Shown piece after piece: positions 1 to 64,000 of a stretch of 64,000 nt of DNA. The position numbers were made by a program, and so were the translations under genes. The first letter of the stretch is position 1, and each line of letters begins with the position of its first letter. The notes below the pieces were generated by a model. That model was not told the DNA's origin. It ran no database searches and worked only from the letters and a program-made list of their open reading frames with translations. This DNA comes from Clostridia bacterium (GTDB lineage Bacteria > Bacillota > Clostridia > Christensenellales > Borkfalkiaceae), in NCBI GenBank assembly GCA_017625565.1, contig JAGAKN010000014.1, positions 1 through 64,000 on the forward strand, in the 5' to 3' direction.

Positions 1-1
1 G

Positions 2-520
2 GAAGGCGAAATCGCGGGTGAAATGTTCCAAATCGTCAAAGAAGGCGAAAGCGGGACGGAGATCGAAGCCGTACCTGCTCCGAACTGGGTGTTTGACAGC
101 TGGTTAGAGTTGGAAGACGACGATCCGAATAAGACGAACCCTGTTCATACAGCAAATAACGTGAAAAAGCACGTGGTATTGACGGCGGTGTTCATCGAGC
201 TGACGGATGAAATGGAACAAGACGGTGACGGGGAAGGCGAAGAAGGTGAAAGTGACGAAGCCGACCAAAGTGAAAAGTTGCCGTCCGATCAAGAAGGTGA
301 AAGCCAGCAAAAGCCGGGCGATTCTGATGATTCTGGCGAAGGCGGTGGGGCAGGCGGTGCGCCGTCGCCCAACGGAATGATTATTGACGGGAAAACGCAA
401 TACGGCGACGAAATCGACGCGACGCAAGGCGAAGCGGAAAGCGACGTTTCACAAGATAGCGATCTGGAGGGCGAAGTAGGCGACATCATCGGCGATTACT
501 ACGGCTCTATTCAAAACTAA
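2..520 (+). CDS. C-terminal part of an exported InlB-repeat, acidic low-complexity protein (5' truncated)
   Basis: The reading frame is open to the left edge, so the true start lies outside the window; the ATG at 23 is internal. The visible part begins with one divergent InlB B-repeat unit (an aromatic core around NWVFDSW and closing with LTAVF, within about residues 8-62 of the visible frame). This passes into a strongly acidic Gly/Ser/Glu/Asp-rich stretch and ends in a short tail without a membrane helix or LPXTG motif. InlB-type repeats are typical of surface proteins. The gene ends 35 bases before the MoxR gene and probably starts or continues that operon, so it may be a surface partner of the vWA proteins. 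Function unknown. Confidence 0.6.
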   Translation, partial: EGEIAGEMFQIVKEGESGTEIEAVPAPNWVFDSWLELEDDDPNKTNPVHTANNVKKHVVLTAVFIELTDEMEQDGDGEGEEGESDEADQSEKLPSDQEGESQQKPGDSDDSGEGGGAGGAPSPNGMIIDGKTQYGDEIDATQGEAESDVSQDSDLEGEVGDIIGDYYGSIQN

Positions 521-555
521 AAAATAAAACATTTATAGATAAAGGATAAAAAATC

Positions 556-1554
556 ATGGTTACAGAAAAAGACATCGAACAATTCAGCGAACAATGTAAG
601 AAGATTTTTGAACAGGTTTCCCGCGACGTAATCGGTCAAAAGGAAGTCGTTGAAGGCACGATCATCGCAATGATCGCAGGCGGGAACGTATTGCTTGAAG
701 GTGTTCCCGGGGTAGGGAAAACCCGTTTGGTTAGAACGCTTGGTCGAGTATTCGATTTGCCGTTCTCCCGTATTCAGTTCACGCCCGACTTGATGCCTGC
801 AGACGTCACGGGTACGAATATTATCGTAAAAGACGAAAGTGGGAACTCAACGTTCAGTTTTCAACCCGGTCCGATTTTCAGTAATATTATTCTTGCCGAC
901 GAAATCAACCGTGCGACGCCGAAAACACAATCGGCTTTGCTCGAAGCCATGCAAGAACATACCGTCACCGTTATGGGTACGTCGAGAAAGTTGAACGAAC
1001 CGTTCTTCGTATTGGCAACGCAAAACCCGATCGAACAAGACGGTACGTATCCTTTGCCCGAAGCGCAAATGGACCGTTTCATGTTCAAATTGTTGGTGCC
1101 CAACCCCAGCCTTGACGAATTGATGGCAATCGTCACGATGACGCAAAAAACGATGGAAGAAGTTGCGGAATGCGTTTGCAGTGGTGAAGAATTGCTTAAG
1201 ATGCGTGAAACGGCGAACCAAATCCCCGTAGCGGACGAAGTGCTCCGTTATGCGATGATTATGACGTCGGCGACGCATCCCGACAGCGAATGCGCGACGG
1301 TAGCTGCGAAGAAGTACGTACGCGTCGGCGCGTCCCCCCGTGCAGGTCAAGCTTTGATCTCCGCGGCGAAGGTTATGGCGCTCATCAAAGGCAGATTTAA
1401 CGTTTCCTATTCGGATATCAACGAATTGGCGTATCCCGTACTCCGTCACCGTATCAAGTTGAACTTCGAAGCGATTGCGGAACGCGTAAGCTCGGATGAC
1501 GTAATCCGTATGATCGTAGAAGAAGTTAGCAAAAACCCCAAGTATAAGAAATAA
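556..1554 (+). CDS. MoxR-family AAA+ ATPase
   Basis: 332 residues, the usual length for MoxR. Walker A is GVPGVGKT (residues 49-56), Walker B is LADE (113-116) followed by INRA, and sensor 1 lies in the ATQNP segment, followed by the family motif GTYPLPEAQMDRF. MoxR ATPases act as chaperones that assemble or activate vWA-domain proteins. The next three genes are a DUF58 protein and two membrane vWA proteins, the classic MoxR/Bat arrangement. The start follows an AAAGGA ribosome site. Cytosolic. The family is certain; the client is inferred from gene order. Confidence 0.95.
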   Translation: MVTEKDIEQFSEQCKKIFEQVSRDVIGQKEVVEGTIIAMIAGGNVLLEGVPGVGKTRLVRTLGRVFDLPFSRIQFTPDLMPADVTGTNIIVKDESGNSTFSFQPGPIFSNIILADEINRATPKTQSALLEAMQEHTVTVMGTSRKLNEPFFVLATQNPIEQDGTYPLPEAQMDRFMFKLLVPNPSLDELMAIVTMTQKTMEEVAECVCSGEELLKMRETANQIPVADEVLRYAMIMTSATHPDSECATVAAKKYVRVGASPRAGQALISAAKVMALIKGRFNVSYSDINELAYPVLRHRIKLNFEAIAERVSSDDVIRMIVEEVSKNPKYKK

Positions 1555-1578
1555 TTGACGCATTAGTGGAGCAAACAC

Positions 1579-2478
1579 ATGAAAGGATCGTATTTGAGCG
1601 ACAAGTTTTTCAGTCGTTTAGAGACTATGTCTTTAAATTTAAAATCCAGCTTATCGGGATATTTCGGCGGTAAGCATCTTGTTAGTACATACGGACAAAC
1701 GGTAGAATTTGCCGACTTCCGCGAGTATCAACTTGGTGACGATATCCGTCGGATCGACTGGAATTTGTTTAGTCGTTTTGAGAAGTACTTTTTAAAATTG
1801 TTTACGGACGAACGACAAATGCAAGTCCAAATTTTCTTGGATTGTTCCGCGTCAATGGGAAAAGAAGATCCCCAAAAAGGGGCGTATTCGATTGCGACTG
1901 CAGCAGCGTTGGGATTTTTGGCTGTCCATAATATGGATAAAGTTTCGTTCAATTTTATGAAAGGCGAAACGGCTGAAAACCCGTATGGAACGATCGTTGG
2001 TAAAACGGCGTTTTTCCGCGCGATCGGCGATATGGAAAAGATGGAGTTCGTAGACGATTCGGATATCGAAGCTTGTGTAAAAAATTGCCCCGACACGGGC
2101 AGAAACAACGGTTTGACGGTGATTGTTTCCGATTTCTTTACGGAAAGTAATTGGAAAAAAGCCGTGGACTATTTATGCTATCACAAACGTCAAGTTTTGC
2201 TTGTGCAAGTGCTTTCTCCGCAGGAAATCGATCCCAGTTATGACGGGCGCGTCAACATGATCGACTCGGAATCAGTGGATATTTCGGATACGAAGAATAT
2301 GAAGTTGAAAATTACGCGCAGTATGCAAAAGGCGTATGAAGAAGCATTGAACGACTTCCGCGAAGATATGAAAACGTTTTGTTCGAAACGTGGGGTCGAT
2401 TATATTTCTATCAGTTCGGATACACCGATTGAGAAGGTGTTATTCGGTGAGTTGTTAAAAGTAGGTATTATGGCATGA
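1579..2478 (+). CDS. DUF58 domain protein (vWA-like)
   Basis: 299 residues. The DUF58 signature FADFREYQLGDDIRRIDW lies at residues 44-61, and a vWA-like metal site DCSASMG at 88-94. DUF58 proteins are near-constant partners of MoxR ATPases, probably as the scaffold or target between ATPase and membrane vWA proteins. No signal peptide or helix is seen. A TGGAG ribosome site precedes the ATG. The last codons overlap the next start by four bases (ATGA), which suggests translational coupling with the following gene. Confidence 0.93.
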   Translation: MKGSYLSDKFFSRLETMSLNLKSSLSGYFGGKHLVSTYGQTVEFADFREYQLGDDIRRIDWNLFSRFEKYFLKLFTDERQMQVQIFLDCSASMGKEDPQKGAYSIATAAALGFLAVHNMDKVSFNFMKGETAENPYGTIVGKTAFFRAIGDMEKMEFVDDSDIEACVKNCPDTGRNNGLTVIVSDFFTESNWKKAVDYLCYHKRQVLLVQVLSPQEIDPSYDGRVNMIDSESVDISDTKNMKLKITRSMQKAYEEALNDFREDMKTFCSKRGVDYISISSDTPIEKVLFGELLKVGIMA

Positions 2479-4466
2479 CACTGTTAACCCCCTTAGGGTT
2501 GTTGGGTTTGCTTGCGATTGTTGTATTGATTATCATTTACATCATTCGCCCCAACTTCCAACAAAAGATGGTTTCCACAACGTTCGTTTGGAAATTGAGT
2601 TTAAAATATCGAAAGAAACGTATTCCGGTAAGCAAACTTCGGAACTTTCTTTTGATACTTTGTCAAGTGTTGATTTTAGCAAGTTGCGCTTGGATGTTGG
2701 CGAAACCTGCGACGGCAGAAAAGTCGTCGACGAACGATAGCGAAGTGATCGCGGTGATCGATTCGTCAGCGAGTATGCGCGCGGAAACGGCAGGAGAAAC
2801 CCGATTTGTTCGCGCGGTCGACCAAGTGATTGAACTTACAAAAAGCACCTATAACAAAGGTGGCGTTGTGTCCGTAGTCATTGCGGATGCAGAGCCTTAT
2901 TTCTTGATGCAACGTGTTGAAGTCGATAAAAAAGACGAATTATTACAAGCGTTAGAAGCGTTAACCACCAACGAATCGGCTTGTTCGTACGGGAAGTCGA
3001 ACATCGATAGCGCGATGGGGCTTTGTGAAACGCTCATCAACGAAAACCCCGCGGCGCAAGTCTATCTTTATACGGATAAGACGTACGATTTTGCTGACGT
3101 GAAAGTGAAAATGCCTTCCGTTTGTTTGGAAGAATGGAACGCGGCAATTTTGGATTCCTACGCGGAAATGCAGGACGGGTATTATACGTTCTACGTGGAC
3201 GTTGCCTGCTACGGCGCGAATATGGATTTGCAGTTGACGGTAGAAGTCGACAATGCAAACCCCGAATATACGACGGGCGAAGGGCGATTGATCACGTATG
3301 AAGAAATCGTCACGTGCAACAACGGGAAAACTACCCGCTTGGCGTTCATTAACAGCGCGATTTATCAACCGAACGAAGAAGATACTTCGACGATTTATAT
3401 TCCATTGGACATGGATGAATGCGTATATTCCTATAACGAAGTGCATCTTTCCATCAAGGACGCGCAAACGGGCGATTTCTTGGAAGATTCGATTGAAAAG
3501 GACAACAATTTCTATATTTACGGCGGGCAAAAGGAAAAATTGCGCGTACAATACGTCAGCTCCCTGCCCAACCCGTTCTTTAGTAATATCCTGTTGGTTT
3601 TGAAAGAAAATTACAGCGAGCATTGGGATATGGAAGTTGTAGAAGTCAAGCAAGGTCAACAACCTGCAACCGAAGGGTTCGATTTCTATCTTTTTGAACA
3701 TACGATGCCTTCCGCTATGCCCAACGACGGTGTCGTATTCTTGGTAGATCCGCAATCTACGCCGATGTCGTCGGGGATAAATTTGCTTGGAAAATGGCAA
3801 TTTAAAGATCCGCATACGACGTTGACGGAAGAAATGTCCGATCATCCGCTTATGAAATACGTGACGGGGGAAGATATTACGGTCAGCCAGTATACGCGCG
3901 CGGTCTTTGATCCTGCATACGATTACGAAGTGTTAATGTCTGTGGACGAATATCCCGTATTGTTGGCAAAGAATACTCCGAAATCCAAGGTGGCGTTGTT
4001 GATGTTTGACTTGCACTACTCCAACTTAGGGATTATGAAGGATTTCCCCATTTTGATGCATAATATGTTTCAATATTTCTTGCCTTCGATGGTAGAGAAA
4101 AACGTATTCGATATCGGCGAAACGGTAAAACTGCAAGCGCGTAGCGAATCGTTGACGATTTTCTCGCCAGCAGGGGAAGAAATAAAAACGTTTACGGAAT
4201 TCCCGGGCAATTATCAATTTGTAGAACCGGGTACGTATACGTTAGAACAAAGCGAGTTCTTTGAAAAGACGTTGGACCCTGAAAAGATTTACGTGCAATT
4301 GCCTGCTGAAGAATGTAATATTTGGGCGCATGACGAAACGTTTAGTACCCCGTACACCAAGGAAGTGGAAGGGACAAACTATAAATATTGGTTATTCTAT
4401 ATTGCGGCAGGTTTGGTGGCGCTACTCTTTATCGAGTGGTGGCTTCAATGTCGAGATACAATGTAA
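2475..4466 (+). CDS. BatA-type membrane protein with vWA domain
   Basis: 663 residues. Two N-terminal hydrophobic segments (about 6-24 and 57-77) have the BatA layout, with a basic linker between them. A vWA domain follows with an intact metal-site motif DSSAS at 96-100. A long central region of beta-rich sequence follows, then a C-terminal helix near residues 637-656 just before the end. Most of the protein should be outside the membrane. It is coupled to the DUF58 gene (4-base overlap) and followed 15 bases later by a second vWA membrane protein. By family these are effectors or sensors worked by MoxR; the substrate is unknown. Confidence 0.88.
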   Translation: MTLLTPLGLLGLLAIVVLIIIYIIRPNFQQKMVSTTFVWKLSLKYRKKRIPVSKLRNFLLILCQVLILASCAWMLAKPATAEKSSTNDSEVIAVIDSSASMRAETAGETRFVRAVDQVIELTKSTYNKGGVVSVVIADAEPYFLMQRVEVDKKDELLQALEALTTNESACSYGKSNIDSAMGLCETLINENPAAQVYLYTDKTYDFADVKVKMPSVCLEEWNAAILDSYAEMQDGYYTFYVDVACYGANMDLQLTVEVDNANPEYTTGEGRLITYEEIVTCNNGKTTRLAFINSAIYQPNEEDTSTIYIPLDMDECVYSYNEVHLSIKDAQTGDFLEDSIEKDNNFYIYGGQKEKLRVQYVSSLPNPFFSNILLVLKENYSEHWDMEVVEVKQGQQPATEGFDFYLFEHTMPSAMPNDGVVFLVDPQSTPMSSGINLLGKWQFKDPHTTLTEEMSDHPLMKYVTGEDITVSQYTRAVFDPAYDYEVLMSVDEYPVLLAKNTPKSKVALLMFDLHYSNLGIMKDFPILMHNMFQYFLPSMVEKNVFDIGETVKLQARSESLTIFSPAGEEIKTFTEFPGNYQFVEPGTYTLEQSEFFEKTLDPEKIYVQLPAEECNIWAHDETFSTPYTKEVEGTNYKYWLFYIAAGLVALLFIEWWLQCRDTM

Positions 4467-4481
4467 GGGAGGCGAAAGAAA

Positions 4482-7373
4482 ATGCGTAATTTTAAAATCG
4501 TTTTTGATCAACCCTTACTACTCTTATTATTAATCCCTGCGTTATTCTTTACGTTGTTGCCGTATTTTAGGCTTTCCAAACGCTATAGAAAAACGCGTAA
4601 TCGTATCACGTCGATGGCGTTGCACTTTACGACGATGTTGTTGGCAATTTGCGTGCTTTCGGGGATCTACTTTACTTATGAAGTGCCTAATTCTAAGAAC
4701 GAGTTAATCTTACTCGTCGACGTTTCTGATACGGAAAACGTGTCCGAAGAAACTCGGGACGAGTTTGTGTATACCGTTTTGTCCAACTGCGAAGGTAGCG
4801 GTGTAAAAGTTGGGATTGTCACGTTCGGCTACGACCAAGAATACGCCGTACCGATGACGGATAATATCGGTAGCGTTTACGACCGGTATGTGGAGTCTTT
4901 GCAATCCGATCTTCCGGATACGTCGGCAACCAACCTTGCAAGCGCGTTGCGCTATACGAGAGATTTGTTTGAAAAACCTGAAAACGCGAAGATCGTCGTG
5001 ATTACGGACGGGAAAGAAACGGATGAAGACGCAAAAAGCGTGATCCGTTCCGTTTCGGCGAAAGGGATTCGCGTGGATACGGCTTACGTGGCGTCGAGCT
5101 ACGTTGGCGACGACGTACAAGTAAAAGATATCACGTTGCCCGATTATCACGTGGGTGTCAACGAAGAATGTTCGATCAGCGTAAAAGTACAAAGCAACGT
5201 AGAAACCTCGGTGACTGTCACGCTTTTGGATAACGGAACGAAGAATGACGCAACGGGCGTACAAACGGTTGACTTGGGTGTCGGCGAACATATCGTCACG
5301 TTTAAGCACACGTTTACGTCGGATGAGTTGCACGAACTTACTTTTGCGTTGGATTCCGTGGATTTAATGGAACAAAACAATCAATATTCTACCTATTTGT
5401 ATTTGCAAGAATTTAAGAGTGTGTTAATTCTTGAACGTGAAGACGGGGAATCGAAAGAAATTGTTTCGATGCTCAATCCCAACGGCAACGAGGTAGAAGG
5501 CGCGTATACGATCGATATTATGGATTTCGAAGCTTCGACCGTGCCGCTGACACTCGACGGTTTGCGGAAATACGATCAAGTGATTTTGAACAATATTTCC
5601 AACCCAGAATTAAAGAGCGTGATGAACGCAGAAACGCAAGAAACGTTGGATATACTCTTGGAACGCTACGTACGTGAAATCGGCGGTGGCTTATTGACGG
5701 TCGGTGGGAACGACGAAAACGACGAATCCAACGTATATAATCAAGATACCATGTACGGATCGTTGTACCAACAAATGTTGCCTGTAGAAGCGATTTCGTA
5801 TACTCCGCCCGTCGGTGTTATGATCGTCGTGGACGTATCGGGATCGATGTTGGGCGGTTCGGTTGGCGAACGTCCTTTAGACTGGGCTATTGCCGGCGCG
5901 TTGACGTGTTTAGAACCGGACGTCTTGACGGAAAGAGATTACATTGGGCTTATGACGCTCGATACCGTGTACGGAAAAATCTTGCCTTTGACAAGTTTGA
6001 CGCAACGGGATCTTATCCGTGACAGATTGTTGGCTTTGCAAGACGTTGAAGGTGGCGGTACGAACTATGCGAACGCGCTCAAAAGTGCCGCGCAAGAATT
6101 GAATACGAACAAAAAAATCGCGAAAAAACACATCATTATCGTTTCGGACGGTGGCGTAGGCGATTACGCCGACACCATGGCTGCGGTAGAAAATATCTAT
6201 AACAGAAGCAACGTCAGTATTTCGATGATCGGGATTGGGATTAAACCGACTACGATTGATCCCGAGGCAACCGACCCGTTTAATAAAATGCTTGTATTGA
6301 CGGGAAAAGGCGGTGGGGAATTGAGTCCCGTACCCGAAAAGGGCGCTGCGATGGTTGACGAACTCCGCGAAGAATTGAAGATGCCCGTTATCGAAGCGAT
6401 CAACGAAAGAGAGCCGTTTGCTCCCCGCTTTTCCAACGAATTCTCGCCCTTATTAAACGGGGTGGAACGTGGAGAAGGCATTGACGAAAACCGTATGATC
6501 GTCAATCTCGACGCGTTCTACGGCGTGAAAAAGAAGGAAGCAGCGGAAGTCGTGTTGGAAACGGACTACGGCGCGCCTTTATACGCGCAATGGAAGTACG
6601 GCAAGGGTATGGTCGGTTCGTTTATGTTCGATTTGAAGGGGAATTGGTCGCAAGAGTTCATTTCGGACGAAAGCGGTAAACAATTCGTACGCAACGTCGT
6701 CAAGAATTTGATGCCGTTAGAAGATATCGAGCCGAATACGATCCGCTTGGAAATCAGCGAAGATAACTACACGAATCAACTTAGCGTATACACGACGTTG
6801 AAGAACGGAGAATACGTGAAAGGGGAAATTGTAAACGTGTCCAATCCGGAACTTGGCGCGCTTTCCACCAACGAAATTACGTCGGGTTCGAGAACGGAGT
6901 TAAGGAAAAAACCGTTCTACGTCACATCCAACTTAGCGTCGTCCAACCGATACAGTCGTTGTGATTTCGTCGTGAGAGAGAGCGGTTTGTATCAAATTAC
7001 CGTCACGAAATATAATTCGGATGGCGAAGTGATTGCTACGGCGGAAACGTTTAAGACGTTCTCGTATTCGGAAGAGTACGATACCGCTTTGGGGAGTGAG
7101 AACGATGCGTTGGAGTTGTTAAATGCTCTTGCAAAGAGTGGGAACGGCTCTCGAATCATCGATTTGGAAGACCCTGTGGAAATTTTGGACGGTTTCGCGG
7201 AAGATTTACGTCGGACGTTCGATCCGAAACTGATCATGATCATTCTTGCAATTATCTTGTTCTTGTTGGATATTGCCGTTCGGAAGTTCAAGTTCAAGTG
7301 GCCACACGAGTTAATCCGCGAATACAAAGCGAAGAAAGCGACCCAAAATAAGGAAAACGACCAAAACAAATAA
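4482..7373 (+). CDS. large membrane protein with two vWA-like domains flanking a GATase1-like fold
   Basis: 963 residues. Two N-terminal helices (about 11-30 and 46-66) are followed by a vWA-like domain whose metal motif is degenerate (DVSDT at 80-84). Next come a beta-sandwich-like stretch and a glutamine-amidotransferase-like region (about 310-440, with GGGLLTVGG), then a second vWA domain with an intact DVSGSM motif (451-456). A C-terminal helix lies at about 916-935, then a basic tail. This layout is known from Bat-like and YegL-like membrane proteins next to MoxR genes. The ribosome site is AAGGGAGG. It is the last gene of the operon. Confidence 0.85.
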   Translation: MRNFKIVFDQPLLLLLLIPALFFTLLPYFRLSKRYRKTRNRITSMALHFTTMLLAICVLSGIYFTYEVPNSKNELILLVDVSDTENVSEETRDEFVYTVLSNCEGSGVKVGIVTFGYDQEYAVPMTDNIGSVYDRYVESLQSDLPDTSATNLASALRYTRDLFEKPENAKIVVITDGKETDEDAKSVIRSVSAKGIRVDTAYVASSYVGDDVQVKDITLPDYHVGVNEECSISVKVQSNVETSVTVTLLDNGTKNDATGVQTVDLGVGEHIVTFKHTFTSDELHELTFALDSVDLMEQNNQYSTYLYLQEFKSVLILEREDGESKEIVSMLNPNGNEVEGAYTIDIMDFEASTVPLTLDGLRKYDQVILNNISNPELKSVMNAETQETLDILLERYVREIGGGLLTVGGNDENDESNVYNQDTMYGSLYQQMLPVEAISYTPPVGVMIVVDVSGSMLGGSVGERPLDWAIAGALTCLEPDVLTERDYIGLMTLDTVYGKILPLTSLTQRDLIRDRLLALQDVEGGGTNYANALKSAAQELNTNKKIAKKHIIIVSDGGVGDYADTMAAVENIYNRSNVSISMIGIGIKPTTIDPEATDPFNKMLVLTGKGGGELSPVPEKGAAMVDELREELKMPVIEAINEREPFAPRFSNEFSPLLNGVERGEGIDENRMIVNLDAFYGVKKKEAAEVVLETDYGAPLYAQWKYGKGMVGSFMFDLKGNWSQEFISDESGKQFVRNVVKNLMPLEDIEPNTIRLEISEDNYTNQLSVYTTLKNGEYVKGEIVNVSNPELGALSTNEITSGSRTELRKKPFYVTSNLASSNRYSRCDFVVRESGLYQITVTKYNSDGEVIATAETFKTFSYSEEYDTALGSENDALELLNALAKSGNGSRIIDLEDPVEILDGFAEDLRRTFDPKLIMIILAIILFLLDIAVRKFKFKWPHELIREYKAKKATQNKENDQNK

Positions 7374-7404
7374 AAGTTTCTCACGCACACGTCGTAGAGA
7401 AAAC

Positions 7405-7445
7405 TGCCTAAATAGGCAACGTTTCGTTTGTTGCCTAAAGGAGGT
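7405..7445 (+). promoter_or_regulatory. possible three-segment alternative hairpin leader next to the ribosome site
   Basis: Three short segments can pair in two exclusive ways. TGCCTA (7405-7410) pairs with TAGGCA (7413-7418). Alternatively TAGGCAAC (7413-7420) pairs with GTTGCCTA (7430-7437). The second hairpin ends directly before the AAAGGAGG ribosome site of the lipoprotein gene at 7449. Pairings are read from the sequence; a switch role is inference. Confidence 0.4.
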
Positions 7446-7448
7446 TGT

Positions 7449-10319
7449 ATGAAAAAAATAAAAACAATCATTGCAATTTTCTGTTGTGTATTTTTTGCTT
7501 TTCCGTTGTTCTTTTTCTCCGGATGTAAGGACGACGGTTTAGCGACGCCCAAAGGAGTGTCCGTGAACCAAGACTATATGTTGACGTGGGACCCTGTAAA
7601 GGACGCGAAGAGATACACGGTAGAAATCACCGAAGTGGTTAGCGACGATTCAAAAACGAAAACGTCTTATAAGACGGCGTATTCTTTGGCGAATTTGGAA
7701 CAAGGCTTGTACAAAATCCGCGTAAAAGCGATGGCAGGTGCGGGTGGTTCCGATTCGTCTTGGTCGCGCGCGATCGAATTTGAAAAAGGCTATGAAACGG
7801 GCTGTGTTTATACGTTAATCAACGGTACGGAATATGAAGTGACGCGCGCAGGTTCGGCGAAAGGCGTAGTGGAAATCGAAGACTTCTACCGTGGAAAACC
7901 GGTCACGAGTATTGCGGAAAAAGCGTTTCATAAGAATAAAAACATAGAAAAAGTTGTTATCGGGAAAAACGTCAAGGTGATCGGGGCACAGGCTTTCCGT
8001 AGCTGTGCAAAGCTTACTTCGGTGGTCATTCCCGAATCGGTTGTCAGCATCGGTAGTTGCGCCTTTCAAGCCTGCAACGCTTTGACGAGTATTTCTATCC
8101 CTGGTAGTGTTGAAACGATTGAAGAATCGACGTTTATTTACTGCCGTAATTTGGAAACGGTGGAACTCGGCGAAGGGATTAAAACGATCGCAAGCAAAGC
8201 GTTTGCTTATTGCGATTCGGTTGGTGCTTTGACGATTCCCGAATCGGTGGAAACTATCGGCGAAGAAGCATTCATGGAGAATTTATCTGCAAAAAGCTTG
8301 GCGCTTGGTAGCAGCTTGCAAGAGATCGGCGTACGCGCGTTTTACCGTTGCGAAAGCCTGGAAACGGTTTCGTTTAGCGAAAACAGCGTTTTGAAAACGA
8401 TTGCTGACGATGCGTTTAGATCTTGTCTTGCTTTAAAAGAAATGAAAATTCCCGACGGCGTACAATCGATTGGCGAAACTTGCTTTACGGGTTCGAAAGC
8501 GTTGGAAAGCATTACAATCCCCGATAGCATAACACACATCGGTGGGAACGCGTTCTCGGGGACGCAAGCCTACGCGAATGCGGCAAAGGATAACGAGTTT
8601 GTGTATATCGGCAACTGGTTGGTTGCGTGTTCGGCGGAAAAATTGGAGAAAATTACCGAACTCACGGTCGATTCCTTGTCGGAAGATCCCGTAGGGATTG
8701 CGGATTGGGTTTTCGCGTATGCGCCCGAACTTATGAAAGTATTCCTGCCTGCATCCGTAAAATATATCGGTAATTATTCCTTCTTTAATTGTCAGAATTT
8801 GAGAGCGTTGACGACGTATTCGAGTTTGGAAAATATCGGCGATCACGCATTCCAATATTGTATCTACTTAGGTCGTCCGAATTTCGGGGAAGGCTTAAAG
8901 CGCATCGGCGATGAAGCGTTCCGTGGTTGTTCGGACTTGCGAAACAGCTCGAATAAGGACGTTTTACTCATTCCCGATACCGTCGAAAAGGTAGGCATGG
9001 ACGCGTTCAAAGGCACGGGCGTATGGTCGGAAGCGGAAACTGCGCTCGGCGACAAAGAAAACGAACAAAAAGGGCTTGTTTACGCAGGGAATTGGGTTGT
9101 TGGCTACGTAGGAAACAGCGCGTCGGTGACGTTGCACGAAAATACGATCGGGATTGCGGATTTTGCATTCTACCAAGCAGAGAACTTGCAAAGCGTTCAA
9201 AACTCTGCAAATCCGACGTACATTGGCTATGGTGCGTTTTATCAATGTTCCAGCTTGGGCTCGTTTGCCTTTAATATTAACGTTGCGCAAATTGAAGACT
9301 ATACCTTCTATAAGTGTTCTTCGCTGACGAAAGTCGTTATGCCGGAAATGGTACAATCCATCGGGCGTTCGGCGTTCTATAAATGCGAAAAATTAAACAA
9401 CGTCGATTTGTCTTCGTGCGAATATTTAACGGATATAGGCGCGCGCGCGTTCTATAACTGTATCAACGTAAAAACGATTGATTTCGCAAGCGATGGCGCT
9501 TTACAATCGATTGGCGAATATGCGTTCTATAAATGCATGTCGATCACGGAATTAACCCTTCCGGATTCGCTGAAAACGTTGGGGGCACGTTCGTTTGGTA
9601 GTTGTTCGGGTTTGACGACGCTCACCATCGGCAACCAAGTGAAAAATATTCCCGAATACGCGTTTAGAGATTGTTCGTCTTTGACGTCGATCTTCATACC
9701 CGATAACGTGCAAACGATCGGCAAAGGCGCGTTCTACAAGTGTGCTTCGGCGCAAGAAATCGTTGTTGGTGCTGGCGTGCAAACGATTGGCGATTACGCT
9801 TTCTACGGCGCGGAAAACGCGCGGAAATTGCGGATCAACGGCCACGTGCAATTTCTTGGGAAATATGCGTTTAAGGGTATGACGAAGATGAAGTCCCTTA
9901 CGCTTGGCGGAAATCTTGAAAACATTGAAAAACATGCGTTCTACGGTAGATCAAAAATGACGATCTACGTCGGTGCGGATGCGGACGTTTCTGAATGGAA
10001 TAAAAATTGGAACTCTTCTCGTCGCCCCGTAGTATTCGGTTGTGTTTTAGCGGAAGACGGATACGTAGAATCGTTGACGATGACGGCGGAAACGTTGCAA
10101 TACGCGACGGCGTCGGGTGGCATTGTTGCTCCCTTACGCGATGGGTACACGTTCTCGGGTTGGGCGACTTCTCCCAGCGGAGTACCCGTGTATACGGCGG
10201 CGCAACTTGCGGAAGTTCCCGCAGGCACGACGTTGTATTCCTGTTGGATGGAAGGCGAGCCTGTTGAACCGGATGAACCGGAAAATCCTGAAGACGATAA
10301 TATCGTCTACGACGAATAA
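7449..10319 (+). CDS. BspA-type leucine-rich repeat lipoprotein
   Basis: 956 residues. The start at 7449 is chosen because AAAGGAGG lies directly upstream and a lipoprotein signal follows (basic start, hydrophobic core, lipobox FSGC); an upstream in-frame start at 7428 would spoil both. The N-terminal part looks like a fibronectin-type domain (about 40-110). More than twenty LRR_5/BspA repeats follow, with the pattern IG..AF..C..L..I.IP. Two longer inserts contain the motifs VYIGNWLV and VYAGNWVV. The C-terminal end carries an InlB-like unit ending in LYSCW and an acidic Pro/Glu tail. BspA repeats bind host or matrix proteins in known cases; the ligand here is unknown. Confidence 0.9.
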   Translation: MKKIKTIIAIFCCVFFAFPLFFFSGCKDDGLATPKGVSVNQDYMLTWDPVKDAKRYTVEITEVVSDDSKTKTSYKTAYSLANLEQGLYKIRVKAMAGAGGSDSSWSRAIEFEKGYETGCVYTLINGTEYEVTRAGSAKGVVEIEDFYRGKPVTSIAEKAFHKNKNIEKVVIGKNVKVIGAQAFRSCAKLTSVVIPESVVSIGSCAFQACNALTSISIPGSVETIEESTFIYCRNLETVELGEGIKTIASKAFAYCDSVGALTIPESVETIGEEAFMENLSAKSLALGSSLQEIGVRAFYRCESLETVSFSENSVLKTIADDAFRSCLALKEMKIPDGVQSIGETCFTGSKALESITIPDSITHIGGNAFSGTQAYANAAKDNEFVYIGNWLVACSAEKLEKITELTVDSLSEDPVGIADWVFAYAPELMKVFLPASVKYIGNYSFFNCQNLRALTTYSSLENIGDHAFQYCIYLGRPNFGEGLKRIGDEAFRGCSDLRNSSNKDVLLIPDTVEKVGMDAFKGTGVWSEAETALGDKENEQKGLVYAGNWVVGYVGNSASVTLHENTIGIADFAFYQAENLQSVQNSANPTYIGYGAFYQCSSLGSFAFNINVAQIEDYTFYKCSSLTKVVMPEMVQSIGRSAFYKCEKLNNVDLSSCEYLTDIGARAFYNCINVKTIDFASDGALQSIGEYAFYKCMSITELTLPDSLKTLGARSFGSCSGLTTLTIGNQVKNIPEYAFRDCSSLTSIFIPDNVQTIGKGAFYKCASAQEIVVGAGVQTIGDYAFYGAENARKLRINGHVQFLGKYAFKGMTKMKSLTLGGNLENIEKHAFYGRSKMTIYVGADADVSEWNKNWNSSRRPVVFGCVLAEDGYVESLTMTAETLQYATASGGIVAPLRDGYTFSGWATSPSGVPVYTAAQLAEVPAGTTLYSCWMEGEPVEPDEPENPEDDNIVYDE

Positions 10320-10331
10320 GAAAGGTTTTTC

Positions 10332-10347
10332 AAAAGTGTCGAAAAAA
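10332..10347 (+). promoter_or_regulatory. candidate Spo0A box upstream of the lipoprotein promoter
   Basis: The 16-mer AAAAGTGTCGAAAAAA includes TGTCGAA (10337-10343), which equals the core of the Spo0A binding box. It lies 11 bases upstream of a -35 element. The same 16-mer occurs once more, in the intergenic region at 52943-52958. Binding is inferred from the motif only. Confidence 0.35.
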
Positions 10348-10358
10348 GTGATATTTAT

Positions 10359-10388
10359 TTGACAAACACGGATAAAAAGTGATATAAT
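10359..10388 (+). promoter_or_regulatory. sigma-A promoter for the 1662-aa lipoprotein gene
   Basis: TTGACA at 10359-10364 and TATAAT at 10383-10388, 18 bases apart. The leader then holds a small hairpin CGGGC/GCCCG (10396-10410) directly followed by the AAGGAG ribosome site. Confidence 0.8.
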
Positions 10389-10424
10389 AAAAAGACGGGC
10401 GTCTAGCCCGAAGGAGTAATCAGA

Positions 10425-13400
10425 ATGAGAAAAAGCGTAAAAATCTTGTTGTTAGCGATGTTGACCGCTTTGGTCAGCATAACTTTCGTTTTTATTTCAG
10501 GATGCGGGAAAAAATCCGGCGACGGCGGAAACAAGTCGGAATTGTCGTTTGAATTGAACGGCGGTGCTGGCGTGGAAGACGTGACCGTGGATAAGGGCGA
10601 AGAATTTGAATTGCCTATTCCTGTGTACGAAGGCTATATTTTCGACGGCTGGTATACGAATGCACAATTTACGGGCTCGCCTGTAGAAAAAGTCGTTGTT
10701 GACGGTGACATTACGTATTATGCAAAATGGTCGAAAGGCTATAAAGTAAACTTCGAGCTTGACGGCGGTTCGTTATCGACGACGTACGTGTACGTAAAAG
10801 AAGGCGCGAACGTGTACGATGCGGTGAACGCATACGTTCCGACGAAAGACGGCGTGCAATTCGGCGCGTGGTTTAACGGCGACACGGAGCTTGCAAAGAA
10901 TTTGCGTATGCCTACGACAGGGCTCACGCTTACGGCGAAATACAAAGTTCCCTACACGGTAGAACTTTGGGGACAAAACTTAGCGCAAACCGATTATGAA
11001 AAAATCGGCGAAAGCGTAATCGGTTATGAATACGCAGGCGTTTCGTTCACGTCCACGCAAGCGATGACGGGTTTCAAAGAAATTCAACACGCGAATTCGG
11101 TGACGACGAAAACGATTTCTGAAACGACTTCGGAAAACGTCTTTAAGCATTATTTTGACAGAGAATCCTACACCGTTCGTTTCGATGCGAACTACCCCGA
11201 CGGTAGCAAATCCGAAGTAAAAACGGAAACGGTGGTTTACGGGAATGCTGTAGTGATCCCTTCCAATTACGTAGCGGAAGGTTATTGCCTTATTGGGTGG
11301 GCGACGAGTGCGAACGGTACGATCGTATATGAATCCAACTTCCTTGCAAAGAACTTGTACAACGCAGATACTACGGAAGTAGAGGATATCACGTTCAACC
11401 CTGAAAGAAACACGACGTTGTACGGGGTTTGGAAAAAAGGTGCTACGGATATGTTCGGTAGCGACGATTACATCTATTTGTTCGACGCAACGTCGGAAGA
11501 AATTTATCTTTCCCGTGGCGAAGTCTTCTTCAAGGGCGACTACAATGCAGAGAAAAAGACCTTTAGGTTTATCGTAAACGGAAAGGCGAAATTCCCCGGT
11601 AAAGTCATCAACGACGAGTTGTACATATATACCGACAATAACCGCGCAGGGAATAAGACTCGTTATGAAAACGGCAAGGGCTTGGTAGAAACGGAATATA
11701 TTTACGTCGACAAGGACAACGAAATCAGCTATTTCGTAGAAGGCGAAGGCGGATTGAATACGGAATCGAAAGGTACGTATATCGTCGATGAAAACGGATA
11801 CTACGTTGCAACCTTCACCGAAGGCCCTAAAGCAGGGGAAACCTTGACGATGCTCGTGGGTACGTATCAAGAAAAACCCGTATATATCTTGAGAAACGAA
11901 GCGGAATATACGATGGGCGACTTGACGATGTTCGGCGAATATAACGGCATGATCGTTCCCTACAATATCTATCAAATCAGATTGACGGGGTTCGGCACGG
12001 CGTTGTTCAATCAAGGCATGTCTGCGGCTTCGTATTACGCAACGATGGAAGACGGCGTCATCACTTTGAAGAACGAATACGGTATGACTTACCTTGTCGG
12101 CAAGTTGATGGAAAAAGAAGGCTTGAAAGGGTATGCGGTTTACGATTCGAACTACGATAAAACGTATACGACGGTAGAAGGCGGTACGTTGGTTTTGGAT
12201 GGTACGTATAACGCGACGTATACGCTTGGAAACGAACAAGTGACCGGGCTTTACACTGTGGAAAAATCCATCTTTGGTAGCACGATCGTCACGCTTAAAA
12301 AGGACGGAACGTATTGCAAGTTCTTGATTACGAGCGAAGAAGTGGATCTTGGCGACGGTCAAAAGACGACGCAATATACGGTAGAAAGAAAACACGCGGA
12401 CTACGCGGAATATAACTACCGCAACGACGAAAATTACTGGTATGCGCCGATGCTTGTTATCAACAACGAAAAAGCAGGCGACGCAATCGTTTACGGGTAT
12501 ACCAAAACGGGAGAATACGTAGAAGTTTCCCGTGGTACGTACGAAGAAACGGATAAGAAAGGTATCTATAAATATACGGCAAAAACGTTTGCAAACGCGG
12601 AAGATTTGGTAGACGTTGGTACGACGCCTTGGGATATCACTACGATTACGAGTTTTGTCTTTGCGATCGATACCGTGACGACGAATTATAAACTCTATTA
12701 TTGGTACTCCGCGGAAGTTGGTGGCGAAGCGGAAAACTTCGACGTGGTCTATACGTCCGCAGAAGAAGAAAAGCTTACGTTGGTTGCAGGGCTTGCGATT
12801 TACGAAGGGAAAGGTCAACTGATCATCGGTGCTTACGAGAAATCGGAAAGCGGTACGATGTTGAGAATGGCGGAAGGCTCTGGCTATAAATATTTCGAAA
12901 TCAACGAAACGGAAAAAACGATATTGACGTTGGCATATGCGCCGTATATGGCATACTTGCTTGGCGCGGACGGTAGCATGCGCAAAGACGCGGCGCTTAC
13001 GTTCGACGGCAAAGGCGGTGTCACCTATTCCGTATTGGAAACGGTGGACGGCGAAAGCAAGCAAGTAGATTACGAAGGCGTAGAAACGTCTACGGGTACG
13101 ACGGCGTTTGATTACTATATCTATCAATTCACCTGCACGTCGGATTCTACGAAGAGCTTTACGTATTTGAAGTTAACGATGAATTCGGGTTCTACGTGTA
13201 TCGCGGTTTATAATTCCGATTATAACGGGGTATACGAATCGAACGACGGTATGCTTACCTTGGACGGCTATGGCTTTATTGCGGAATTCGCGTCCAGCAA
13301 CGGCACGAAATACCGTGGCGTTTATATGATCGCGGAAGAAAACGTAATCGTATTGATGGCGGAAGATACAACTTTGTATTTCGACTTGAAAGCGGAAAGA

Positions 13401-15413
13401 AACTTCACGGTACGCGGTGTAGAACACGGCGAATACGTCATGATGTACAACCAAGCGCTTCCTGGAGTATTCGTCACGTTGGACGGTTATGGTAAAGCAT
13501 CCGTTTACACGAAAGAAAAGAACGCGGAAGGCGTATACGAAAACGTCTATATTGATGAAAACGGTACGTACACGCAAAACGGTAGCGTAGTGACGGTCAA
13601 GTATCAAGACGGCGATAATGCGATGGAATTGGACGGCGAGTTCGCGATTTATAGCATCAGCGGTTCGCAAGTGCCCGTATACTTGGTACTTTGTGCAGAC
13701 GCAGCGAGAACGTACGTCGATAAAGACGATTGGTCGGTTATGACACTTGATAAGAGTGGTAATGCGACGAAATATAGCACGGACGGCAAGAAGTCGGTTG
13801 GCGCATACGTTTTGATCACGGATAAGTTGTTCTATTATGCGGACGACGAAGGCGCGAACATTTATAACTACGATGTCATTAACGGGGTTGTCACCGTAGT
13901 AAAATCGCTTGAAAACCGTGCGTACTACACGCCGAATCTGGAATCCTTGCAATTCACGAAATACGGTTTTGCTATTTTCAACGGGGTAGATCGTTATTAT
14001 TATAATATGGAAGGCAGTAAAGTCGTTCTCTATCGTCAAGATTTCAACGACGAGAATGCAAACGCTTACGGCTTTATTACGGAAGATATGGGCGTATTGA
14101 CCGATCAACCCGTCACCTATCAAGGAAAAACCTATTACTTCAACGACGGATACAATTGTGAATTCACGCGTGAGGCGGAATCGAAGGATAAGTATCCCGT
14201 TTTGGTAGAACAAGGGAAAACCGAAGAAGAAGACGTCTATGGTCTGTTGGAAAAACTCACGTTTGCGCCTACGGGGGCAGCGAATTTCTCCAACGTGGAA
14301 GGTTCGGTATATATCAACGGCGAAAAATACCGTTGCTACATTACTAGACAAGTACACGAAGATAACACGGTAGAAATGTATCTTCTTGTCGGTAAATACC
14401 GTTTTGACATCAACGTCAACTACACGGGGCTTGATAATGATGGCAATAGTACGAGTACGTACGAAGTCACCCGTATGCGTTATATCAATACGTTGGATTC
14501 GTATGTGTATATGTATTATCTCTATCAATACTATATGTACTACCAAATTATGATCGATAACGTATTCGGTACGGTTTATATGACCACGGAATTCAACGAA
14601 GACGGCTCTGAGCAAGAAGGTGGCCCGTACTTCACGGCGGAATTCGGCGAACTGTCGAACATTGTAGATTCGAACGGCGATCCGATCGAGTTTGTAAACT
14701 TGAAGTATACGGACGAAGAAGACGTGATTACGGTGGATACCGTGGGTAAAGACGGCTACACGTATCGCTTGTATATCGGAAAACAATACAATCAAATGCT
14801 CAGACAATACGGATATTTGATTTATGCTTTGACGCGCGTACAAGAATTTACTACTGCCGATTCGGAATATACCGTAAACGTTGAACGTGTAATTACGACT
14901 GAAGCTAGCGGTATTTATCCCGGTTATCCGATGTTCTTGAAACTCACCAAGGGCACGGAAGTGATCCAAGCGGAATTGAACATCTTCGTTGACGGCGGAG
15001 TGGAATACGTCGTAAGAACGAGAGAAACTACGACGGACGGTAGCCAAGGCAAGATTACGGCTACGACGTATTATAAGATTCTCTTTGAAGAAGAAAAGAA
15101 CACGTCGATCGAAGGCAGCGAAGAAGAAACCACGAATATCGTTGCTGCGTACAAGTCGGTGACGGTCACGGAAATGACGACCACGACGATGTATACGGAA
15201 GACGAAAGCTCGTACGTAGACATTACGTCGGAGGGGATTCGTTTGATGTCGGTAAACGGCACGTTGTATTTGGCGGTTGAATGCGCGTACGACGAAGCTA
15301 CGAATACGTACACGATCAAGACAAGCAACGGGAAATCGTTTACCGTTCAAGTGCTTGAAGACAATCAAGTCGCGATCACGGAAGTAGTGGAAGAAGAAAG
15401 CAAGCAAGCATAA
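10425..15413 (+). CDS. giant lipoprotein with InlB B-repeats and repeated beta modules
   Basis: 1662 residues. The signal peptide ends in the lipobox ISGC. Residues about 39-345 hold three or four Listeria-Bacteroides (InlB B) repeats, recognisable by endings such as ITYYAKW and TTLYGVW. The remaining 1300 residues are rich in Tyr, Gly, Asp and Thr and contain a repeating module of roughly 60-100 residues with the theme LxLDGxG...GxY...V....DGxxxxF; at least five copies are visible (for example near 12180, 13210, 13450 and 13740). No catalytic motif was recognised. It is likely a surface adhesin or binding protein. It has its own promoter and probably leads the following genes. Confidence 0.75.
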   Translation: MRKSVKILLLAMLTALVSITFVFISGCGKKSGDGGNKSELSFELNGGAGVEDVTVDKGEEFELPIPVYEGYIFDGWYTNAQFTGSPVEKVVVDGDITYYAKWSKGYKVNFELDGGSLSTTYVYVKEGANVYDAVNAYVPTKDGVQFGAWFNGDTELAKNLRMPTTGLTLTAKYKVPYTVELWGQNLAQTDYEKIGESVIGYEYAGVSFTSTQAMTGFKEIQHANSVTTKTISETTSENVFKHYFDRESYTVRFDANYPDGSKSEVKTETVVYGNAVVIPSNYVAEGYCLIGWATSANGTIVYESNFLAKNLYNADTTEVEDITFNPERNTTLYGVWKKGATDMFGSDDYIYLFDATSEEIYLSRGEVFFKGDYNAEKKTFRFIVNGKAKFPGKVINDELYIYTDNNRAGNKTRYENGKGLVETEYIYVDKDNEISYFVEGEGGLNTESKGTYIVDENGYYVATFTEGPKAGETLTMLVGTYQEKPVYILRNEAEYTMGDLTMFGEYNGMIVPYNIYQIRLTGFGTALFNQGMSAASYYATMEDGVITLKNEYGMTYLVGKLMEKEGLKGYAVYDSNYDKTYTTVEGGTLVLDGTYNATYTLGNEQVTGLYTVEKSIFGSTIVTLKKDGTYCKFLITSEEVDLGDGQKTTQYTVERKHADYAEYNYRNDENYWYAPMLVINNEKAGDAIVYGYTKTGEYVEVSRGTYEETDKKGIYKYTAKTFANAEDLVDVGTTPWDITTITSFVFAIDTVTTNYKLYYWYSAEVGGEAENFDVVYTSAEEEKLTLVAGLAIYEGKGQLIIGAYEKSESGTMLRMAEGSGYKYFEINETEKTILTLAYAPYMAYLLGADGSMRKDAALTFDGKGGVTYSVLETVDGESKQVDYEGVETSTGTTAFDYYIYQFTCTSDSTKSFTYLKLTMNSGSTCIAVYNSDYNGVYESNDGMLTLDGYGFIAEFASSNGTKYRGVYMIAEENVIVLMAEDTTLYFDLKAERNFTVRGVEHGEYVMMYNQALPGVFVTLDGYGKASVYTKEKNAEGVYENVYIDENGTYTQNGSVVTVKYQDGDNAMELDGEFAIYSISGSQVPVYLVLCADAARTYVDKDDWSVMTLDKSGNATKYSTDGKKSVGAYVLITDKLFYYADDEGANIYNYDVINGVVTVVKSLENRAYYTPNLESLQFTKYGFAIFNGVDRYYYNMEGSKVVLYRQDFNDENANAYGFITEDMGVLTDQPVTYQGKTYYFNDGYNCEFTREAESKDKYPVLVEQGKTEEEDVYGLLEKLTFAPTGAANFSNVEGSVYINGEKYRCYITRQVHEDNTVEMYLLVGKYRFDINVNYTGLDNDGNSTSTYEVTRMRYINTLDSYVYMYYLYQYYMYYQIMIDNVFGTVYMTTEFNEDGSEQEGGPYFTAEFGELSNIVDSNGDPIEFVNLKYTDEEDVITVDTVGKDGYTYRLYIGKQYNQMLRQYGYLIYALTRVQEFTTADSEYTVNVERVITTEASGIYPGYPMFLKLTKGTEVIQAELNIFVDGGVEYVVRTRETTTDGSQGKITATTYYKILFEEEKNTSIEGSEEETTNIVAAYKSVTVTEMTTTTMYTEDESSYVDITSEGIRLMSVNGTLYLAVECAYDEATNTYTIKTSNGKSFTVQVLEDNQVAITEVVEEESKQA

Positions 15414-15456
15414 ACATTTTGTAAAAACAAACCAAACATTGGAAAAGGTAAGAATA

Positions 15457-18400
15457 ATGAAGAAAGTACGGAAAATTGCAATTAAATCTCTCGCGTTTTG
15501 TATGGCGACGAGTCTACTTTCAGGCGTTTGCGTAAGCAGTTTTGCCGATAAAGACGACGAATTTTTATCGGCATCTGCATCGTCCGCCATTCGGAAAACG
15601 GACGCGCCGATCGATATGCGTACGCAGGACTATTTCGATAGTTCGGTCGTGTATAAACTTCCCGATACGGTATCGGAAACGCAAGAATTGTCTGTAATCG
15701 TCAATATGCATACGGATGCGTTGTTGGACGTTTACGCGACCATGGATACGAGCAAGACTGCGAGCGAATACGTGAACTCCGCGCAAGCAAAGAAACGTGC
15801 GTCGGCAATCGATTCGCAACGCAACGCGTTGATTAAAAAATTGAAAGCGTCGGGTGTCAAATACACGTTGGGCGAAGAATACGACACGGTGTTAAGCGGT
15901 TTTGAAATTACGATCAAAGCAAAGGATTTCCAAGCGGTTGGCGAATTGTTCCGTGGCGACGCAACGCTAATTATTGGCGAAACGTATTTGCCGGCGGATT
16001 CGCAAGTAATCACCAACGACGTTGACGTTTACGAAACGGGTATTTTCGATACTTCTAACGCCGAATACCAAGGCGACGGTGTCGTCGTTGCGGTATTGGA
16101 TAGCGGTTTGGACTATACGCACTCCGCATTTAGCGTAAACAACTTTACGACGACGACGGAAGCATTTACACTCTCCAACGTTTCGGCAAAGGTTTCGCAA
16201 ACTTCGGCGGCGAAGTTTACGGCAGGTTTGAAAGGCGAAGACGTCTATTTGAATAAAAAGATCCCGTTCGCGTACGACTATGCGGACAAGGATACGGACG
16301 TATTGCCCACGAACTCCGAACATGGTACGCACGTTTCGGGGATTATCGCAGGGAAAGACGATCGTATCACGGGGGTTGCTCCCAACGCGCAACTCGCGTT
16401 CATGAAGGTATTCTCGGACTTGTCGGACGGTGCGAAAAGCTCTTGGCTTATCGCGGCTTTGGAAGACTGTGTGACGCTTGGTGTAGACGTCGTTAACATG
16501 TCGCTTGGCGCAGGTTGCGGGTTTGCGCGCGAAGAAGATAATAAATATATCAACGAAGTATACGACAATATCCGTAATGCGGGGATTTCGCTCGTCGTTT
16601 CGGCGGGGAACGCGAACAACTCGGCAGTTGGTTCGGAAAAGAACGGGAACTTGGGCTTGACGTCCAACCCCGATACGGGTACGGTCGGTTCGCCGTCTAC
16701 GTACGCGGCGTCGATGTCCGTTGCTTCGGTTGACGGGGTAAAAACTCCGTACTTAGTGCATAACGGCGAGATCATTTACTTTAGAGAAGCAACCAACTCG
16801 GCTGCGGAAACGAAGGATTTCGTTGACGAAATTTTAAAAACCAAAGGCGACAACGTACAAAGCTTTGATTTTGAATACGTTGCAATCCCGGGGATCGGGC
16901 GTTCGGCGGACTATCCCGAAGAAGCGTCTTTCTATGCAGGCAAGATCGTGCTTGTAAAGAGAGGGGAAACTACGTTCGAAGATAAGGTACATATCGCGTT
17001 GAAAGAAAAGGGCGCGGCAGGTATCATTATTTATAACAACGTTTCCGGGGATATATCCATGTCCGTAGGTCACGACGTCGGTGCAGTATGTTCGATTTCG
17101 CAAGACGAAGGCGAAAAGCTCGCGGCGGCAGGCTCGGGGATAATCAGTATCAATAGATCGCAAGTAGCAGGTCCGTTTATGTCTGACTTCTCGTCGTGGG
17201 GGCCTACTTCCGATTTACAAATCAAGCCTGAAATTACGGCGCACGGTGGGGAAATTCTTTCGGCTGTACCCGGGCAAGATTACGACGTACAATCGGGTAC
17301 GTCCATGGCAGCGCCCAACCAAGCAGGCGCAACGGCGTTGATCCGTCAATACGTAAAATATAGCGGTGTATTCGGCACGGATTTGACGACCAATGAAATT
17401 ACTTCGATTGTCAATCAATTGATGATGTCCACGACGGATATCGTACGCAATAAGAACGGCTTACCGTATGCGGTTAGAAAGCAAGGTTCGGGGCTTGTAA
17501 ACATCCTGAAGGCGACGACTGCGGAAGCGTATTTGACGACGTTTAACAAAGACGGTTCGACGATGGATAAAACCAAGCTTGAACTTGGCGACGACAAGGA
17601 CAAGACCGGGGTTTACGATATGAAATTCGCGATCCATAACATTAGCGGTTCGGCGGTAGCGTACGAGGTTAGCTCGGTGATTCTTACGGAAGGCGTTAGT
17701 GAAACGTACACCAGCCACAGCGAACAAACGGTCACGCAAGACGGGTATTTGTTGAGCGGTACGACTACGACGGTGACGGCGGTAGACGGTGGATCGTATA
17801 ACGGGAACACCGTGACGGTCGGCACAGGCGGTACGGCAACGGTTAGCGTACGCATTGTGCTTTCGGACGCGGATAAAGCGTATATGAACAAGTCGTTTGC
17901 AAACGGTATGTACGTAGAAGGATTTATCAAGCTTACCAGCGATTCTTTGGTGAACTTGAACGTGCCCATGTTGGCATTCTACGGCGATTGGACGCAAGCG
18001 CCGATTTTCGACGAAGAATATTACGATACGAATAAGGACGAACTCAACAAAGGGTTGGACGTTGGCGATAAGTTGATGGCAGACTCGTACGCAACGCGCG
18101 CTATCGGTGGTTTGTATACCGACTATATTGCAACGCTCGGTTCTTATTACTTCGAACAAGATCCGTCGGCGACTCCGATTGCGGCGGACAAAGAACATAT
18201 CGCAATCTCCAACCAAAAGAACGGAATGAATTCTTCGATCAACGCACTTCGCTACGTTTGGGCAGGGTTGCTCCGTAATGCGAAGGAAGCAAACATTACG
18301 ATCGTAGAAGATTCAACGGGCAAGAAGATTTTCGACGTGACGGATTATAATATCCGCAAATCGTATAGCAACGGCGGGAATACGATTTATTCGTCGTCGA

Positions 18401-21400
18401 TTGAAATCGAATTCGATACGCTTGCGCATGAATTAAAGAACAATACGAAATATACCGTGACGGTGACGACGTATCTCGATTACTGCGATAAAGACGAACA
18501 AAGCAACGCGCGGAACGTATTCCAGTTCCCGATGTATATCGACTTTGAAGCGCCTACGGTCACGGACGTTTCCTATCGTGCGGAAACGGATAAGGCGACC
18601 AAGAAAACCAAACTCTTCGCGGACGTAAGCATTTATGATAACCATTACGCGATGGGTATGCAGGTTGGACAAATCGTTATCAATGAAGATCCCGAATCGA
18701 TTAAACAAGGCTATAAGTTTAGCATGAATACGTTCGGGAAATATATGACGCCCGTTTATTCGTCGTATAACTCTACGTCGAAAGTGACGATAGAATTGAC
18801 GGATTACGTTTCGCAATTGAAGAAATCGGCAGGAATCGTATACCACGAAAACGGCACGTACGATATTGTGGAAGGTATGAACAGTTTCATCGTATCTTGC
18901 TACGACTATGCGATGAACTCGGCAACCTACGAAATCAACTTGCCCGACGACGTATTACAAATGTACTTCTCGAAAGACGAAATCCGTTTAAGCCCGAACG
19001 AAACGTTGGATATTTCGACGGTCTTGAACGTATTCCCCAACGAAACTTGGATTGAATCGTTGGAATTCGTTTCGTCGGATAAAGACATTGTAGAAGTCGT
19101 CAACAAAACGATTTTGGCGAAAGAAAGCGGTACGGCGACGATTACGGCGATCGGGTATGACGAAAACGGCGTGAAAAAGACGGATACCGTGACGGTAAAA
19201 GTTCTTGCGGAAGGCGATGACGGCTACGTCGGCGGATATACCGTTCCCGAAATCAATCGATTTATGGTGAAGAGCTATAAAGTCAATAAAGCGTATTACA
19301 GCGTTTCTTCCGAAGAAAGAGAAATCGGGCTGACGGGTGGCGAATACGAATTCGACGGCGAATACAACTTATCGATGTTCCCGTCGGAAAGCGTGACGAT
19401 CAAACCGCTTTTGGAATCCTATTTCCCTGAAGCAACGAATATCACGTATAAAGTCGGCAACAAGAAGATTGCAACGGTTGAAAAAGATCCGGAAAACCCG
19501 CAATACGGTATTATCGTAGCGCAGGAAGAAGGTACGACGATCGTCAATATTAACGTGACGTTCAATGGAAAATCGACGTTGCACTCTGGCAGAGTGACCA
19601 TTACGGTTAAAGATCCGTATACGACGAACGCAATGTACTTGATGTCGTATAAAGGGCTTGGCGGAACGGTCGAAATTCCCGACGATCGGGGTATCACGAC
19701 GATCAGCGCGTATGCATTCTCGAACTACGAATACGTAGATAAGGATTTGAGCGCAGGGGACGTTATTGACGAAGAAGATCCGTACTACATTAAACAAATG
19801 TACATCGGGGAAGATACGATTAAGAAAATCATCATTCCCGAAGGCGTGACGACGATCGAAAAATACGCGTTTGCCAAATTGACGGGGTTGACGGAAGTCG
19901 TACTTCCTTCGACGTTGACGAGAATCGGCGTAGGCGCGTTCCTTGGTTGTACGAACTTAAAAACCATCAATCTCGAACACGTAAAATTCATCAACGCAGA
20001 CGCCTTTAGGGGGTGCGCGTTAGAATCGTTGGATCTCGTAGACGATAAAGACGATCCCAACGACGTAGAAGGTCAACTTGTTGCAATCAGCAACTACGCG
20101 TTCGCGGATTGTAAACTCAGCTATATTAAATTGCCTGCATCGACGCAGTCGATTGCAATCGGTTCGTTCTATAACAACGAATTCTTGACTAGTGCAGATT
20201 TCATCGCTGCGAAAGTCAAGATCGGGCGTGGCGTATTTAGCGAATGTTCGCGATTAGAACGTCTTTACGTCAATGCAGTGGTTATTCCTGCGAGTGCGTT
20301 TGAAAACTGCACGGCACTCGCGGAAGTATCGCTCGGAAAAGACGTAGCGGTTATCGGGGAGTACGCGTTTGCGGGTACTTCGGTCGCGACGTTCGATTTC
20401 CCGAACGGAAACGAAACGTTCACGTTAGAATCGGGCAATACCTTGATTTGCAAAGGCGACGAATTGGTTGTCGCTGCGCCCATGTTGTCGGGTACGGTGA
20501 CGACGACGGCGACGTCGATCGGCGCAGGTGCGTTTGCAGGGAACACCAAGATTTTCCGCGTGATTGCAAACAATGCAACGAAGATTGGCGATTATGCGTT
20601 TTCCGATTGTACGGAATTGAGTAAGGTAGAACTCAACAGCGTGACGGAAATCGGCAATTATGCGTTTGCTGGTACGAAACTCTCGCAAACGCCTGATTTA
20701 AGCAAGGTGACGGAAATCGGCAATTATGCGTTCGTAAGCACGCAACTTGCTCAAGTATCGATTGCAAACGATACGAAGGTTGGTGCGTATGCGTTCGCGT
20801 ATAATACGAAATTGACGACGGTTGCCATTGGCAACGGCGTAGAATTGGGCGAAGGCGTATTCTATTGCCCGTTGGGGAATTATGCGTTTGATCCCACTAG
20901 CGCAGAAAATAAATACGGTATTGAAGAACCGTATTACAGCCATAAGAAATATAAGGTATATAACGAACTCGGCGAAGTAGTCGAATCTTTCGATTACTAC
21001 TATTACAACTATGAACTTGGCGTATACTCCGCGTTGCAATCGTTGACGATTGGCGACGGCGTGACGATTGGCGATTTTGCATTCGCAGGGAACGCAAAAC
21101 TTTCGGCAGTCACGCTTGGTGGTGGTGCGAAGATCGGTATGGGCGCGTTCTTTAACGATGCGGCGCTTACGACGATCGATTTGTCGCAAGCAGAAAGCAT
21201 CGGTTCGCAAGCGTTCAGCGGTTCGAGAGCGCAAGCGTTCCGCTATGAAGACGGTATTCCGATGTTTGCGTTCGAATACAAGTACGCAAACGGCGAACTC
21301 TATATCGTAAATTACGAATACTCGACGCTTGCTCCCGCTTTGGCGAACGTGGATCTCACAAACGTGACGGAAGTTGCGGAAGGCGCGTTCATGAACAACT

Positions 21401-22893
21401 ACGCGTTGACGAACATCACATTCGGTGCGAACGTAAAAGAAATTAAAGGCTCGGCATTCGGCAACTGTTTGTCGTTGACAACGGTCACGCTTCCCGAACA
21501 ACTCGTGAAAGTAGGCGAGTACGCATTCTACGATACGGCTTTAACGAAGGTGGACCTTTCCAACGTAGACGAAATTGGTGCGTATGCGTTCGCATGGACG
21601 AGCGTAGCGGAAGCGAAAGCTAAAGACGGCGCAAAACTTGCAGACGGCGCTTTCTATAACTGCTTTAACTTGGCAAGCGTACAAGGTATGGATGCGGTAA
21701 GCTCGATCGGGGCTTACGCGTTCCAAGGCACGGCACTTACGAAATTGACGTTGACGAAAGTGACGGAGATCGGGGATCTCGCGTTTGCGGAATCGAAAGT
21801 GACCGAAGTCACGTTCGGCGATCAGTTAAAGACGTTGGGAGAAAACCCGTTCTACGCTTGTGAAATTGCGACGTACGGTAAAGAGAAAAACGTAGAATTC
21901 AACGGCGCGGTTGTAGGCGTTGAGAGTATTGAAACGTATGCGATCAGCGATACGGTGCAAGTAATGAACGGCGTATTGTATCAAGCAGTACCCAAGGGCT
22001 TGGAATTAATTTCCTATCCGATGATGAAAGCGGACACCGATTTCGTGATCGAAGAAGGTACGGTACGGATTAGCGCGAGAGCGTTCGCTGGTGCTGTACT
22101 TGAAAACGTCACGTTGCCGTCGACGTTGTTGGCGTTGGGCGATAAGGCGTTCTACGGTTGTGAGAATTTGTCGGTGGTTGTATTCACTAGCTATAATGCT
22201 CCGATTTTAGAAGAAGAGTACGATCTTTCTTACGTACAACCTTCCAACTTGCCGATGCCCACGTATTCGGGCGACGCATACGGGCTTGGCATTACCAAGT
22301 ATCATATGTGGAATACGGGTACGTCGAACAGCATGTATTTCTTCGGCGCGAACTTCGTAGGCAATATCGGGCATATTCCGGCAAATCTTGTCATGGTACG
22401 TCCTGCAAACGGGCAAGGCTATAACACGTTTATCTTGTCGCAATATTTCGGAACGACGGTTAATGGTGTCAACGCGGCTACGGAAGCGACGGTTAAGGTC
22501 ATTGCAATGATCGCGAAATTGCCGGCGGAAATCACGTTAACGCACGAAGCACTTGTCGTTGCGGCGCGTAAAGCGTATGATGAAATCCCGTCTTTGGAAC
22601 AAAAGGCGTTGGTAAGCAACTACAGCAAGCTCGAAGAAGCGGAAACGACGATCGAGTACTTGAAAGGACGCGACAATCCGGGCGACGATCCGATTGTAGA
22701 AGAACCGGAAAAAGAACCGAGTGGTTTTGCGAAGTTTATGAAAGAAAACTGTGTTTCGATCATCATCGCAGGCGTAGCGATTGTAGGTTCGGTTGCATTC
22801 GTAGTGATTACGGGGATTCTCCGTAAGAAAAAATGCTTAGCGTTAGATCAACAAACGACAAACGAAAACAATAACGAAAATGAAGAAGCGTAA
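15457..22893 (+). CDS. giant cell-surface subtilase (S8) with PA insert, Big2, LRR_5 repeats and membrane anchor
   Basis: 2478 residues. The start at 15457 is chosen over the in-frame TTG at 15439 because AAAAGG lies upstream and a clean signal peptide follows. Domains in order: an I9-like propeptide (about 50-190); S8 protease with Asp215 (VLDSGLD), His289 (HGTHVSG) and Ser616 (SGTSMAAP); a protease-associated domain inserted at about 430-560; lactocepin/C5a-peptidase-like beta domains; a Big2-type domain (about 1170-1245); a long LRR_5/BspA array (about 1395-2235); a small helical FIVAR-like segment; a membrane helix (about 2431-2455); and a short tail. The full catalytic triad predicts an active extracellular protease. 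The neighbouring peptide importer suggests it feeds peptide uptake. Confidence 0.9.
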   Translation: MKKVRKIAIKSLAFCMATSLLSGVCVSSFADKDDEFLSASASSAIRKTDAPIDMRTQDYFDSSVVYKLPDTVSETQELSVIVNMHTDALLDVYATMDTSKTASEYVNSAQAKKRASAIDSQRNALIKKLKASGVKYTLGEEYDTVLSGFEITIKAKDFQAVGELFRGDATLIIGETYLPADSQVITNDVDVYETGIFDTSNAEYQGDGVVVAVLDSGLDYTHSAFSVNNFTTTTEAFTLSNVSAKVSQTSAAKFTAGLKGEDVYLNKKIPFAYDYADKDTDVLPTNSEHGTHVSGIIAGKDDRITGVAPNAQLAFMKVFSDLSDGAKSSWLIAALEDCVTLGVDVVNMSLGAGCGFAREEDNKYINEVYDNIRNAGISLVVSAGNANNSAVGSEKNGNLGLTSNPDTGTVGSPSTYAASMSVASVDGVKTPYLVHNGEIIYFREATNSAAETKDFVDEILKTKGDNVQSFDFEYVAIPGIGRSADYPEEASFYAGKIVLVKRGETTFEDKVHIALKEKGAAGIIIYNNVSGDISMSVGHDVGAVCSISQDEGEKLAAAGSGIISINRSQVAGPFMSDFSSWGPTSDLQIKPEITAHGGEILSAVPGQDYDVQSGTSMAAPNQAGATALIRQYVKYSGVFGTDLTTNEITSIVNQLMMSTTDIVRNKNGLPYAVRKQGSGLVNILKATTAEAYLTTFNKDGSTMDKTKLELGDDKDKTGVYDMKFAIHNISGSAVAYEVSSVILTEGVSETYTSHSEQTVTQDGYLLSGTTTTVTAVDGGSYNGNTVTVGTGGTATVSVRIVLSDADKAYMNKSFANGMYVEGFIKLTSDSLVNLNVPMLAFYGDWTQAPIFDEEYYDTNKDELNKGLDVGDKLMADSYATRAIGGLYTDYIATLGSYYFEQDPSATPIAADKEHIAISNQKNGMNSSINALRYVWAGLLRNAKEANITIVEDSTGKKIFDVTDYNIRKSYSNGGNTIYSSSIEIEFDTLAHELKNNTKYTVTVTTYLDYCDKDEQSNARNVFQFPMYIDFEAPTVTDVSYRAETDKATKKTKLFADVSIYDNHYAMGMQVGQIVINEDPESIKQGYKFSMNTFGKYMTPVYSSYNSTSKVTIELTDYVSQLKKSAGIVYHENGTYDIVEGMNSFIVSCYDYAMNSATYEINLPDDVLQMYFSKDEIRLSPNETLDISTVLNVFPNETWIESLEFVSSDKDIVEVVNKTILAKESGTATITAIGYDENGVKKTDTVTVKVLAEGDDGYVGGYTVPEINRFMVKSYKVNKAYYSVSSEEREIGLTGGEYEFDGEYNLSMFPSESVTIKPLLESYFPEATNITYKVGNKKIATVEKDPENPQYGIIVAQEEGTTIVNINVTFNGKSTLHSGRVTITVKDPYTTNAMYLMSYKGLGGTVEIPDDRGITTISAYAFSNYEYVDKDLSAGDVIDEEDPYYIKQMYIGEDTIKKIIIPEGVTTIEKYAFAKLTGLTEVVLPSTLTRIGVGAFLGCTNLKTINLEHVKFINADAFRGCALESLDLVDDKDDPNDVEGQLVAISNYAFADCKLSYIKLPASTQSIAIGSFYNNEFLTSADFIAAKVKIGRGVFSECSRLERLYVNAVVIPASAFENCTALAEVSLGKDVAVIGEYAFAGTSVATFDFPNGNETFTLESGNTLICKGDELVVAAPMLSGTVTTTATSIGAGAFAGNTKIFRVIANNATKIGDYAFSDCTELSKVELNSVTEIGNYAFAGTKLSQTPDLSKVTEIGNYAFVSTQLAQVSIANDTKVGAYAFAYNTKLTTVAIGNGVELGEGVFYCPLGNYAFDPTSAENKYGIEEPYYSHKKYKVYNELGEVVESFDYYYYNYELGVYSALQSLTIGDGVTIGDFAFAGNAKLSAVTLGGGAKIGMGAFFNDAALTTIDLSQAESIGSQAFSGSRAQAFRYEDGIPMFAFEYKYANGELYIVNYEYSTLAPALANVDLTNVTEVAEGAFMNNYALTNITFGANVKEIKGSAFGNCLSLTTVTLPEQLVKVGEYAFYDTALTKVDLSNVDEIGAYAFAWTSVAEAKAKDGAKLADGAFYNCFNLASVQGMDAVSSIGAYAFQGTALTKLTLTKVTEIGDLAFAESKVTEVTFGDQLKTLGENPFYACEIATYGKEKNVEFNGAVVGVESIETYAISDTVQVMNGVLYQAVPKGLELISYPMMKADTDFVIEEGTVRISARAFAGAVLENVTLPSTLLALGDKAFYGCENLSVVVFTSYNAPILEEEYDLSYVQPSNLPMPTYSGDAYGLGITKYHMWNTGTSNSMYFFGANFVGNIGHIPANLVMVRPANGQGYNTFILSQYFGTTVNGVNAATEATVKVIAMIAKLPAEITLTHEALVVAARKAYDEIPSLEQKALVSNYSKLEEAETTIEYLKGRDNPGDDPIVEEPEKEPSGFAKFMKENCVSIIIAGVAIVGSVAFVVITGILRKKKCLALDQQTTNENNNENEEA

Positions 22894-22915
22894 TGCTTAC
22901 TATCGTAGGGATGTT

Positions 22916-24484
22916 ATGAAAAAGAAAACGAAAATATTGTTGGGGCTTGGTTGCGCGTCATTGATGGCATTGGGCTTGGGCGCTTGCGCAAAAGCGACGC
23001 CGATTGAAGACTACCAAGACGAAGGCTACAAAATCACGGTAAGATACGATGCAAACGGCGGCTCGTTTATGAGCCGTCCGGGCATCACGATCGTGGACAT
23101 GTTCAATCCGTCGGATTATCAAGCGGATGGAAACGGAATCGTTCAAATTCCATTATTAGAACCGACTGATAGCAGTCGTCCGACGAGTGGGGCGGAAAAG
23201 ATCGCGTTGACGAAACCCGATCACTTCTTTGCGGGCTGGTATGCAACGCGTACCGTAAAAACCAAAGACGGATCGCCTGAAGAACTTGGCGGTGTGCCTG
23301 TTGACGAAAACGGAAAAGAATTGGTGCGCGTTGAAAAGAACGAAAACGTTTCTTACGTTTACGCAGACGATACGACGAAAGAAGCTGTTCCTGCTTATAC
23401 CTATTCCGATTATTGGGATTTCGAAAACGACCGTATCGAATATGCGCTCGCGGATACCCAAATCAAAGAAATGACGTTATACGCAGGCTGGCTCCCGTAC
23501 TACGAATTCGAGTATTATTATCAAGAAGACGGCGTTTGGACGGAATTTGCGACGACGAATTTCGACTATAAGACGACGAATGCGGAAGGTTCGAAAACGC
23601 ACGATAAGGATACCATTTGGATTCCGACGTGGGAAAACGGCGCGATGAAACATACGCATGATTACGAGAATACCGAAACGTACGAATTCCCGAAAATGGA
23701 AGGATTCACGTTTAGTAAGGCGTTTACCGATCCGGAATGCACCAACCAAATCACGGGTGAATTTATTCATCAGGGCGGGTTGGAGTTGGAAACGTGCGTA
23801 GCCGTGAATCCCATACAAAAGATTTACGTACAGTTTGAAAAGGGCGAACGCTATCGCATTGAAACGGCAAAACAACTCAAAGATAACGCAAACTTGAAAG
23901 GGATCTACGAAATTTTGGCAGACCTTGATTTTAGCGGAGAAGACGCAGGTTGGCCGACGTCCTTCCCCACGGGGAAATTCGAAGGGCAAATGTACAGTTC
24001 CGCCGGAAACAAGTTTACGCTCTCTAATATTTCGGCGAAATTTATGGCGGAAACAACTTCGGGCGGTATGTTTGGTTCGATCGGCGAAAATGCAGTCGTG
24101 AAAGATCTCGTCTTTGAAAACGTGACGACGGATATCGCGTATGCAAACGGTAGATTGACCGACTTCACGTTCGGCGCATTCGCGGGCTCGATTGCGGAAA
24201 CGGCAAACGTTTCCAACGTTGCATTTAGCGGTACGCTGAAAATCGGTACGATTAAATTAGACAGGACTTATACAATCAATCTTTTGGCTACGGGGAACGT
24301 AGCAGGCATTCAAGCGAAAGAGTTGCATTTACAGGTTTACGGTAAGAAACTCATCAACGATTACAGTTATACCGTGAATTTTGCAGATCCCGCGGAAGCC
24401 GTAAAGATTGACGCTAATTTGAACGTGACGTTGCTGTTCGTGACTACGTACAGAACGACGCAAGAAATATATAACATTCAATAA
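22916..24484 (+). CDS. lipoprotein with InlB-like repeat and GLUG-like motif
   Basis: 522 residues. An in-frame ATG at 22880 overlaps the protease gene, but the start at 22916 has AGGG upstream and opens a good lipoprotein signal (lipobox LGAC). An InlB-type unit spans about residues 35-195, starting at ITVRYDANGG and closing with MTLYAGW. The C-terminal half contains a beta-helical GLUG-like stretch (GGMFGSIGENAVVKDLVFEN and a second, weaker unit). No enzyme motif was found. It sits between the subtilase and the peptide-binding protein in the same direction, so it is likely part of the same surface locus. Confidence 0.75.
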   Translation: MKKKTKILLGLGCASLMALGLGACAKATPIEDYQDEGYKITVRYDANGGSFMSRPGITIVDMFNPSDYQADGNGIVQIPLLEPTDSSRPTSGAEKIALTKPDHFFAGWYATRTVKTKDGSPEELGGVPVDENGKELVRVEKNENVSYVYADDTTKEAVPAYTYSDYWDFENDRIEYALADTQIKEMTLYAGWLPYYEFEYYYQEDGVWTEFATTNFDYKTTNAEGSKTHDKDTIWIPTWENGAMKHTHDYENTETYEFPKMEGFTFSKAFTDPECTNQITGEFIHQGGLELETCVAVNPIQKIYVQFEKGERYRIETAKQLKDNANLKGIYEILADLDFSGEDAGWPTSFPTGKFEGQMYSSAGNKFTLSNISAKFMAETTSGGMFGSIGENAVVKDLVFENVTTDIAYANGRLTDFTFGAFAGSIAETANVSNVAFSGTLKIGTIKLDRTYTINLLATGNVAGIQAKELHLQVYGKKLINDYSYTVNFADPAEAVKIDANLNVTLLFVTTYRTTQEIYNIQ

Positions 24485-24509
24485 AGGAAACAAACGGAGG
24501 TAGAATAAA

Positions 24510-27176
24510 ATGAAAAAGAAAAATGTAATTCGTTTTGTAAGCTTGGCGCTTGGAAGCGTCATCGGTTTCACGACGTTTTCGGCTTTCGCAGGTTGCTCCA
24601 AGAAAGGTGGCAAGAAAGACAGTATCGTTTTGATGACCGAAGAATTGAGCGGTTTGTTTAACCCCTTCTACGCAACGTCCGGTACGGACATGGACGTCGT
24701 TGGGATGACGCAAATCGGGATGCTGTCCACGGACGAAAACGGGAATTCCGTTGCAGGCGACAACGAAGCAACAGTAGTAAAGGCGTTTGAAAAACCTGTT
24801 TACAACGAAGCAAAGGACGAATCGGTGTATACGTTCGTATTGAAGAACAACTTGAAGTTCTCCGACGGGAAACCCTTGACGATGAACGACGTTATGTTCA
24901 ATATGTACGAATATCTCGATCCCGTATATACGGGTTCTTCGACGATGTACTCCATCGACATTAAGGGTTTGACGAATTATCGTACGCAAACCAACTATTC
25001 CGACGGTGGTACGGATGCAGATGACAGCATTTCGTCGAACGCAGCGGCTTATGCGTATATGCGTGTGTTGGAACTTGTCAATTTGTTTGAAACGGAAGGG
25101 AAAGCAGAAGGTACGCAATCTTCCTATAAAATGACGAAAGAACAAATGCTTACGGCAATCGACAACTACGATGGTATTACCACGGGGTATATGGACGCCG
25201 TAGCTACGGTGAACGAACAAGCAACCATGACGTTGGAAGATTATCAAGCGCAATTGGAAGAAGACTATCTCTTTGCGTTGGATACGTTCAAGAAAGAATT
25301 GGAAGCAGACTTCAAAGCGGCGAAAGAATCCTACGATTTAACAACTGCGCCCTATAAAGCACATGCAGATAAGTTGGAAAACGACATCTTCAAATTCTTC
25401 TTGTACGAAGGATATATTAAGCCCAAGTATAGAGATGACAAGGGTAAAGAAGATAAGACGGTTATCGAATCGTTTGACAATGAAAGCATCGTAAATACGT
25501 ATACGACGCAAGAAGCGGCGATTGAAAGAGTATTTACCGATAAGATCGAAAATCAATTGAACGACGTATTGACCTATTGGGGTACGGCGGGTACGCTTTT
25601 GACGAAATACACGGCAGATGCGACGACGGTATTGTTGTACAACCAAATGGGCGAAAGCACGTCCTTGTTGTATCCGTATATCTCGGGGATCGTTTCGCTC
25701 GGTCACTTGACGGAGAAAAAATCGCAAGAAATCGGTGTGGATATCGTAGACGAAGTGACGGTTGACGGCACGAAATACAAAGTTGCGCGTGAACACAATC
25801 CCGACGGTACGCCGAAGAATGCAAACGAATACGACGTATTGCAAATTACTATCAACGGTAAAGACCCGAAAGCGATCTACAATTTCAGCTTTACGGTAGC
25901 ACCCGCGCATTACTATGGCTCGAAAACGGGCGACGGTAGCGACGTAGTAATTGATATTGCGAACAATAAATTCGGCGTAGAATTCGCAAGCAGTGAATTC
26001 CAAAGCAAAGTTATTCAATCGCAAAAACACGTTGAAGTACCCGTAGGCGCAGGTCCTTTCCAAGCAACCAACTCCAGCAACGGCGACAATCCTTCCGGTT
26101 CGGAATTCTGGAAGAGCAATATCGTATACTTCAAGAAGAACACAAACTTTATGTTCCCTGTAAAAGCGGAAAAATTGCGTTTCCAAGTCGTAAGCCCCTC
26201 CAACGCAATCGATAAGTTGGTAGACGGCGAAGTAGACTACGTGACTCCGCAATTCACGGAAAGCAACGCAGAACGTTTGACGAGCTTAAAGAAGAAGGGC
26301 TACGAAACGTTGAAGGGTTGGCAACTCGGCTATGGTTATATCGGTATCAACGCAGGGAAAGTACCCAACATCAACGTACGTAAAGCGATTATGTCTGCAA
26401 TGCAAACGTCGCTTGCGCTTGACTACTACCAAGAAGGTACGTGTAAGAATATCGATTGGCCTATGTCTATGGAAAGTTGGGCATATCCGTACGGCGACGA
26501 CGGCGTGACGTCCGCTCCTAACTACAAAGATTATATGACGTGGACTTCTGTAGAAGCAGCGAAGACCAAGATTAAGAAATATACGAACGCTGCGAAAGAC
26601 GAAGGCGTGACGGATTTCGATATTAAGTTCACGATCGCAGGTGCGTCTATCACCGAACACCCTACGTATACCGTATTTAAGCAAGCAGCAGAATTGTTGA
26701 ACGGTATGGATATGGGTTGGAAGATTGAAGTAAAAGCAGACTCCCAAGCGTTGACGAAACTTTCGACGGGTTCGCTTGAAGTATGGGCGGCTGCATGGGG
26801 TTCGACGATCGATCCCGATATGTATCAAGTTTACCACAAAGATTCCACGGCAACGTCCGTATACGCTTGGGGTTATAGAGAAATCAAAAACTCTGGCGAA
26901 AACGGTACGTATTACAGAGAATACGGAATTATCGACGACCTTAGCGACCTGATCGATGAAGCTCGTTCGATCGTAGAACAACCGCAAAGAAAAGCGCTTT
27001 ATAAACAAGCGATGAACTTGGTGTTGGATCTCGCGGTAGAAATGCCTGTATATCAACGTATGACGCTTTACGCTTACAATAGCAAGACGATTAAAGGGTT
27101 GACGACGACGCCTACGGGAGAAGTTAACTCCTACACGTCGCCTCTTGAAAAAATTTGGGAGCTTGAATTGGCGTAA
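24510..27176 (+). CDS. oligopeptide ABC transporter substrate-binding lipoprotein (family 5) with large insertion
   Basis: 888 residues, against about 540-600 in ordinary OppA proteins. The lipobox is FAGC. The family 5 core is clear: an N-terminal segment with FSDGKPLTMNDVMF (about 113-126), and C-terminal segments such as WAAAWGSTIDPDMYQVY and the ending VEMPVYQRM. Between residues about 165 and 410 there is extra sequence, largely helical and charged, with no counterpart in standard family members. The ribosome site is GGAGG. It is followed by permease and ATPase genes, so it should capture peptides outside the membrane for import. The substrate cannot be stated from sequence. Confidence 0.9.
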   Translation: MKKKNVIRFVSLALGSVIGFTTFSAFAGCSKKGGKKDSIVLMTEELSGLFNPFYATSGTDMDVVGMTQIGMLSTDENGNSVAGDNEATVVKAFEKPVYNEAKDESVYTFVLKNNLKFSDGKPLTMNDVMFNMYEYLDPVYTGSSTMYSIDIKGLTNYRTQTNYSDGGTDADDSISSNAAAYAYMRVLELVNLFETEGKAEGTQSSYKMTKEQMLTAIDNYDGITTGYMDAVATVNEQATMTLEDYQAQLEEDYLFALDTFKKELEADFKAAKESYDLTTAPYKAHADKLENDIFKFFLYEGYIKPKYRDDKGKEDKTVIESFDNESIVNTYTTQEAAIERVFTDKIENQLNDVLTYWGTAGTLLTKYTADATTVLLYNQMGESTSLLYPYISGIVSLGHLTEKKSQEIGVDIVDEVTVDGTKYKVAREHNPDGTPKNANEYDVLQITINGKDPKAIYNFSFTVAPAHYYGSKTGDGSDVVIDIANNKFGVEFASSEFQSKVIQSQKHVEVPVGAGPFQATNSSNGDNPSGSEFWKSNIVYFKKNTNFMFPVKAEKLRFQVVSPSNAIDKLVDGEVDYVTPQFTESNAERLTSLKKKGYETLKGWQLGYGYIGINAGKVPNINVRKAIMSAMQTSLALDYYQEGTCKNIDWPMSMESWAYPYGDDGVTSAPNYKDYMTWTSVEAAKTKIKKYTNAAKDEGVTDFDIKFTIAGASITEHPTYTVFKQAAELLNGMDMGWKIEVKADSQALTKLSTGSLEVWAAAWGSTIDPDMYQVYHKDSTATSVYAWGYREIKNSGENGTYYREYGIIDDLSDLIDEARSIVEQPQRKALYKQAMNLVLDLAVEMPVYQRMTLYAYNSKTIKGLTTTPTGEVNSYTSPLEKIWELELA

Positions 27177-27212
27177 ACATCCGTTTAAAAATTATCTACT
27201 TTTGGAGTAAAA

Positions 27213-28199
27213 ATGTTTAAGTATATTTTGAAAAGATTGGGAATATCCTTTTTGATATTGCTTGGTGTTTCCTTTCTTCTGTACACATTACTTCGTTGTA
27301 TGCCGACCGACTTTGTTGAGGCCAAGATTTTGGCCCTCAACACGTCGGGCGCGACGGTTTCCGACGAATTCATTCAACAAATGTATAAAACCTACGGGTT
27401 GGACGGCAATATCGTTGAAGGCTATTTCTCGTGGTTGAAAAACTTCTGTCAATTAGATTTTGGCAAGAGCTTTATCAGTCAACGTGAAGTTGCGTCGGAA
27501 ATCTTTAACGGGGACAGAATTGGTACGTCCTTTATGGTTGCGGCGATTGCAACGATCTTCGAATTTTTAATTGCGATTCCGCTTGGGATCACCGCGGCGA
27601 CGCATCAATATTCCTTCCGCGATTATTTGGTGACCGTACTCGTTATGATCGGTATTTCGTTGCCGTCCTTCTTCTTCGGACAAATGTTGAAAGATATTTT
27701 CGCGAACAAGTTGGGTTGGTTGCCTGTATCGGGTATGACGGACGCTACGCGCGATTATACGGGATTTGCGGCGCTTGTCGATTACTTAAGACATATGTGC
27801 TTGCCGATTTTAACCGTCGTTATCTTGTCCATCGGTGGACGTATGAGAATGACGAGAACGAATATGCTCGAAGTTATGAACTCGGATTATATCCGTACGG
27901 CACGTGCAAAAGGTTTGTCGGAAGGCAAGGTTATCTATAAGCATGCGTTCCGTAATACGCTTATTCCCGTAGTCACGGGGTTGGCGGGGTTGATTCCGTC
28001 GTTGTTCTCGGGCGCGATGATTACCGAACAGGTCTTCGACTTGACGGGGATCGGTAGCTATTCGTTGAATGCAATGACGCAAGGGGATATTCCCGTTATC
28101 ATGACGTATAATATGTTCTTGGCGTTCTTGTCGGTTATGGGCGTATTGCTCGCCGATTTGATGTATGCGGTCGTTGACCCGCGCGTCAAGCTGGCGTAA
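27213..28199 (+). CDS. oppB: oligopeptide ABC transporter permease, OppB type
   Basis: 328 residues. The N-terminal helix (about 9-29) and following hydrophobic segments match the BPD_transp_1 family, and the EAA-like loop is visible as YIRTARAKGLSEGKVIYKHA (about 226-245). It ends with the usual C-terminal stretch containing YAVVDPRVKLA. With the adjacent OppC homologue it would form the membrane channel. A TGGAG ribosome site lies upstream; the next gene starts 12 bases after its stop. Substrate assignment rests on family and neighbours. Confidence 0.93.
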   Translation: MFKYILKRLGISFLILLGVSFLLYTLLRCMPTDFVEAKILALNTSGATVSDEFIQQMYKTYGLDGNIVEGYFSWLKNFCQLDFGKSFISQREVASEIFNGDRIGTSFMVAAIATIFEFLIAIPLGITAATHQYSFRDYLVTVLVMIGISLPSFFFGQMLKDIFANKLGWLPVSGMTDATRDYTGFAALVDYLRHMCLPILTVVILSIGGRMRMTRTNMLEVMNSDYIRTARAKGLSEGKVIYKHAFRNTLIPVVTGLAGLIPSLFSGAMITEQVFDLTGIGSYSLNAMTQGDIPVIMTYNMFLAFLSVMGVLLADLMYAVVDPRVKLA

Positions 28200-28211
28200 A
28201 GGAGAAGAGAG

Positions 28212-29276
28212 ATGGAAGAAAAGAAAGATTTCGGGATGGAAACCGTGGAAACGGAAGAGACTGCGGTTGCCGCGCTCGCCGTGGAAGACGGGGAAACGCC
28301 CTTGGATAAAAACGTACGCTTGATGTCGCCTACGCGAATGGTACTCCGTCGGTTTTTCCGTTCGAAGTTGTCCGTAGTCGGGCTTATCATGCTTGCGACG
28401 TTGTTCGTGTTCTGTTGGCTCGGGCCGACGGTGTATAACCGTTGGGGAGAAATTGAAACGGATCGTACGGGGAATGTTTCCTACAGCGAATACGAAGCGG
28501 GAACGGAAGAAAATCCGTTTATGCAAATTATTGTCACCGATAGGGGTGTGAACGCGTTGGCAAAACCTTCTGCGGATCACTTGCTCGGTACGGACGAACA
28601 AGGTATGGATATCTTTACCCGTTTGATGTATGGTGGTAGATTGTCTTTGACGATCAGTTTCCTTGCCGTATTCCTGACGTCGGCTTTGGGGATTATCCTA
28701 GGTGGCGTCGCCGGATATTACGGGGGCTGGGTAGATAACGTCATTATGCGTATATGCGATATATTGATGTGCCTACCGACGCTACCGCTGATGTTAATCA
28801 TCGGTACGGTACTAGATTCCAACGGTGTGCCGTCGTCCTATTACATATATTTATTGATGGGATTGTTATCACTATTCTCTTGGCCGGGAATGGCACGGCT
28901 TGTCCGCGGACAAATCCTGTTCTTACGTGAACAAGAATACATGGTTGCGGCGGAAGCGATGGGATATTCCACGCCTAGACGTATATTCAAACATTTGTTG
29001 CCCAACGTATTACCGCAAATTCTCGTTTCGATGACGATGTCGCTTGGTAGTATGATTTTGTACGAATCGACCCTTTCTTACTTGAATTTGGGCGTAAGAA
29101 TCCCTTACGCGTCGTGGGGTACGATGATCGAAGTTATTTCCAAGCGTAGCGATATTTTGCAAAACAACTTCAACGTATGGGGCCCTCCGGGGATTTGTAT
29201 TATTATTGCCGTACTTGGGTTTAACTTTATCGGCGACGGGTTGCGTGACGCGCTCGATCCCAAGCAAAGGAGATAA
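28212..29276 (+). CDS. oppC: oligopeptide ABC transporter permease, OppC type
   Basis: 354 residues. A charged N-terminal extension of about 40 residues precedes the conserved first helix (about 58-78). The loop before the permease domain has the standard HLLGTDEQGMDIFTRLMYGG pattern, and the EAA loop is seen in YMVAAEAMGYSTPRRIFKH. The C-terminus has GFNFIGDGLRDALDP, typical of OppC/DppC. It follows oppB by 12 bases with an AAGGAGA ribosome site and precedes the first ATPase gene by 3 bases, so the operon is tightly coupled. Confidence 0.93.
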   Translation: MEEKKDFGMETVETEETAVAALAVEDGETPLDKNVRLMSPTRMVLRRFFRSKLSVVGLIMLATLFVFCWLGPTVYNRWGEIETDRTGNVSYSEYEAGTEENPFMQIIVTDRGVNALAKPSADHLLGTDEQGMDIFTRLMYGGRLSLTISFLAVFLTSALGIILGGVAGYYGGWVDNVIMRICDILMCLPTLPLMLIIGTVLDSNGVPSSYYIYLLMGLLSLFSWPGMARLVRGQILFLREQEYMVAAEAMGYSTPRRIFKHLLPNVLPQILVSMTMSLGSMILYESTLSYLNLGVRIPYASWGTMIEVISKRSDILQNNFNVWGPPGICIIIAVLGFNFIGDGLRDALDPKQRR

Positions 29277-29279
29277 GCC

Positions 29280-30626
29280 ATGGCGTTGTTCAAGAAAGAT
29301 CAAGCAAAAGCAGAAGCAAAGAAACATTATCTTACAGGGAAAGAAGTCAAGGCGATCGCAAAAGCGAACGCGCAAGAAATGCGTCGTCTTGAAAAAGCCA
29401 AAAACCGCAAAGCGCCCCGTTCGGAATACGTGACGGAAATGAAGGACGATAACAATATTTTGGAAATCGAAAACCTGCATTCCTATTTCTTTACCGATCA
29501 AGGCGTTGTCAAGGCGGTCAACGGTGTACAATTCAACATTCCTTTGAATTCGACGGTTGGCGTCGTAGGGGAGTCGGGTTGCGGTAAATCCGTCACCTCC
29601 ATGTCGGTTATGCGCTTGTTGCAAGGCCCTTCGGGACAAATTGTGGAAGGCTCGATTCGATTTAAAACGAACGATTTCAAGCGCGACGAAAAAGGGAAAT
29701 ATATCCCTGTATACGAAAAGGACGAAGCGGGCGAAATTGTTTACGAACCCGTTTTGGATAAGAACGGGAATCCGAAAATGGACGCTTCGGGCAAGCCTTT
29801 GATGAAACCTAAGCAATTAAAGGACGAAAACGGTATCGGCGTATACGAAAAAGAGGAAACGGTATACGATATCGCGAAAATGCCCATTAAAGAGATGTAT
29901 CGTTTGCGCGGTAGACAGATGTCGATGGTTTTCCAAGAACCGATGACGTCGCTCAACCCCGTTTTCACGATCGGGAATCAGTTGGACGAAGTCACGTTAT
30001 TGCACGTGCCTGGCGCAACGAAAGAATACGCAAAAAAGCGTTCGATCGAAATGTTGGAAATGGTCGGGATTGCTATGCCGGAACGCGTCTACGCGTCCTA
30101 CCCGCACGAACTTTCGGGCGGTATGCGTCAACGTGTTATGATCGCGATGGCGTTAGCTTGCGAACCCCGTTTGATTATCGCGGACGAGCCGACTACGGCG
30201 CTCGACGTGACCATTCAAGCGCAAATTTTGGATCTTTTCAACGATTTAAAGAGAAGAATTAACGGCTCGATATTATTGATTACGCACGACTTGGGTGTAA
30301 TCGCGGAAATGGCGGATTACGTCGTAGTTATGTACGCGGGGCGGATTATCGAGCAAGGTACGGCATCGGAAATTTTCCACAATCCCTTGCATCCATATAC
30401 GCAAGGTTTGCAAAAATCCAAGCCGACGATGAAATCGACGGGGGATACGCTTTTCAATATCCCTGGAAACGTACCCAATCCGATCAATATGCCGAATAAC
30501 TGTTATTTCAAAGAAAGATGCTCTCAATGCATCGGCAAATGCTCTGGGGACTATCCGAAGATGATTCAGGTAAGCCCGACGCATTTTGTAAGTTGCCATT
30601 TATACGACGAATCGAAGGAAGATTGA
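29280..30626 (+). CDS. oppD: oligopeptide ABC transporter ATPase, OppD type, with internal insertion
   Basis: 448 residues, longer than the usual 330-350. A Lys-rich N-terminal extension (about 1-55) is followed by the ABC core: Walker A GESGCGKS (near 97), signature LSGGMRQR and Walker B LIIADEPTTALD. Between Walker A and the Q-loop (MVFQEPMTSLNP) there is about 60 extra residues (about 129-190) with a repeated Asp/Gly/Lys/Tyr-rich theme. The C-terminal oligopeptide-transporter domain has a Cys cluster (CYFKERCSQCIGKC and a later Cys); in related ATPases such clusters bind an iron-sulfur centre. All ATPase motifs are intact, so it should be active. Confidence 0.92.
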   Translation: MALFKKDQAKAEAKKHYLTGKEVKAIAKANAQEMRRLEKAKNRKAPRSEYVTEMKDDNNILEIENLHSYFFTDQGVVKAVNGVQFNIPLNSTVGVVGESGCGKSVTSMSVMRLLQGPSGQIVEGSIRFKTNDFKRDEKGKYIPVYEKDEAGEIVYEPVLDKNGNPKMDASGKPLMKPKQLKDENGIGVYEKEETVYDIAKMPIKEMYRLRGRQMSMVFQEPMTSLNPVFTIGNQLDEVTLLHVPGATKEYAKKRSIEMLEMVGIAMPERVYASYPHELSGGMRQRVMIAMALACEPRLIIADEPTTALDVTIQAQILDLFNDLKRRINGSILLITHDLGVIAEMADYVVVMYAGRIIEQGTASEIFHNPLHPYTQGLQKSKPTMKSTGDTLFNIPGNVPNPINMPNNCYFKERCSQCIGKCSGDYPKMIQVSPTHFVSCHLYDESKED

Positions 30627-30627
30627 T

Positions 30628-31791
30628 ATGAAGAAAACAGACGTAGAAGTACAATCGGACGTAGCTATGCAAGACGTGGCGGACGTTGCGGTGGATCAAG
30701 AGATCCAAGAAACCGCGACGGCTGAAACGACGCCTGCGTTTGATGACGTTGCGGAACAAATGAAAGAACAAACGGAACGGGAAAAACAGATCGAAGCGGA
30801 TAAATTACTTCCGCCCGATCCTGACGCGTTGTTGGAAGTTCGGCATTTAAAGAAACATTTCGTCTTGAAGAAAACGTTGATGGGAAAACCGCTTGCGACG
30901 TTGAAAGCAGTCGACGACATTTCCATCAAAATTCGTCCCGGCGAAACGCTCGGTATCGTAGGGGAATCGGGGTGCGGTAAGACGACGATGGGCAGAACCA
31001 TTTTAAAATTGCACCAACCGACGGGCGGACAAATCTTTTTTGAAGGACAAGACATTGCAGGGTTTACTCCCAAGCAAATGCGCGCTTTGCGTACGAAAAT
31101 GCAGATCGTATTCCAAGATCCATATTCTTCGTTGCCTCCGAGAAGTACCGTTGGGGATATTCTGTCTGAACCTGTCAAAGTGCATAAAATTGTCCCTCCC
31201 GATCAAGTAAAGGAATACGTGTTGGGGATTATGGAACAATGCGGTCTTCGGGATTATTATTATGAAAGATATCCGCACGAATTCTCGGGCGGACAACGTC
31301 AACGTATTTGTATCGCGCGGGCTTTGGCGGTTGCGCCCAAACTCGTTGTTTGTGACGAGCCGGTTTCCGCGCTCGACGTTTCGATTCAAGCGCAAATCAT
31401 CAACTTGTTAAAGAAATTGCAAAAGGAAAGACAGCTTACCTATTTGTTTATTTCGCACGATTTGTCGGTTGTAAAACACATCTCCGATAAAATCGGGGTT
31501 ATGTATTTGGGTTCGATGGTGGAATTTGGCGGTACGAAAGCGATTTTCGATAAGCCCTTGCATCCGTATACGCAAGCGTTGTTCTCCGCAGTTCCCAACC
31601 CCGATCCCAATGAAAAGGTCGAGCGTATCATTTTAAAAGGGGATATTCCTTCTCCTGCAAACCCGCCGAAGGGTTGTAAATTCCATACGCGTTGCCCGAA
31701 AGCAATGGAAATTTGTCAACATATTGCGCCGAAATATCGCGAATACGACGAAGGGCATTTCGTTGCTTGTCATTGTTATGAACAGGAGTAA
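30628..31791 (+). CDS. oppF: oligopeptide ABC transporter ATPase, OppF type
   Basis: 387 residues. An acidic N-terminal extension of about 65 residues precedes the ABC core: Walker A GESGCGKTT (about 113-121), Q-loop VFQDPYSSL, signature FSGGQRQR and Walker B LVVCDEPVSALD. The C-terminal domain ends with GCKFHTRCPKAMEIC and a later CHCY, normal for the family. It begins one base after the OppD stop. It should pair with OppD as the second nucleotide-binding subunit. The acid extension contrasts with the basic extension of OppD. Confidence 0.93.
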   Translation: MKKTDVEVQSDVAMQDVADVAVDQEIQETATAETTPAFDDVAEQMKEQTEREKQIEADKLLPPDPDALLEVRHLKKHFVLKKTLMGKPLATLKAVDDISIKIRPGETLGIVGESGCGKTTMGRTILKLHQPTGGQIFFEGQDIAGFTPKQMRALRTKMQIVFQDPYSSLPPRSTVGDILSEPVKVHKIVPPDQVKEYVLGIMEQCGLRDYYYERYPHEFSGGQRQRICIARALAVAPKLVVCDEPVSALDVSIQAQIINLLKKLQKERQLTYLFISHDLSVVKHISDKIGVMYLGSMVEFGGTKAIFDKPLHPYTQALFSAVPNPDPNEKVERIILKGDIPSPANPPKGCKFHTRCPKAMEICQHIAPKYREYDEGHFVACHCYEQE

Positions 31792-31793
31792 GT

Positions 31794-32048
31794 ATGTCCC
31801 GTAAAAAGCAAAAAAAGGAAAAAATCATTTACTACGACGACAATTCTACAATAGCGGATATGTCGAGTGTAAATAAAAAAGGCACGCCCCAACCCCCGCC
31901 CGAGCCCAAACGTTATTCAACAGGCTCGCAAAAATGGCGGACGTATTGGAATGCGGTAAAGATGATGTTCTTTCCGATGTGCGTTGTCTTGCTTGTTCTT
32001 GCTGGGTTATACCTTGTATTGATGCTCATGACAGGAAATTTGTTTTAA
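31794..32048 (+). CDS. small single-pass membrane protein
   Basis: 84 residues, not recognised. A basic Lys/Arg-rich N-terminus (1-15) and a Pro-rich middle are followed by one strong hydrophobic helix (about 58-79) near the C-terminus, so the N-terminal part is probably cytosolic. An AGGAG ribosome site precedes the start and the gene begins 2 bases after the OppF stop, as the last gene of the transport operon before a strong terminator. It may be an accessory of the transporter; this is inferred from position only. Confidence 0.75.
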   Translation: MSRKKQKKEKIIYYDDNSTIADMSSVNKKGTPQPPPEPKRYSTGSQKWRTYWNAVKMMFFPMCVVLLVLAGLYLVLMLMTGNLF

Positions 32049-32050
32049 GG

Positions 32051-32086
32051 AAAAGGTTGCAAAACACACGTTTTGCAACCTTTTTT
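32051..32086 (+). terminator. terminator after the peptide transport operon
   Basis: Hairpin with arms GGTTGCAAAAC (32055-32065) and GTTTTGCAACC (32070-32080), a 4-base loop, an A-run before and six T after it. Confidence 0.92.
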
Positions 32087-32128
32087 AACAAAATATGCTG
32101 ATTGTTTGTGAAGTTTGTGAAAAAATCC

Positions 32129-32157
32129 TTGACAAAATGCGGAAATCGTTATACAAT
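32129..32157 (+). promoter_or_regulatory. consensus sigma-A promoter for the zinc-ribbon gene
   Basis: TTGACA at 32129-32134 and TACAAT at 32152-32157 with a 17-base spacer. This places the transcription start near 32164 and rules out the longer in-frame reading from 32095. Confidence 0.85.
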
Positions 32158-32187
32158 ATTAGAAAGAAATCCAAAGGTGGAATCATT

Positions 32188-32421
32188 ATGAAATCGAAGA
32201 AAAAAGTTGCAGTTATGCCGGTACAAACGCAAGAAGAAGTAAAAAATTACGTAGTAAATTGCCCGAAATGTGGGGCGGCATTACAGATGAAAACGGGCGG
32301 TGTTGCATATCTTTGCCCTGTTTGCAATACCTTGTTGCGCATTCGAAAAGGCGAGAAGTTGGTAAAAGACGTTTCTTCGCAACTTGTCGCGGAAACGTAC
32401 GTTTCTACCTACGAAGATTAA
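32188..32421 (+). CDS. small stand-alone zinc-ribbon protein
   Basis: 77 residues. The start at 32188 is set by the promoter at 32129-32157 and the AAAGGTGG ribosome site. It has a basic N-terminus, then two Cys pairs (CPKC and CPVC) spaced as in a zinc ribbon, then a basic segment RIRKGEKLVK. The segment from the first Cys pair to the basic tail matches the C-terminus of the membrane protein at 38689 in order and spacing (CPxC...LQ.K...CPxCN.....RK..K.VK). It is a single gene between two terminators. Its role is unknown; nucleic-acid or protein binding is plausible. Confidence 0.8.
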   Translation: MKSKKKVAVMPVQTQEEVKNYVVNCPKCGAALQMKTGGVAYLCPVCNTLLRIRKGEKLVKDVSSQLVAETYVSTYED

Positions 32422-32437
32422 GTATTTTCAATAAATA

Positions 32438-32467
32438 AAAACGCCACAACTGCGGTTGTGGCGTTTT
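32438..32467. terminator. bidirectional terminator between converging genes
   Basis: Thirteen-base arms AAAACGCCACAAC (32438-32450) and GTTGTGGCGTTTT (32455-32467) with loop TGCG. A-rich and T-rich ends let it serve both the zinc-ribbon gene and nagB on the opposite strand. Confidence 0.88.
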
Positions 32468-32489
32468 AGCGTATTTGGATTTATAAAAT

Positions 32490-33212
32490 TTATAACAAAC
32501 TTGCTGCGTCTTTATCGCAAATAATGGTCACGCAAGGATGCAATTGCAAAACGGAAGCGGGAAGCGCGGGGGTAATTTCGCCTTGCACCATGCCCTTAAC
32601 CGCAACGGCTTTGTTTTTGCCGGAAACAACCATTACGATCGATTTCGCTTGCATAATGTTCTTGATTCCCATAGACAACGCTTGAAGGGGCACTTCGTCG
32701 ATAGACTTAAACAAACGCGAGTTGTCTTTGATCGTATTTTCTGTAAGATCTACAACGTGCGTGACCGAATCAAACGGCGTATTCGGTTCGTTGAACCCGA
32801 TGTGCCCGTTCGAGCCGAGCCCCAACACTTGTACGTCTTGTTGCTTGGTTTCCAAAAGCGCGTTGTAGCGGTCGCATTCCTTTTGTAAATCGCTTGCCGA
32901 ACCACAAGGCAAGTTGGTGTTCGTTTGGTCAATATCGATGGAATCGAACAAATTCTTGCGCATAAAGTAGGCATAGCTTTGATCGTGATCCGCCGTAAGC
33001 CCAACGTATTCGTCTAAGTTGACGGAGCTAACGTTCTTATAGGATGTACCGTTTTCTTTGTGGTCCTTAATCATATATTCGTACGTGCCGATAGGGCTAG
33101 AGCCCGTTGCAAGGCCGAGTACTGCATTCGGGTTCTTTTTGACGACGTCAATGATAATTTCTGCAGCTTTTTTGCTCATTTCATCGTAGTTTTCCGTGAT
33201 AATTACTTTCAT
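32490..33212 (-). CDS. nagB: glucosamine-6-phosphate deaminase
   Basis: 240 residues, the usual size of the short Bacillota form. It converts glucosamine-6-phosphate to fructose-6-phosphate and ammonia in amino-sugar use. Seen in the sequence: LGLATGSSPIGTYEYM near the N-terminus (phosphate site), SVNLDEYVGL with the catalytic Asp, and LGLGSNGHIGFNEP with the active-site His. A sigma-A promoter lies upstream on the minus strand and AAAGGAG is the ribosome site. It is a single-gene unit sharing its terminator with the converging zinc-ribbon gene. Confidence 0.97.
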   Translation of the reverse strand: MKVIITENYDEMSKKAAEIIIDVVKKNPNAVLGLATGSSPIGTYEYMIKDHKENGTSYKNVSSVNLDEYVGLTADHDQSYAYFMRKNLFDSIDIDQTNTNLPCGSASDLQKECDRYNALLETKQQDVQVLGLGSNGHIGFNEPNTPFDSVTHVVDLTENTIKDNSRLFKSIDEVPLQALSMGIKNIMQAKSIVMVVSGKNKAVAVKGMVQGEITPALPASVLQLHPCVTIICDKDAASLL

Positions 33213-33251
33213 AATAGCAAATCTCCTTTACTTTTATTTTATTCGATTAGT

Positions 33252-33280
33252 ATTATACTCTATAACCAACGACAAGTCAA
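33252..33280 (-). promoter_or_regulatory. sigma-A promoter of nagB
   Basis: On the minus strand TTGACT (33280-33275) and TATAAT (33257-33252) are 17 bases apart. Confidence 0.85.
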
Positions 33281-33359
33281 GCGTTTCAAAACTACTGCGA
33301 AAAGTTTTCTAACTGCGAAGAAAAAATTGTTTGGTTTTTGAAAAAAGTTCTCTAAAACG

Positions 33360-33389
33360 TTTGACGAATAATGTCAAATGTGATAAAAT
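33360..33389 (+). promoter_or_regulatory. promoter of the purine permease with an overlapping inverted repeat
   Basis: TTGACG (33361-33366) and TAAAAT (33384-33389), spacer 17. TTTGAC (33360-33365) and GTCAAA (33373-33378) form an inverted repeat over the -35 region and spacer, a possible operator. No purine riboswitch core is seen in the roughly 70-base leader. Confidence 0.65.
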
Positions 33390-33463
33390 TATGTTAGGTT
33401 TGGGAAATTTTCGTTGCAATACGTTGAGATTTCAAATCAAAAAATTTTTTAAGGAGTTTTTTT

Positions 33464-34897
33464 ATGGCTAGTTTCAATGCTTTTCTCGACAAGAAATTCG
33501 AATTGTCGAAAAAGGGAACGAACGTTAAAACGGAAGTAATCGCCGGTTTGACGACGTTCATGGCGATGGTTTACATCCTTATGGTAAACGCAGACATGTT
33601 TGCAAACCTTGGGGTTGTATCCTATGGCGCAATGTATATCGTAACGGCACTCTCCGCGATTGTTGGTACGGTACTTATCGGGCTTTTGGCAGGCTTGCCT
33701 TTGGCACAAGCGCCTGGCATGGGGTTGAATGCATTCTTCGTATTTACGATGTGCTTCGGCTTCGGTTTCTCGTATGCGAATACGTTGGTATTCATTTTGG
33801 TCGACGGTATCGTATTCGTATTGCTTACCGCTACGGGGCTTCGTAAGAAGATTTTCGAAGCAATCCCCGCAGACATCAAGAAAGCGATTCCCGCAGGTAT
33901 CGGTCTCTTCATCGCGTTCATCGGTGCGCAAAACGCAGGTTTGGTTATTGCAGATCCTTCGACGGGCGTGACGATGGGTAGTATGAACTTGTTGAGCGAT
34001 ACGAGAGCTTGGTTTGATATCATTCCCTTGATCGTAGTTGTCGTTGGCGTTATTGCGATTGCTGCATTGTCGAAGAAAGGTGTGAAAGGCGCTATTCTTT
34101 GGGGTATTTTGTTCTCCGCGGCGCTCTATTACGCGATTATGGGTGTAAGCGCTGCTTGTGGCAACGAAGCTTGCACGGCATACTTCAAGGCGATTACGTT
34201 CGATAACCCGATTAACGCGTTTAAAGATTTCGGTGAAATGTCCTTTGCGAAAGTATTCACGGACGGTTTTGATTTCTCCGATTATATCGATGCAAACGGT
34301 ATGCTCGATTTCATCCTTGCGATCGTGACGGCATCCTTGGCATTCTGCCTTGTTGATATGTTCGATACGCTTGGAACGTTGTACGGCGCTTGCAAGAGCG
34401 GTAATTTGCTTGACGAAAAGGGCGAAGTTCCCAACCTTAACAAAGCGATGATGGCAGACGCTATCGCAACCTGCACGGGTGCTGTTCTTGGTACGTCGAC
34501 GGTTACGACGTTCGTTGAATCTTCCGCAGGTACGGCTGCTGGTGGTAAGACGGCGCTTACGTCTTACGTTGTAGCAATTTTGTTTGCGGCAGCAATGTTC
34601 CTTTCGCCCATTGCTCAATTGATTCCTTCGTGCGCGACGGCTACGGCGCTTATCTACGTTGGTATCTTGATGATGGTTAACGTTCGTGATATCGAATGGA
34701 CGGATCCCGCAATCGCGCTTCCGGCATTCCTTACGATCGCTATGATGCCGTTCACCTACAACATTTCGTTTGGTATCGGTTTCGGTCTTATCTCCCACGT
34801 ACTTATTAGAGTATGCACGGGTAAGGCGAAAGAAGTTTCCGTTGCAACCTACGTGTTGACGGTGATCTTCTTGCTTATGTTCTTGTTCACGCACTAA
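33464..34897 (+). CDS. NCS2-family purine permease, AzgA/PbuG-like
   Basis: 477 residues with about a dozen hydrophobic segments. The AzgA-branch motifs are clear: GLTTFMAMVYILMVN near residue 28, GLPLAQAPGMGLNAFF (about 78-93), the conserved segment LVDMFDTLGTLYG in the middle, and TTFVESSAGTAAGGKT (about 348-363). The family imports hypoxanthine, guanine or adenine with protons. The gene is alone, with its own promoter and a strong terminator. Which purine is carried cannot be told from sequence. Confidence 0.92.
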   Translation: MASFNAFLDKKFELSKKGTNVKTEVIAGLTTFMAMVYILMVNADMFANLGVVSYGAMYIVTALSAIVGTVLIGLLAGLPLAQAPGMGLNAFFVFTMCFGFGFSYANTLVFILVDGIVFVLLTATGLRKKIFEAIPADIKKAIPAGIGLFIAFIGAQNAGLVIADPSTGVTMGSMNLLSDTRAWFDIIPLIVVVVGVIAIAALSKKGVKGAILWGILFSAALYYAIMGVSAACGNEACTAYFKAITFDNPINAFKDFGEMSFAKVFTDGFDFSDYIDANGMLDFILAIVTASLAFCLVDMFDTLGTLYGACKSGNLLDEKGEVPNLNKAMMADAIATCTGAVLGTSTVTTFVESSAGTAAGGKTALTSYVVAILFAAAMFLSPIAQLIPSCATATALIYVGILMMVNVRDIEWTDPAIALPAFLTIAMMPFTYNISFGIGFGLISHVLIRVCTGKAKEVSVATYVLTVIFLLMFLFTH

Positions 34898-34923
34898 TCG
34901 AGTGAAAGCATAGGAAACAAAAA

Positions 34924-34961
34924 TCGGGTCGGGCGAAAGTCCGACCCGAAAAATTTTTTTT
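34924..34961 (+). terminator. terminator after the purine permease
   Basis: Eleven-base arms TCGGGTCGGGC (34924-34934) and GTCCGACCCGA (34939-34949) with a GAAA tetraloop and one G-U pair, followed by a run of eight T. Confidence 0.93.
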
Positions 34962-35017
34962 ACAAGGCGCACAAGAGAATTTTCCCGAAATATTTTTTCT
35001 TTTCAAGGCAAAAAGCT

Positions 35018-35046
35018 TTGACAAGGAAGAAAAAATGTGGTATAGT
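35018..35046 (+). promoter_or_regulatory. promoter of tRNA-Ser
   Basis: TTGACA (35018-35023) and TATAGT (35041-35046), spacer 17, about 20 bases before the tRNA. Confidence 0.8.
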
Positions 35047-35066
35047 AATATAGCTTTATGAGCCAT

Positions 35067-35157
35067 GCAGAAGTACCCAAGAGGCTCAAGGGGCTCCCCT
35101 GCTAAGGGAGTAGTATGGGAAACCGTAGCGCGGGTTCGAATCCCGCCTTCTGCGCCA
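35067..35157 (+). tRNA. tRNA-Ser, anticodon GCU
   Basis: 91 bases including CCA, with a long class II variable arm. Acceptor arms are GCAGAAG (35067-35073) and CTTCTGC (35147-35153), discriminator G, then encoded CCA. The anticodon stem is CTCCC/GGGAG with anticodon GCT at 35101-35103, reading AGC/AGU. The T arm contains GGGTTCGAATCCC. It has its own promoter and terminator. Confidence 0.97.
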
Positions 35158-35192
35158 AAAGAACGGACAGGTAAAAACCTGTCCGTTCTTTT
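35157..35192 (+). terminator. terminator after tRNA-Ser
   Basis: Sixteen-base perfect arms (35157-35172 and 35177-35192) centred on GAACGGACAGGT and its complement, with a 4-base A loop; the right arm ends in TTTT. Confidence 0.88.
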
Positions 35193-35373
35193 GGCGTTGT
35201 GGCGAGTCGCTCGAAAATGCGAGTTCATCGCGGGTTCGCGCGAGCGAGTTCCGCGTGAAAAAGTAAGGGCGGTGTAAACTCCATGATAAAGAATATCTAC
35301 GCCATCTATACTCCAAAAAAGTAAAATTGGCAAGAATAGACAAAAATCGAGCAATTCTTATTCCTTAATATTC
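35193..35373. other. intergenic stretch between tRNA-Ser and ppa
   Basis: No gene was found here. The first 85 bases are GC-rich and contain a second copy of the ten bases CGCGGGTTCG of the tRNA T arm (35129-35138 in the tRNA, 35229-35238 here), exactly 100 bases downstream. The rest is AT-rich. No integrase or clear attachment repeat is present. Confidence 0.5.
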
Positions 35374-35402
35374 TTGCTATTTTTCATAAAATATGATACA
35401 AT
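35374..35402 (+). promoter_or_regulatory. promoter of ppa
   Basis: TTGCTA (35374-35379) and TACAAT (35397-35402), spacer 17, with AAAAGGAGAAA before the ATG. Confidence 0.7.
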
Positions 35403-35431
35403 ACATATACAAAAGATAAAAGGAGAAAGAT

Positions 35432-35962
35432 ATGAACATTTGGCATGATATTTCTTTCGAACGGATTACCACTAAAAGTTTCGAAGCGTTTATTGAAATA
35501 CCCAAAGGCTGTAAGGTAAAATACGAGTTGGACAAAGAAACGGGTTGTTTGAAAATGGACCGTGTTTTATTTACGTCCACGGTGTATCCCGCAAATTACG
35601 GTTTTATCCCGAAAACGTATGCCGAGGACGAAGATCCTTTGGACGTTTTGGTGTTGTGTGGGGAGGCGCTTTATCCGACAACGCTTGTACGTTGTTATCC
35701 GATTGGGGTAATCAAAATGATCGACAACGGCTCCTTAGACGAGAAGATTATCGCCATTCCGTTCGGTGATCCCACGTATAATTCTTATTACGATATACAG
35801 GAGCTCCCGAAACACGTATTTGAAGAAATGATGCACTTCTTCGAGGTTTACAAGACTTTAGAGAACAAGCAAACGGCGGTAAAGGAAATTTGTCATCGCG
35901 ACGAAGCGATGGAATGCATTCAAAAGAGCATTGAATCCTACAAAGAGAAATTCAAAAAATAA
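35432..35962 (+). CDS. ppa: family I inorganic pyrophosphatase
   Basis: 176 residues, the normal bacterial length. It hydrolyses pyrophosphate to two phosphates. The metal-binding signature EDEDPLDVLVL (about 66-76) carries the family's three Asp pattern, and the N-terminal EIPKGCKVKYELDKETG and FTSTVYPANYGFIP segments match the active-site strands. It has its own promoter and ribosome site. Cytosolic; pulls biosynthetic reactions such as tRNA charging forward. Confidence 0.96.
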   Translation: MNIWHDISFERITTKSFEAFIEIPKGCKVKYELDKETGCLKMDRVLFTSTVYPANYGFIPKTYAEDEDPLDVLVLCGEALYPTTLVRCYPIGVIKMIDNGSLDEKIIAIPFGDPTYNSYYDIQELPKHVFEEMMHFFEVYKTLENKQTAVKEICHRDEAMECIQKSIESYKEKFKK

Positions 35963-36017
35963 ACGGGCGATAATCCAAGAAATATAGGCAAAAGCGTAAT
36001 TTTTTTTGGAAATGCTA

Positions 36018-36046
36018 TTGACATCACGCGCGAAAAAATGTATAAT
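36018..36046 (+). promoter_or_regulatory. perfect-consensus promoter of the three-paralogue membrane gene cluster
   Basis: TTGACA (36018-36023) and TATAAT (36041-36046), spacer 17. It lies downstream of the longer in-frame start at 36006, so that start is excluded. Confidence 0.88.
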
Positions 36047-36119
36047 AAATACAATAAGATACAATGGTTGGAAAATAGAAATCAAATCTTCAGAATCGGG
36101 GAGCAGAAGGAGAAGAATT

Positions 36120-37457
36120 ATGAAAAAGTACAAAATTAAAACAGTACCGAACAAACAAAGCGTTTACTTAAAGAAACGTATTGCAAAAACGCGCTCACGG
36201 GCGAAACTCGTCGGGCTTTTGTATTTGTTTGCGACGATGGCGTTGGCGGCGGCAGCGTGTTTGCCGTTATTGGATATCGGTACGCTTTCTCAACTGCAAG
36301 CAACGAAGTTCTACAAGGTCTTTAAAGGAATAAAGCTCGAACATTTAAAGACGGCGCGCGGGGTTTATGTTTACGTACCCTACGTATTATACGGCTTGTT
36401 GTTGTTTGTGTTGGCGATCAACGTTTTGAAAGCACTTTCCAAACTCAACTGGTTGTTTAAAAAGAAAGCGAGTAAGACGTACGGCTTTAACCGCAACGTT
36501 TATGCGATGGAAGATTTAAGCCGTATTTTCTCGGGATCGTTCGCGGTGATCATTTTGATGAATTTCGTCATTTGCGTTTTGGCAGGTTTGCCCGTCAAAT
36601 CGTTGGAGTTTGCAAACGTGAAATGGCTCGTTTTCGTGATTGCAGGTGGGCTTGCAGTACATTTCCTTTGCGGACTTTGGGGTGGCAAGGCGAGCTTGTT
36701 CGTTGTACACGAAGGTGTCGGAATTGTTGAACAAAAGAGAGATTGCGGTAGATTTGCACCGTTTATACGCAACTTGTTGCAAGTCGGCGCATCCTTTGCA
36801 ATGTTGTATTTCTTCCTGAGAGGAACAACGCTTGCAGGTTGTATCGACGCATTGATGGAAAAGAGCGCAATTAAGGAATACGTATTGCACAAAGATACGA
36901 TGCTCTACTTTATTGCAAGCGCTGTGCAAGTGCTTATGATCGTTTGGTTGATGGTGCTTGTAAAACATGCGACGGCTTCGACAGAATATGGAATTGAAGG
37001 TAGACATGCTGACGGTATGATGAATTTCCGAGTATTCTCTTTCTTCACCTTCCTTTCGGTGATCGGCGTATTGGCATGTAGATACTTATTCGGGGAAGCG
37101 AATTTCTTCTTTGGCGTTTGGTCACCACTTGAAAAGCTTTCTAGTTCGGAAAAATGGTTTGAGCTTTTGAAAGAAACGAGTTTGGATTTCTTGATCATCG
37201 GCGCGATTGCATTCGGTATGTTTATCATCGAATTGATTATGCACGGCGCACCCCGTACGAACGAAGAAAAAATGTTAAAGAAAGCAGGCATTAAGACTAC
37301 GATGGACGTTTCGGGCGCGGAACAAATGAAACCTGCGGTAATGGTAGGGGACGAAATGGAGCTTGATGATTTTCTTTCGGCGAACTACAATCCGAACTAT
37401 CCTACGGGACAACCGAACGGTTATCCGCAAAGAAATACTATGGAATATAACTACTAA
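36120..37457 (+). CDS. unrecognised eight-helix membrane protein, paralogue 1
   Basis: 445 residues; start chosen by the downstream promoter and the AGAAGGAGAAG ribosome site. About eight hydrophobic segments are visible. A basic N-terminus of about 30 residues precedes the first helix. Motifs shared with the next two genes are IFSGSFA before helix 3, HFLCGLWGG at the end of helix 4, RFAPFIRNLLQ before helix 5, and LVKHATASTEYGIEG after helix 6. The C-terminal tail of about 65 residues is polar and Pro/Asn/Tyr-rich (NPNYPTGQPNGYPQ). No known family was recognised. First of three tandem copies, so the products may form one complex. Confidence 0.85.
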   Translation: MKKYKIKTVPNKQSVYLKKRIAKTRSRAKLVGLLYLFATMALAAAACLPLLDIGTLSQLQATKFYKVFKGIKLEHLKTARGVYVYVPYVLYGLLLFVLAINVLKALSKLNWLFKKKASKTYGFNRNVYAMEDLSRIFSGSFAVIILMNFVICVLAGLPVKSLEFANVKWLVFVIAGGLAVHFLCGLWGGKASLFVVHEGVGIVEQKRDCGRFAPFIRNLLQVGASFAMLYFFLRGTTLAGCIDALMEKSAIKEYVLHKDTMLYFIASAVQVLMIVWLMVLVKHATASTEYGIEGRHADGMMNFRVFSFFTFLSVIGVLACRYLFGEANFFFGVWSPLEKLSSSEKWFELLKETSLDFLIIGAIAFGMFIIELIMHGAPRTNEEKMLKKAGIKTTMDVSGAEQMKPAVMVGDEMELDDFLSANYNPNYPTGQPNGYPQRNTMEYNY

Positions 37458-37487
37458 TTCCGTATAACGAATGATAAAACGAATTTT

Positions 37488-37513
37488 GTTCCCCTGAAAC
37501 ACTTCAGGGGAAC
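37488..37513 (+). promoter_or_regulatory. hairpin between paralogues 1 and 2
   Basis: Perfect eleven-base arms GTTCCCCTGAA (37488-37498) and TTCAGGGGAAC (37503-37513), loop ACAC. It lacks a clean T-run (followed by GTGTGTTTG), so it may be a weak terminator or an mRNA processing/stability element setting the level of the downstream genes. Confidence 0.6.
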
Positions 37514-37539
37514 GTGTGTTTGAAATTATGGGGAAAAAT

Positions 37540-38652
37540 ATGAATATAATCAACTCGAAAGCGCTTGCATTGAGAAAAAAAGTGCGTTCGGCGCATCGTA
37601 AAATCAAGTTTGTCGGGACGTTGTATTTACTCGGCACGATTGCTTTGCTAGGGCTGACGGCGCTCGTTGCCGTTATGCAAATCGTAGGCGCGGACGGGCA
37701 ACTCGTTTCGGTGGACGTTTTACGCGTATGGGAGTTGTTGAAGTGGCAAAAACCTTTGCAAGTGTTGCCGTTGACGGCGTTTATCGTTGCTTGTTTGTAC
37801 GTTTTGTTATTGGTGACACTACTTTGCAACGTGATCCGTTGTTTGTCGAAAATGCGCGGTTTGTATTGCGAAAAAGTGACGCGTGAAAACGGATTTAACG
37901 AGAATTTCGTTTATTTACAGACGATTGGAAAAATTTTTTCGGGTTCATTCGCGATGCTTTGCAACGTGTATTTGTTGGCGTTTCTACTTGCTGGAAAAGA
38001 CGGCTTTGAATGGCAATTTTCGGGCTTGATTACGCTTGGCGTAGGGCTTGTATTCCATTTTTTGTGTGGCTTAACGGGTGGTAAGGTGCGCTTGTTTAGT
38101 TGTGACGTATCGAAGGCCGACTACGTAGAACACAAACGGGAAATCGGTAGAGTTGCGCCGTTTTTTCGCAACCTTTTGCAACTTTGCATTATGGCAGGGG
38201 TGTCCGTCTTGCTTTGGAAAATAAACGTCTTTCCCGTAGTCTTTTCGGAAATCGTTATCAATGGGTTTGACGGAGTGCTTGCCGACAAGGATTTGCTAAT
38301 CGAATGCGGATTGCAACTCTTGATGACGCTATTCGTGTTTGCTTTAATTGCGCACGCCACGTCCGATCGGGAATTTGATCGCGACGGGAAAGAGGCGCAG
38401 GGAGCGAAACGCTTCCGTGGATATTCCTTGTTGTTGTTTTTGGTGGCAATTGGTTATACCGTTTGGACGTTTATCGCCGACGGGAAAGTGTTGCTTCCGA
38501 CGCTTTTAGCGGTGCTAGCGTTAGCGGGATTGTTGGTAGATTGCTTTGTGGAAATCAAGGCGACTTCGGACGAGGACGCGTTAACAGGGAAGAAAAAGAA
38601 AGTGCGCACAGGGGTTATTTTTGACACCGTTAGCTACGAGGGCAGGATTTAA
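37540..38652 (+). CDS. unrecognised eight-helix membrane protein, paralogue 2
   Basis: 370 residues. In-frame starts at 37516 (GTG) and 37528 are possible, but the ATG at 37540 has GGGGA at good distance and gives the same 32-residue lead to the first helix as paralogue 3. It has about eight hydrophobic segments. Shared motifs are IFSGSFA, HFLCGLTGGKVRLF, RVAPFFRNLLQ and LIAHATSDREFDRDG. It is shorter than its neighbours because it lacks their long C-terminal tail and ends with a short basic stretch. Not recognised; likely a partner of the two flanking paralogues. Confidence 0.8.
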   Translation: MNIINSKALALRKKVRSAHRKIKFVGTLYLLGTIALLGLTALVAVMQIVGADGQLVSVDVLRVWELLKWQKPLQVLPLTAFIVACLYVLLLVTLLCNVIRCLSKMRGLYCEKVTRENGFNENFVYLQTIGKIFSGSFAMLCNVYLLAFLLAGKDGFEWQFSGLITLGVGLVFHFLCGLTGGKVRLFSCDVSKADYVEHKREIGRVAPFFRNLLQLCIMAGVSVLLWKINVFPVVFSEIVINGFDGVLADKDLLIECGLQLLMTLFVFALIAHATSDREFDRDGKEAQGAKRFRGYSLLLFLVAIGYTVWTFIADGKVLLPTLLAVLALAGLLVDCFVEIKATSDEDALTGKKKKVRTGVIFDTVSYEGRI

Positions 38653-38688
38653 AAACGAAAGATAAAAACAAGCTTATGGAGACGTAAT

Positions 38689-40128
38689 ATGAAAACATAC
38701 GAATCGATTGGAGAAAAGACGATAAGACGGATCGGAAAAGAACAACGCAAGGCGCGTAATGTCGGTTGGTTCTATTTTTTGGGGATCATCGCATTGGCAA
38801 CGTTGGCGTTTTTCCCGTTTTTAGAAATCGGCGGTGAAAAATGGTCTGCGATAGACTATTTTAAACAGTATAAAAACTTTGTAAAGGCTTTGCCGAAATT
38901 GTCTAAGCTTTTGCTCGTGTACGTATTTTTATCCTTGTTTTTGATTGCGATTTTATGCAATGCGTTGAAAGGACTTTGCGGGCTTGGGACGCTGAATAAA
39001 CGCTCGATGGCGAGAAAGGACAGAAACCGCGATGCTATGGAAAAAATGGGCAAGATCTTCTCGGGTTCGTTTGCGTGCTACGTGATCTTCTATTTCCTGC
39101 ATTTTCTTTTCTTCGGCTGGAAAGATGATGCGATAGTGAAAGTGGAATTGACGACGTTTGGTTATCTTACGTTGGCGGTCGGGGTTGGAGTACATTTCTT
39201 TGGTGGACTGATCGGCGGAAACGTTCGCAGATTCCAAAACAACAAAACGGAGGACGAAGCGAAACGCCCGTACGGAATATTCTTGTATTTCTTGGCGAAC
39301 GTATTGCAGTACGTTGCCGTTGCAGGGATTTTGTATTTCTTCTTACAGGTGAGCATTGTATACTTATACGTATTCTCTGTGATTTCGCAGGACAGTTTCT
39401 TGGTTTGCAGTGCAAAAGAATGGATTTATCTTGGATTGCAAGGGGCTACGTTATTGAGCGCGCTTGTTTTGGTGAAACACGCGACGGCGAATACGGAATA
39501 CAATTTCTTTGGTCGTGACGGGAGCGGAATGAAGAATTTCCGTGTGTTCTCGATTTTAACGGCACTGTTTGCGATAGGGTGTTTCGGTTATTATTGGTAC
39601 GAAACAGCGGATGCAGGAAAAGCGAATTATCCGTACGAATTTTTGATCGTGGCAGGGATTGCTATTGCGAGTTTTATATGCGAATGCATTTTCAAGGCGA
39701 ATTGGAACAAAGAGGAAATGGAAACGTCGGAATGCGATGCGTCTATGCAACCGCTTGCGCAACCGCCCGTACAGCAAGCTCCCCAAGCCTATCCGCCTGC
39801 GCCTATCGTCAACGTACAAGCGCCATATCCCGTGCCGTATTATCTTCCTACCCCGAACGTTGGCGCAGTAGAAGACTCCGTTGCGGAAGACGAGAAAGAA
39901 CCGGAAACGGTTTCGGAATGGCAAATTCTTTGCCCTACTTGTAAAAAGCGTTTGCAAGTAAAGGATTCGAAGAAATACCATTGTTGTCCTGCGTGCAACG
40001 GCGTATTTACGTTGCGCAAACACAAGCGTAAAATGGTAAAGCCCGGGGTTTCGCAATCCAACCGAGTGCAAAAAGAAGAACAACCGCTTTGCTTGGTGGA
40101 TTTTAATCAAGATCCGTTTGCGAAGTAA
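38689..40128 (+). CDS. eight-helix membrane protein, paralogue 3, with C-terminal zinc ribbon
   Basis: 479 residues. The membrane part (about 1-345) repeats the family pattern: IFSGSFA, HFFGGLIGGNVRRF, LANVLQ and LVKHATANTEYNFFG. A Pro/Gln/Ala-rich linker (about 355-395) follows, then a zinc ribbon with CPTC and CPAC pairs (about 409-435) and a basic tail. The ribbon closely resembles the separate 77-residue protein at 32188. The ribosome site is GGAGA. The topology prediction (even helix number, basic N-terminus) places the ribbon in the cytosol. Function unknown; signalling or protein binding is a guess. Confidence 0.85.
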   Translation: MKTYESIGEKTIRRIGKEQRKARNVGWFYFLGIIALATLAFFPFLEIGGEKWSAIDYFKQYKNFVKALPKLSKLLLVYVFLSLFLIAILCNALKGLCGLGTLNKRSMARKDRNRDAMEKMGKIFSGSFACYVIFYFLHFLFFGWKDDAIVKVELTTFGYLTLAVGVGVHFFGGLIGGNVRRFQNNKTEDEAKRPYGIFLYFLANVLQYVAVAGILYFFLQVSIVYLYVFSVISQDSFLVCSAKEWIYLGLQGATLLSALVLVKHATANTEYNFFGRDGSGMKNFRVFSILTALFAIGCFGYYWYETADAGKANYPYEFLIVAGIAIASFICECIFKANWNKEEMETSECDASMQPLAQPPVQQAPQAYPPAPIVNVQAPYPVPYYLPTPNVGAVEDSVAEDEKEPETVSEWQILCPTCKKRLQVKDSKKYHCCPACNGVFTLRKHKRKMVKPGVSQSNRVQKEEQPLCLVDFNQDPFAK

Positions 40129-40189
40129 TCATCATAGACGTTTAGCTTGGGGGAAATGAGAAACAAGCGAAAGAGAAGAGAGGTTTACT

Positions 40190-41620
40190 ATGGCAAAAGA
40201 CAATCAATTTGTAGAACAAATCGCCGATATTAACGCGGATTTCCCGCAATGGTATACGGACGTTGTATTAAAGACGAAACTGGTGGACTACGGCCCAGTA
40301 AAAGGGACGATGGTTATCCGTCCTTACGGCTACGCGATTTGGGAAAACATTCAAAATGAGATGAATGCTCGTTTCAAAAAACAAGGCGTTGAAAATGCGT
40401 ATTTCCCGTTGCTCATTCCCATGAGTTATTTCACGAAAGAAGCGGAGCACGTCGAAGGATTCGCGCCCGAAGTAGCGGTCGTGACGGTAGCTGGTGGGGA
40501 AACCCTTGCAGAGCCGTTGGCAATCCGTCCTACGTCCGAAACGATTATCGGTACGATGTGCGGAAAATGGATTCAATCGTATCGCGATTTGCCGATGAAA
40601 GTTAATCAATGGTGCAACGTAATGCGTTGGGAAAAGACAACGCGTCCGTTCTTGAGAACAAGCGAATTCTTGTGGCAGGAAGGGCATACCGTTCACGCGT
40701 CGTCCGAAGAAGCGCAAGAAGAAACAATGCAAATGCTTGGCGTATATAAAGAGTTTGCGGAAAATTGCCTTGCAATCCCCGTAATGACGGGACGCAAGAC
40801 GGAAAAAGAAAAATTCGCGGGCGCAGTCGCTACGTACACGATGGAAGCAATGATGCGCGACGGGAAGAGTTTGCAAGCCGGCACGTCCCACTATATGGGG
40901 CAAAATTTCGCGACGGCGTTCGATATTCAGTTCTTGGATAACGACGGCGCGCATAAGACGGCGTTCACGACGTCTTGGGGGGTTTCTACCCGTTTGATTG
41001 GCGCGATTATTATGACGCATGGCGACGAGCGTGGCTTGCTGCTTCCGCCCGTAGTTGCGCCTATTCAATGCGTTATCGTACCCATCGCAGCAAGAAAGGG
41101 TGGCGTCATCGAAGCTTGCGAAGCCTTAAAAGCGGAATTGGAAGGGGCAGGTATTCGTGTGACGCTTGATAACAGCGATAACAGCCCTGGTTGGAAGTTC
41201 AACGAATGGGAAATGAAAGGCGTACCTGTACGGATCGAACTCGGACCGCGCGATATCGAAGCAGGGAAGATGCTTTGTGCGCGTCGGGATACGCTGGAGA
41301 AGACGGAATACGCGCTCTCGGATGCAGTGGAGAGCGTGAAAACGTTGCTTGCAACGGTGCAAAAGGATATGTTGGAAACGGCGCGAAAACGTCGGGAGGA
41401 ACGTATTGTATACGCAGACGATATGGCTGGTATTCTTGCAGGTGTAGAAGCAGGAAACTTCGTCAAGGCAGGTTGGTGTGGTTGCCGTGCATGCGAAGAC
41501 AAAGTGAAGGAACAAACGGCGGCTACGGCGCGGGTTTATGCCGAAGGCGAAACCAAAGAAACGTGCGCGGTATGCGGAGAAAAAGCCAAACACGTATTGG
41601 TTTACGCAAGAGCGTACTAA
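40190..41620 (+). CDS. proS: prolyl-tRNA synthetase, archaeal/eukaryotic type
   Basis: 476 residues, the short form without the bacterial editing insert. It charges tRNA-Pro. Class II motifs are visible: motif 2 around VMRWEKTTRPFLRTSEFLWQ and the GTSHYMGQNFATAFD segment that distinguishes this type, with motif 3 near the HGDERGLLLPP region. The C-terminal domain has a four-Cys zinc site (CGCRAC and CAVCG) and ends in Tyr, as in this type. The ribosome site is AGAGAGG; a strong terminator follows. No promoter was clear upstream, so read-through from the membrane-protein cluster is possible. Confidence 0.97.
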   Translation: MAKDNQFVEQIADINADFPQWYTDVVLKTKLVDYGPVKGTMVIRPYGYAIWENIQNEMNARFKKQGVENAYFPLLIPMSYFTKEAEHVEGFAPEVAVVTVAGGETLAEPLAIRPTSETIIGTMCGKWIQSYRDLPMKVNQWCNVMRWEKTTRPFLRTSEFLWQEGHTVHASSEEAQEETMQMLGVYKEFAENCLAIPVMTGRKTEKEKFAGAVATYTMEAMMRDGKSLQAGTSHYMGQNFATAFDIQFLDNDGAHKTAFTTSWGVSTRLIGAIIMTHGDERGLLLPPVVAPIQCVIVPIAARKGGVIEACEALKAELEGAGIRVTLDNSDNSPGWKFNEWEMKGVPVRIELGPRDIEAGKMLCARRDTLEKTEYALSDAVESVKTLLATVQKDMLETARKRREERIVYADDMAGILAGVEAGNFVKAGWCGCRACEDKVKEQTAATARVYAEGETKETCAVCGEKAKHVLVYARAY

Positions 41621-41628
41621 TCAAAAGT

Positions 41629-41657
41629 AAACGGACGGAAATCACCGTCCGTTTTTT
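41629..41657 (+). terminator. terminator after proS
   Basis: Arms AAACGGACGG (41629-41638) and CCGTCCGTTT (41645-41654) with a 6-base loop and a T-run of six. Confidence 0.9.
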
Positions 41658-41658
41658 A

Positions 41659-41711
41659 TGTATTTCCGCTAAAAATCCCTTAATTATCAACGGATTTTTA
41701 CTAAAAATACA
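41659..41711. repeat. long inverted repeat upstream of the XRE regulator promoter
   Basis: Arms of 20 bases with 16 matches: GTATTTCCGCTAAAAATCC (41660-41678) against the complement of GGATTTTTACTAAAAATAC (41692-41710), plus one more pair outside. The 13-base centre holds TAATTA. CTAAAAAT also occurs as a direct repeat at 41669 and 41701. No T-run follows, so a DNA operator is more likely than a terminator. It ends 20 bases before the -35 element. Confidence 0.65.
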
Positions 41712-41730
41712 GGAAATATCGGCTACATAC

Positions 41731-41759
41731 TTGACGAAAACAAGAAAAAACGATATAAT
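41731..41759 (+). promoter_or_regulatory. promoter giving a leaderless mRNA for the XRE regulator
   Basis: TTGACG (41731-41736) and TATAAT (41754-41759), spacer 17. The ATG starts at 41766, six bases after the -10 element, so transcription should begin at or next to the start codon. No ribosome site exists. Confidence 0.8.
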
Positions 41760-41765
41760 GGTATT

Positions 41766-42443
41766 ATGGAAAATAATAACGAAATCAACCAAAAAATAGC
41801 CAAAAACTTAATATATTACCGCAAAGCAGCCGGGTTGACGCAGGCGGAACTTGCGGAAAAAATTAATTACTCTGATAAATCGGTTTCCAAGTGGGAATCG
41901 GGGAACGGTGTTCCGGACGTATATACGCTTGTACAACTTGCCGAATTGTTCGGGGTGACGGTTAACGCATTTTTAGATGAAGATACACCGTTGCAAGCCA
42001 AACGCAAAACGGCAGGGTTGCATTTATTGGTTATGTTGTTGACCTGCGGGATCGTGTGGTTGGTTGCGGTATGTTTTTTCGTGGCGTTCCATTTATTGAA
42101 ACCGCAAGGGGACTGGTGGCTGGCGTACGTGTATGCTTGCGTATTGACGTCCGTAGTTGTGTTGGTTTACGGCAGTATTTGGAAGTACCGTTTCGTCAAT
42201 TTCGTCGCGACAAGCTGTTTGATATGGCTATCGCTGGTGGCGACGTTCTTGACGGCACGGACGATTTCGATTAACTTGGGGAATGACTATGACGGTGTCT
42301 GGAGCGTGTTCCTAGTTGGCGTACCCTTACAAATTTTGGAAGTATTATGGGTATTCTTCCGTTCGTTGTTCAGAAAAAATAAAAGACGCGAAGCGGAAAT
42401 ACAAAAAAGTTTAGAGCCGTTAACGACGGAGCATGAGGAGTAA
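41766..42443 (+). CDS. XRE-type regulator with C-terminal membrane domain
   Basis: 225 residues. Residues about 6-62 form a helix-turn-helix domain with LTQAELAEKINYSDKSVSKW. Four to five hydrophobic helices fill about 75-205, then a charged tail. Membrane-tailed XRE proteins are known in Bacillota and usually control neighbouring genes. The gene appears to be read from a leaderless mRNA. It overlaps the mcsA region, and it stands where ctsR is normally found in mcsA-mcsB-clpC operons, so it may regulate this operon; the inverted repeat upstream may be its site. Confidence 0.88.
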   Translation: MENNNEINQKIAKNLIYYRKAAGLTQAELAEKINYSDKSVSKWESGNGVPDVYTLVQLAELFGVTVNAFLDEDTPLQAKRKTAGLHLLVMLLTCGIVWLVAVCFFVAFHLLKPQGDWWLAYVYACVLTSVVVLVYGSIWKYRFVNFVATSCLIWLSLVATFLTARTISINLGNDYDGVWSVFLVGVPLQILEVLWVFFRSLFRKNKRREAEIQKSLEPLTTEHEE

Positions 42444-42462
42444 AGGAAAGGCGATAATTCGT

Positions 42463-43011
42463 ATGCGGTGCTGTAATTGTAGACAAAATCAAGCGACAAA
42501 AACGTACGAACAAATGAAGAACGGCAAGAAATCGGTGGATTATTATTGTTTGGATTGTTATCATCGGTTATTTTTAAGCGCGGAAGAAGCGGGGGGCGAA
42601 ACATCGCTTTCCGCTTGTCCGTATTGCGGACAAACCAAAGCGGAGTTCCGCGCGAAAAAGTTGGTTGGGTGTGCGTATTGCTATCGGACGTTGTCGGACG
42701 CGGTATTGCCGACGGTGATTAAAATGCAGGGAGTAAAGGCGCATAAAGGAAAACGTCCGCCCTTGGATCAAGACGTAGACGGTACGCTCCACGTGCAGAA
42801 GGAGAACGAAACAGGGGATTTGTCTTACCGTCGGGCTCGGTTTAAAAAACAATGCCACGAATTGGAGTTGATCATTGAAAAACTCCTGAAAGAAGGTGAC
42901 GTCGCAGGCGCGAAGGAATATCGGGATAAATTATTACGGATGCGAGAGAAAGTGGACGTGGAGGAGGATTTCGTATGGCGCAAGCGCCCGAATTTATCGA
43001 AACAATCGTAA
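42463..43011 (+). CDS. mcsA: protein arginine kinase activator
   Basis: 182 residues. The ATG at 42463 is preferred over 42433 because it opens directly with the first Cys motif, as in the family, and has AAAGGAAAGG upstream. Zinc-binding Cys pairs are visible as CCNC, CLDC, CPYC and CAYC, and a UVR-like helical domain (about 125-165) ends the protein. McsA binds and activates the McsB kinase and links it to ClpC. The gene overlaps mcsB by 37 bases. Confidence 0.9.
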   Translation: MRCCNCRQNQATKTYEQMKNGKKSVDYYCLDCYHRLFLSAEEAGGETSLSACPYCGQTKAEFRAKKLVGCAYCYRTLSDAVLPTVIKMQGVKAHKGKRPPLDQDVDGTLHVQKENETGDLSYRRARFKKQCHELELIIEKLLKEGDVAGAKEYRDKLLRMREKVDVEEDFVWRKRPNLSKQS

Positions 43012-44003
43012 TTTCCACGCGGATCCGTTTGGCGAGAAATCTTTCAGCGTATCCCTTTCCGTTGACGATGAGTGATACGCATGCGGAAGATATCGCCTAT
43101 CTCGTCGGGGAAGAACTTCGAAAATTAGACGAATTTCAACGGTACGATATCGAACAACTCGATCGTCAAAAGGCGTTATTCTTACAGGAAAAATACCTGA
43201 TCAGCCCTGCGCTCATGAAGAGCAAAAAGGGCGTGGCGTTCGTATCCGCGGACGAAACGATTTCGGTGATGGTCAACGAAGAAGATCATTTACGCGAGCA
43301 ATACATTTACCGCGGTTTTGATCTCTACAAAGCATACGAGCGCATTAGCGGTATCGACGAAGGGTTGGGCTCGGCGTTGGATTTCGCGTTTGATGAAAAA
43401 TTCGGGTATCTTACCGCTTGTCCCAGCAATTTAGGTACGGGTATGCGCGCGTCAGTGATGATGTTTTTACCAGGACTTGCGTGGAGCGGAGAATTGAAGA
43501 ATTTCTTGCCGGACTTAAAAGCAGGTGGATTGACCGTGCGCGGAGCGTTTGGCGAGGGTACTCGGGCAGAGGGCTACGTATATCAAATTAGCAACGAGCG
43601 TACTTTGGGGCTTTCCGAACAGGAAATACTTGAACAAATGGTGCGTATGACGATGACGCTTTGCGATTTGGAACTTCGCGCTCGAGAAGAAATGAAAGGC
43701 AAAACGGAAATTCGCGATCGCTGTTTGCGTGCTTACGGGCTTTTAACGAATTGCGCGATTTTGAGCTTGAAAGAGTTTTTGACGGGGATTGCGGACGTAC
43801 GGCTTGGGCTGACGCTCGGGTATTTCAAAACCCGTGATCAAAAGGGCTTTGACGAATTTCTCAACGATATGCGCCCCGTAGCGTTTAGGAAAAGCAACGG
43901 CTTGGAACACGCGAGCGAACGCGCTTGCGACGAGGCGCGGGCGGAAACGGTATGCAACGCTTTGCCCGAACTTGTACGGGTGGTCGGCAAAAGAATACGG
44001 TAA
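42975..44003 (+). CDS. mcsB: protein arginine kinase
   Basis: 342 residues, the usual size. It phosphorylates arginines of misfolded proteins to mark them for ClpCP. Seen in the sequence: STRIRLARNL (about 14-23, ATP site), the NEEDHLR loop (about 100-106), TACPSNLGTGMRAS (about 150-163) and RGAFGEGTRAEGYVYQISNE, all guanido-kinase motifs, as well as the C-terminal ARAETV segment. Its start lies within mcsA after a GGAGG site, so translation is coupled. Confidence 0.96.
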   Translation: MAQAPEFIETIVISTRIRLARNLSAYPFPLTMSDTHAEDIAYLVGEELRKLDEFQRYDIEQLDRQKALFLQEKYLISPALMKSKKGVAFVSADETISVMVNEEDHLREQYIYRGFDLYKAYERISGIDEGLGSALDFAFDEKFGYLTACPSNLGTGMRASVMMFLPGLAWSGELKNFLPDLKAGGLTVRGAFGEGTRAEGYVYQISNERTLGLSEQEILEQMVRMTMTLCDLELRAREEMKGKTEIRDRCLRAYGLLTNCAILSLKEFLTGIADVRLGLTLGYFKTRDQKGFDEFLNDMRPVAFRKSNGLEHASERACDEARAETVCNALPELVRVVGKRIR

Positions 44004-44031
44004 ATAAGAAAATCACGTTAGGAGAAAGGGG

Positions 44032-46620
44032 ATGGATTTTTTATCCAAGACGACGGAAAATTTTAAAAAGGCGTTAGAGCTTGCCAACATGACGGCGGCG
44101 GAACTGAATACGAGTTTCGTCGGTAGCGAACATTTCGTTTTTGCTTTTTTAGGCTTGCCGGAATGTACTGCCTATCAAATTCTCGTAGACGTAGGCGTTA
44201 ATCCGAAGACGTATTGCTCGCTGTTCACACGCAAAATCGACAAAACATTTGCTTGTAATGGGTTAACCCCCCGTACACGGCAAATGTACGAACGCGCCGT
44301 GGCAATGGCGGAAGAGCGGGATATGAAAGCAGGCACGGCGCATATGCTCTATCAAATTATTTGCGCGTCCGATTGCTATGCCGTCGGATTGTTAAAGACT
44401 ATGGTCAACGTCGTGGACTTAAAGGAGAAAACGCTCTCGACGTTGAATGCGTTGCAGTATAAGAAAAAGCGTGGGGAACTCACGGAAGAGAACGGGCAAT
44501 GCAATCCGTTGACGAGCGAGTATCCCACTTCTAACGGAAAGGTAGACGAGCGCCCGCAAACGTTGGTGGCGATTCAAGAAGAAACCAAGCAAAAGACGAA
44601 AACTGCATCTAGACGTGGCGCGGAAAAGTTGCCGGAATGTGGTACGGATATGACGGAACGCGCGCGTAAGGGCAAGATGGACCCTGTCATCGGGCGCAAA
44701 AAAGAAATTGAAAAAGTTGTGCAAGTACTTTCTCGGCGTATGAAAAACAATCCCGTACTCGTGGGCGAGCCTGGGGTAGGGAAAAGCGCGATTGTTGAAG
44801 GACTTTCCCAACTGATTGTCAATGGTCAAGTACCCGAGCAGTTGTACAATAAGACGGTATTTTCGGTAGATTTGCCGGGGATGCTAGCAGGTACGAAATA
44901 CCGTGGGGATTTTGAAGAAAAATTAAAGAATTTATTAGATTCCGTTATGAAGGACGGGGACGTGGTATTGTTCATTGACGAAATTCACACGCTCGTCGGT
45001 GCGGGTGGATCGACTGACGGGAGCATGGACGCGGCGAATATTTTAAAGCCGTTGCTTGCGCGTGGGGATTTACAACTCATTGGCGCGACAACGATTGAAG
45101 AATACCGTAAGTATATCGAAAAGGACAGCGCGCTCGAACGGCGATTTACGCCCGTTTACGTAGACGAGCCGTCCGAAGCGGACACGATCGCCATTTTGAA
45201 AGGTTTGCGTTCGAAATACGAACAACATCACGGGATTGTGATCACGGACGAAGCAATCGAGGCTGCGGTAAAATTGTCTTCGCGGTATATCAATGATCGA
45301 TTTTTGCCCGATAAAGCGATTGATCTTATCGACGAAGCGGCGGCGCGCGTACGGATCGTGGAAGAAGGCGGTAGCGTGGAATTACAAGACGCTTTGGAAG
45401 AAGAACGCGTTTACGAAGAAGAACGGGTGATGCGTGAAAAGCGTGGAGAATACGCGCTTGCAAGCGAAGCGTTAAAGAATAAACAACGGGTTGCGGATAA
45501 GATTAAGGCGTTGCAACAGGCGCAATCCCCTAAACGCTTGCCAGATGGTAGACTTGCCATCGCAAGGGAACACGTTGCGGCGATCGTAAGCGCGCGGATG
45601 CGTATTCCACTTTTAAACGTCACCCAAGAAGAAGGGGAAAAGTTGATGCGTTTGGAAGAAGATTTGCATCGTCGGATTATCGGTCAAAATGCAGGCGTCA
45701 ATGCCGTAGCGAAGGCCATTCGGCGCGCTCGCGCAGGGCTGAAAGATCCGTCTAAACCCATCGGTTCGTTTATTTTCGTCGGCCCGACAGGGGTAGGGAA
45801 AACTGACCTTTGTAAAGCGCTTGCGGAAACGTTGTTCGGTTCTGAAGAACAAATGATCCGCTTGGATATGAGTGAGTATATGGAGAAACAATCGATCTCT
45901 AAACTCATCGGCGCGCCTCCGGGATACGTGGGCTACGAAGACTTGCAAACGGGGCAGTTAACGGATAAGGTGCGGACGAAACCTTATTGTGTGATTTTGT
46001 TTGACGAAATTGAAAAGGCACATTCCGACGTGTTTAATTTGTTGTTGCAAATACTCGACGACGGGCGTTTGACGGATAGCAAGGGCAGGACGGTGAGTTT
46101 TAAAAACGCGGTCATTATTTTGACTTCCAACACGGGCGTGTCGATTACGGAGCAAGATCGTACGGGGGTTTACGGGTTCGGTAGCGACGGCAGAAGTGGG
46201 GACGGCGTTGGTGAAAAAGCATACGAATCGATGAAAGAAAAGATTACCAAAGCCTTGAAAGAGAAATTCCGTCCGGAATTTTTAAACCGCATCGACGACA
46301 TTATCGTGTTCCATAAATTATCGCAAGCGGATTGCATGAAAATCGGCGGTAAAATCTTGGATTCGCTCGCAAAACGTTTGTTGGAACAACGTGGCATTTT
46401 ATTGACGGTTAGCGAACGGGCTTTGACAGGGTTGGTGGAAGAAGGCTACGACGCGCAATACGGCGCAAGACCGTTAAAACGCGTCATTCAACGTCGCGTG
46501 GAAGACCGTTTGTCCGAAGAAATTTTACTTGGTAGAATTCGCAACGGGCAAAAAGTGATCGTGGATTTTGTCGACGGGGAATACGTATTCTCGGCGCAAG
46601 GCGGAGAACACGGTTATTAA
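44032..46620 (+). CDS. clpC: ClpC-type AAA+ unfoldase
   Basis: 862 residues. An N-terminal Clp-repeat domain (about 1-145) is followed by two AAA+ modules. D1 has Walker [10 protein letters not shown] and Walker [16 protein letters not shown] helical middle region follows (about 455-500, Glu/Arg-rich). D2 has GPTGVGKTD and Walker [12 protein letters not shown], and the loop VYGFGSD looks like the ClpP-docking loop. It unfolds substrates, including arginine-phosphorylated ones, and delivers them to ClpP; no clpP is in the window. Last gene of the McsAB operon and followed 14 bases later by aroC. Confidence 0.95.
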
Positions 46621-46634
46621 AAAAGGAGAAAGCT

Positions 46635-47774
46635 ATGAGAATAACGACTGCGGGAGAATCGCACGGAAAAGCGTTGGTGGCGATCATCGAAGGGTTGCCT
46701 GCGCATTTAAAAATCGACGTGGAGCAAATCAACGGCGCACTTGCATTACGGCAAAGCGGATTTGGTCGCGGTGGAAGGCAAAAGATTGAACGTGACCGCG
46801 TGGAGATTTTGGCGGGCGTTCGCAACGGAGAAACGCTGGGTAGCCCCGTTGCGCTTTGCGTTTATAATAAGGATTTTGAAAATTGGCAAAATAGTATGTC
46901 TGCAACGGCTTGCGACGAGAAGTCTATGCTGGAAAAGCGCATTACACGGGTACGTCCCGGACATGCGGACTTGACGGGAATGTTAAAGTTTGCGCAAACG
47001 GACGCGAGAAACGTTTTGGAACGCGCATCTGCAAGGGAAACGGCGATTCGGGTTGCCGCAGGCGAGATTTATAGGCAATATCTTTTAACGCTCGGCGTGG
47101 AAATCGGCGGATACGTACAAGAAGTTTGCGGGATAAAAGACACGGGCAGGTATGCGTTTAACGAGCTCGCGAATGCGAAAACGACGGGGCTTGGTATGCT
47201 TGATTCCGACGTCGAACGTCGCGCGGAAGAAAAGATTGCCGACTTGAAACGATCGGGGGATACGGCAGGTGGCGTCGTGGAGATCCGTGTGAAAGGGTTG
47301 AAGAGTGGGTTTGGGAGTATGATGACCTACTCCGAAAAATTGGACGCACAACTTGCGGGCGCGCTGATGAGTATTCAAGCCGTAAAAGGCGTGGAAATCG
47401 GCGATGGATTTTCGGTGGCGGAAAGAAGTGGGAAAGACGTACACGACGAGATTTTGTACGATTCGCAAAAAGGATTTTACCGTGAAACCAACCGCGCTGG
47501 TGGGCTCGAAGGAGGGATGTCTAACGGTGAAGAACTTGTATTACGTTTGGCGATGAAACCCATTCCTACCCTAATGCAGGGCTTAAAAACGGTGGATTTT
47601 GCGACGAAAGAGCCGTGTACCGCCGCGTCCGAACGTAGCGACGTATGCGCGATTTTTGCAATGGAAATCATCGCGGAATGCGTGGTAGCCGAAACGGTTG
47701 CGAATGCCGTTCAAAGACGTTTGGGCGGAGATACGATGCAAGAAGTTTTGGAAAGATATCAAAGACTTCCATAA
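46635..47774 (+). CDS. aroC: chorismate synthase
   Basis: 379 residues. It converts EPSP to chorismate using reduced FMN, the last shikimate step. It opens with the signature GESHGKALVAIIEGLPA and contains RQSGFGRGGRQKIERD and RPGHADLTGMLKF, with RNVLERASARETA (about 116-128) and GGLEGGMSNGEE near residue 292. All segments are intact. An AAAAGGAGAAAG ribosome site precedes it. It begins 14 bases after clpC with no terminator between, so it may be partly cotranscribed with the stress operon. Confidence 0.97.
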   Translation: MRITTAGESHGKALVAIIEGLPAHLKIDVEQINGALALRQSGFGRGGRQKIERDRVEILAGVRNGETLGSPVALCVYNKDFENWQNSMSATACDEKSMLEKRITRVRPGHADLTGMLKFAQTDARNVLERASARETAIRVAAGEIYRQYLLTLGVEIGGYVQEVCGIKDTGRYAFNELANAKTTGLGMLDSDVERRAEEKIADLKRSGDTAGGVVEIRVKGLKSGFGSMMTYSEKLDAQLAGALMSIQAVKGVEIGDGFSVAERSGKDVHDEILYDSQKGFYRETNRAGGLEGGMSNGEELVLRLAMKPIPTLMQGLKTVDFATKEPCTAASERSDVCAIFAMEIIAECVVAETVANAVQRRLGGDTMQEVLERYQRLP

Positions 47775-47785
47775 GGAGAACTACG

Positions 47786-48850
47786 GTGCGGGAAATTATG
47801 GTAAAAACTCCGTCGATGACGAGTACAATTTATATAGGGGAGGACGTGATTGCAAAACGATTGCCGGTTTTGGCGTCGGGACAAACGAATTTTGTTGTCA
47901 CGGACGAAAACGTATACGCGTTATACGGCGAATGGTTGCGCGCGAAGTTTCCGAAAACAGAGTTTTTTATCTTGCCTTCGGGAGAAGAACATAAAAACTT
48001 TTCTTCTCTGCAAACGATTTTAGAGAAAATGACGCAGGCAGGGTTGCGTCGAACTGCACGTTTGTTTGCAGTAGGCGGTGGTGTTGTCGGGGATATCGGC
48101 GGTTTGGCTGCGTCGTTATATATGCGTGGGATTTCCTACGTGCAAATCCCTACGACGTTGCTTGCACAGGTGGATAGTAGCGTCGGCGGAAAAACGGCAG
48201 TGGATTTGAACGGAGTAAAAAACGTCGTTGGGGCGTTTTATCAACCTTGCGAAGTATGGATTGATCCTACTTTTTTGAAAACATTGCCCGAAAGAGAAAT
48301 CAAATGCGGGGTAGGAGAGATCGTCAAATATGCCGCGCTCAACGCGGAAATTTTACGGTTGATAGAAGAAAATACGGAAAGAATTTGCGATTTGGGTTTT
48401 TTGACTACGCTCGTGGAAGAATGCGTTCGACATAAAGCCAAGGTCGTAGAAATAGACGAAAAGGAAACGGGAGAACGTAAGTCGTTAAACGTCGGGCATA
48501 CCACGGGACACGCCATCGAGCTTACGAGTGGGCTTTCCCACGGCGAGAGTGTTTTGTACGGCATGCTCTTTGAAACGCGTATGGCAGTGCGCGCAGGCGT
48601 ATGCGACCGCGCGCATGGGGAACGGGTCATTCAGCTTGTAGAAAAAGCGCTTGCGTTAGCGCCGTGTTCCAAGCCCGATTTTTCGAAAATCGAAACAGAT
48701 GCCGAGAAAGCGCGTTCGGATAAGAAGAATACGGAGAACGGAGAGATTATGATGGCAGTCGCGCAAGATTTGGGGGCGTGGACGTTGTTTTCAATGCCCT
48801 TAGAAAGCTATAAATCCGCGTTAGCACAAGCGGTAAAGGACGGTCGATAA
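47786..48850 (+). CDS. aroB: 3-dehydroquinate synthase
   Basis: 354 residues from a GTG at 47786, chosen because AAGGAGAA (47773-47780) sits five bases upstream; the next ATG is at 47798. The family core GGGVVGDIGGLAASLYMRG, IPTTLLAQVDSSVGGKTAVD and the metal-binding HTTGHAIE region are present. It turns DAHP into 3-dehydroquinate with NAD and a divalent metal. It starts 11 bases after aroC and its stop overlaps the aroA start by one base (TAATG). Confidence 0.95.
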   Translation: MREIMVKTPSMTSTIYIGEDVIAKRLPVLASGQTNFVVTDENVYALYGEWLRAKFPKTEFFILPSGEEHKNFSSLQTILEKMTQAGLRRTARLFAVGGGVVGDIGGLAASLYMRGISYVQIPTTLLAQVDSSVGGKTAVDLNGVKNVVGAFYQPCEVWIDPTFLKTLPEREIKCGVGEIVKYAALNAEILRLIEENTERICDLGFLTTLVEECVRHKAKVVEIDEKETGERKSLNVGHTTGHAIELTSGLSHGESVLYGMLFETRMAVRAGVCDRAHGERVIQLVEKALALAPCSKPDFSKIETDAEKARSDKKNTENGEIMMAVAQDLGAWTLFSMPLESYKSALAQAVKDGR

Positions 48851-50109
48851 TGGTACGAATTTCACCAAGAGAACGCTTTGATGGCGAATTTACGTTGCCA
48901 GGCGATAAGTCGGTGACACATCGCGCGATTATGTTCAACGGCGGTGTGGATGGCGAAGCGGTGGTAAGCAACGCTTTGATGGGAGAAGATTGCGTTTCCA
49001 CTTGCCGTTGCCTGCGCGCACTCGGCGCGAAGATCGACGTGGACGGGACGACGTTGCGCGTCAAAGGCGTTTCCGCTTTCCGTCGCGGAATGGAGCTGGA
49101 TTGTGGCAATTCGGGTACGACGATGCGTCTTTTGACGGGGTTTGTCGCGGGTAAAAAAATCGATGTGAAATTATACGGCGATGCGTCGTTATCCGCCCGT
49201 CCGATGGGGCGTGTTGCCGAGCCGTTGTCTGTGCTTGGCGCGGACGTGAAAACGACGGACGGGCATGCGCCTTTGTACGTTTCGCCGGCTACGATACGCG
49301 GTGGCGAAATTGCCTTGACGGTGTCTTCCGCGCAAGTGAAAAGCGCGCTGCTCTTAGCAGGGCTGTCCGCGGACGGAGAAGTGGTGATTACCGAACCCGT
49401 CAAATCTCGTGACCATACGGAGCGTTTGTTAAAAGCGATGGGCGCGAATTTGCAAACGGACGGAAATACGGCAAGGATTTTTAAAAGCACGCTGCATTCC
49501 GTAGACGTATGCGTACCGTCGGATATTTCTTCGGCAGCGTATTTTATGGCGCTCGGCGCGTTGAAAGGCAAAACGTTATGTAAAAACGTAGGGATCAACC
49601 CCACTCGCACAGGCATTTTGAAAGCCTTCGAACGGTTGGGGGTGAAATATTTCTTGCATAATACGCACATTTCGGGGGGAGAAGCGACGGCGGATATACT
49701 CGTGGAAAAATCGGATATGCGCGGAATTACGCTCACCGAAGTGGACGTTCCGTCCATGATCGACGAATTGCCGTTGGTGGCGCTGTTGTGCGCGTTTGCG
49801 GACGGGGAAAGCCGTATTGTCGGCGCGAAAGAATTGCGCGTAAAAGAAAGCGACCGCATCCGCACGACGACGGAGCTGATCCGTAATCTCGGCGGAGATT
49901 GTGAAGAACTCCCCGACGGGTTTATTATTCGCGGGAAGAAAACGCTTTTGGGGGGCACGGTGAACAGCTATCTCGATCACAGAATTGCCATGACGGGGGC
50001 GGTAGGATTAATCGCGTCCAAGAACGGTGGCGAGATCGTTCACCCCGAATGTTGCGAAATTTCTTTCCCGAATTTCTTTGAAATGTTGGGCGTGGACTTG
50101 CGTTCGTAG
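48850..50109 (+). CDS. aroA: EPSP synthase
   Basis: 419 residues, normal length. It joins shikimate-3-phosphate with PEP. Motifs visible: GDKSVTHRAIMF (about 18-29), DCGNSGTTMRLLTG (about 84-97) and VPSMIDELPLVALLCAFADG (about 298-317, with the catalytic Asp and Glu). The last segment carries the C-terminal HRIAM motif. The start shares one base with the aroB stop, so translation is coupled. Confidence 0.97.
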   Translation: MVRISPRERFDGEFTLPGDKSVTHRAIMFNGGVDGEAVVSNALMGEDCVSTCRCLRALGAKIDVDGTTLRVKGVSAFRRGMELDCGNSGTTMRLLTGFVAGKKIDVKLYGDASLSARPMGRVAEPLSVLGADVKTTDGHAPLYVSPATIRGGEIALTVSSAQVKSALLLAGLSADGEVVITEPVKSRDHTERLLKAMGANLQTDGNTARIFKSTLHSVDVCVPSDISSAAYFMALGALKGKTLCKNVGINPTRTGILKAFERLGVKYFLHNTHISGGEATADILVEKSDMRGITLTEVDVPSMIDELPLVALLCAFADGESRIVGAKELRVKESDRIRTTTELIRNLGGDCEELPDGFIIRGKKTLLGGTVNSYLDHRIAMTGAVGLIASKNGGEIVHPECCEISFPNFFEMLGVDLRS

Positions 50110-50123
50110 GGGGTATGTATTTG

Positions 50124-50930
50124 ATGAACGAAAAAAAACTGCGATTAGGGCTCGTTGGGAAAGACGTATCCAAATCCCTTAGCGATAAAATGCATGCCTT
50201 TATATTGCAAGCTTTCGGGGTTGTATGCGAATACGAAAAAATATCGGTAGACGAACGCGGGTTTGATGGCGCAATGAGGCGTTTGCTTGGGGATTTCGAC
50301 GGGTTTAACGTGACCATTCCTTACAAACGCGACGTTATGGCGTATTTGGACGAAATTGCAGGCGACGCGTTTGCGTTCGGTTCGGTGAACACTGTCGTGA
50401 GTGCAAACAAAACGGGATACAATACGGACGGGAAAGGCTTTTTATTGATGTTGCGCTTGGCAGGGGTAGACGTGGCGAATAAGCGCGTGCTCGTGCTCGG
50501 TGGCGGTGGAGCAGGCAGGAGTTCGGCGGCGGCTTTGAAAAATGCAGGCGCTGAAGTGTACGTGTACCAACGCCGTCAGGATAAACTGATAGAGCTTTGT
50601 CAAGAACTCGGCGTAAAGAAAGCGACCGATCCCGAGCGTGGTGGGTATGATATACTCGTCAACTGTACGGGCGTGGGTATGCACGACAGCGTTGGCGTTT
50701 CACCTGTTTCGGTGGGCGCGTTCCAAGGCGGAACGGTTGCCGTGGATCTCATTTACGAGCCTAGCGAATCGGCGTTTTTAAAGCTTGCGAAATCTGCAGG
50801 CTTAAGGACGGTAAACGGTGCGTCGATGCTTTTTTACCAGGCGTATTACGCGGATTGCCTGTATTTGGGGCTTACTCCCGACGATAGGCAGGCGGAAACG
50901 CTCTATCAGAAATACTTAAAAAACGGATAA
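50124..50930 (+). CDS. aroE: shikimate dehydrogenase
   Basis: 268 residues. The ATG at 50124 is preferred over 50115 because the AGGGGG site lies one base before 50115 but ten before 50124; either is possible. It reduces 3-dehydroshikimate with NADPH. Shikimate-binding serines appear in KDVSKSLSDKMH, the catalytic Lys in NVTIPYKRDV, the NTDGKGF segment follows, and LVLGGGGAGRSSAAALKNAG is the dinucleotide fold. The C-terminal MLFYQ segment is intact. Confidence 0.95.
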   Translation: MNEKKLRLGLVGKDVSKSLSDKMHAFILQAFGVVCEYEKISVDERGFDGAMRRLLGDFDGFNVTIPYKRDVMAYLDEIAGDAFAFGSVNTVVSANKTGYNTDGKGFLLMLRLAGVDVANKRVLVLGGGGAGRSSAAALKNAGAEVYVYQRRQDKLIELCQELGVKKATDPERGGYDILVNCTGVGMHDSVGVSPVSVGAFQGGTVAVDLIYEPSESAFLKLAKSAGLRTVNGASMLFYQAYYADCLYLGLTPDDRQAETLYQKYLKNG

Positions 50931-50949
50931 AACCGAAAGGAGAACGGTT

Positions 50950-51390
50950 ATGAAATTTTTAGTGATCAACGGAGTCAATCTTAATTTGACGGGCAAGCGT
51001 GAAAAAAGTGTTTACGGCACGGCAACGCTTGATGAAATCAACGCGCAAATTCAGGCGTTTTGTGAAAGAAACGGCGACACGGTAGAGTTCTATCAAAGCA
51101 ATATCGAGGGGGAACTCGTTAATAAATTGCACGAAGCGTATTTGCAAAGGACTTGCGATGGGATCGTGCTGAATGCAGGCGCATTTACGCACTATAGCTA
51201 TGCGTTGCGCGACGCGATTGCGGCGATGGATATTCCCGTTGCGGAAACACATATGTCCAACGTACACGCACGGGAAGAATTTCGAAAGAACAGCGTGTTG
51301 TCCGAAGTTTGCAAAGGCGTGGTTTTTGGGTTCGGCGCAGGGAGCTACATCTCCGCGATCGTGGGATTGAAATCCGTCGTAAAAAAATAA
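50950..51390 (+). CDS. aroQ: 3-dehydroquinate dehydratase, type II
   Basis: 146 residues, the compact type II form that acts as a dodecamer in its family. It removes water from 3-dehydroquinate. Visible motifs are VINGVNLNLTGKREKSVYG with the catalytic Tyr near residue 23, FYQSNIEGELVNKLHEA, NAGAFTHYSYALRDA and ETHMSNVHAREEFR. An AAAGGAGAA ribosome site is present; spacing to both neighbours is under 20 bases. Confidence 0.97.
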   Translation: MKFLVINGVNLNLTGKREKSVYGTATLDEINAQIQAFCERNGDTVEFYQSNIEGELVNKLHEAYLQRTCDGIVLNAGAFTHYSYALRDAIAAMDIPVAETHMSNVHAREEFRKNSVLSEVCKGVVFGFGAGSYISAIVGLKSVVKK

Positions 51391-51406
51391 AAACGGGTAA
51401 ACGAGT

Positions 51407-51916
51407 ATGAACGTGATTTTATGCGGTATGATGGGCGCAGGGAAAACGACGATTGGGATTAAGATTGCCGAAATTACCGGGCGCAGGTGGTACGATACGG
51501 ACGGATTGATTACGGATAAACACGGCAAAATTTCCGATATTTTCGAATACTACGGCGAAGCGCATTTCCGAAAACTTGAAACAGACATCGTCAAAGAGCT
51601 CGCGGGGAAGGACGACTTAGTCATTTCCACGGGCGGTGGTTTGGTGTTAAAGAAAGAAAACAATGCCTTGCTACAAAAAAACGGCAAGATTGTATTCCTG
51701 CGCGCGACGCTGGAAACACTTGCGAAACGCTTAAAAGTGGACGGGGAACGACCGCTTTTACAAACCTCTACGGAGAATATTCGTGTTCGTTTGGGGCGGT
51801 TATTGCAAGAGCGTACGCCCGTATACGAGCAGGCGGCGGATTATATCGTAGACGTGGACGGGAAAACGCCTACGGAAATTGCGCGCGAGATTGTCGCATT
51901 GACCAACGAAGCGTAA
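51407..51916 (+). CDS. aroK: shikimate kinase
   Basis: 169 residues. It phosphorylates shikimate at the 3-hydroxyl. P-loop GMMGAGKTTIG at residues 6-16, the shikimate-binding YDTDGLI (about 30-36), STGGGLVLKKENN (about 74-86) and the lid-region Arg in LLQERTPVYEQAADYIVD. Its ribosome site is weak (ACGAG), so its yield may depend on translation of aroQ upstream. Confidence 0.95.
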   Translation: MNVILCGMMGAGKTTIGIKIAEITGRRWYDTDGLITDKHGKISDIFEYYGEAHFRKLETDIVKELAGKDDLVISTGGGLVLKKENNALLQKNGKIVFLRATLETLAKRLKVDGERPLLQTSTENIRVRLGRLLQERTPVYEQAADYIVDVDGKTPTEIAREIVALTNEA

Positions 51917-51929
51917 GGACGGAGAAAGA

Positions 51930-52628
51930 ATGAAAACAGCATTGATTACGGGCGGTGTACGTGGAATCGGGCGTAGCGTCGCGGATCGGTTTTTAAGCGC
52001 CGGATACCGCGTGTGCGTGACGTACTCTAAGGACGAAGAAAACGCGGAAATAGCTCGGCTTGCAGGCTTAGAAGTATACAAATCGGACGTTTCTAAGGAA
52101 ACGGACGTTGTCGAGCTTTTTGAAAAAATCGGGAAAGTAGACGTGCTTGTGAATAACGCAGGCTTGTCCCAAATCAAGCAGTTGCAAGACGTTAGCTATG
52201 CGGAATGGCAAAAGTTGTTTGCCGTCAACGTCGGGGGCGCGTTTTTGTGCAGTCGCGAAGCCGTAAAAGGTATGATTTCGCGTCAAAACGGCGTGATCAT
52301 CAACGTCGCCTCCGTTTGGGGTGAAGTGGGCGGAAGTTGCGAGAGTGTGTACTCGTCCACGAAATCCGCTTTGATCGGTTTTACAAAAGCGCTCGCCAAA
52401 GAGTTGGGGTATTCGGGGATTCGTGTAAACAGTATTTCCCCCGGGGTAATCGATACGCCGATGAACGCGCGGTTTTCTAAAGACGAACGCTCGGCGATCT
52501 GCGAAGAAATCCCTGTGGGGCGAATGGGTAGCGGTGAAGAAGTTGCCGACGCCGTTTGGTTTTTGGTGGAGAACGAATACGTGACGGGGATTGATTTGCC
52601 TGTCAACGGTGGGTTTTCGATTGTGTAA
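51930..52628 (+). CDS. short-chain dehydrogenase/reductase (FabG-like)
   Basis: 232 residues. Rossmann motif TGGVRGIGRSVA near the N-terminus, NNAG (about 76-79), catalytic Ser in NVASVWGEVGGS and the YSSTK motif (about 145-149), and PGVIDTPM. The typical FabG-like oxidoreductase length and an intact Ser-Tyr-Lys set suggest an active enzyme. It is the last gene of the aro operon, 13 bases after aroK, but no shikimate step needs it because aroE is present. The substrate is unknown; 3-oxoacyl-ACP reductase is one option. Confidence 0.9.
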   Translation: MKTALITGGVRGIGRSVADRFLSAGYRVCVTYSKDEENAEIARLAGLEVYKSDVSKETDVVELFEKIGKVDVLVNNAGLSQIKQLQDVSYAEWQKLFAVNVGGAFLCSREAVKGMISRQNGVIINVASVWGEVGGSCESVYSSTKSALIGFTKALAKELGYSGIRVNSISPGVIDTPMNARFSKDERSAICEEIPVGRMGSGEEVADAVWFLVENEYVTGIDLPVNGGFSIV

Positions 52629-52630
52629 AT

Positions 52631-52918
52631 TCAATGGTTTTTTAAATAGTTTTCCAAGATGTTTTCGATAAATTCGTCGGCGATCCCTGCGGTGGGGGAC
52701 GTCGGCGTTTTTTTATCGGGTTCTTTTTTTGGCGCGTCCTTTTCCTTTTGCAATGGCGTTTTTTCCACGCCGAACGCTTGGGAGAATTTGGACAAGTCGT
52801 TCAAAAAACCCAACATTTGCTCGGAGTCTTTTAATTTACTCATCAACGGTTTGACGCTCTCGGCGAAGTTGGGGTTTTGTGAAAAGTAATAGAGCAATAC
52901 GAGTATCAGAATTTCCAT
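52631..52918 (-). CDS. small hypothetical protein with hydrophobic N-terminus
   Basis: 95 residues, not recognised. A short hydrophobic start (about 1-13) is followed by a helical region (about 18-50), a Lys/Pro/Glu-rich linker and a short helix near the C-terminus. The gene converges on the SDR with two bases between stops and diverges from the gene at 53008. A -10-like TATAGT ends five bases before the ATG and no ribosome site is visible, so a leaderless mRNA is possible. The -35 position overlaps a candidate Spo0A box, so a sporulation-related role can be considered. Confidence 0.65.
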   Translation of the reverse strand: MEILILVLLYYFSQNPNFAESVKPLMSKLKDSEQMLGFLNDLSKFSQAFGVEKTPLQKEKDAPKKEPDKKTPTSPTAGIADEFIENILENYLKNH

Positions 52919-52923
52919 ACTTT

Positions 52924-52958
52924 ACTATATGCTTTTTTTCGAAAAAGTGTCGAAAAAA
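52924..52958 (-). promoter_or_regulatory. possible promoter with overlapping Spo0A-box-like site
   Basis: On the minus strand TCGACA (52953-52948) and TATAGT (52929-52924) are 18 bases apart. The plus-strand TGTCGAA (52948-52954) lies in a 16-mer (52943-52958) also found at 10332-10347. The palindrome TTTTTCGAAAAA is at 52935-52946. Confidence 0.4.
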
Positions 52959-53007
52959 CGTTCTCGGGAATACTATGTACTATTGAAAAAAGGTGAAGGG
53001 GGAGAGC

Positions 53008-53283
53008 ATGAAAAGTTTTAAGGAGTCGAGATCCCGTTCTACAAACGAAAAGACGCAAAGCGTTGCGGAAGATTTGACGCAAAAGATCGCGCAAGCGTAT
53101 AACGGAAAAAGCAATGCCGAGATGCTACGCACGATTTTAGCCGAAGCGGAAAAGAGTAAACGCGCAGGCACGCTCTCCAACGAAGAAATCGAAAACTTTT
53201 ACCAAAGCTTTGCGCCGATGTTGGACGGGGGGCAACGCAAAAAGCTCCGCGCGGTGGTCGAAAAATTGAAAGCCATTGATTAA
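53008..53283 (+). CDS. small hypothetical charged helical protein
   Basis: 91 residues; ATG at 53008 follows AAGGGGGAG, better than the in-frame GTG at 52993. The protein is highly charged and probably all helical (about 18-88), with no Cys pair or membrane segment. The pattern GTLSNEEIENFYQSFAPML in the middle looks conserved-protein-like, but no family is recognised. It is divergent from the gene at 52918, and its stop overlaps that of the converging cysteine desulfurase-like gene by two bases. Confidence 0.75.
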   Translation: MKSFKESRSRSTNEKTQSVAEDLTQKIAQAYNGKSNAEMLRTILAEAEKSKRAGTLSNEEIENFYQSFAPMLDGGQRKKLRAVVEKLKAID

Positions 53284-54407
53284 CGGGCGTCGATTTGCGC
53301 GAGCGCGTCGATAAGCCGATCGATTTCCGTCGGCGTATTGAAGTGGGAAAAGGAAGCGCGTACCAAACCGTCGTCGAGCGTCCCTAACGCTTCGTGAATT
53401 AAGGGTGCGCAATGTAGCCCCCCTCGCGTAGCGATATCGTATTCCGACGAAAGCAGGGAAGAAACGTATTCCGACTGCAAAGTTATATGCTTAAACGCGA
53501 CGATTCCGCAAGGATTTGCCTGCGAGTATACGCGGTAATTTTTTAATTTTGCAATACCCTTTAAACAGTAAGCGGTTAATTCCGTTAGGCGCGTTTGGAT
53601 TTCATCCAAGCGCGTTTTTAAATACCGTACTCCTTCTAACAGGGATACGATTGCTGGGTAGGAAAGTGTACCCGACTCTAAGGCGTCGGGGTAAAAATCG
53701 GGCATATTCAGGGAAATACTCATCGAGCCCGTACCCCCGTAGAGAACGGGCGACGGATCGATTCGATCGGAAAAAAGCAACGCTCCGCTACCCTGAATCC
53801 CGAACATACCCTTATGTCCTGCTACGGTTAGAAGATCGATGCCTATTTCTTGCATAGACAAAGGGAAGTGTCCAGCGCCTTGCGCTCCGTCGCATAGGAG
53901 TAGAACGTTTTCGGGCAAAGATTTTCGGATTTCGCGTAAGGGTGGCATTGCACCGTTGACGTTAGAAGCGGTGGTAATGGCAACCAGGCGTGTGTTTGGG
54001 CGAAGCAACGCGCAAACGGCTTCGGGGGTAAGATTGCAAGTGTTCGCATCTAAACCGCAAACGTCATAGCGTATGCCTTTGGTGCGTTGTAAATATTCCA
54101 AAGGTCGCAATACCGAGTTGTGCTCCATGCAACTGGCGATGACGTGATCCCCCGTTTGTAATACGCCGAAGAGCGCGATATTCAAAGCTTCAGTGGCGTT
54201 TTTTGTGAACGTGACGCGATCAAACCCGTATCCGTCGAAGAAATCGTTTAACGCATATCGACAGTTTTGCACCAAATTTGCGCAAGCAAGCGAGAGTTTA
54301 TGCCCGCTCCTGCCGGGGTTGGCACAAACTTTGATTGCGGAATTTACCGCGGTTAGTACCCGATCGGGCTTTCTACCGCCCGTTGCGGCGTTGTCAAAAT
54401 AGATCAT
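53280..54407 (-). CDS. cysteine desulfurase-like PLP enzyme
   Basis: 375 residues; start at 54407 has AAGGGG eight bases upstream and opens with the usual IYFDNAATG, in preference to 54437. This is the aminotransferase class V branch related to NifS/SufS. The PLP Lys lies in VAGHKGMFGIQGSGAL, the PLP-contact Asp and Gln in LLCDGAQGAGHFP, and the candidate catalytic Cys in RGGLHCAPLIHEALGT. Its gene is divergent from a DUF3343 gene, a pairing known from selenium/sulfur trafficking loci. It likely removes sulfur (or selenium) from cysteine (or selenocysteine); the true substrate is not certain. Confidence 0.9.
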   Translation of the reverse strand: MIYFDNAATGGRKPDRVLTAVNSAIKVCANPGRSGHKLSLACANLVQNCRYALNDFFDGYGFDRVTFTKNATEALNIALFGVLQTGDHVIASCMEHNSVLRPLEYLQRTKGIRYDVCGLDANTCNLTPEAVCALLRPNTRLVAITTASNVNGAMPPLREIRKSLPENVLLLCDGAQGAGHFPLSMQEIGIDLLTVAGHKGMFGIQGSGALLFSDRIDPSPVLYGGTGSMSISLNMPDFYPDALESGTLSYPAIVSLLEGVRYLKTRLDEIQTRLTELTAYCLKGIAKLKNYRVYSQANPCGIVAFKHITLQSEYVSSLLSSEYDIATRGGLHCAPLIHEALGTLDDGLVRASFSHFNTPTEIDRLIDALAQIDAR

Positions 54408-54454
54408 AAGCAGTACCCCTTTTTCGGAAGATTTCATAAAATATACTATTCCGT

Positions 54455-54476
54455 AAAGGAGGCACTTATGATATGA
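54455..54476 (+). promoter_or_regulatory. ribosome site and two-codon mini-ORF ahead of the DUF3343 gene
   Basis: AAAGGAGG (54455-54462) is best spaced (5 bases) for ATG-ATA-TGA at 54468-54476, whose stop overlaps the ATG at 54473 and abuts or overlaps the one at 54476. Translation of the real gene may thus depend on restarting. Seen directly; the effect is inference. Confidence 0.35.
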
Positions 54477-54730
54477 TGATTATAGCGGTGTTCCGCTCTA
54501 GGTCGCATAGCCTAGATTATGCGGAACGGTTAAAGCGCTACGGTGTAGAAGCGACGACCGTGCCGACCCCGAAAGAAGTTCGGATCGGGTGTGGTTTATG
54601 CGTACGGTTCGACGTGCGTGCGTTTATGCGCGCGCGAGCCATTTTAAAAACGGCGTCTTATTCTTCGTTTAAGGGTTTTTACAAGACGGAGTTTGTCGGC
54701 GGGAAATTGTCGGTAAAACCTTATCCGTAA
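54473..54730 (+). CDS. DUF3343 putative Se/S carrier protein
   Basis: 85 residues, the normal size for this small domain. The fold starts with a beta strand MMIIAVFRSRSHSLDYAE and has the Cys motif GCGLCVRF (about residues 39-46) where the family keeps its conserved Cys. Such proteins are considered sulfur or selenium carriers. Divergent from the cysteine desulfurase-like gene, with 65 bases between the two starts, so the pair probably shares a regulatory region. Confidence 0.8.
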   Translation: MMIIAVFRSRSHSLDYAERLKRYGVEATTVPTPKEVRIGCGLCVRFDVRAFMRARAILKTASYSSFKGFYKTEFVGGKLSVKPYP

Positions 54731-54757
54731 ATACAAAGAGTAAAAAAGGAGGTGAAA

Positions 54758-54793
54758 ATGTACAGTAAGCGCAAAAGAAAGTTGCAAAAGTAA
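54758..54793 (+). CDS. possible 11-codon basic micro-ORF
   Basis: Eleven codons reading MYSKRKRKLQK, followed by TAA. It has a near-perfect AAGGAGGTGAAA ribosome site right before the ATG, stronger than those of most genes here. The product would be mostly Lys/Arg. It lies between the DUF3343 gene and nth, and the nth -35 element overlaps its end. It may be a short peptide gene, a regulatory leader, or a chance frame behind an unused ribosome site; its strong ribosome site is the only support. Confidence 0.4.
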   Translation: MYSKRKRKLQK

Positions 54794-54810
54794 GCAAAGT
54801 ATGGTATACT
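54782..54810 (+). promoter_or_regulatory. promoter giving a near-leaderless nth mRNA
   Basis: TTGCAA (54782-54787) and TATACT (54805-54810), spacer 17. The nth ATG follows at 54820, so the leader would be about three bases with no ribosome site. Confidence 0.65.
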
Positions 54811-54819
54811 GAATACGCT

Positions 54820-55449
54820 ATGAAAAAGACGGAAAAAGAAAAGGCGCTTGCCGAGTTAGAGAGATTGTACCCCGACGCAAAACCTGCGCTTCGGTATACG
54901 ACGCCGTACGAATTGCTCGTTGCGGTAATTTTATCCGCGCAATGTACGGACGAACGGGTGAATTTGGTGACGGAAAAACTCTTTCAAAACCATTCTACTC
55001 CAAAGCAAATGCTTTCTTTAACCCAACGGGAGTTGGAGCAATATATCTTTTCTTGCGGTTTTTATCGTATGAAAGCGGAGCATATCCTTTCCGCTACCAA
55101 AGACATTCTTGAAAAGTACGATGGGCAAGTCCCGAATACGATCGAGAAGTTGATGACGCTTGCAGGGGTTGGGAAAAAGACGGCGAACGTCGTATATTCC
55201 GTCGCTTTTGGTGGAGATGCGATTGCCGTGGATACGCACGTATTCCGCGTCAGCAATCGGTTGGGGTTAGCCAAAGGCAACACGCCACTTGCGGTGGAAG
55301 AAGGGCTGTGCAAAGTCATTCCCAAAGAAAATTGGTCGAAAGCACATCATTGGTTGATTTATCACGGCAGACGGGTATGCCATTCTCAACGCCCGAATTG
55401 CAAGGAATGTACGTTGAACGAATGGTGTGATGCTTACAAGAAAAAGTAA
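54820..55449 (+). CDS. nth: endonuclease III
   Basis: 209 residues. A base-excision DNA glycosylase/AP lyase for oxidised pyrimidines. The helix-hairpin-helix LAGVGKKTANVV (about 114-125) has the catalytic Lys, and the catalytic Asp lies in VDTHVFRVSNRLGL. The C-terminal four-Cys iron-sulfur site C-X6-C-X2-C-X5-C is complete. The mRNA seems nearly leaderless. Confidence 0.96.
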   Translation: MKKTEKEKALAELERLYPDAKPALRYTTPYELLVAVILSAQCTDERVNLVTEKLFQNHSTPKQMLSLTQRELEQYIFSCGFYRMKAEHILSATKDILEKYDGQVPNTIEKLMTLAGVGKKTANVVYSVAFGGDAIAVDTHVFRVSNRLGLAKGNTPLAVEEGLCKVIPKENWSKAHHWLIYHGRRVCHSQRPNCKECTLNEWCDAYKKK

Positions 55450-55454
55450 GGTAT

Positions 55455-55503
55455 AAAACCTTCCGAATTTCCGTATACTGCGGATAAAACGGGAGGTTTT
55501 TTT
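55455..55503 (+). terminator. terminator of nth whose right arm is the next gene's ribosome site
   Basis: Arms AAAACCTTCCG (55455-55465) and CGGGAGGTTTT (55490-55500) pair with one G-U; the run of seven T ends at the ATG at 55504. GGGAGG (55491-55496) is both the right arm and a ribosome site for the next gene. An inner hairpin TCCG/CGGA may form in the loop. Confidence 0.65.
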
Positions 55504-55731
55504 ATGCAAAAAAACGATTTGCGGGAACAGGAAAAAGGTTGGCTACTCGCTTTGGCGCAAGTGGAAGACTTGGCGGAGAAAAAGACGAAAATTTACGCGC
55601 GATTACTCACGGACGTTGCGATCGCTAAGGAGTTGGAAACGATATCTTTCAGGCACCAAAAGCGGAAAAAAGCCTTGGAACAGCTTGCGTTCGGTCGGAC
55701 GGAGAAAGACGAGGAGGGAACGGGGAAATGA
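55504..55731 (+). CDS. small helical hypothetical protein, first of a pair
   Basis: 75 residues, not recognised. It is predicted all-helical and highly charged, rich in Lys, Glu, Ala and Leu, with pattern LAQVEDLAEKKTKIYARLLTD. No Cys, signal or membrane helix. The ribosome site lies in the right arm of the nth terminator hairpin. Its stop overlaps the next start by four bases (ATGA), so the two are translated together and may form a complex. Confidence 0.75.
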   Translation: MQKNDLREQEKGWLLALAQVEDLAEKKTKIYARLLTDVAIAKELETISFRHQKRKKALEQLAFGRTEKDEEGTGK

Positions 55732-55964
55732 AACTAGAAAAACGGGAAATTACGTTAAACGAACAAGACAGTTTAAAGGACGTATTTTATATGGAGAAAG
55801 TACTCCTTGGGGAATACACGATCGCGCTTTCGCGTAGTATTTGCAAGGAAACGCGCGAAAGCGTATTAAGGCTTTGTCAAGGCGTGACGGAAGACTTGTC
55901 TTTTGTTCGAGAATTGACGGAAAAGTCGGCGAAAAATTGTTTTGTTAGCGAAGAAAATATGTAA
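55728..55964 (+). CDS. small helical hypothetical protein, weakly coat-F-like
   Basis: 78 residues. Predicted helical. The stretch LKDVFYMEKVLLGEYTIALS resembles the first helix of spore coat protein F/ferritin-like proteins (a short Met-Glu-Lys helix followed by a Tyr), but the match is weak and the protein is about half the length of a full coat F domain. It is translationally coupled to the gene at 55504. It might form a split two-chain version of a ferritin-like bundle; this is a guess. Confidence 0.7.
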   Translation: MKLEKREITLNEQDSLKDVFYMEKVLLGEYTIALSRSICKETRESVLRLCQGVTEDLSFVRELTEKSAKNCFVSEENM

Positions 55965-55972
55965 AAAAATAC

Positions 55973-56002
55973 TTGCGCAGTTTTTGAGAAATATGCTATA
56001 AT
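55973..56002 (+). promoter_or_regulatory. promoter of the alpha-galactosidase gene
   Basis: TTGCGC (55973-55978) and TATAAT (55997-56002), spacer 18; GCGGAGGG is the ribosome site before the ATG. Confidence 0.75.
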
Positions 56003-56040
56003 AAAACCGATGGATTTTGTAGGGAAATGCGGAGGGTTTT

Positions 56041-58227
56041 ATGATTAGACGCAAAGGAAATATTTACAAATTAGATACGCCGAATACGACGCTCTTGATC
56101 GGGTTAAACGAGAAAACTGCGGAGTATTTGTATTACGGCAAACGGCTTTCTGTCGGTGGGGATTACGAACTGCTCCGTTCTTTACGGGAGTATGAGAACG
56201 TACAACTTAAGCCCGTTTCGTCGTTCGGTGAAGGGGAAACGCACCGCTCGGGGATCGCTTGTCAATTTTCGGACGGATCGTATACCACTCGGTTTGTCTT
56301 TTTGCGCGCAAAAATTACGGAAAAACCCGATTTATCGCCCTTGCCGTCGTCGCATGAGAACGCGGACGGCAAATCCAAAACGCTTTGTTTGGAGTTTGTG
56401 GACGAGCCGACGAAATTAAAATTATTCGTATATTATACCGTGTTTGACGATAGCGACGTCATCACGGTTTCTTCGCGTTTGTATAATGCTGGAAAAAAGG
56501 AAATGCACGTCAAAAATTTGCCGTCTTTACAACTAGAAGTTTGGGGTGGTGGATTTGAGTTCGTCACGTTCCGCGGAGAGTGGGGGAACGAGCGAAACAA
56601 AATTGTCACGCCCGTCACGGGTGGCGCTGTTTTGGTGAACGAAAGCCGTATCGGGGCAAGCTCGCATGCCACAAATCCGTTTGTCATGTTAAAAAAAGAC
56701 GCTACCGTGTACGCGTTCAATCTCGTGTATTCGGGAAATCATAAAGAATGCGCGGAGCAAATTATCACGGGCAAAACGCGCGTGATGGTCGGGATGAGCG
56801 ATTTTATGTTCGATAAAAAGCTCACGAGTGGAGAAGCGTTTTCATCGCCGGAAGCGGTAATGTGCTACGCGCCGAATGAAGACGTGGCGAGCGTTGCAAT
56901 GCAAAAGTTCGTCAACAAGCATATCATTCGCGAGAAATGGCAAAACCGTGAACGCCCGATTTTGATTAATACCTGGGAAACAACGTATTTCGATTTTAAC
57001 CGCGAGAAGATTTTGGCGATTGCCGACACCGCGACGGAGATGGGGATGGAGATGCTCGTTTTGGACGACGGTTGGTTCGGACATCGGGATGAAGACAATT
57101 CGTCGCTCGGCGATTGGTTCGACTACGAAAGCAAGACGGGCGGGATTGCGCTTTTAGCAGAAACCGTCCGGGAACGCGGTTTGAAATTCGGGATTTGGGT
57201 TGAACCGGAAATGATTTCGGAAGATAGCGAACTCTACAAAAAACACCCCGAATACGCCATGAAAATTCCTGGGAGAGAGCCTTTTCGCGTACGTAATCAG
57301 TTGATGCTCAATCTTGCCGATCCGAACGTGCAGAAATATTTAATCCGTGTGATTTCGGCTGTGATTACGGAAACCAAAGCGTCTTACGTGAAATGGGATT
57401 TTAACCGCACGATGACCGATTGTTTCTCTAAGGAGTTGTTCGGTGGGGAATATTTCTACGAATACGTAAAAGGGTTGTATACGGTTATGGCGAAATTGAT
57501 CGAACGTTTCCCGTCCGTACTCTTTGAAGGTTGCGCGGCAGGTGGCGGTCGTTTCGATTTAGGAATCTTGTGTTTTATGCCCCAAATTTGGGCTTCGGAC
57601 AATACCGACGCGAGATGTCGGGTGAAAATTCAACGCGGAACGTCTTACGGGTATCCTGCGAGTGCGATTTCTTGCCACGTATCCGCTTCTCCCAACCACC
57701 AAACGGGGAACGCGTCGGCTTTGGAAACGCGTTTCAATATTTCCGCTTGCGGTGGATTCGGCTACGAAATGGATCTTTCAAAATTGACGGAACAAGACCG
57801 CGCAACGGTAAAAGCGCAAATTGCGTTTTTCAAAAAGTACAGAAAAACGTTGCAGTTCGGGGACATTTATCGGCTCGGGAATTTAGGAGAAGATGAAAAT
57901 AGCGAGTTGGGCGGATTTTTATACGTCAACGCCAACAAAACGCAAGCGGTTGCTACCGTCGTTTTAGAGAATTTCCGCCTTTCGAGAAGACGTTTTTCCA
58001 TTTCGTTTAAAGGGTTAGATCCCGCTACTACTTACGAAGTGCGCTATAGAAAGCAAAGCAATTACGTAGAAGAAGAAAAGAAATTTACGGCGAGTGGAGA
58101 ACTTTTGTTGAACGGGGAAATTCCGATTGATTTACTGAATGACGTTTCAGCGGAACGCTCGGCAAACGGAATGTTCACGCGGTGCTTGATATTTGAAAAG
58201 GCGGTGCAACGCTCCAAAAAGAAATAA
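56041..58227 (+). CDS. alpha-galactosidase, GH36
   Basis: 728 residues, the normal length for the full bacterial form. It cleaves alpha-1,6-galactosides such as melibiose and raffinose. It has the N-terminal beta domain and the catalytic barrel with LVLDDGWFGHRDEDNSSLGD, WVEPEMISEDSELYKKHPEY, nucleophile Asp453 in KWDFNR and the acid/base region SDNTDAR (519-525), and a C-terminal beta domain. No signal peptide is seen, so it works in the cytosol on imported sugars. Single gene with its own promoter; no transporter is next to it. Confidence 0.95.
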   Translation: MIRRKGNIYKLDTPNTTLLIGLNEKTAEYLYYGKRLSVGGDYELLRSLREYENVQLKPVSSFGEGETHRSGIACQFSDGSYTTRFVFLRAKITEKPDLSPLPSSHENADGKSKTLCLEFVDEPTKLKLFVYYTVFDDSDVITVSSRLYNAGKKEMHVKNLPSLQLEVWGGGFEFVTFRGEWGNERNKIVTPVTGGAVLVNESRIGASSHATNPFVMLKKDATVYAFNLVYSGNHKECAEQIITGKTRVMVGMSDFMFDKKLTSGEAFSSPEAVMCYAPNEDVASVAMQKFVNKHIIREKWQNRERPILINTWETTYFDFNREKILAIADTATEMGMEMLVLDDGWFGHRDEDNSSLGDWFDYESKTGGIALLAETVRERGLKFGIWVEPEMISEDSELYKKHPEYAMKIPGREPFRVRNQLMLNLADPNVQKYLIRVISAVITETKASYVKWDFNRTMTDCFSKELFGGEYFYEYVKGLYTVMAKLIERFPSVLFEGCAAGGGRFDLGILCFMPQIWASDNTDARCRVKIQRGTSYGYPASAISCHVSASPNHQTGNASALETRFNISACGGFGYEMDLSKLTEQDRATVKAQIAFFKKYRKTLQFGDIYRLGNLGEDENSELGGFLYVNANKTQAVATVVLENFRLSRRRFSISFKGLDPATTYEVRYRKQSNYVEEEKKFTASGELLLNGEIPIDLLNDVSAERSANGMFTRCLIFEKAVQRSKKK

Positions 58228-58239
58228 TAAGATTTCAGG

Positions 58240-58270
58240 AAAGTCGAAGGAAATATTTTCTTCGGCTTTT
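58240..58270 (+). terminator. weak terminator after the alpha-galactosidase gene
   Basis: Arms AAAGTCGAAG (58240-58249) and CTTCGGCTTT (58260-58269) with one G-U pair, a 10-base loop and a short T-run. Confidence 0.6.
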
Positions 58271-58283
58271 GCTTATCAATCCA

Positions 58284-58312
58284 TTGACAAAGTTAGATAA
58301 AATCAGTATAAT
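58284..58312 (+). promoter_or_regulatory. perfect-consensus promoter of mscL
   Basis: TTGACA (58284-58289) and TATAAT (58307-58312), spacer 17; AAAGGAGAAGAG lies before the ATG. Confidence 0.85.
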
Positions 58313-58355
58313 AATACGCATAGAGTATGCATAGCAACATACAAAGGAGAAGAGT

Positions 58356-59006
58356 ATGGAAAAGAGAATACGTGGTATCAAAAAATTTTTTGGTGAATTT
58401 AAGACGTTTATTATGCGCGGAAACGTATTAGACATGGCCGTCGGTGTTATCGTCGGCGGTGCGTTTACCGCAATCGTCAACGGGCTTAGCAATTTTATCT
58501 TGCGTCCGTTAATTAACTGGTTGCTGGCTTTGATGCTGGGCAAGGACGGATTTAGCGGTGTAATCACGATGCTTTCTGCATCTTATACGGAAACGGTAGA
58601 TCCGGTTAGCGGTGCGGTTTTAAAGGAAGTGGATTTGGCAAATTCCATTTATATCGATTGGGGGTCGTTTATTAGCGCGGTCATCAATTTCTTGTTGGTT
58701 GCATTCGTGTTGTTTATGATTGTAAGGACGATCAACCGCGTGAATGCGGCTCAGGAAAAAATGGTAGACGGTTGGGATCTTGACGACAAGAAAGAAGCTT
58801 TGAAAATTCGTCGTAAAATGCGCGTTTCTATGAAAGAAGCGCTGGCGATTGTGGAAGAAAGAAAGGCGGAAGCCAAAGCAAAGGCTGAAGAAGAAGCGAA
58901 GTTAAAAGCGGAGGCCGAAGCGAAAGCGAAAGCTGAAGAAGAAGCAAAAGCTACGGCAAACACTCGGCTTTTGGAAGAAATCCGCGATTTGTTGAAAAAC
59001 AAATAA
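58356..59006 (+). CDS. mscL: large-conductance mechanosensitive channel with long Ala/Glu/Lys tail
   Basis: 216 residues against about 130-150 in typical members. The N-terminal helix and first membrane segment (FIMRGNVLDMAVGVIVGGAF, about 19-38) are standard, as is the second membrane segment (about 104-128). The periplasmic loop is a little long. The difference is the tail: between the second membrane segment and the family's normal ending LLEEIRDLLKNK there is an insert of about 55 residues, mostly Ala, Glu and Lys, that should form a long coiled coil. It opens under membrane tension to release solutes during osmotic downshock. The gene has its own strong promoter. Confidence 0.94.
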   Translation: MEKRIRGIKKFFGEFKTFIMRGNVLDMAVGVIVGGAFTAIVNGLSNFILRPLINWLLALMLGKDGFSGVITMLSASYTETVDPVSGAVLKEVDLANSIYIDWGSFISAVINFLLVAFVLFMIVRTINRVNAAQEKMVDGWDLDDKKEALKIRRKMRVSMKEALAIVEERKAEAKAKAEEEAKLKAEAEAKAKAEEEAKATANTRLLEEIRDLLKNK

Positions 59007-59024
59007 GCAAATGCACCAAAACCG

Positions 59025-59053
59025 TTGACTTTTTTTCGGGAAACGGGTATAAT
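59025..59053 (+). promoter_or_regulatory. promoter of the pheST operon
   Basis: TTGACT (59025-59030) and TATAAT (59048-59053), spacer 17; transcription should start near 59060. Confidence 0.85.
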
Positions 59054-59059
59054 ACAAGC

Positions 59060-59337
59060 AAGGAATTTCATTAAAGGCGAAGAACAAGCAGGCGTTTTCA
59101 AATACTTCTTTAAAGAGAGCCCGTCCATAGGTTGAAAGACGTGGCAGGAAGCGAAAATTAGCCCTTTCACTTGGGAGCTGTCTTTCTGAACAGGATCACT
59201 TCAGAGTAGGAAAGAACGCAAGGCGTGGCGTTATGCGTAAACAAGGCGCGGAACTTTTTCCGCGTGAATGCAGGTGGTACAGCGGTAATATTCGCCCTGC
59301 GCGTTTCTTTACGAAACGCGCAGGGCGTTGTCTTTTT
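59060..59337 (+). promoter_or_regulatory. T-box leader with Phe specifier controlling pheST
   Basis: A leader of about 280 bases. AGAGAG followed by a GGTTG loop marks stem I; TTC at 59166-59168, followed by A and the usual ACTTGGGAGCTG context, is the likely specifier and reads Phe. The T-box core GCAGGTGGTACAGCGG lies at 59270-59285. A perfect 15-base terminator hairpin follows (CGCCCTGCGCGTTTC at 59293-59307 with GAAACGCGCAGGGCG at 59313-59327), then a T-rich run. Uncharged tRNA-Phe should stabilise the antiterminator and switch the operon on. The specifier agrees with the downstream genes. Confidence 0.93.
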
Positions 59338-59359
59338 AAAACAATTATTGGAGGAAATT

Positions 59360-60373
59360 ATGCAAACGAAAATCGAGAGCTTGCGTGCGGAAATCGAAAC
59401 CGCTATGGAACAAGCTACTACAGGCAGGGGGCTTTACGAGCTCAAAGTCAAGTTCCAAACGGAACTCAAAGGCGTAATGAGCGGTATGAAAGATTTGCCC
59501 AAAGAAGAACGTCCTACGTTTGGGAAGATCGTCAACGAGTTTAAAAGCGCGATGGAAGAGAAGTTTGAAGCGCGCGCAATCGTCGTTCGGCAAATGGAAA
59601 TGGAAGAAAAATACGCCAAGGAGCGTATCGATATTACCATGCCGGGTAAAAAGTATACGGCAGGGGCTTTGCACCCAATTACGCTTGTTAAAAACGAGCT
59701 AATCGATATTTTTGCGGGGATGGGGTTTAAGGTGTTCGAAGGCCCGGAAATTGAAACAGATTATTATAATTTTACCGCGCTCAACACGCCTAAGGATCAC
59801 CCTGCGAGGGATATGCAGGATACTTTCTATTTAGCGGAAAATTTATTGCTCCGTACCCAAACTTCGGCAGGGCAAATCCGTGTCATGGAAAAGGAAACGC
59901 CCCCGATTAAAATTCTTTCGCCCGGACGGGTATTCCGTTCGGATGACGACGCAACGCATTCCCCGATGTTCCATCAAATGGAAGGCTTGGTTGTCGATAA
60001 GGGGATTACCCTTTGCGATTTGCAAGGAATGTTGGCGGAGTTCGCGCGGAAGATGTTCACGTCGTCGACGAAAGTGCGTTTGCGCCCGTCCTATTTCCCG
60101 TTTACTGAACCGAGTGTCGAAGTCGATTTGAGTTGTTCGGAATGCGGTGGCAAAGGTTGTCGTTTGTGCAAGGGTACGGGTTGGATCGAAGTGCTCGGCG
60201 CAGGGATGGTCAATCGCCACGTTTTGGAAAATTGTGGCGTAGATCCCGACGAATACACGGGGTTTGCATTCGGTATGGGGATCGAGCGGATTGCGATGCT
60301 CAAATACGGGATCAACAACATCAAGACGTTGTTCGAAAACGACGTACGGTTTATCAAACAGTTTGAAAATTAA
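59360..60373 (+). CDS. pheS: phenylalanyl-tRNA synthetase alpha subunit
   Basis: 337 residues from the ATG at 59360, which follows GGAGGAAA; a longer in-frame start at 59225 lies inside the T-box and is rejected. A coiled-coil N-terminus (about 1-85) is followed by the catalytic core: motif 2 in [20 protein letters not shown], then a four-Cys segment [17 protein letters not shown] usual in clostridial PheS, and motif 3 in [17 protein letters not shown]. It pairs with PheT to charge tRNA-Phe. Confidence 0.97.
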
Positions 60374-60390
60374 AGGAAAGGAGAGAAAAA

Positions 60391-62820
60391 ATGAAAGCGC
60401 CTTTAAGTTGGTTAAAAGATTACGTAGAGATAGACGTTTCCGCGGAAGAGCTTGCGAATAAACTCTTTTCCTGCGGTTTTGAAGTGGAAGAATTGTCCTA
60501 TTTGGGCAGTAAAATCGATCGGGTAGTCGTTGGCGAAGTCAAAGCGTTGACTCCCCATCCCGATAGCGATCATATGCAAATTTGCGTTGTCGACTGTGGG
60601 GAAGAACACGGTAGAGAAATCCAAATCGTCACGGGTGCGTCCAACGTATACGTAGGGATGAAAACCCCTTGCGCGTTGGATAATTCCGTTGTCGTCGAAA
60701 GCAATCCTGCCGTGTTGGAAAAAAATCCCGATGCGGTGAAGAAGATCAAGAAAGGAAAGCTCCGTGGGGTAGAATCTTTCGGTATGCTTTGTTCGGGGGA
60801 AGAACTCGGGATCAACGACGATTTCTATCCTGGTGCAGAAGTGGACGGGCTGTTGGATTTGGATAAGAGTGCGCCCGTTGGGGAAGATATTCGTAAAATC
60901 GTCGGTTTAGACGATTGGATTTTCGATATTTCGATTACGGCGAACCGTCCCGATTGTCAATGTATTTTCGGGATTGCGCGCGAAGTGGCGGCGGTGTTGA
61001 AGAAACCTTTAAAACAACCGAATATTTCGTTTACGGCAAAGAAAACGAGCGCAAAACCGATCACGGTAGAAGTGCTTGCGCCCGAGCTTTGTCCGCGCTA
61101 CGTAGGTCGCTACGTAGAAAACGTAAAGGACGGGGAAACGCCTGCTTGGATGCGTCGACGTTTGGCGATTTCGGGGATTCGTTCGATTTCTCCGATCGTC
61201 GATATCACCAACTTTGTATTGTTGGAACTCGGTCAACCCATGCACGCGTTTGACGCGGACGATTTGGGGGATCGGAAGATTGTCGTTCGTCGCGCGGAAC
61301 AAGGCGAAAAGATCGTCACGCTCGATGAAAAGGAATTCACGTTGACGACGGAAAATCTTGTCATTTGCGACGGGAAAAAGCCCGTTGCGTTGGCGGGGAT
61401 TATGGGTGGTTTGAATAGCGAAATCAAGGCTACGACGAAAAATGTGTTCTTTGAATCGGCGAAATTTGCGCGGGACAACGTGCGGAAAACGTCTAGGGCG
61501 CTTGGGCAATCTTCGGATTCGTCGTCTAGATTTGAAAAGGGCGTGGATGCGTATACAAACGAGTTTGGTATGTCGCGCGCGTTGCATTTGATAGAAGAAC
61601 TCGGTTGCGGTAGCGTGACGGAGCTTTGTCAAGACGTTTGCGCGGTTTCGCTCGCGCCGAGAACAATGACGGCGAGCATTACCAAAATCAATGCGCTCCT
61701 TGGGATTCAAGTTCCGAATGCGGAAATGCAATCGATCTTAGAACGGTTGGATTTTAAACCGCAAATCGACGGTGACAAGTTGACGGTGGAAATCCCCGGG
61801 TATCGCGATGACGTAGACGGATATCCCGACCTTGCGGAAGAAATCATTCGTATGTACGGATACGAACATATCCTTCCGACGTTCTTGGATAGCGCGCGCG
61901 TGACGGGTGGTGGGCTTACCGACGAGCAAAAACGGGAATTGCACCTGAAGAACTTGCTTTGCGTGCAGGGTTTTTCGGAAGCGTATAATTATTCGTTCTA
62001 TTCCCCGAAAGATTTCGATTTGATGAAACTCGCGCCCGAAGCCGAAGAACGCAGGGCGGTAAAAATACGCAACCCGATCAGTGAAGAACTGTCTGTCATG
62101 CGAACGTTCCTTGCGCCGTCGATGTTGCAAAACGCCGTGCGGAATATCCGCCGTGGGAACGACGAGGGTAGAGAGTTTGAAATTGCCAACGTATATTTCC
62201 CGATGCAAGAGAATGTGCAACCCAAGGAATGTAAACGCTTGGTATTGGGGATTTGGGGCGGAGAAAACGACTTCTTCGATATGAAAGGCGCGATGGAGCG
62301 CGTCGCGGAAAACTTCCACGTGACGTTCGGCTTAGAACGCGCGAAAAAATCCTATTTGCATCCCGGCGTATCGGCGAACGTACTCCTTGACGGCGAAGTG
62401 ATCGGTTCGTTTGGGGAACTCGATCCGGCGATTGCGTTGTCGCTCGGCTTGGATAAAAAGGTGTTCCTTGGCGAGTTGGATCTTGATAAACTCCTGCAAA
62501 AGGACGACGGGGTAGTATATACGAATTTGCCGAAATTCCCTGCGGTAGAACGTGACCTTGCGTTGCTTGCGGACGAAAAATTGACTTGCGCGGAGATTGA
62601 AGACGTATTATTGCATTCCTGCAAATACGTGACCAAAGCGCGACTCTTTGACGTATACCGTGGCGGGCAAGTTCCCGAAGGAAAGAAGAGTATGGCGTTT
62701 ACGCTGACGTTTACCCCCGATATGCAGGCGGAAAAAGCGTTCACTCCCGAAACGTTGGACGGGTTCGTGAAAAAGATTTTGGGCAATCTCAAGTTCAAGC
62801 TTGGCGTAGAACTTCGTTGA
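60391..62820 (+). CDS. pheT: phenylalanyl-tRNA synthetase beta subunit
   Basis: 809 residues, normal size. An N-terminal tRNA-binding OB domain (about 39-155, with TPHPDSDHMQICVVDCG), the B3/B4 editing region, B5 domain, catalytic-like core, and the C-terminal ferredoxin-fold anticodon-binding domain (about 713-809, with PKFPAVERDLALL). It binds tRNA-Phe and edits mischarged Tyr. It starts 17 bases after pheS with AAAGGAGAG, so the two are cotranscribed under the T-box. Confidence 0.97.
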   Translation: MKAPLSWLKDYVEIDVSAEELANKLFSCGFEVEELSYLGSKIDRVVVGEVKALTPHPDSDHMQICVVDCGEEHGREIQIVTGASNVYVGMKTPCALDNSVVVESNPAVLEKNPDAVKKIKKGKLRGVESFGMLCSGEELGINDDFYPGAEVDGLLDLDKSAPVGEDIRKIVGLDDWIFDISITANRPDCQCIFGIAREVAAVLKKPLKQPNISFTAKKTSAKPITVEVLAPELCPRYVGRYVENVKDGETPAWMRRRLAISGIRSISPIVDITNFVLLELGQPMHAFDADDLGDRKIVVRRAEQGEKIVTLDEKEFTLTTENLVICDGKKPVALAGIMGGLNSEIKATTKNVFFESAKFARDNVRKTSRALGQSSDSSSRFEKGVDAYTNEFGMSRALHLIEELGCGSVTELCQDVCAVSLAPRTMTASITKINALLGIQVPNAEMQSILERLDFKPQIDGDKLTVEIPGYRDDVDGYPDLAEEIIRMYGYEHILPTFLDSARVTGGGLTDEQKRELHLKNLLCVQGFSEAYNYSFYSPKDFDLMKLAPEAEERRAVKIRNPISEELSVMRTFLAPSMLQNAVRNIRRGNDEGREFEIANVYFPMQENVQPKECKRLVLGIWGGENDFFDMKGAMERVAENFHVTFGLERAKKSYLHPGVSANVLLDGEVIGSFGELDPAIALSLGLDKKVFLGELDLDKLLQKDDGVVYTNLPKFPAVERDLALLADEKLTCAEIEDVLLHSCKYVTKARLFDVYRGGQVPEGKKSMAFTLTFTPDMQAEKAFTPETLDGFVKKILGNLKFKLGVELR

Positions 62821-62836
62821 CGGTAAGGGGTTGTCT

Positions 62837-63718
62837 GTGAAAAGAACGGAAAAAATACAAACTTTCGGGTTTTTCAACGTGCATAAACCGTCGGGCGTCG
62901 TTTCGTCCAAGGTTGTTAACAAGCTGAAATGGTTGACGGGCGTACCTTGTGGACATATGGGTACGCTCGACCCGTTGGCGAGTGGCGTTTTGCCCGTCGG
63001 TGTGGGCAATGCAACCCGATTGTTCGATTATTTTTTGAATAAGGAGAAGGAATACGTCGCAGAGTTTACGTTCGGCGTATCGTCGGATACGTTGGATTCG
63101 ACGGGAGAGCTTGTCTACGGCGGTAGAATTCCGACTGTTTCGGAGATAGAAAGCGCGTTGCCGTTGCTCGTTGGCGACGTGATGCAAATGCCCCCGAAAT
63201 ACAGCGCGAAAAACGTCAACGGTCGGCGTGGTTATGATTTGGCTCGCGCTGGGATCGAGTTTGAATTACAACCCAAAGCGGTTCGGATCGATAATGTGGA
63301 ATTGCTCGGGGTTGGGGAAACGGAAAATGCCTACCGTTTCAAAATTCGTTGCGGAGGGGGTACGTATATCCGTTCGATCGCGAGAGATTTGGCGACGGCA
63401 CTAGATACGAACGCCGTGATGAGTAGCCTACTTCGCACGAAAAGTGGCGTATTTACTTTGGAAAACTCCGTGGATTTTTCGGAGTTGGAAAAAGATCCGA
63501 CGCTAGAAACGTTGGAAAAGTATCTAATCCCCACCGAGAGTGTTTTGCCTTTTTCAAAAATACGGTTATCGGCAACGGACGAGAGAAAGATTTTTAACGG
63601 CTTGAAGGTGAAAACGGATTTTCCCGACGGGACGTATACGATCGATAAAGACGGTATTTTTTACGGCTTGGCGACGGTGGAAAACGGCTTGGCGAGAACA
63701 AAGACGAAATTATGTTAA
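62837..63718 (+). CDS. truB: tRNA pseudouridine-55 synthase
   Basis: 293 residues from a GTG at 62837; TAAGGGG sits six bases upstream, whereas the in-frame TTG at 62831 directly abuts that site. It makes pseudouridine 55 in the T arm of tRNAs. The N-terminal NVHKPSGVVSSKVV and catalytic GHMGTLDPLASGVLP (with the active Asp near residue 42) are present, followed by the usual PPKYSAKNVNGRRGYDLAR. It follows pheT by 16 bases and overlaps the next gene by seven bases. Confidence 0.95.
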   Translation: MKRTEKIQTFGFFNVHKPSGVVSSKVVNKLKWLTGVPCGHMGTLDPLASGVLPVGVGNATRLFDYFLNKEKEYVAEFTFGVSSDTLDSTGELVYGGRIPTVSEIESALPLLVGDVMQMPPKYSAKNVNGRRGYDLARAGIEFELQPKAVRIDNVELLGVGETENAYRFKIRCGGGTYIRSIARDLATALDTNAVMSSLLRTKSGVFTLENSVDFSELEKDPTLETLEKYLIPTESVLPFSKIRLSATDERKIFNGLKVKTDFPDGTYTIDKDGIFYGLATVENGLARTKTKLC

Positions 63719-64000
63719 AGACAGTTTGGTTGACGGAACAACGGGATATGCGAAAGGGCACAGCGATGTTGCTCGGCGGATTTGACGGCTTGCATTTGGG
63801 ACACCGCTATCTTTTAGCGCGCGCGAAATCGCATGCTTTACCCGTTGGACTTATGACCATTGTCGACGGCAAGTCGGACGGAAATTTGTTTACTTTTTCG
63901 GAACGGGAACGCATTTTTTTGCGTAGTGGCGCGGATTTTGTGTTCGAGTTGCCCTTTGCGGAAATCAAGGACCTTACCCCGACGGAGTTTATCGATTTGC
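63712..64000 (+). CDS. ribF: RibF-type riboflavin kinase/FAD synthetase, 3' truncated by window end
   Basis: The visible 96 codons start at ATG 63712, within the last codons of truB (seven-base overlap). The nucleotidyltransferase signature GGFDGLHLGH is clear at residues 23-32. In standard RibF the next strand ends in TFxPHP; here that strand reads GLMTIVDGKSDGN followed by LFTFSERERIF, so the phosphate-binding part is different. The truB-ribF order is a common Bacillota arrangement. The kinase domain would lie beyond the edge. Confidence 0.8.
   Translation, partial: MLKTVWLTEQRDMRKGTAMLLGGFDGLHLGHRYLLARAKSHALPVGLMTIVDGKSDGNLFTFSERERIFLRSGADFVFELPFAEIKDLTPTEFIDL

Follow-up and report, generated by a model that had tools for sequence, protein, structure and literature searches.

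Tandem membrane paralogues with a single terminal zinc ribbon in a genus of uncultured gut Clostridia

A locus in an uncultured gut Clostridia genome encodes three tandem paralogues (A, B and C) of a membrane protein family, here termed M, with a single zinc ribbon at the end of the last protein. The occurrence of one ribbon per locus, the grouping of the copies into separate clades and the restriction of a tail motif to copies that are not last together suggest a hetero-oligomer with a cytosolic docking end. We tentatively propose, as a history that is plausible but somewhat short of probable, that an ancestral pair of an exported protein (E) and a ribbon-bearing M lost E, and that M triplicated, yielding a hetero-oligomer of A, B and C that bears a single cytosolic ribbon. 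Judged from sequence comparison, the M family and the E+M module appear to be new; this newness does not extend to their function. The features of the locus are listed by their positions in the window, the whole 64,000-nucleotide stretch of DNA that was analysed.

35432 to 35962, + strand: ppa, soluble inorganic pyrophosphatase, upstream neighbour (PF00719, E 1.1e-59; synteny)
36018 to 36046, + strand: promoter TTGACA-N17-TATAAT (sigma-A consensus) at the front of the A-B-C operon
36120 to 37457, + strand: gene A (P0001, 445 aa), eight-helix core, tail motif, Asn/Pro/Tyr-rich end, no ribbon
37353 to 37376, + strand: acidic-aromatic tail motif EMELDDFL of A, fitting [DE]-[VILMF]-[DEN]-x3-[YF]-[LFI]
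37487 to 37514, + strand: hairpin with a 12-bp stem at the A-B junction (z -4.4)
37540 to 38652, + strand: gene B (P0002, 370 aa), eight-helix core, short basic tail, no ribbon or tail motif
38689 to 40128, + strand: gene C (P0003, 479 aa), eight-helix core, Pro-rich linker, C-terminal zinc ribbon
39919 to 40035, + strand: zinc ribbon of C (C415-P-x-C418 ... C433-P-x-C436), the operon's sole ribbon
40190 to 41620, + strand: proS, prolyl-tRNA synthetase, downstream neighbour (ProRS-C_1, tRNA-synt_2b; synteny)

Three reading frames starting at 36120, 37540 and 38689 had been proposed in an earlier note on this DNA and were confirmed. Their proposed paralogy was borne out by BLASTP, with every pair sharing 31% identity at E values between 1e-31 and 1e-36 (A/C, 2e-36; A/B, 4e-36; B/C, 7e-32). 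The strict motifs that the note had described occurred in the same order when the proteins were aligned, but their exact wording did not hold, since B contains AHATSD in place of KHATA and C contains NVLQ in place of RNLLQ. Family M was defined by an eight-helix core with the blocks GFNRN, IFSGSF, HF-GL-GG, E-KR--G, RNLLQ, HAT--TEY and G-GMKNFRVFS, and A, B and C all fell within the alignment and tree of 70 such cores. Compared with the nearest relative, the sheep-colon MAG RGIG5336 (L021, also L004), dN/dS was 0.086 for A, 0.118 for B and 0.147 for C, against 0.03 for ppa and proS on either side. The three genes are genuinely coding and under purifying selection. Strongly diverged middle copies with large insertions were detected in two other loci by profile search only (L054:7826-9616, 596 aa; L040:6575-7936, 453 aa). 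Elsewhere in the window, very large reading frames of 963, 1662 and 2484 aa follow one another on the + strand at 7428-22893.

The perfect promoter reported ahead of the genes was verified as an exact TTGACA-N17-TATAAT sequence, which is rare by chance (two exact matches in the window against 0.03 expected) and is preserved at 12 of 12 positions in at least 21 related loci. Across the genome 71 exact copies were found and none of a reversed control, indicating that this lineage uses consensus promoters and making the site at 36018 credible. The hairpin between A and B, which has a similar counterpart in L021, may partly terminate transcription and thereby set the A:B:C ratio. Strong hairpins unrelated to that of the window were observed at the A-B junctions of L025, L034 and L040.

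The earlier note had predicted eight helices in a family that it did not recognise, and both points were supported. AlphaFold2 models built from input alignments of only 16 rows contained eight long helices in C (P0003; pLDDT 71.5, pTM 0.66) and in the core of A (P0001; pLDDT 78.0, pTM 0.82). Both termini are predicted to be cytosolic, in agreement with the loop charges (Lys plus Arg inside versus outside: 24 versus 13 for A and 24 versus 10 for C). The profile searches that might have placed M in a well-studied family returned no such match: the core matched zero models in Pfam or NCBIfam and none in PHROGs, and the Pfam matches across a 31-member alignment were zinc ribbons at the tail. Searching PDB sequences with the profile of 70 cores returned only a designed helical protein at E 0.25, and Foldseek searches with both models gave nothing at E<=0.001 among PDB or viral models. 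PADLOC profiles of anti-phage defence did not match A, B, C, E or the sister M proteins described below, and no M relative was found in the phages and viral contigs searched. Neither the M family nor the E+M module was described in the literature searched, which lay mostly outside subscription papers and preprints. The three cytosolic loops look alike by eye; an internal 4+4 or loop-repeat duplication was rejected, as hhalign found nothing.

Of 57 genomes in the genus, 45 contained M, as one to three tandem copies; among the 12 of high quality, 10 did. The grouping of three genes was upheld by a survey of gene order: rather than never occurring together, three copies were found in 12 of the 39 complete loci, with two copies in 7 and one copy in 20. 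In nearly all genomes where both ends were present the M locus lay just downstream of ppa. The next gene is proS in most derived loci and, in many loci with a single copy, a SpoIIE gene in convergent orientation. In G054 (L119) ppa is directly followed by SpoIIE with M missing between them, and this absence from some good genomes indicates that M is not essential. Single-copy loci are common and viable, so the genus can do without a set of three subunits. In the tree of the 70 cores, of which the C-terminal half was also treed separately, first, middle and last copies formed largely separate clades (9 label changes against 37.8 after shuffling), and the single-copy loci fell outside a derived group of mostly position-specific clades.

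Exactly one zinc ribbon was found in 37 of the 39 complete loci and none had two. The two loci without a ribbon were both single-copy, so that 18 of the 20 complete single-copy loci carried one. The ribbon was always in the last or only gene, and none of 31 non-last copies possessed it. In the two-copy loci L033, L042, L055, L056 and L057 the last, ribbon-bearing gene has a B-clade core, and the singles L022, L023, L032 and L036 join A-clade cores to a ribbon, indicating that the ribbon tracks position and not core ancestry. In C, four cysteines (C415, C418, C433 and C436) form two CPxC knuckles that were invariant across 20 aligned ribbons, and the tail is therefore classed as a zinc ribbon that is predicted to bind zinc. 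When recombination between tandem cores deletes internal sequence, the last gene automatically retains its 3′ end, so contractions of the array alone do not prove selection, and the array data represent perhaps two to four independent events. However, the absence of the ribbon from 31 non-last copies that descend from ribbon-bearing singles requires loss.

Upstream in the window, at 32095-32421 on the + strand, a small protein carries a ribbon of this type (E 8.4e-10); apart from it and the tail of C, the genome has no clear match to the type. Its orthologue adjoins nagB in L043. Conceivably this protein is a free ribbon, either a competitor of the M complex or an accessory to it.

The description of the tails in the earlier note stood for A, which is Asn/Pro/Tyr-rich, and for C, which has a linker plus ribbon, but not for B, which was described as having none and yet closes with a tail of about 35 residues that L021 shares with hardly a change. 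The acidic-aromatic motif was present in 21 of the 31 non-last tails, against 0.15 expected after tail shuffling, and in none of 41 last or single copies; the pattern was derived from the same tails on which it was counted, making this count descriptive and not predictive. The motif is missing from A-clade singles, where M is without a partner copy. It is also absent from B of the window, unlike B in most relatives. Taken together, the distribution fits a docking peptide that would come into use only alongside another M copy. Among other tail features, the linkers preceding the ribbon in L030, L031, L035, L038, L046, L047, L060 and L093 contain a block resembling Q-C-x-[TS]-Q-P-[AG]-V-F-M-Q-P-N-G-Q-P-[IV]-M-V-M-P-M that is far better conserved than the remaining linker, and L044 and L045 have very long tails of repeats such as TPISINMPAAKAQ that extend past the contig end.

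These observations bear on whether the copies act together. The copies could instead be separate homo-oligomers, tandem duplicates that have diverged in tail and substrate, with the one-ribbon rule arising as a by-product of recombination. Consistent with this, just over half of the complete loci (20/39) encode a single M, the array tolerates reduction to A-only, C-only, A+B or B+C, and the A-B hairpins in several loci could uncouple expression. However, a ribbon that is absent from every non-last copy yet present in nearly all complete single-copy loci is hard to reconcile with independent homo-oligomers, as are the singles with A-type cores, which lack the motif and mostly carry a ribbon, such that tails follow position over ancestry. 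We consider separate homo-oligomers, the leading alternative, rather unlikely.

Through weak matches in sister genera, M relatives were identified in G112, G147, G094 (g10), G550 (g7), G195 (g9) and G157 (g6), and one of this sister type was also found within the genus (G027). Alignment of the genus M profile to the sister M profile by hhalign gave a probability of 98.2%, E 2.7e-14, with 263 columns in register. Sister E+M modules in the same taxonomic family (L081, L082, L113-L117) thus encode an eight-helix core homologous to genus M, but in contrast to M of the window they have no ribbon, are single-copy, lie elsewhere in the genome and have E directly upstream; their neighbours vary. One M-like frame (L118:4647-5540, - strand, in G520 of g9) has a TM2 domain (PF05154, E 1e-10) as its fusion partner in place of a ribbon. 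Weak order-level matches (L098-L101) proved to be unrelated reading frames matching by chance, and the match in G163 (L083) lay in a region with no credible M frame. A class-wide search with the sister profile returned nothing at E<=1e-4 in 393 genomes, a sample that held no positive control.

Adjacency of E and M was observed in g1, g6, g7, g9 and g10. In the sister loci E directly precedes M and has 340-405 residues; its N-terminus is a membrane anchor or signal and its body is polar. Within the genus, the single M of L031, L035, L038, L046, L047, L049, L060 and L093 has an E gene immediately upstream, encoding about 280-345 residues. Genus-wide searches gave strong E matches for 11 of 57 genomes. 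None of these was among the 19 multi-copy genomes, E was not detected in the genome of the window, and borderline matches were confined to G020 and G051. The profiles of genus E and g10 E were not significantly alike by hhalign, and E is therefore called the partner by position; a shared C-terminal N-[LI]-[ND]-NT pattern only suggests that the two are homologous. By eye, a LolA/LppX-like fold is suspected for E. A PDB search with the E alignment gave matches to S100 proteins that were judged to be chance.

The sister proteins also inform the possible activity of M. Within the 70 cores the most conserved residues (A numbering) were E204, R207, R217, N218, Q221, H181 and E289, of which E204, N218 and E289 were invariant and R207, Q221 and H181 were at least 93% conserved, and they sit in or beside the three cytosolic inter-hairpin loops. 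Such near-invariance at the cytosolic membrane face would suit an enzyme whose active site is drawn from H181, E204, R207, R217, N218, Q221, H283 and E289. However, the polar motifs that are invariant in genus M are mostly lost in sister M, where most of these residues are unconserved despite strong fold-level alignment, and searches of Pfam and PDB gave no enzyme relative. An enzyme is therefore improbable, and the failure of sister M to keep the genus-invariant polar residues leads us to favour a non-catalytic role as a scaffold, sensor or transporter.

Returning to the hetero-oligomer, the ancestral unit would have consisted of E plus one ribbon-bearing M, and in the lineage of the window E would have been lost and M triplicated. 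A, B and C would be co-transcribed as subunits of one membrane assembly in which their helices may form a scaffold or conduit, and the single ribbon of C would act as a cytosolic docking head. The acidic-aromatic peptide on A, and on B in most relatives, could serve as a docking tag within the complex, most simply directed at the ribbon or core of C. A broader reading, which we regard as possible if doubtful, is an undescribed envelope system in which an ancestral pair of E and ribbon-bearing M gave way, in one lineage, to a self-contained hetero-oligomer of three M paralogues. Its copies would compete for or share one cytosolic ribbon through short docking peptides, so that one interchangeable ribbon would cap a variable membrane ring.

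Genomes from uncultured organisms commonly contain orphan membrane families. M is strongly promoted and selected in most genomes of one uncultured gut Clostridia genus, with no entry in the libraries searched. Single, double and triple states coexist within this genus, with tails swapped between cores, and should the one-ribbon rule and the docking motif be signs of assembly, they would provide a clean natural experiment on the transition from a homomeric to a heteromeric membrane complex. The E+M pair offers a two-gene handle for finding function in other genera.

Among known systems, M invites comparison with LetA/PqiA (PF04403), inner-membrane lipid transport proteins that likewise combine multiple helices, cytosolic zinc ribbons and an adjacent gene for an extracytoplasmic partner. 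M could accordingly be pictured as a lipid transporter working like LetA/PqiA, with the exported E in place of LetB, and the best Foldseek matches by probability for the P0003 model included claudin-19 (0.69) and LetA (9n8w_A, 0.51). The two four-helix claudin-like halves that characterise LetA were only a weak fold match in this model, and the 50 matches listed for P0001, the better model, included neither LetA nor claudin. Moreover, hhalign of M against E. coli LetA gave a probability of 0.1%, no PqiA match above the cut-off was found in 21 relatives in a search whose E. coli control was positive, the 4+4 duplication was not seen by profile, and an MCE partner is missing. The one ribbon of M follows the last helix at the C-terminus, whereas the CxxC pairs of LetA form ribbons at the N-terminus and between the membrane halves. 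Membership of LetA/PqiA was not supported by profile (PF04403), hhalign, ribbon placement or repeat search, and a LetA-like mode of transport is highly improbable. It is very unlikely indeed that M is an eight-helix lipid scramblase of the Xk-related type: Xkr4 and Xkr9 gave the highest or nearly the highest query TM-scores among the 50 PDB matches listed for both models, but these scores (0.26-0.28) fall far under 0.5, E was 0.35-1.8 and there is no sequence relation. The Lipocone superfamily (PMC12419801) was considered for its pairing of zinc ribbon and membrane domains, and no specific link to M was found. The tail of C resembles Pfam zinc ribbon families (e.g. PF13248, PF13717) in having two CPxC knuckles about 15 residues apart and a Pro-rich linker, but most matches fall under the curated cut-offs and the core to which this ribbon is attached is unlike any described family.
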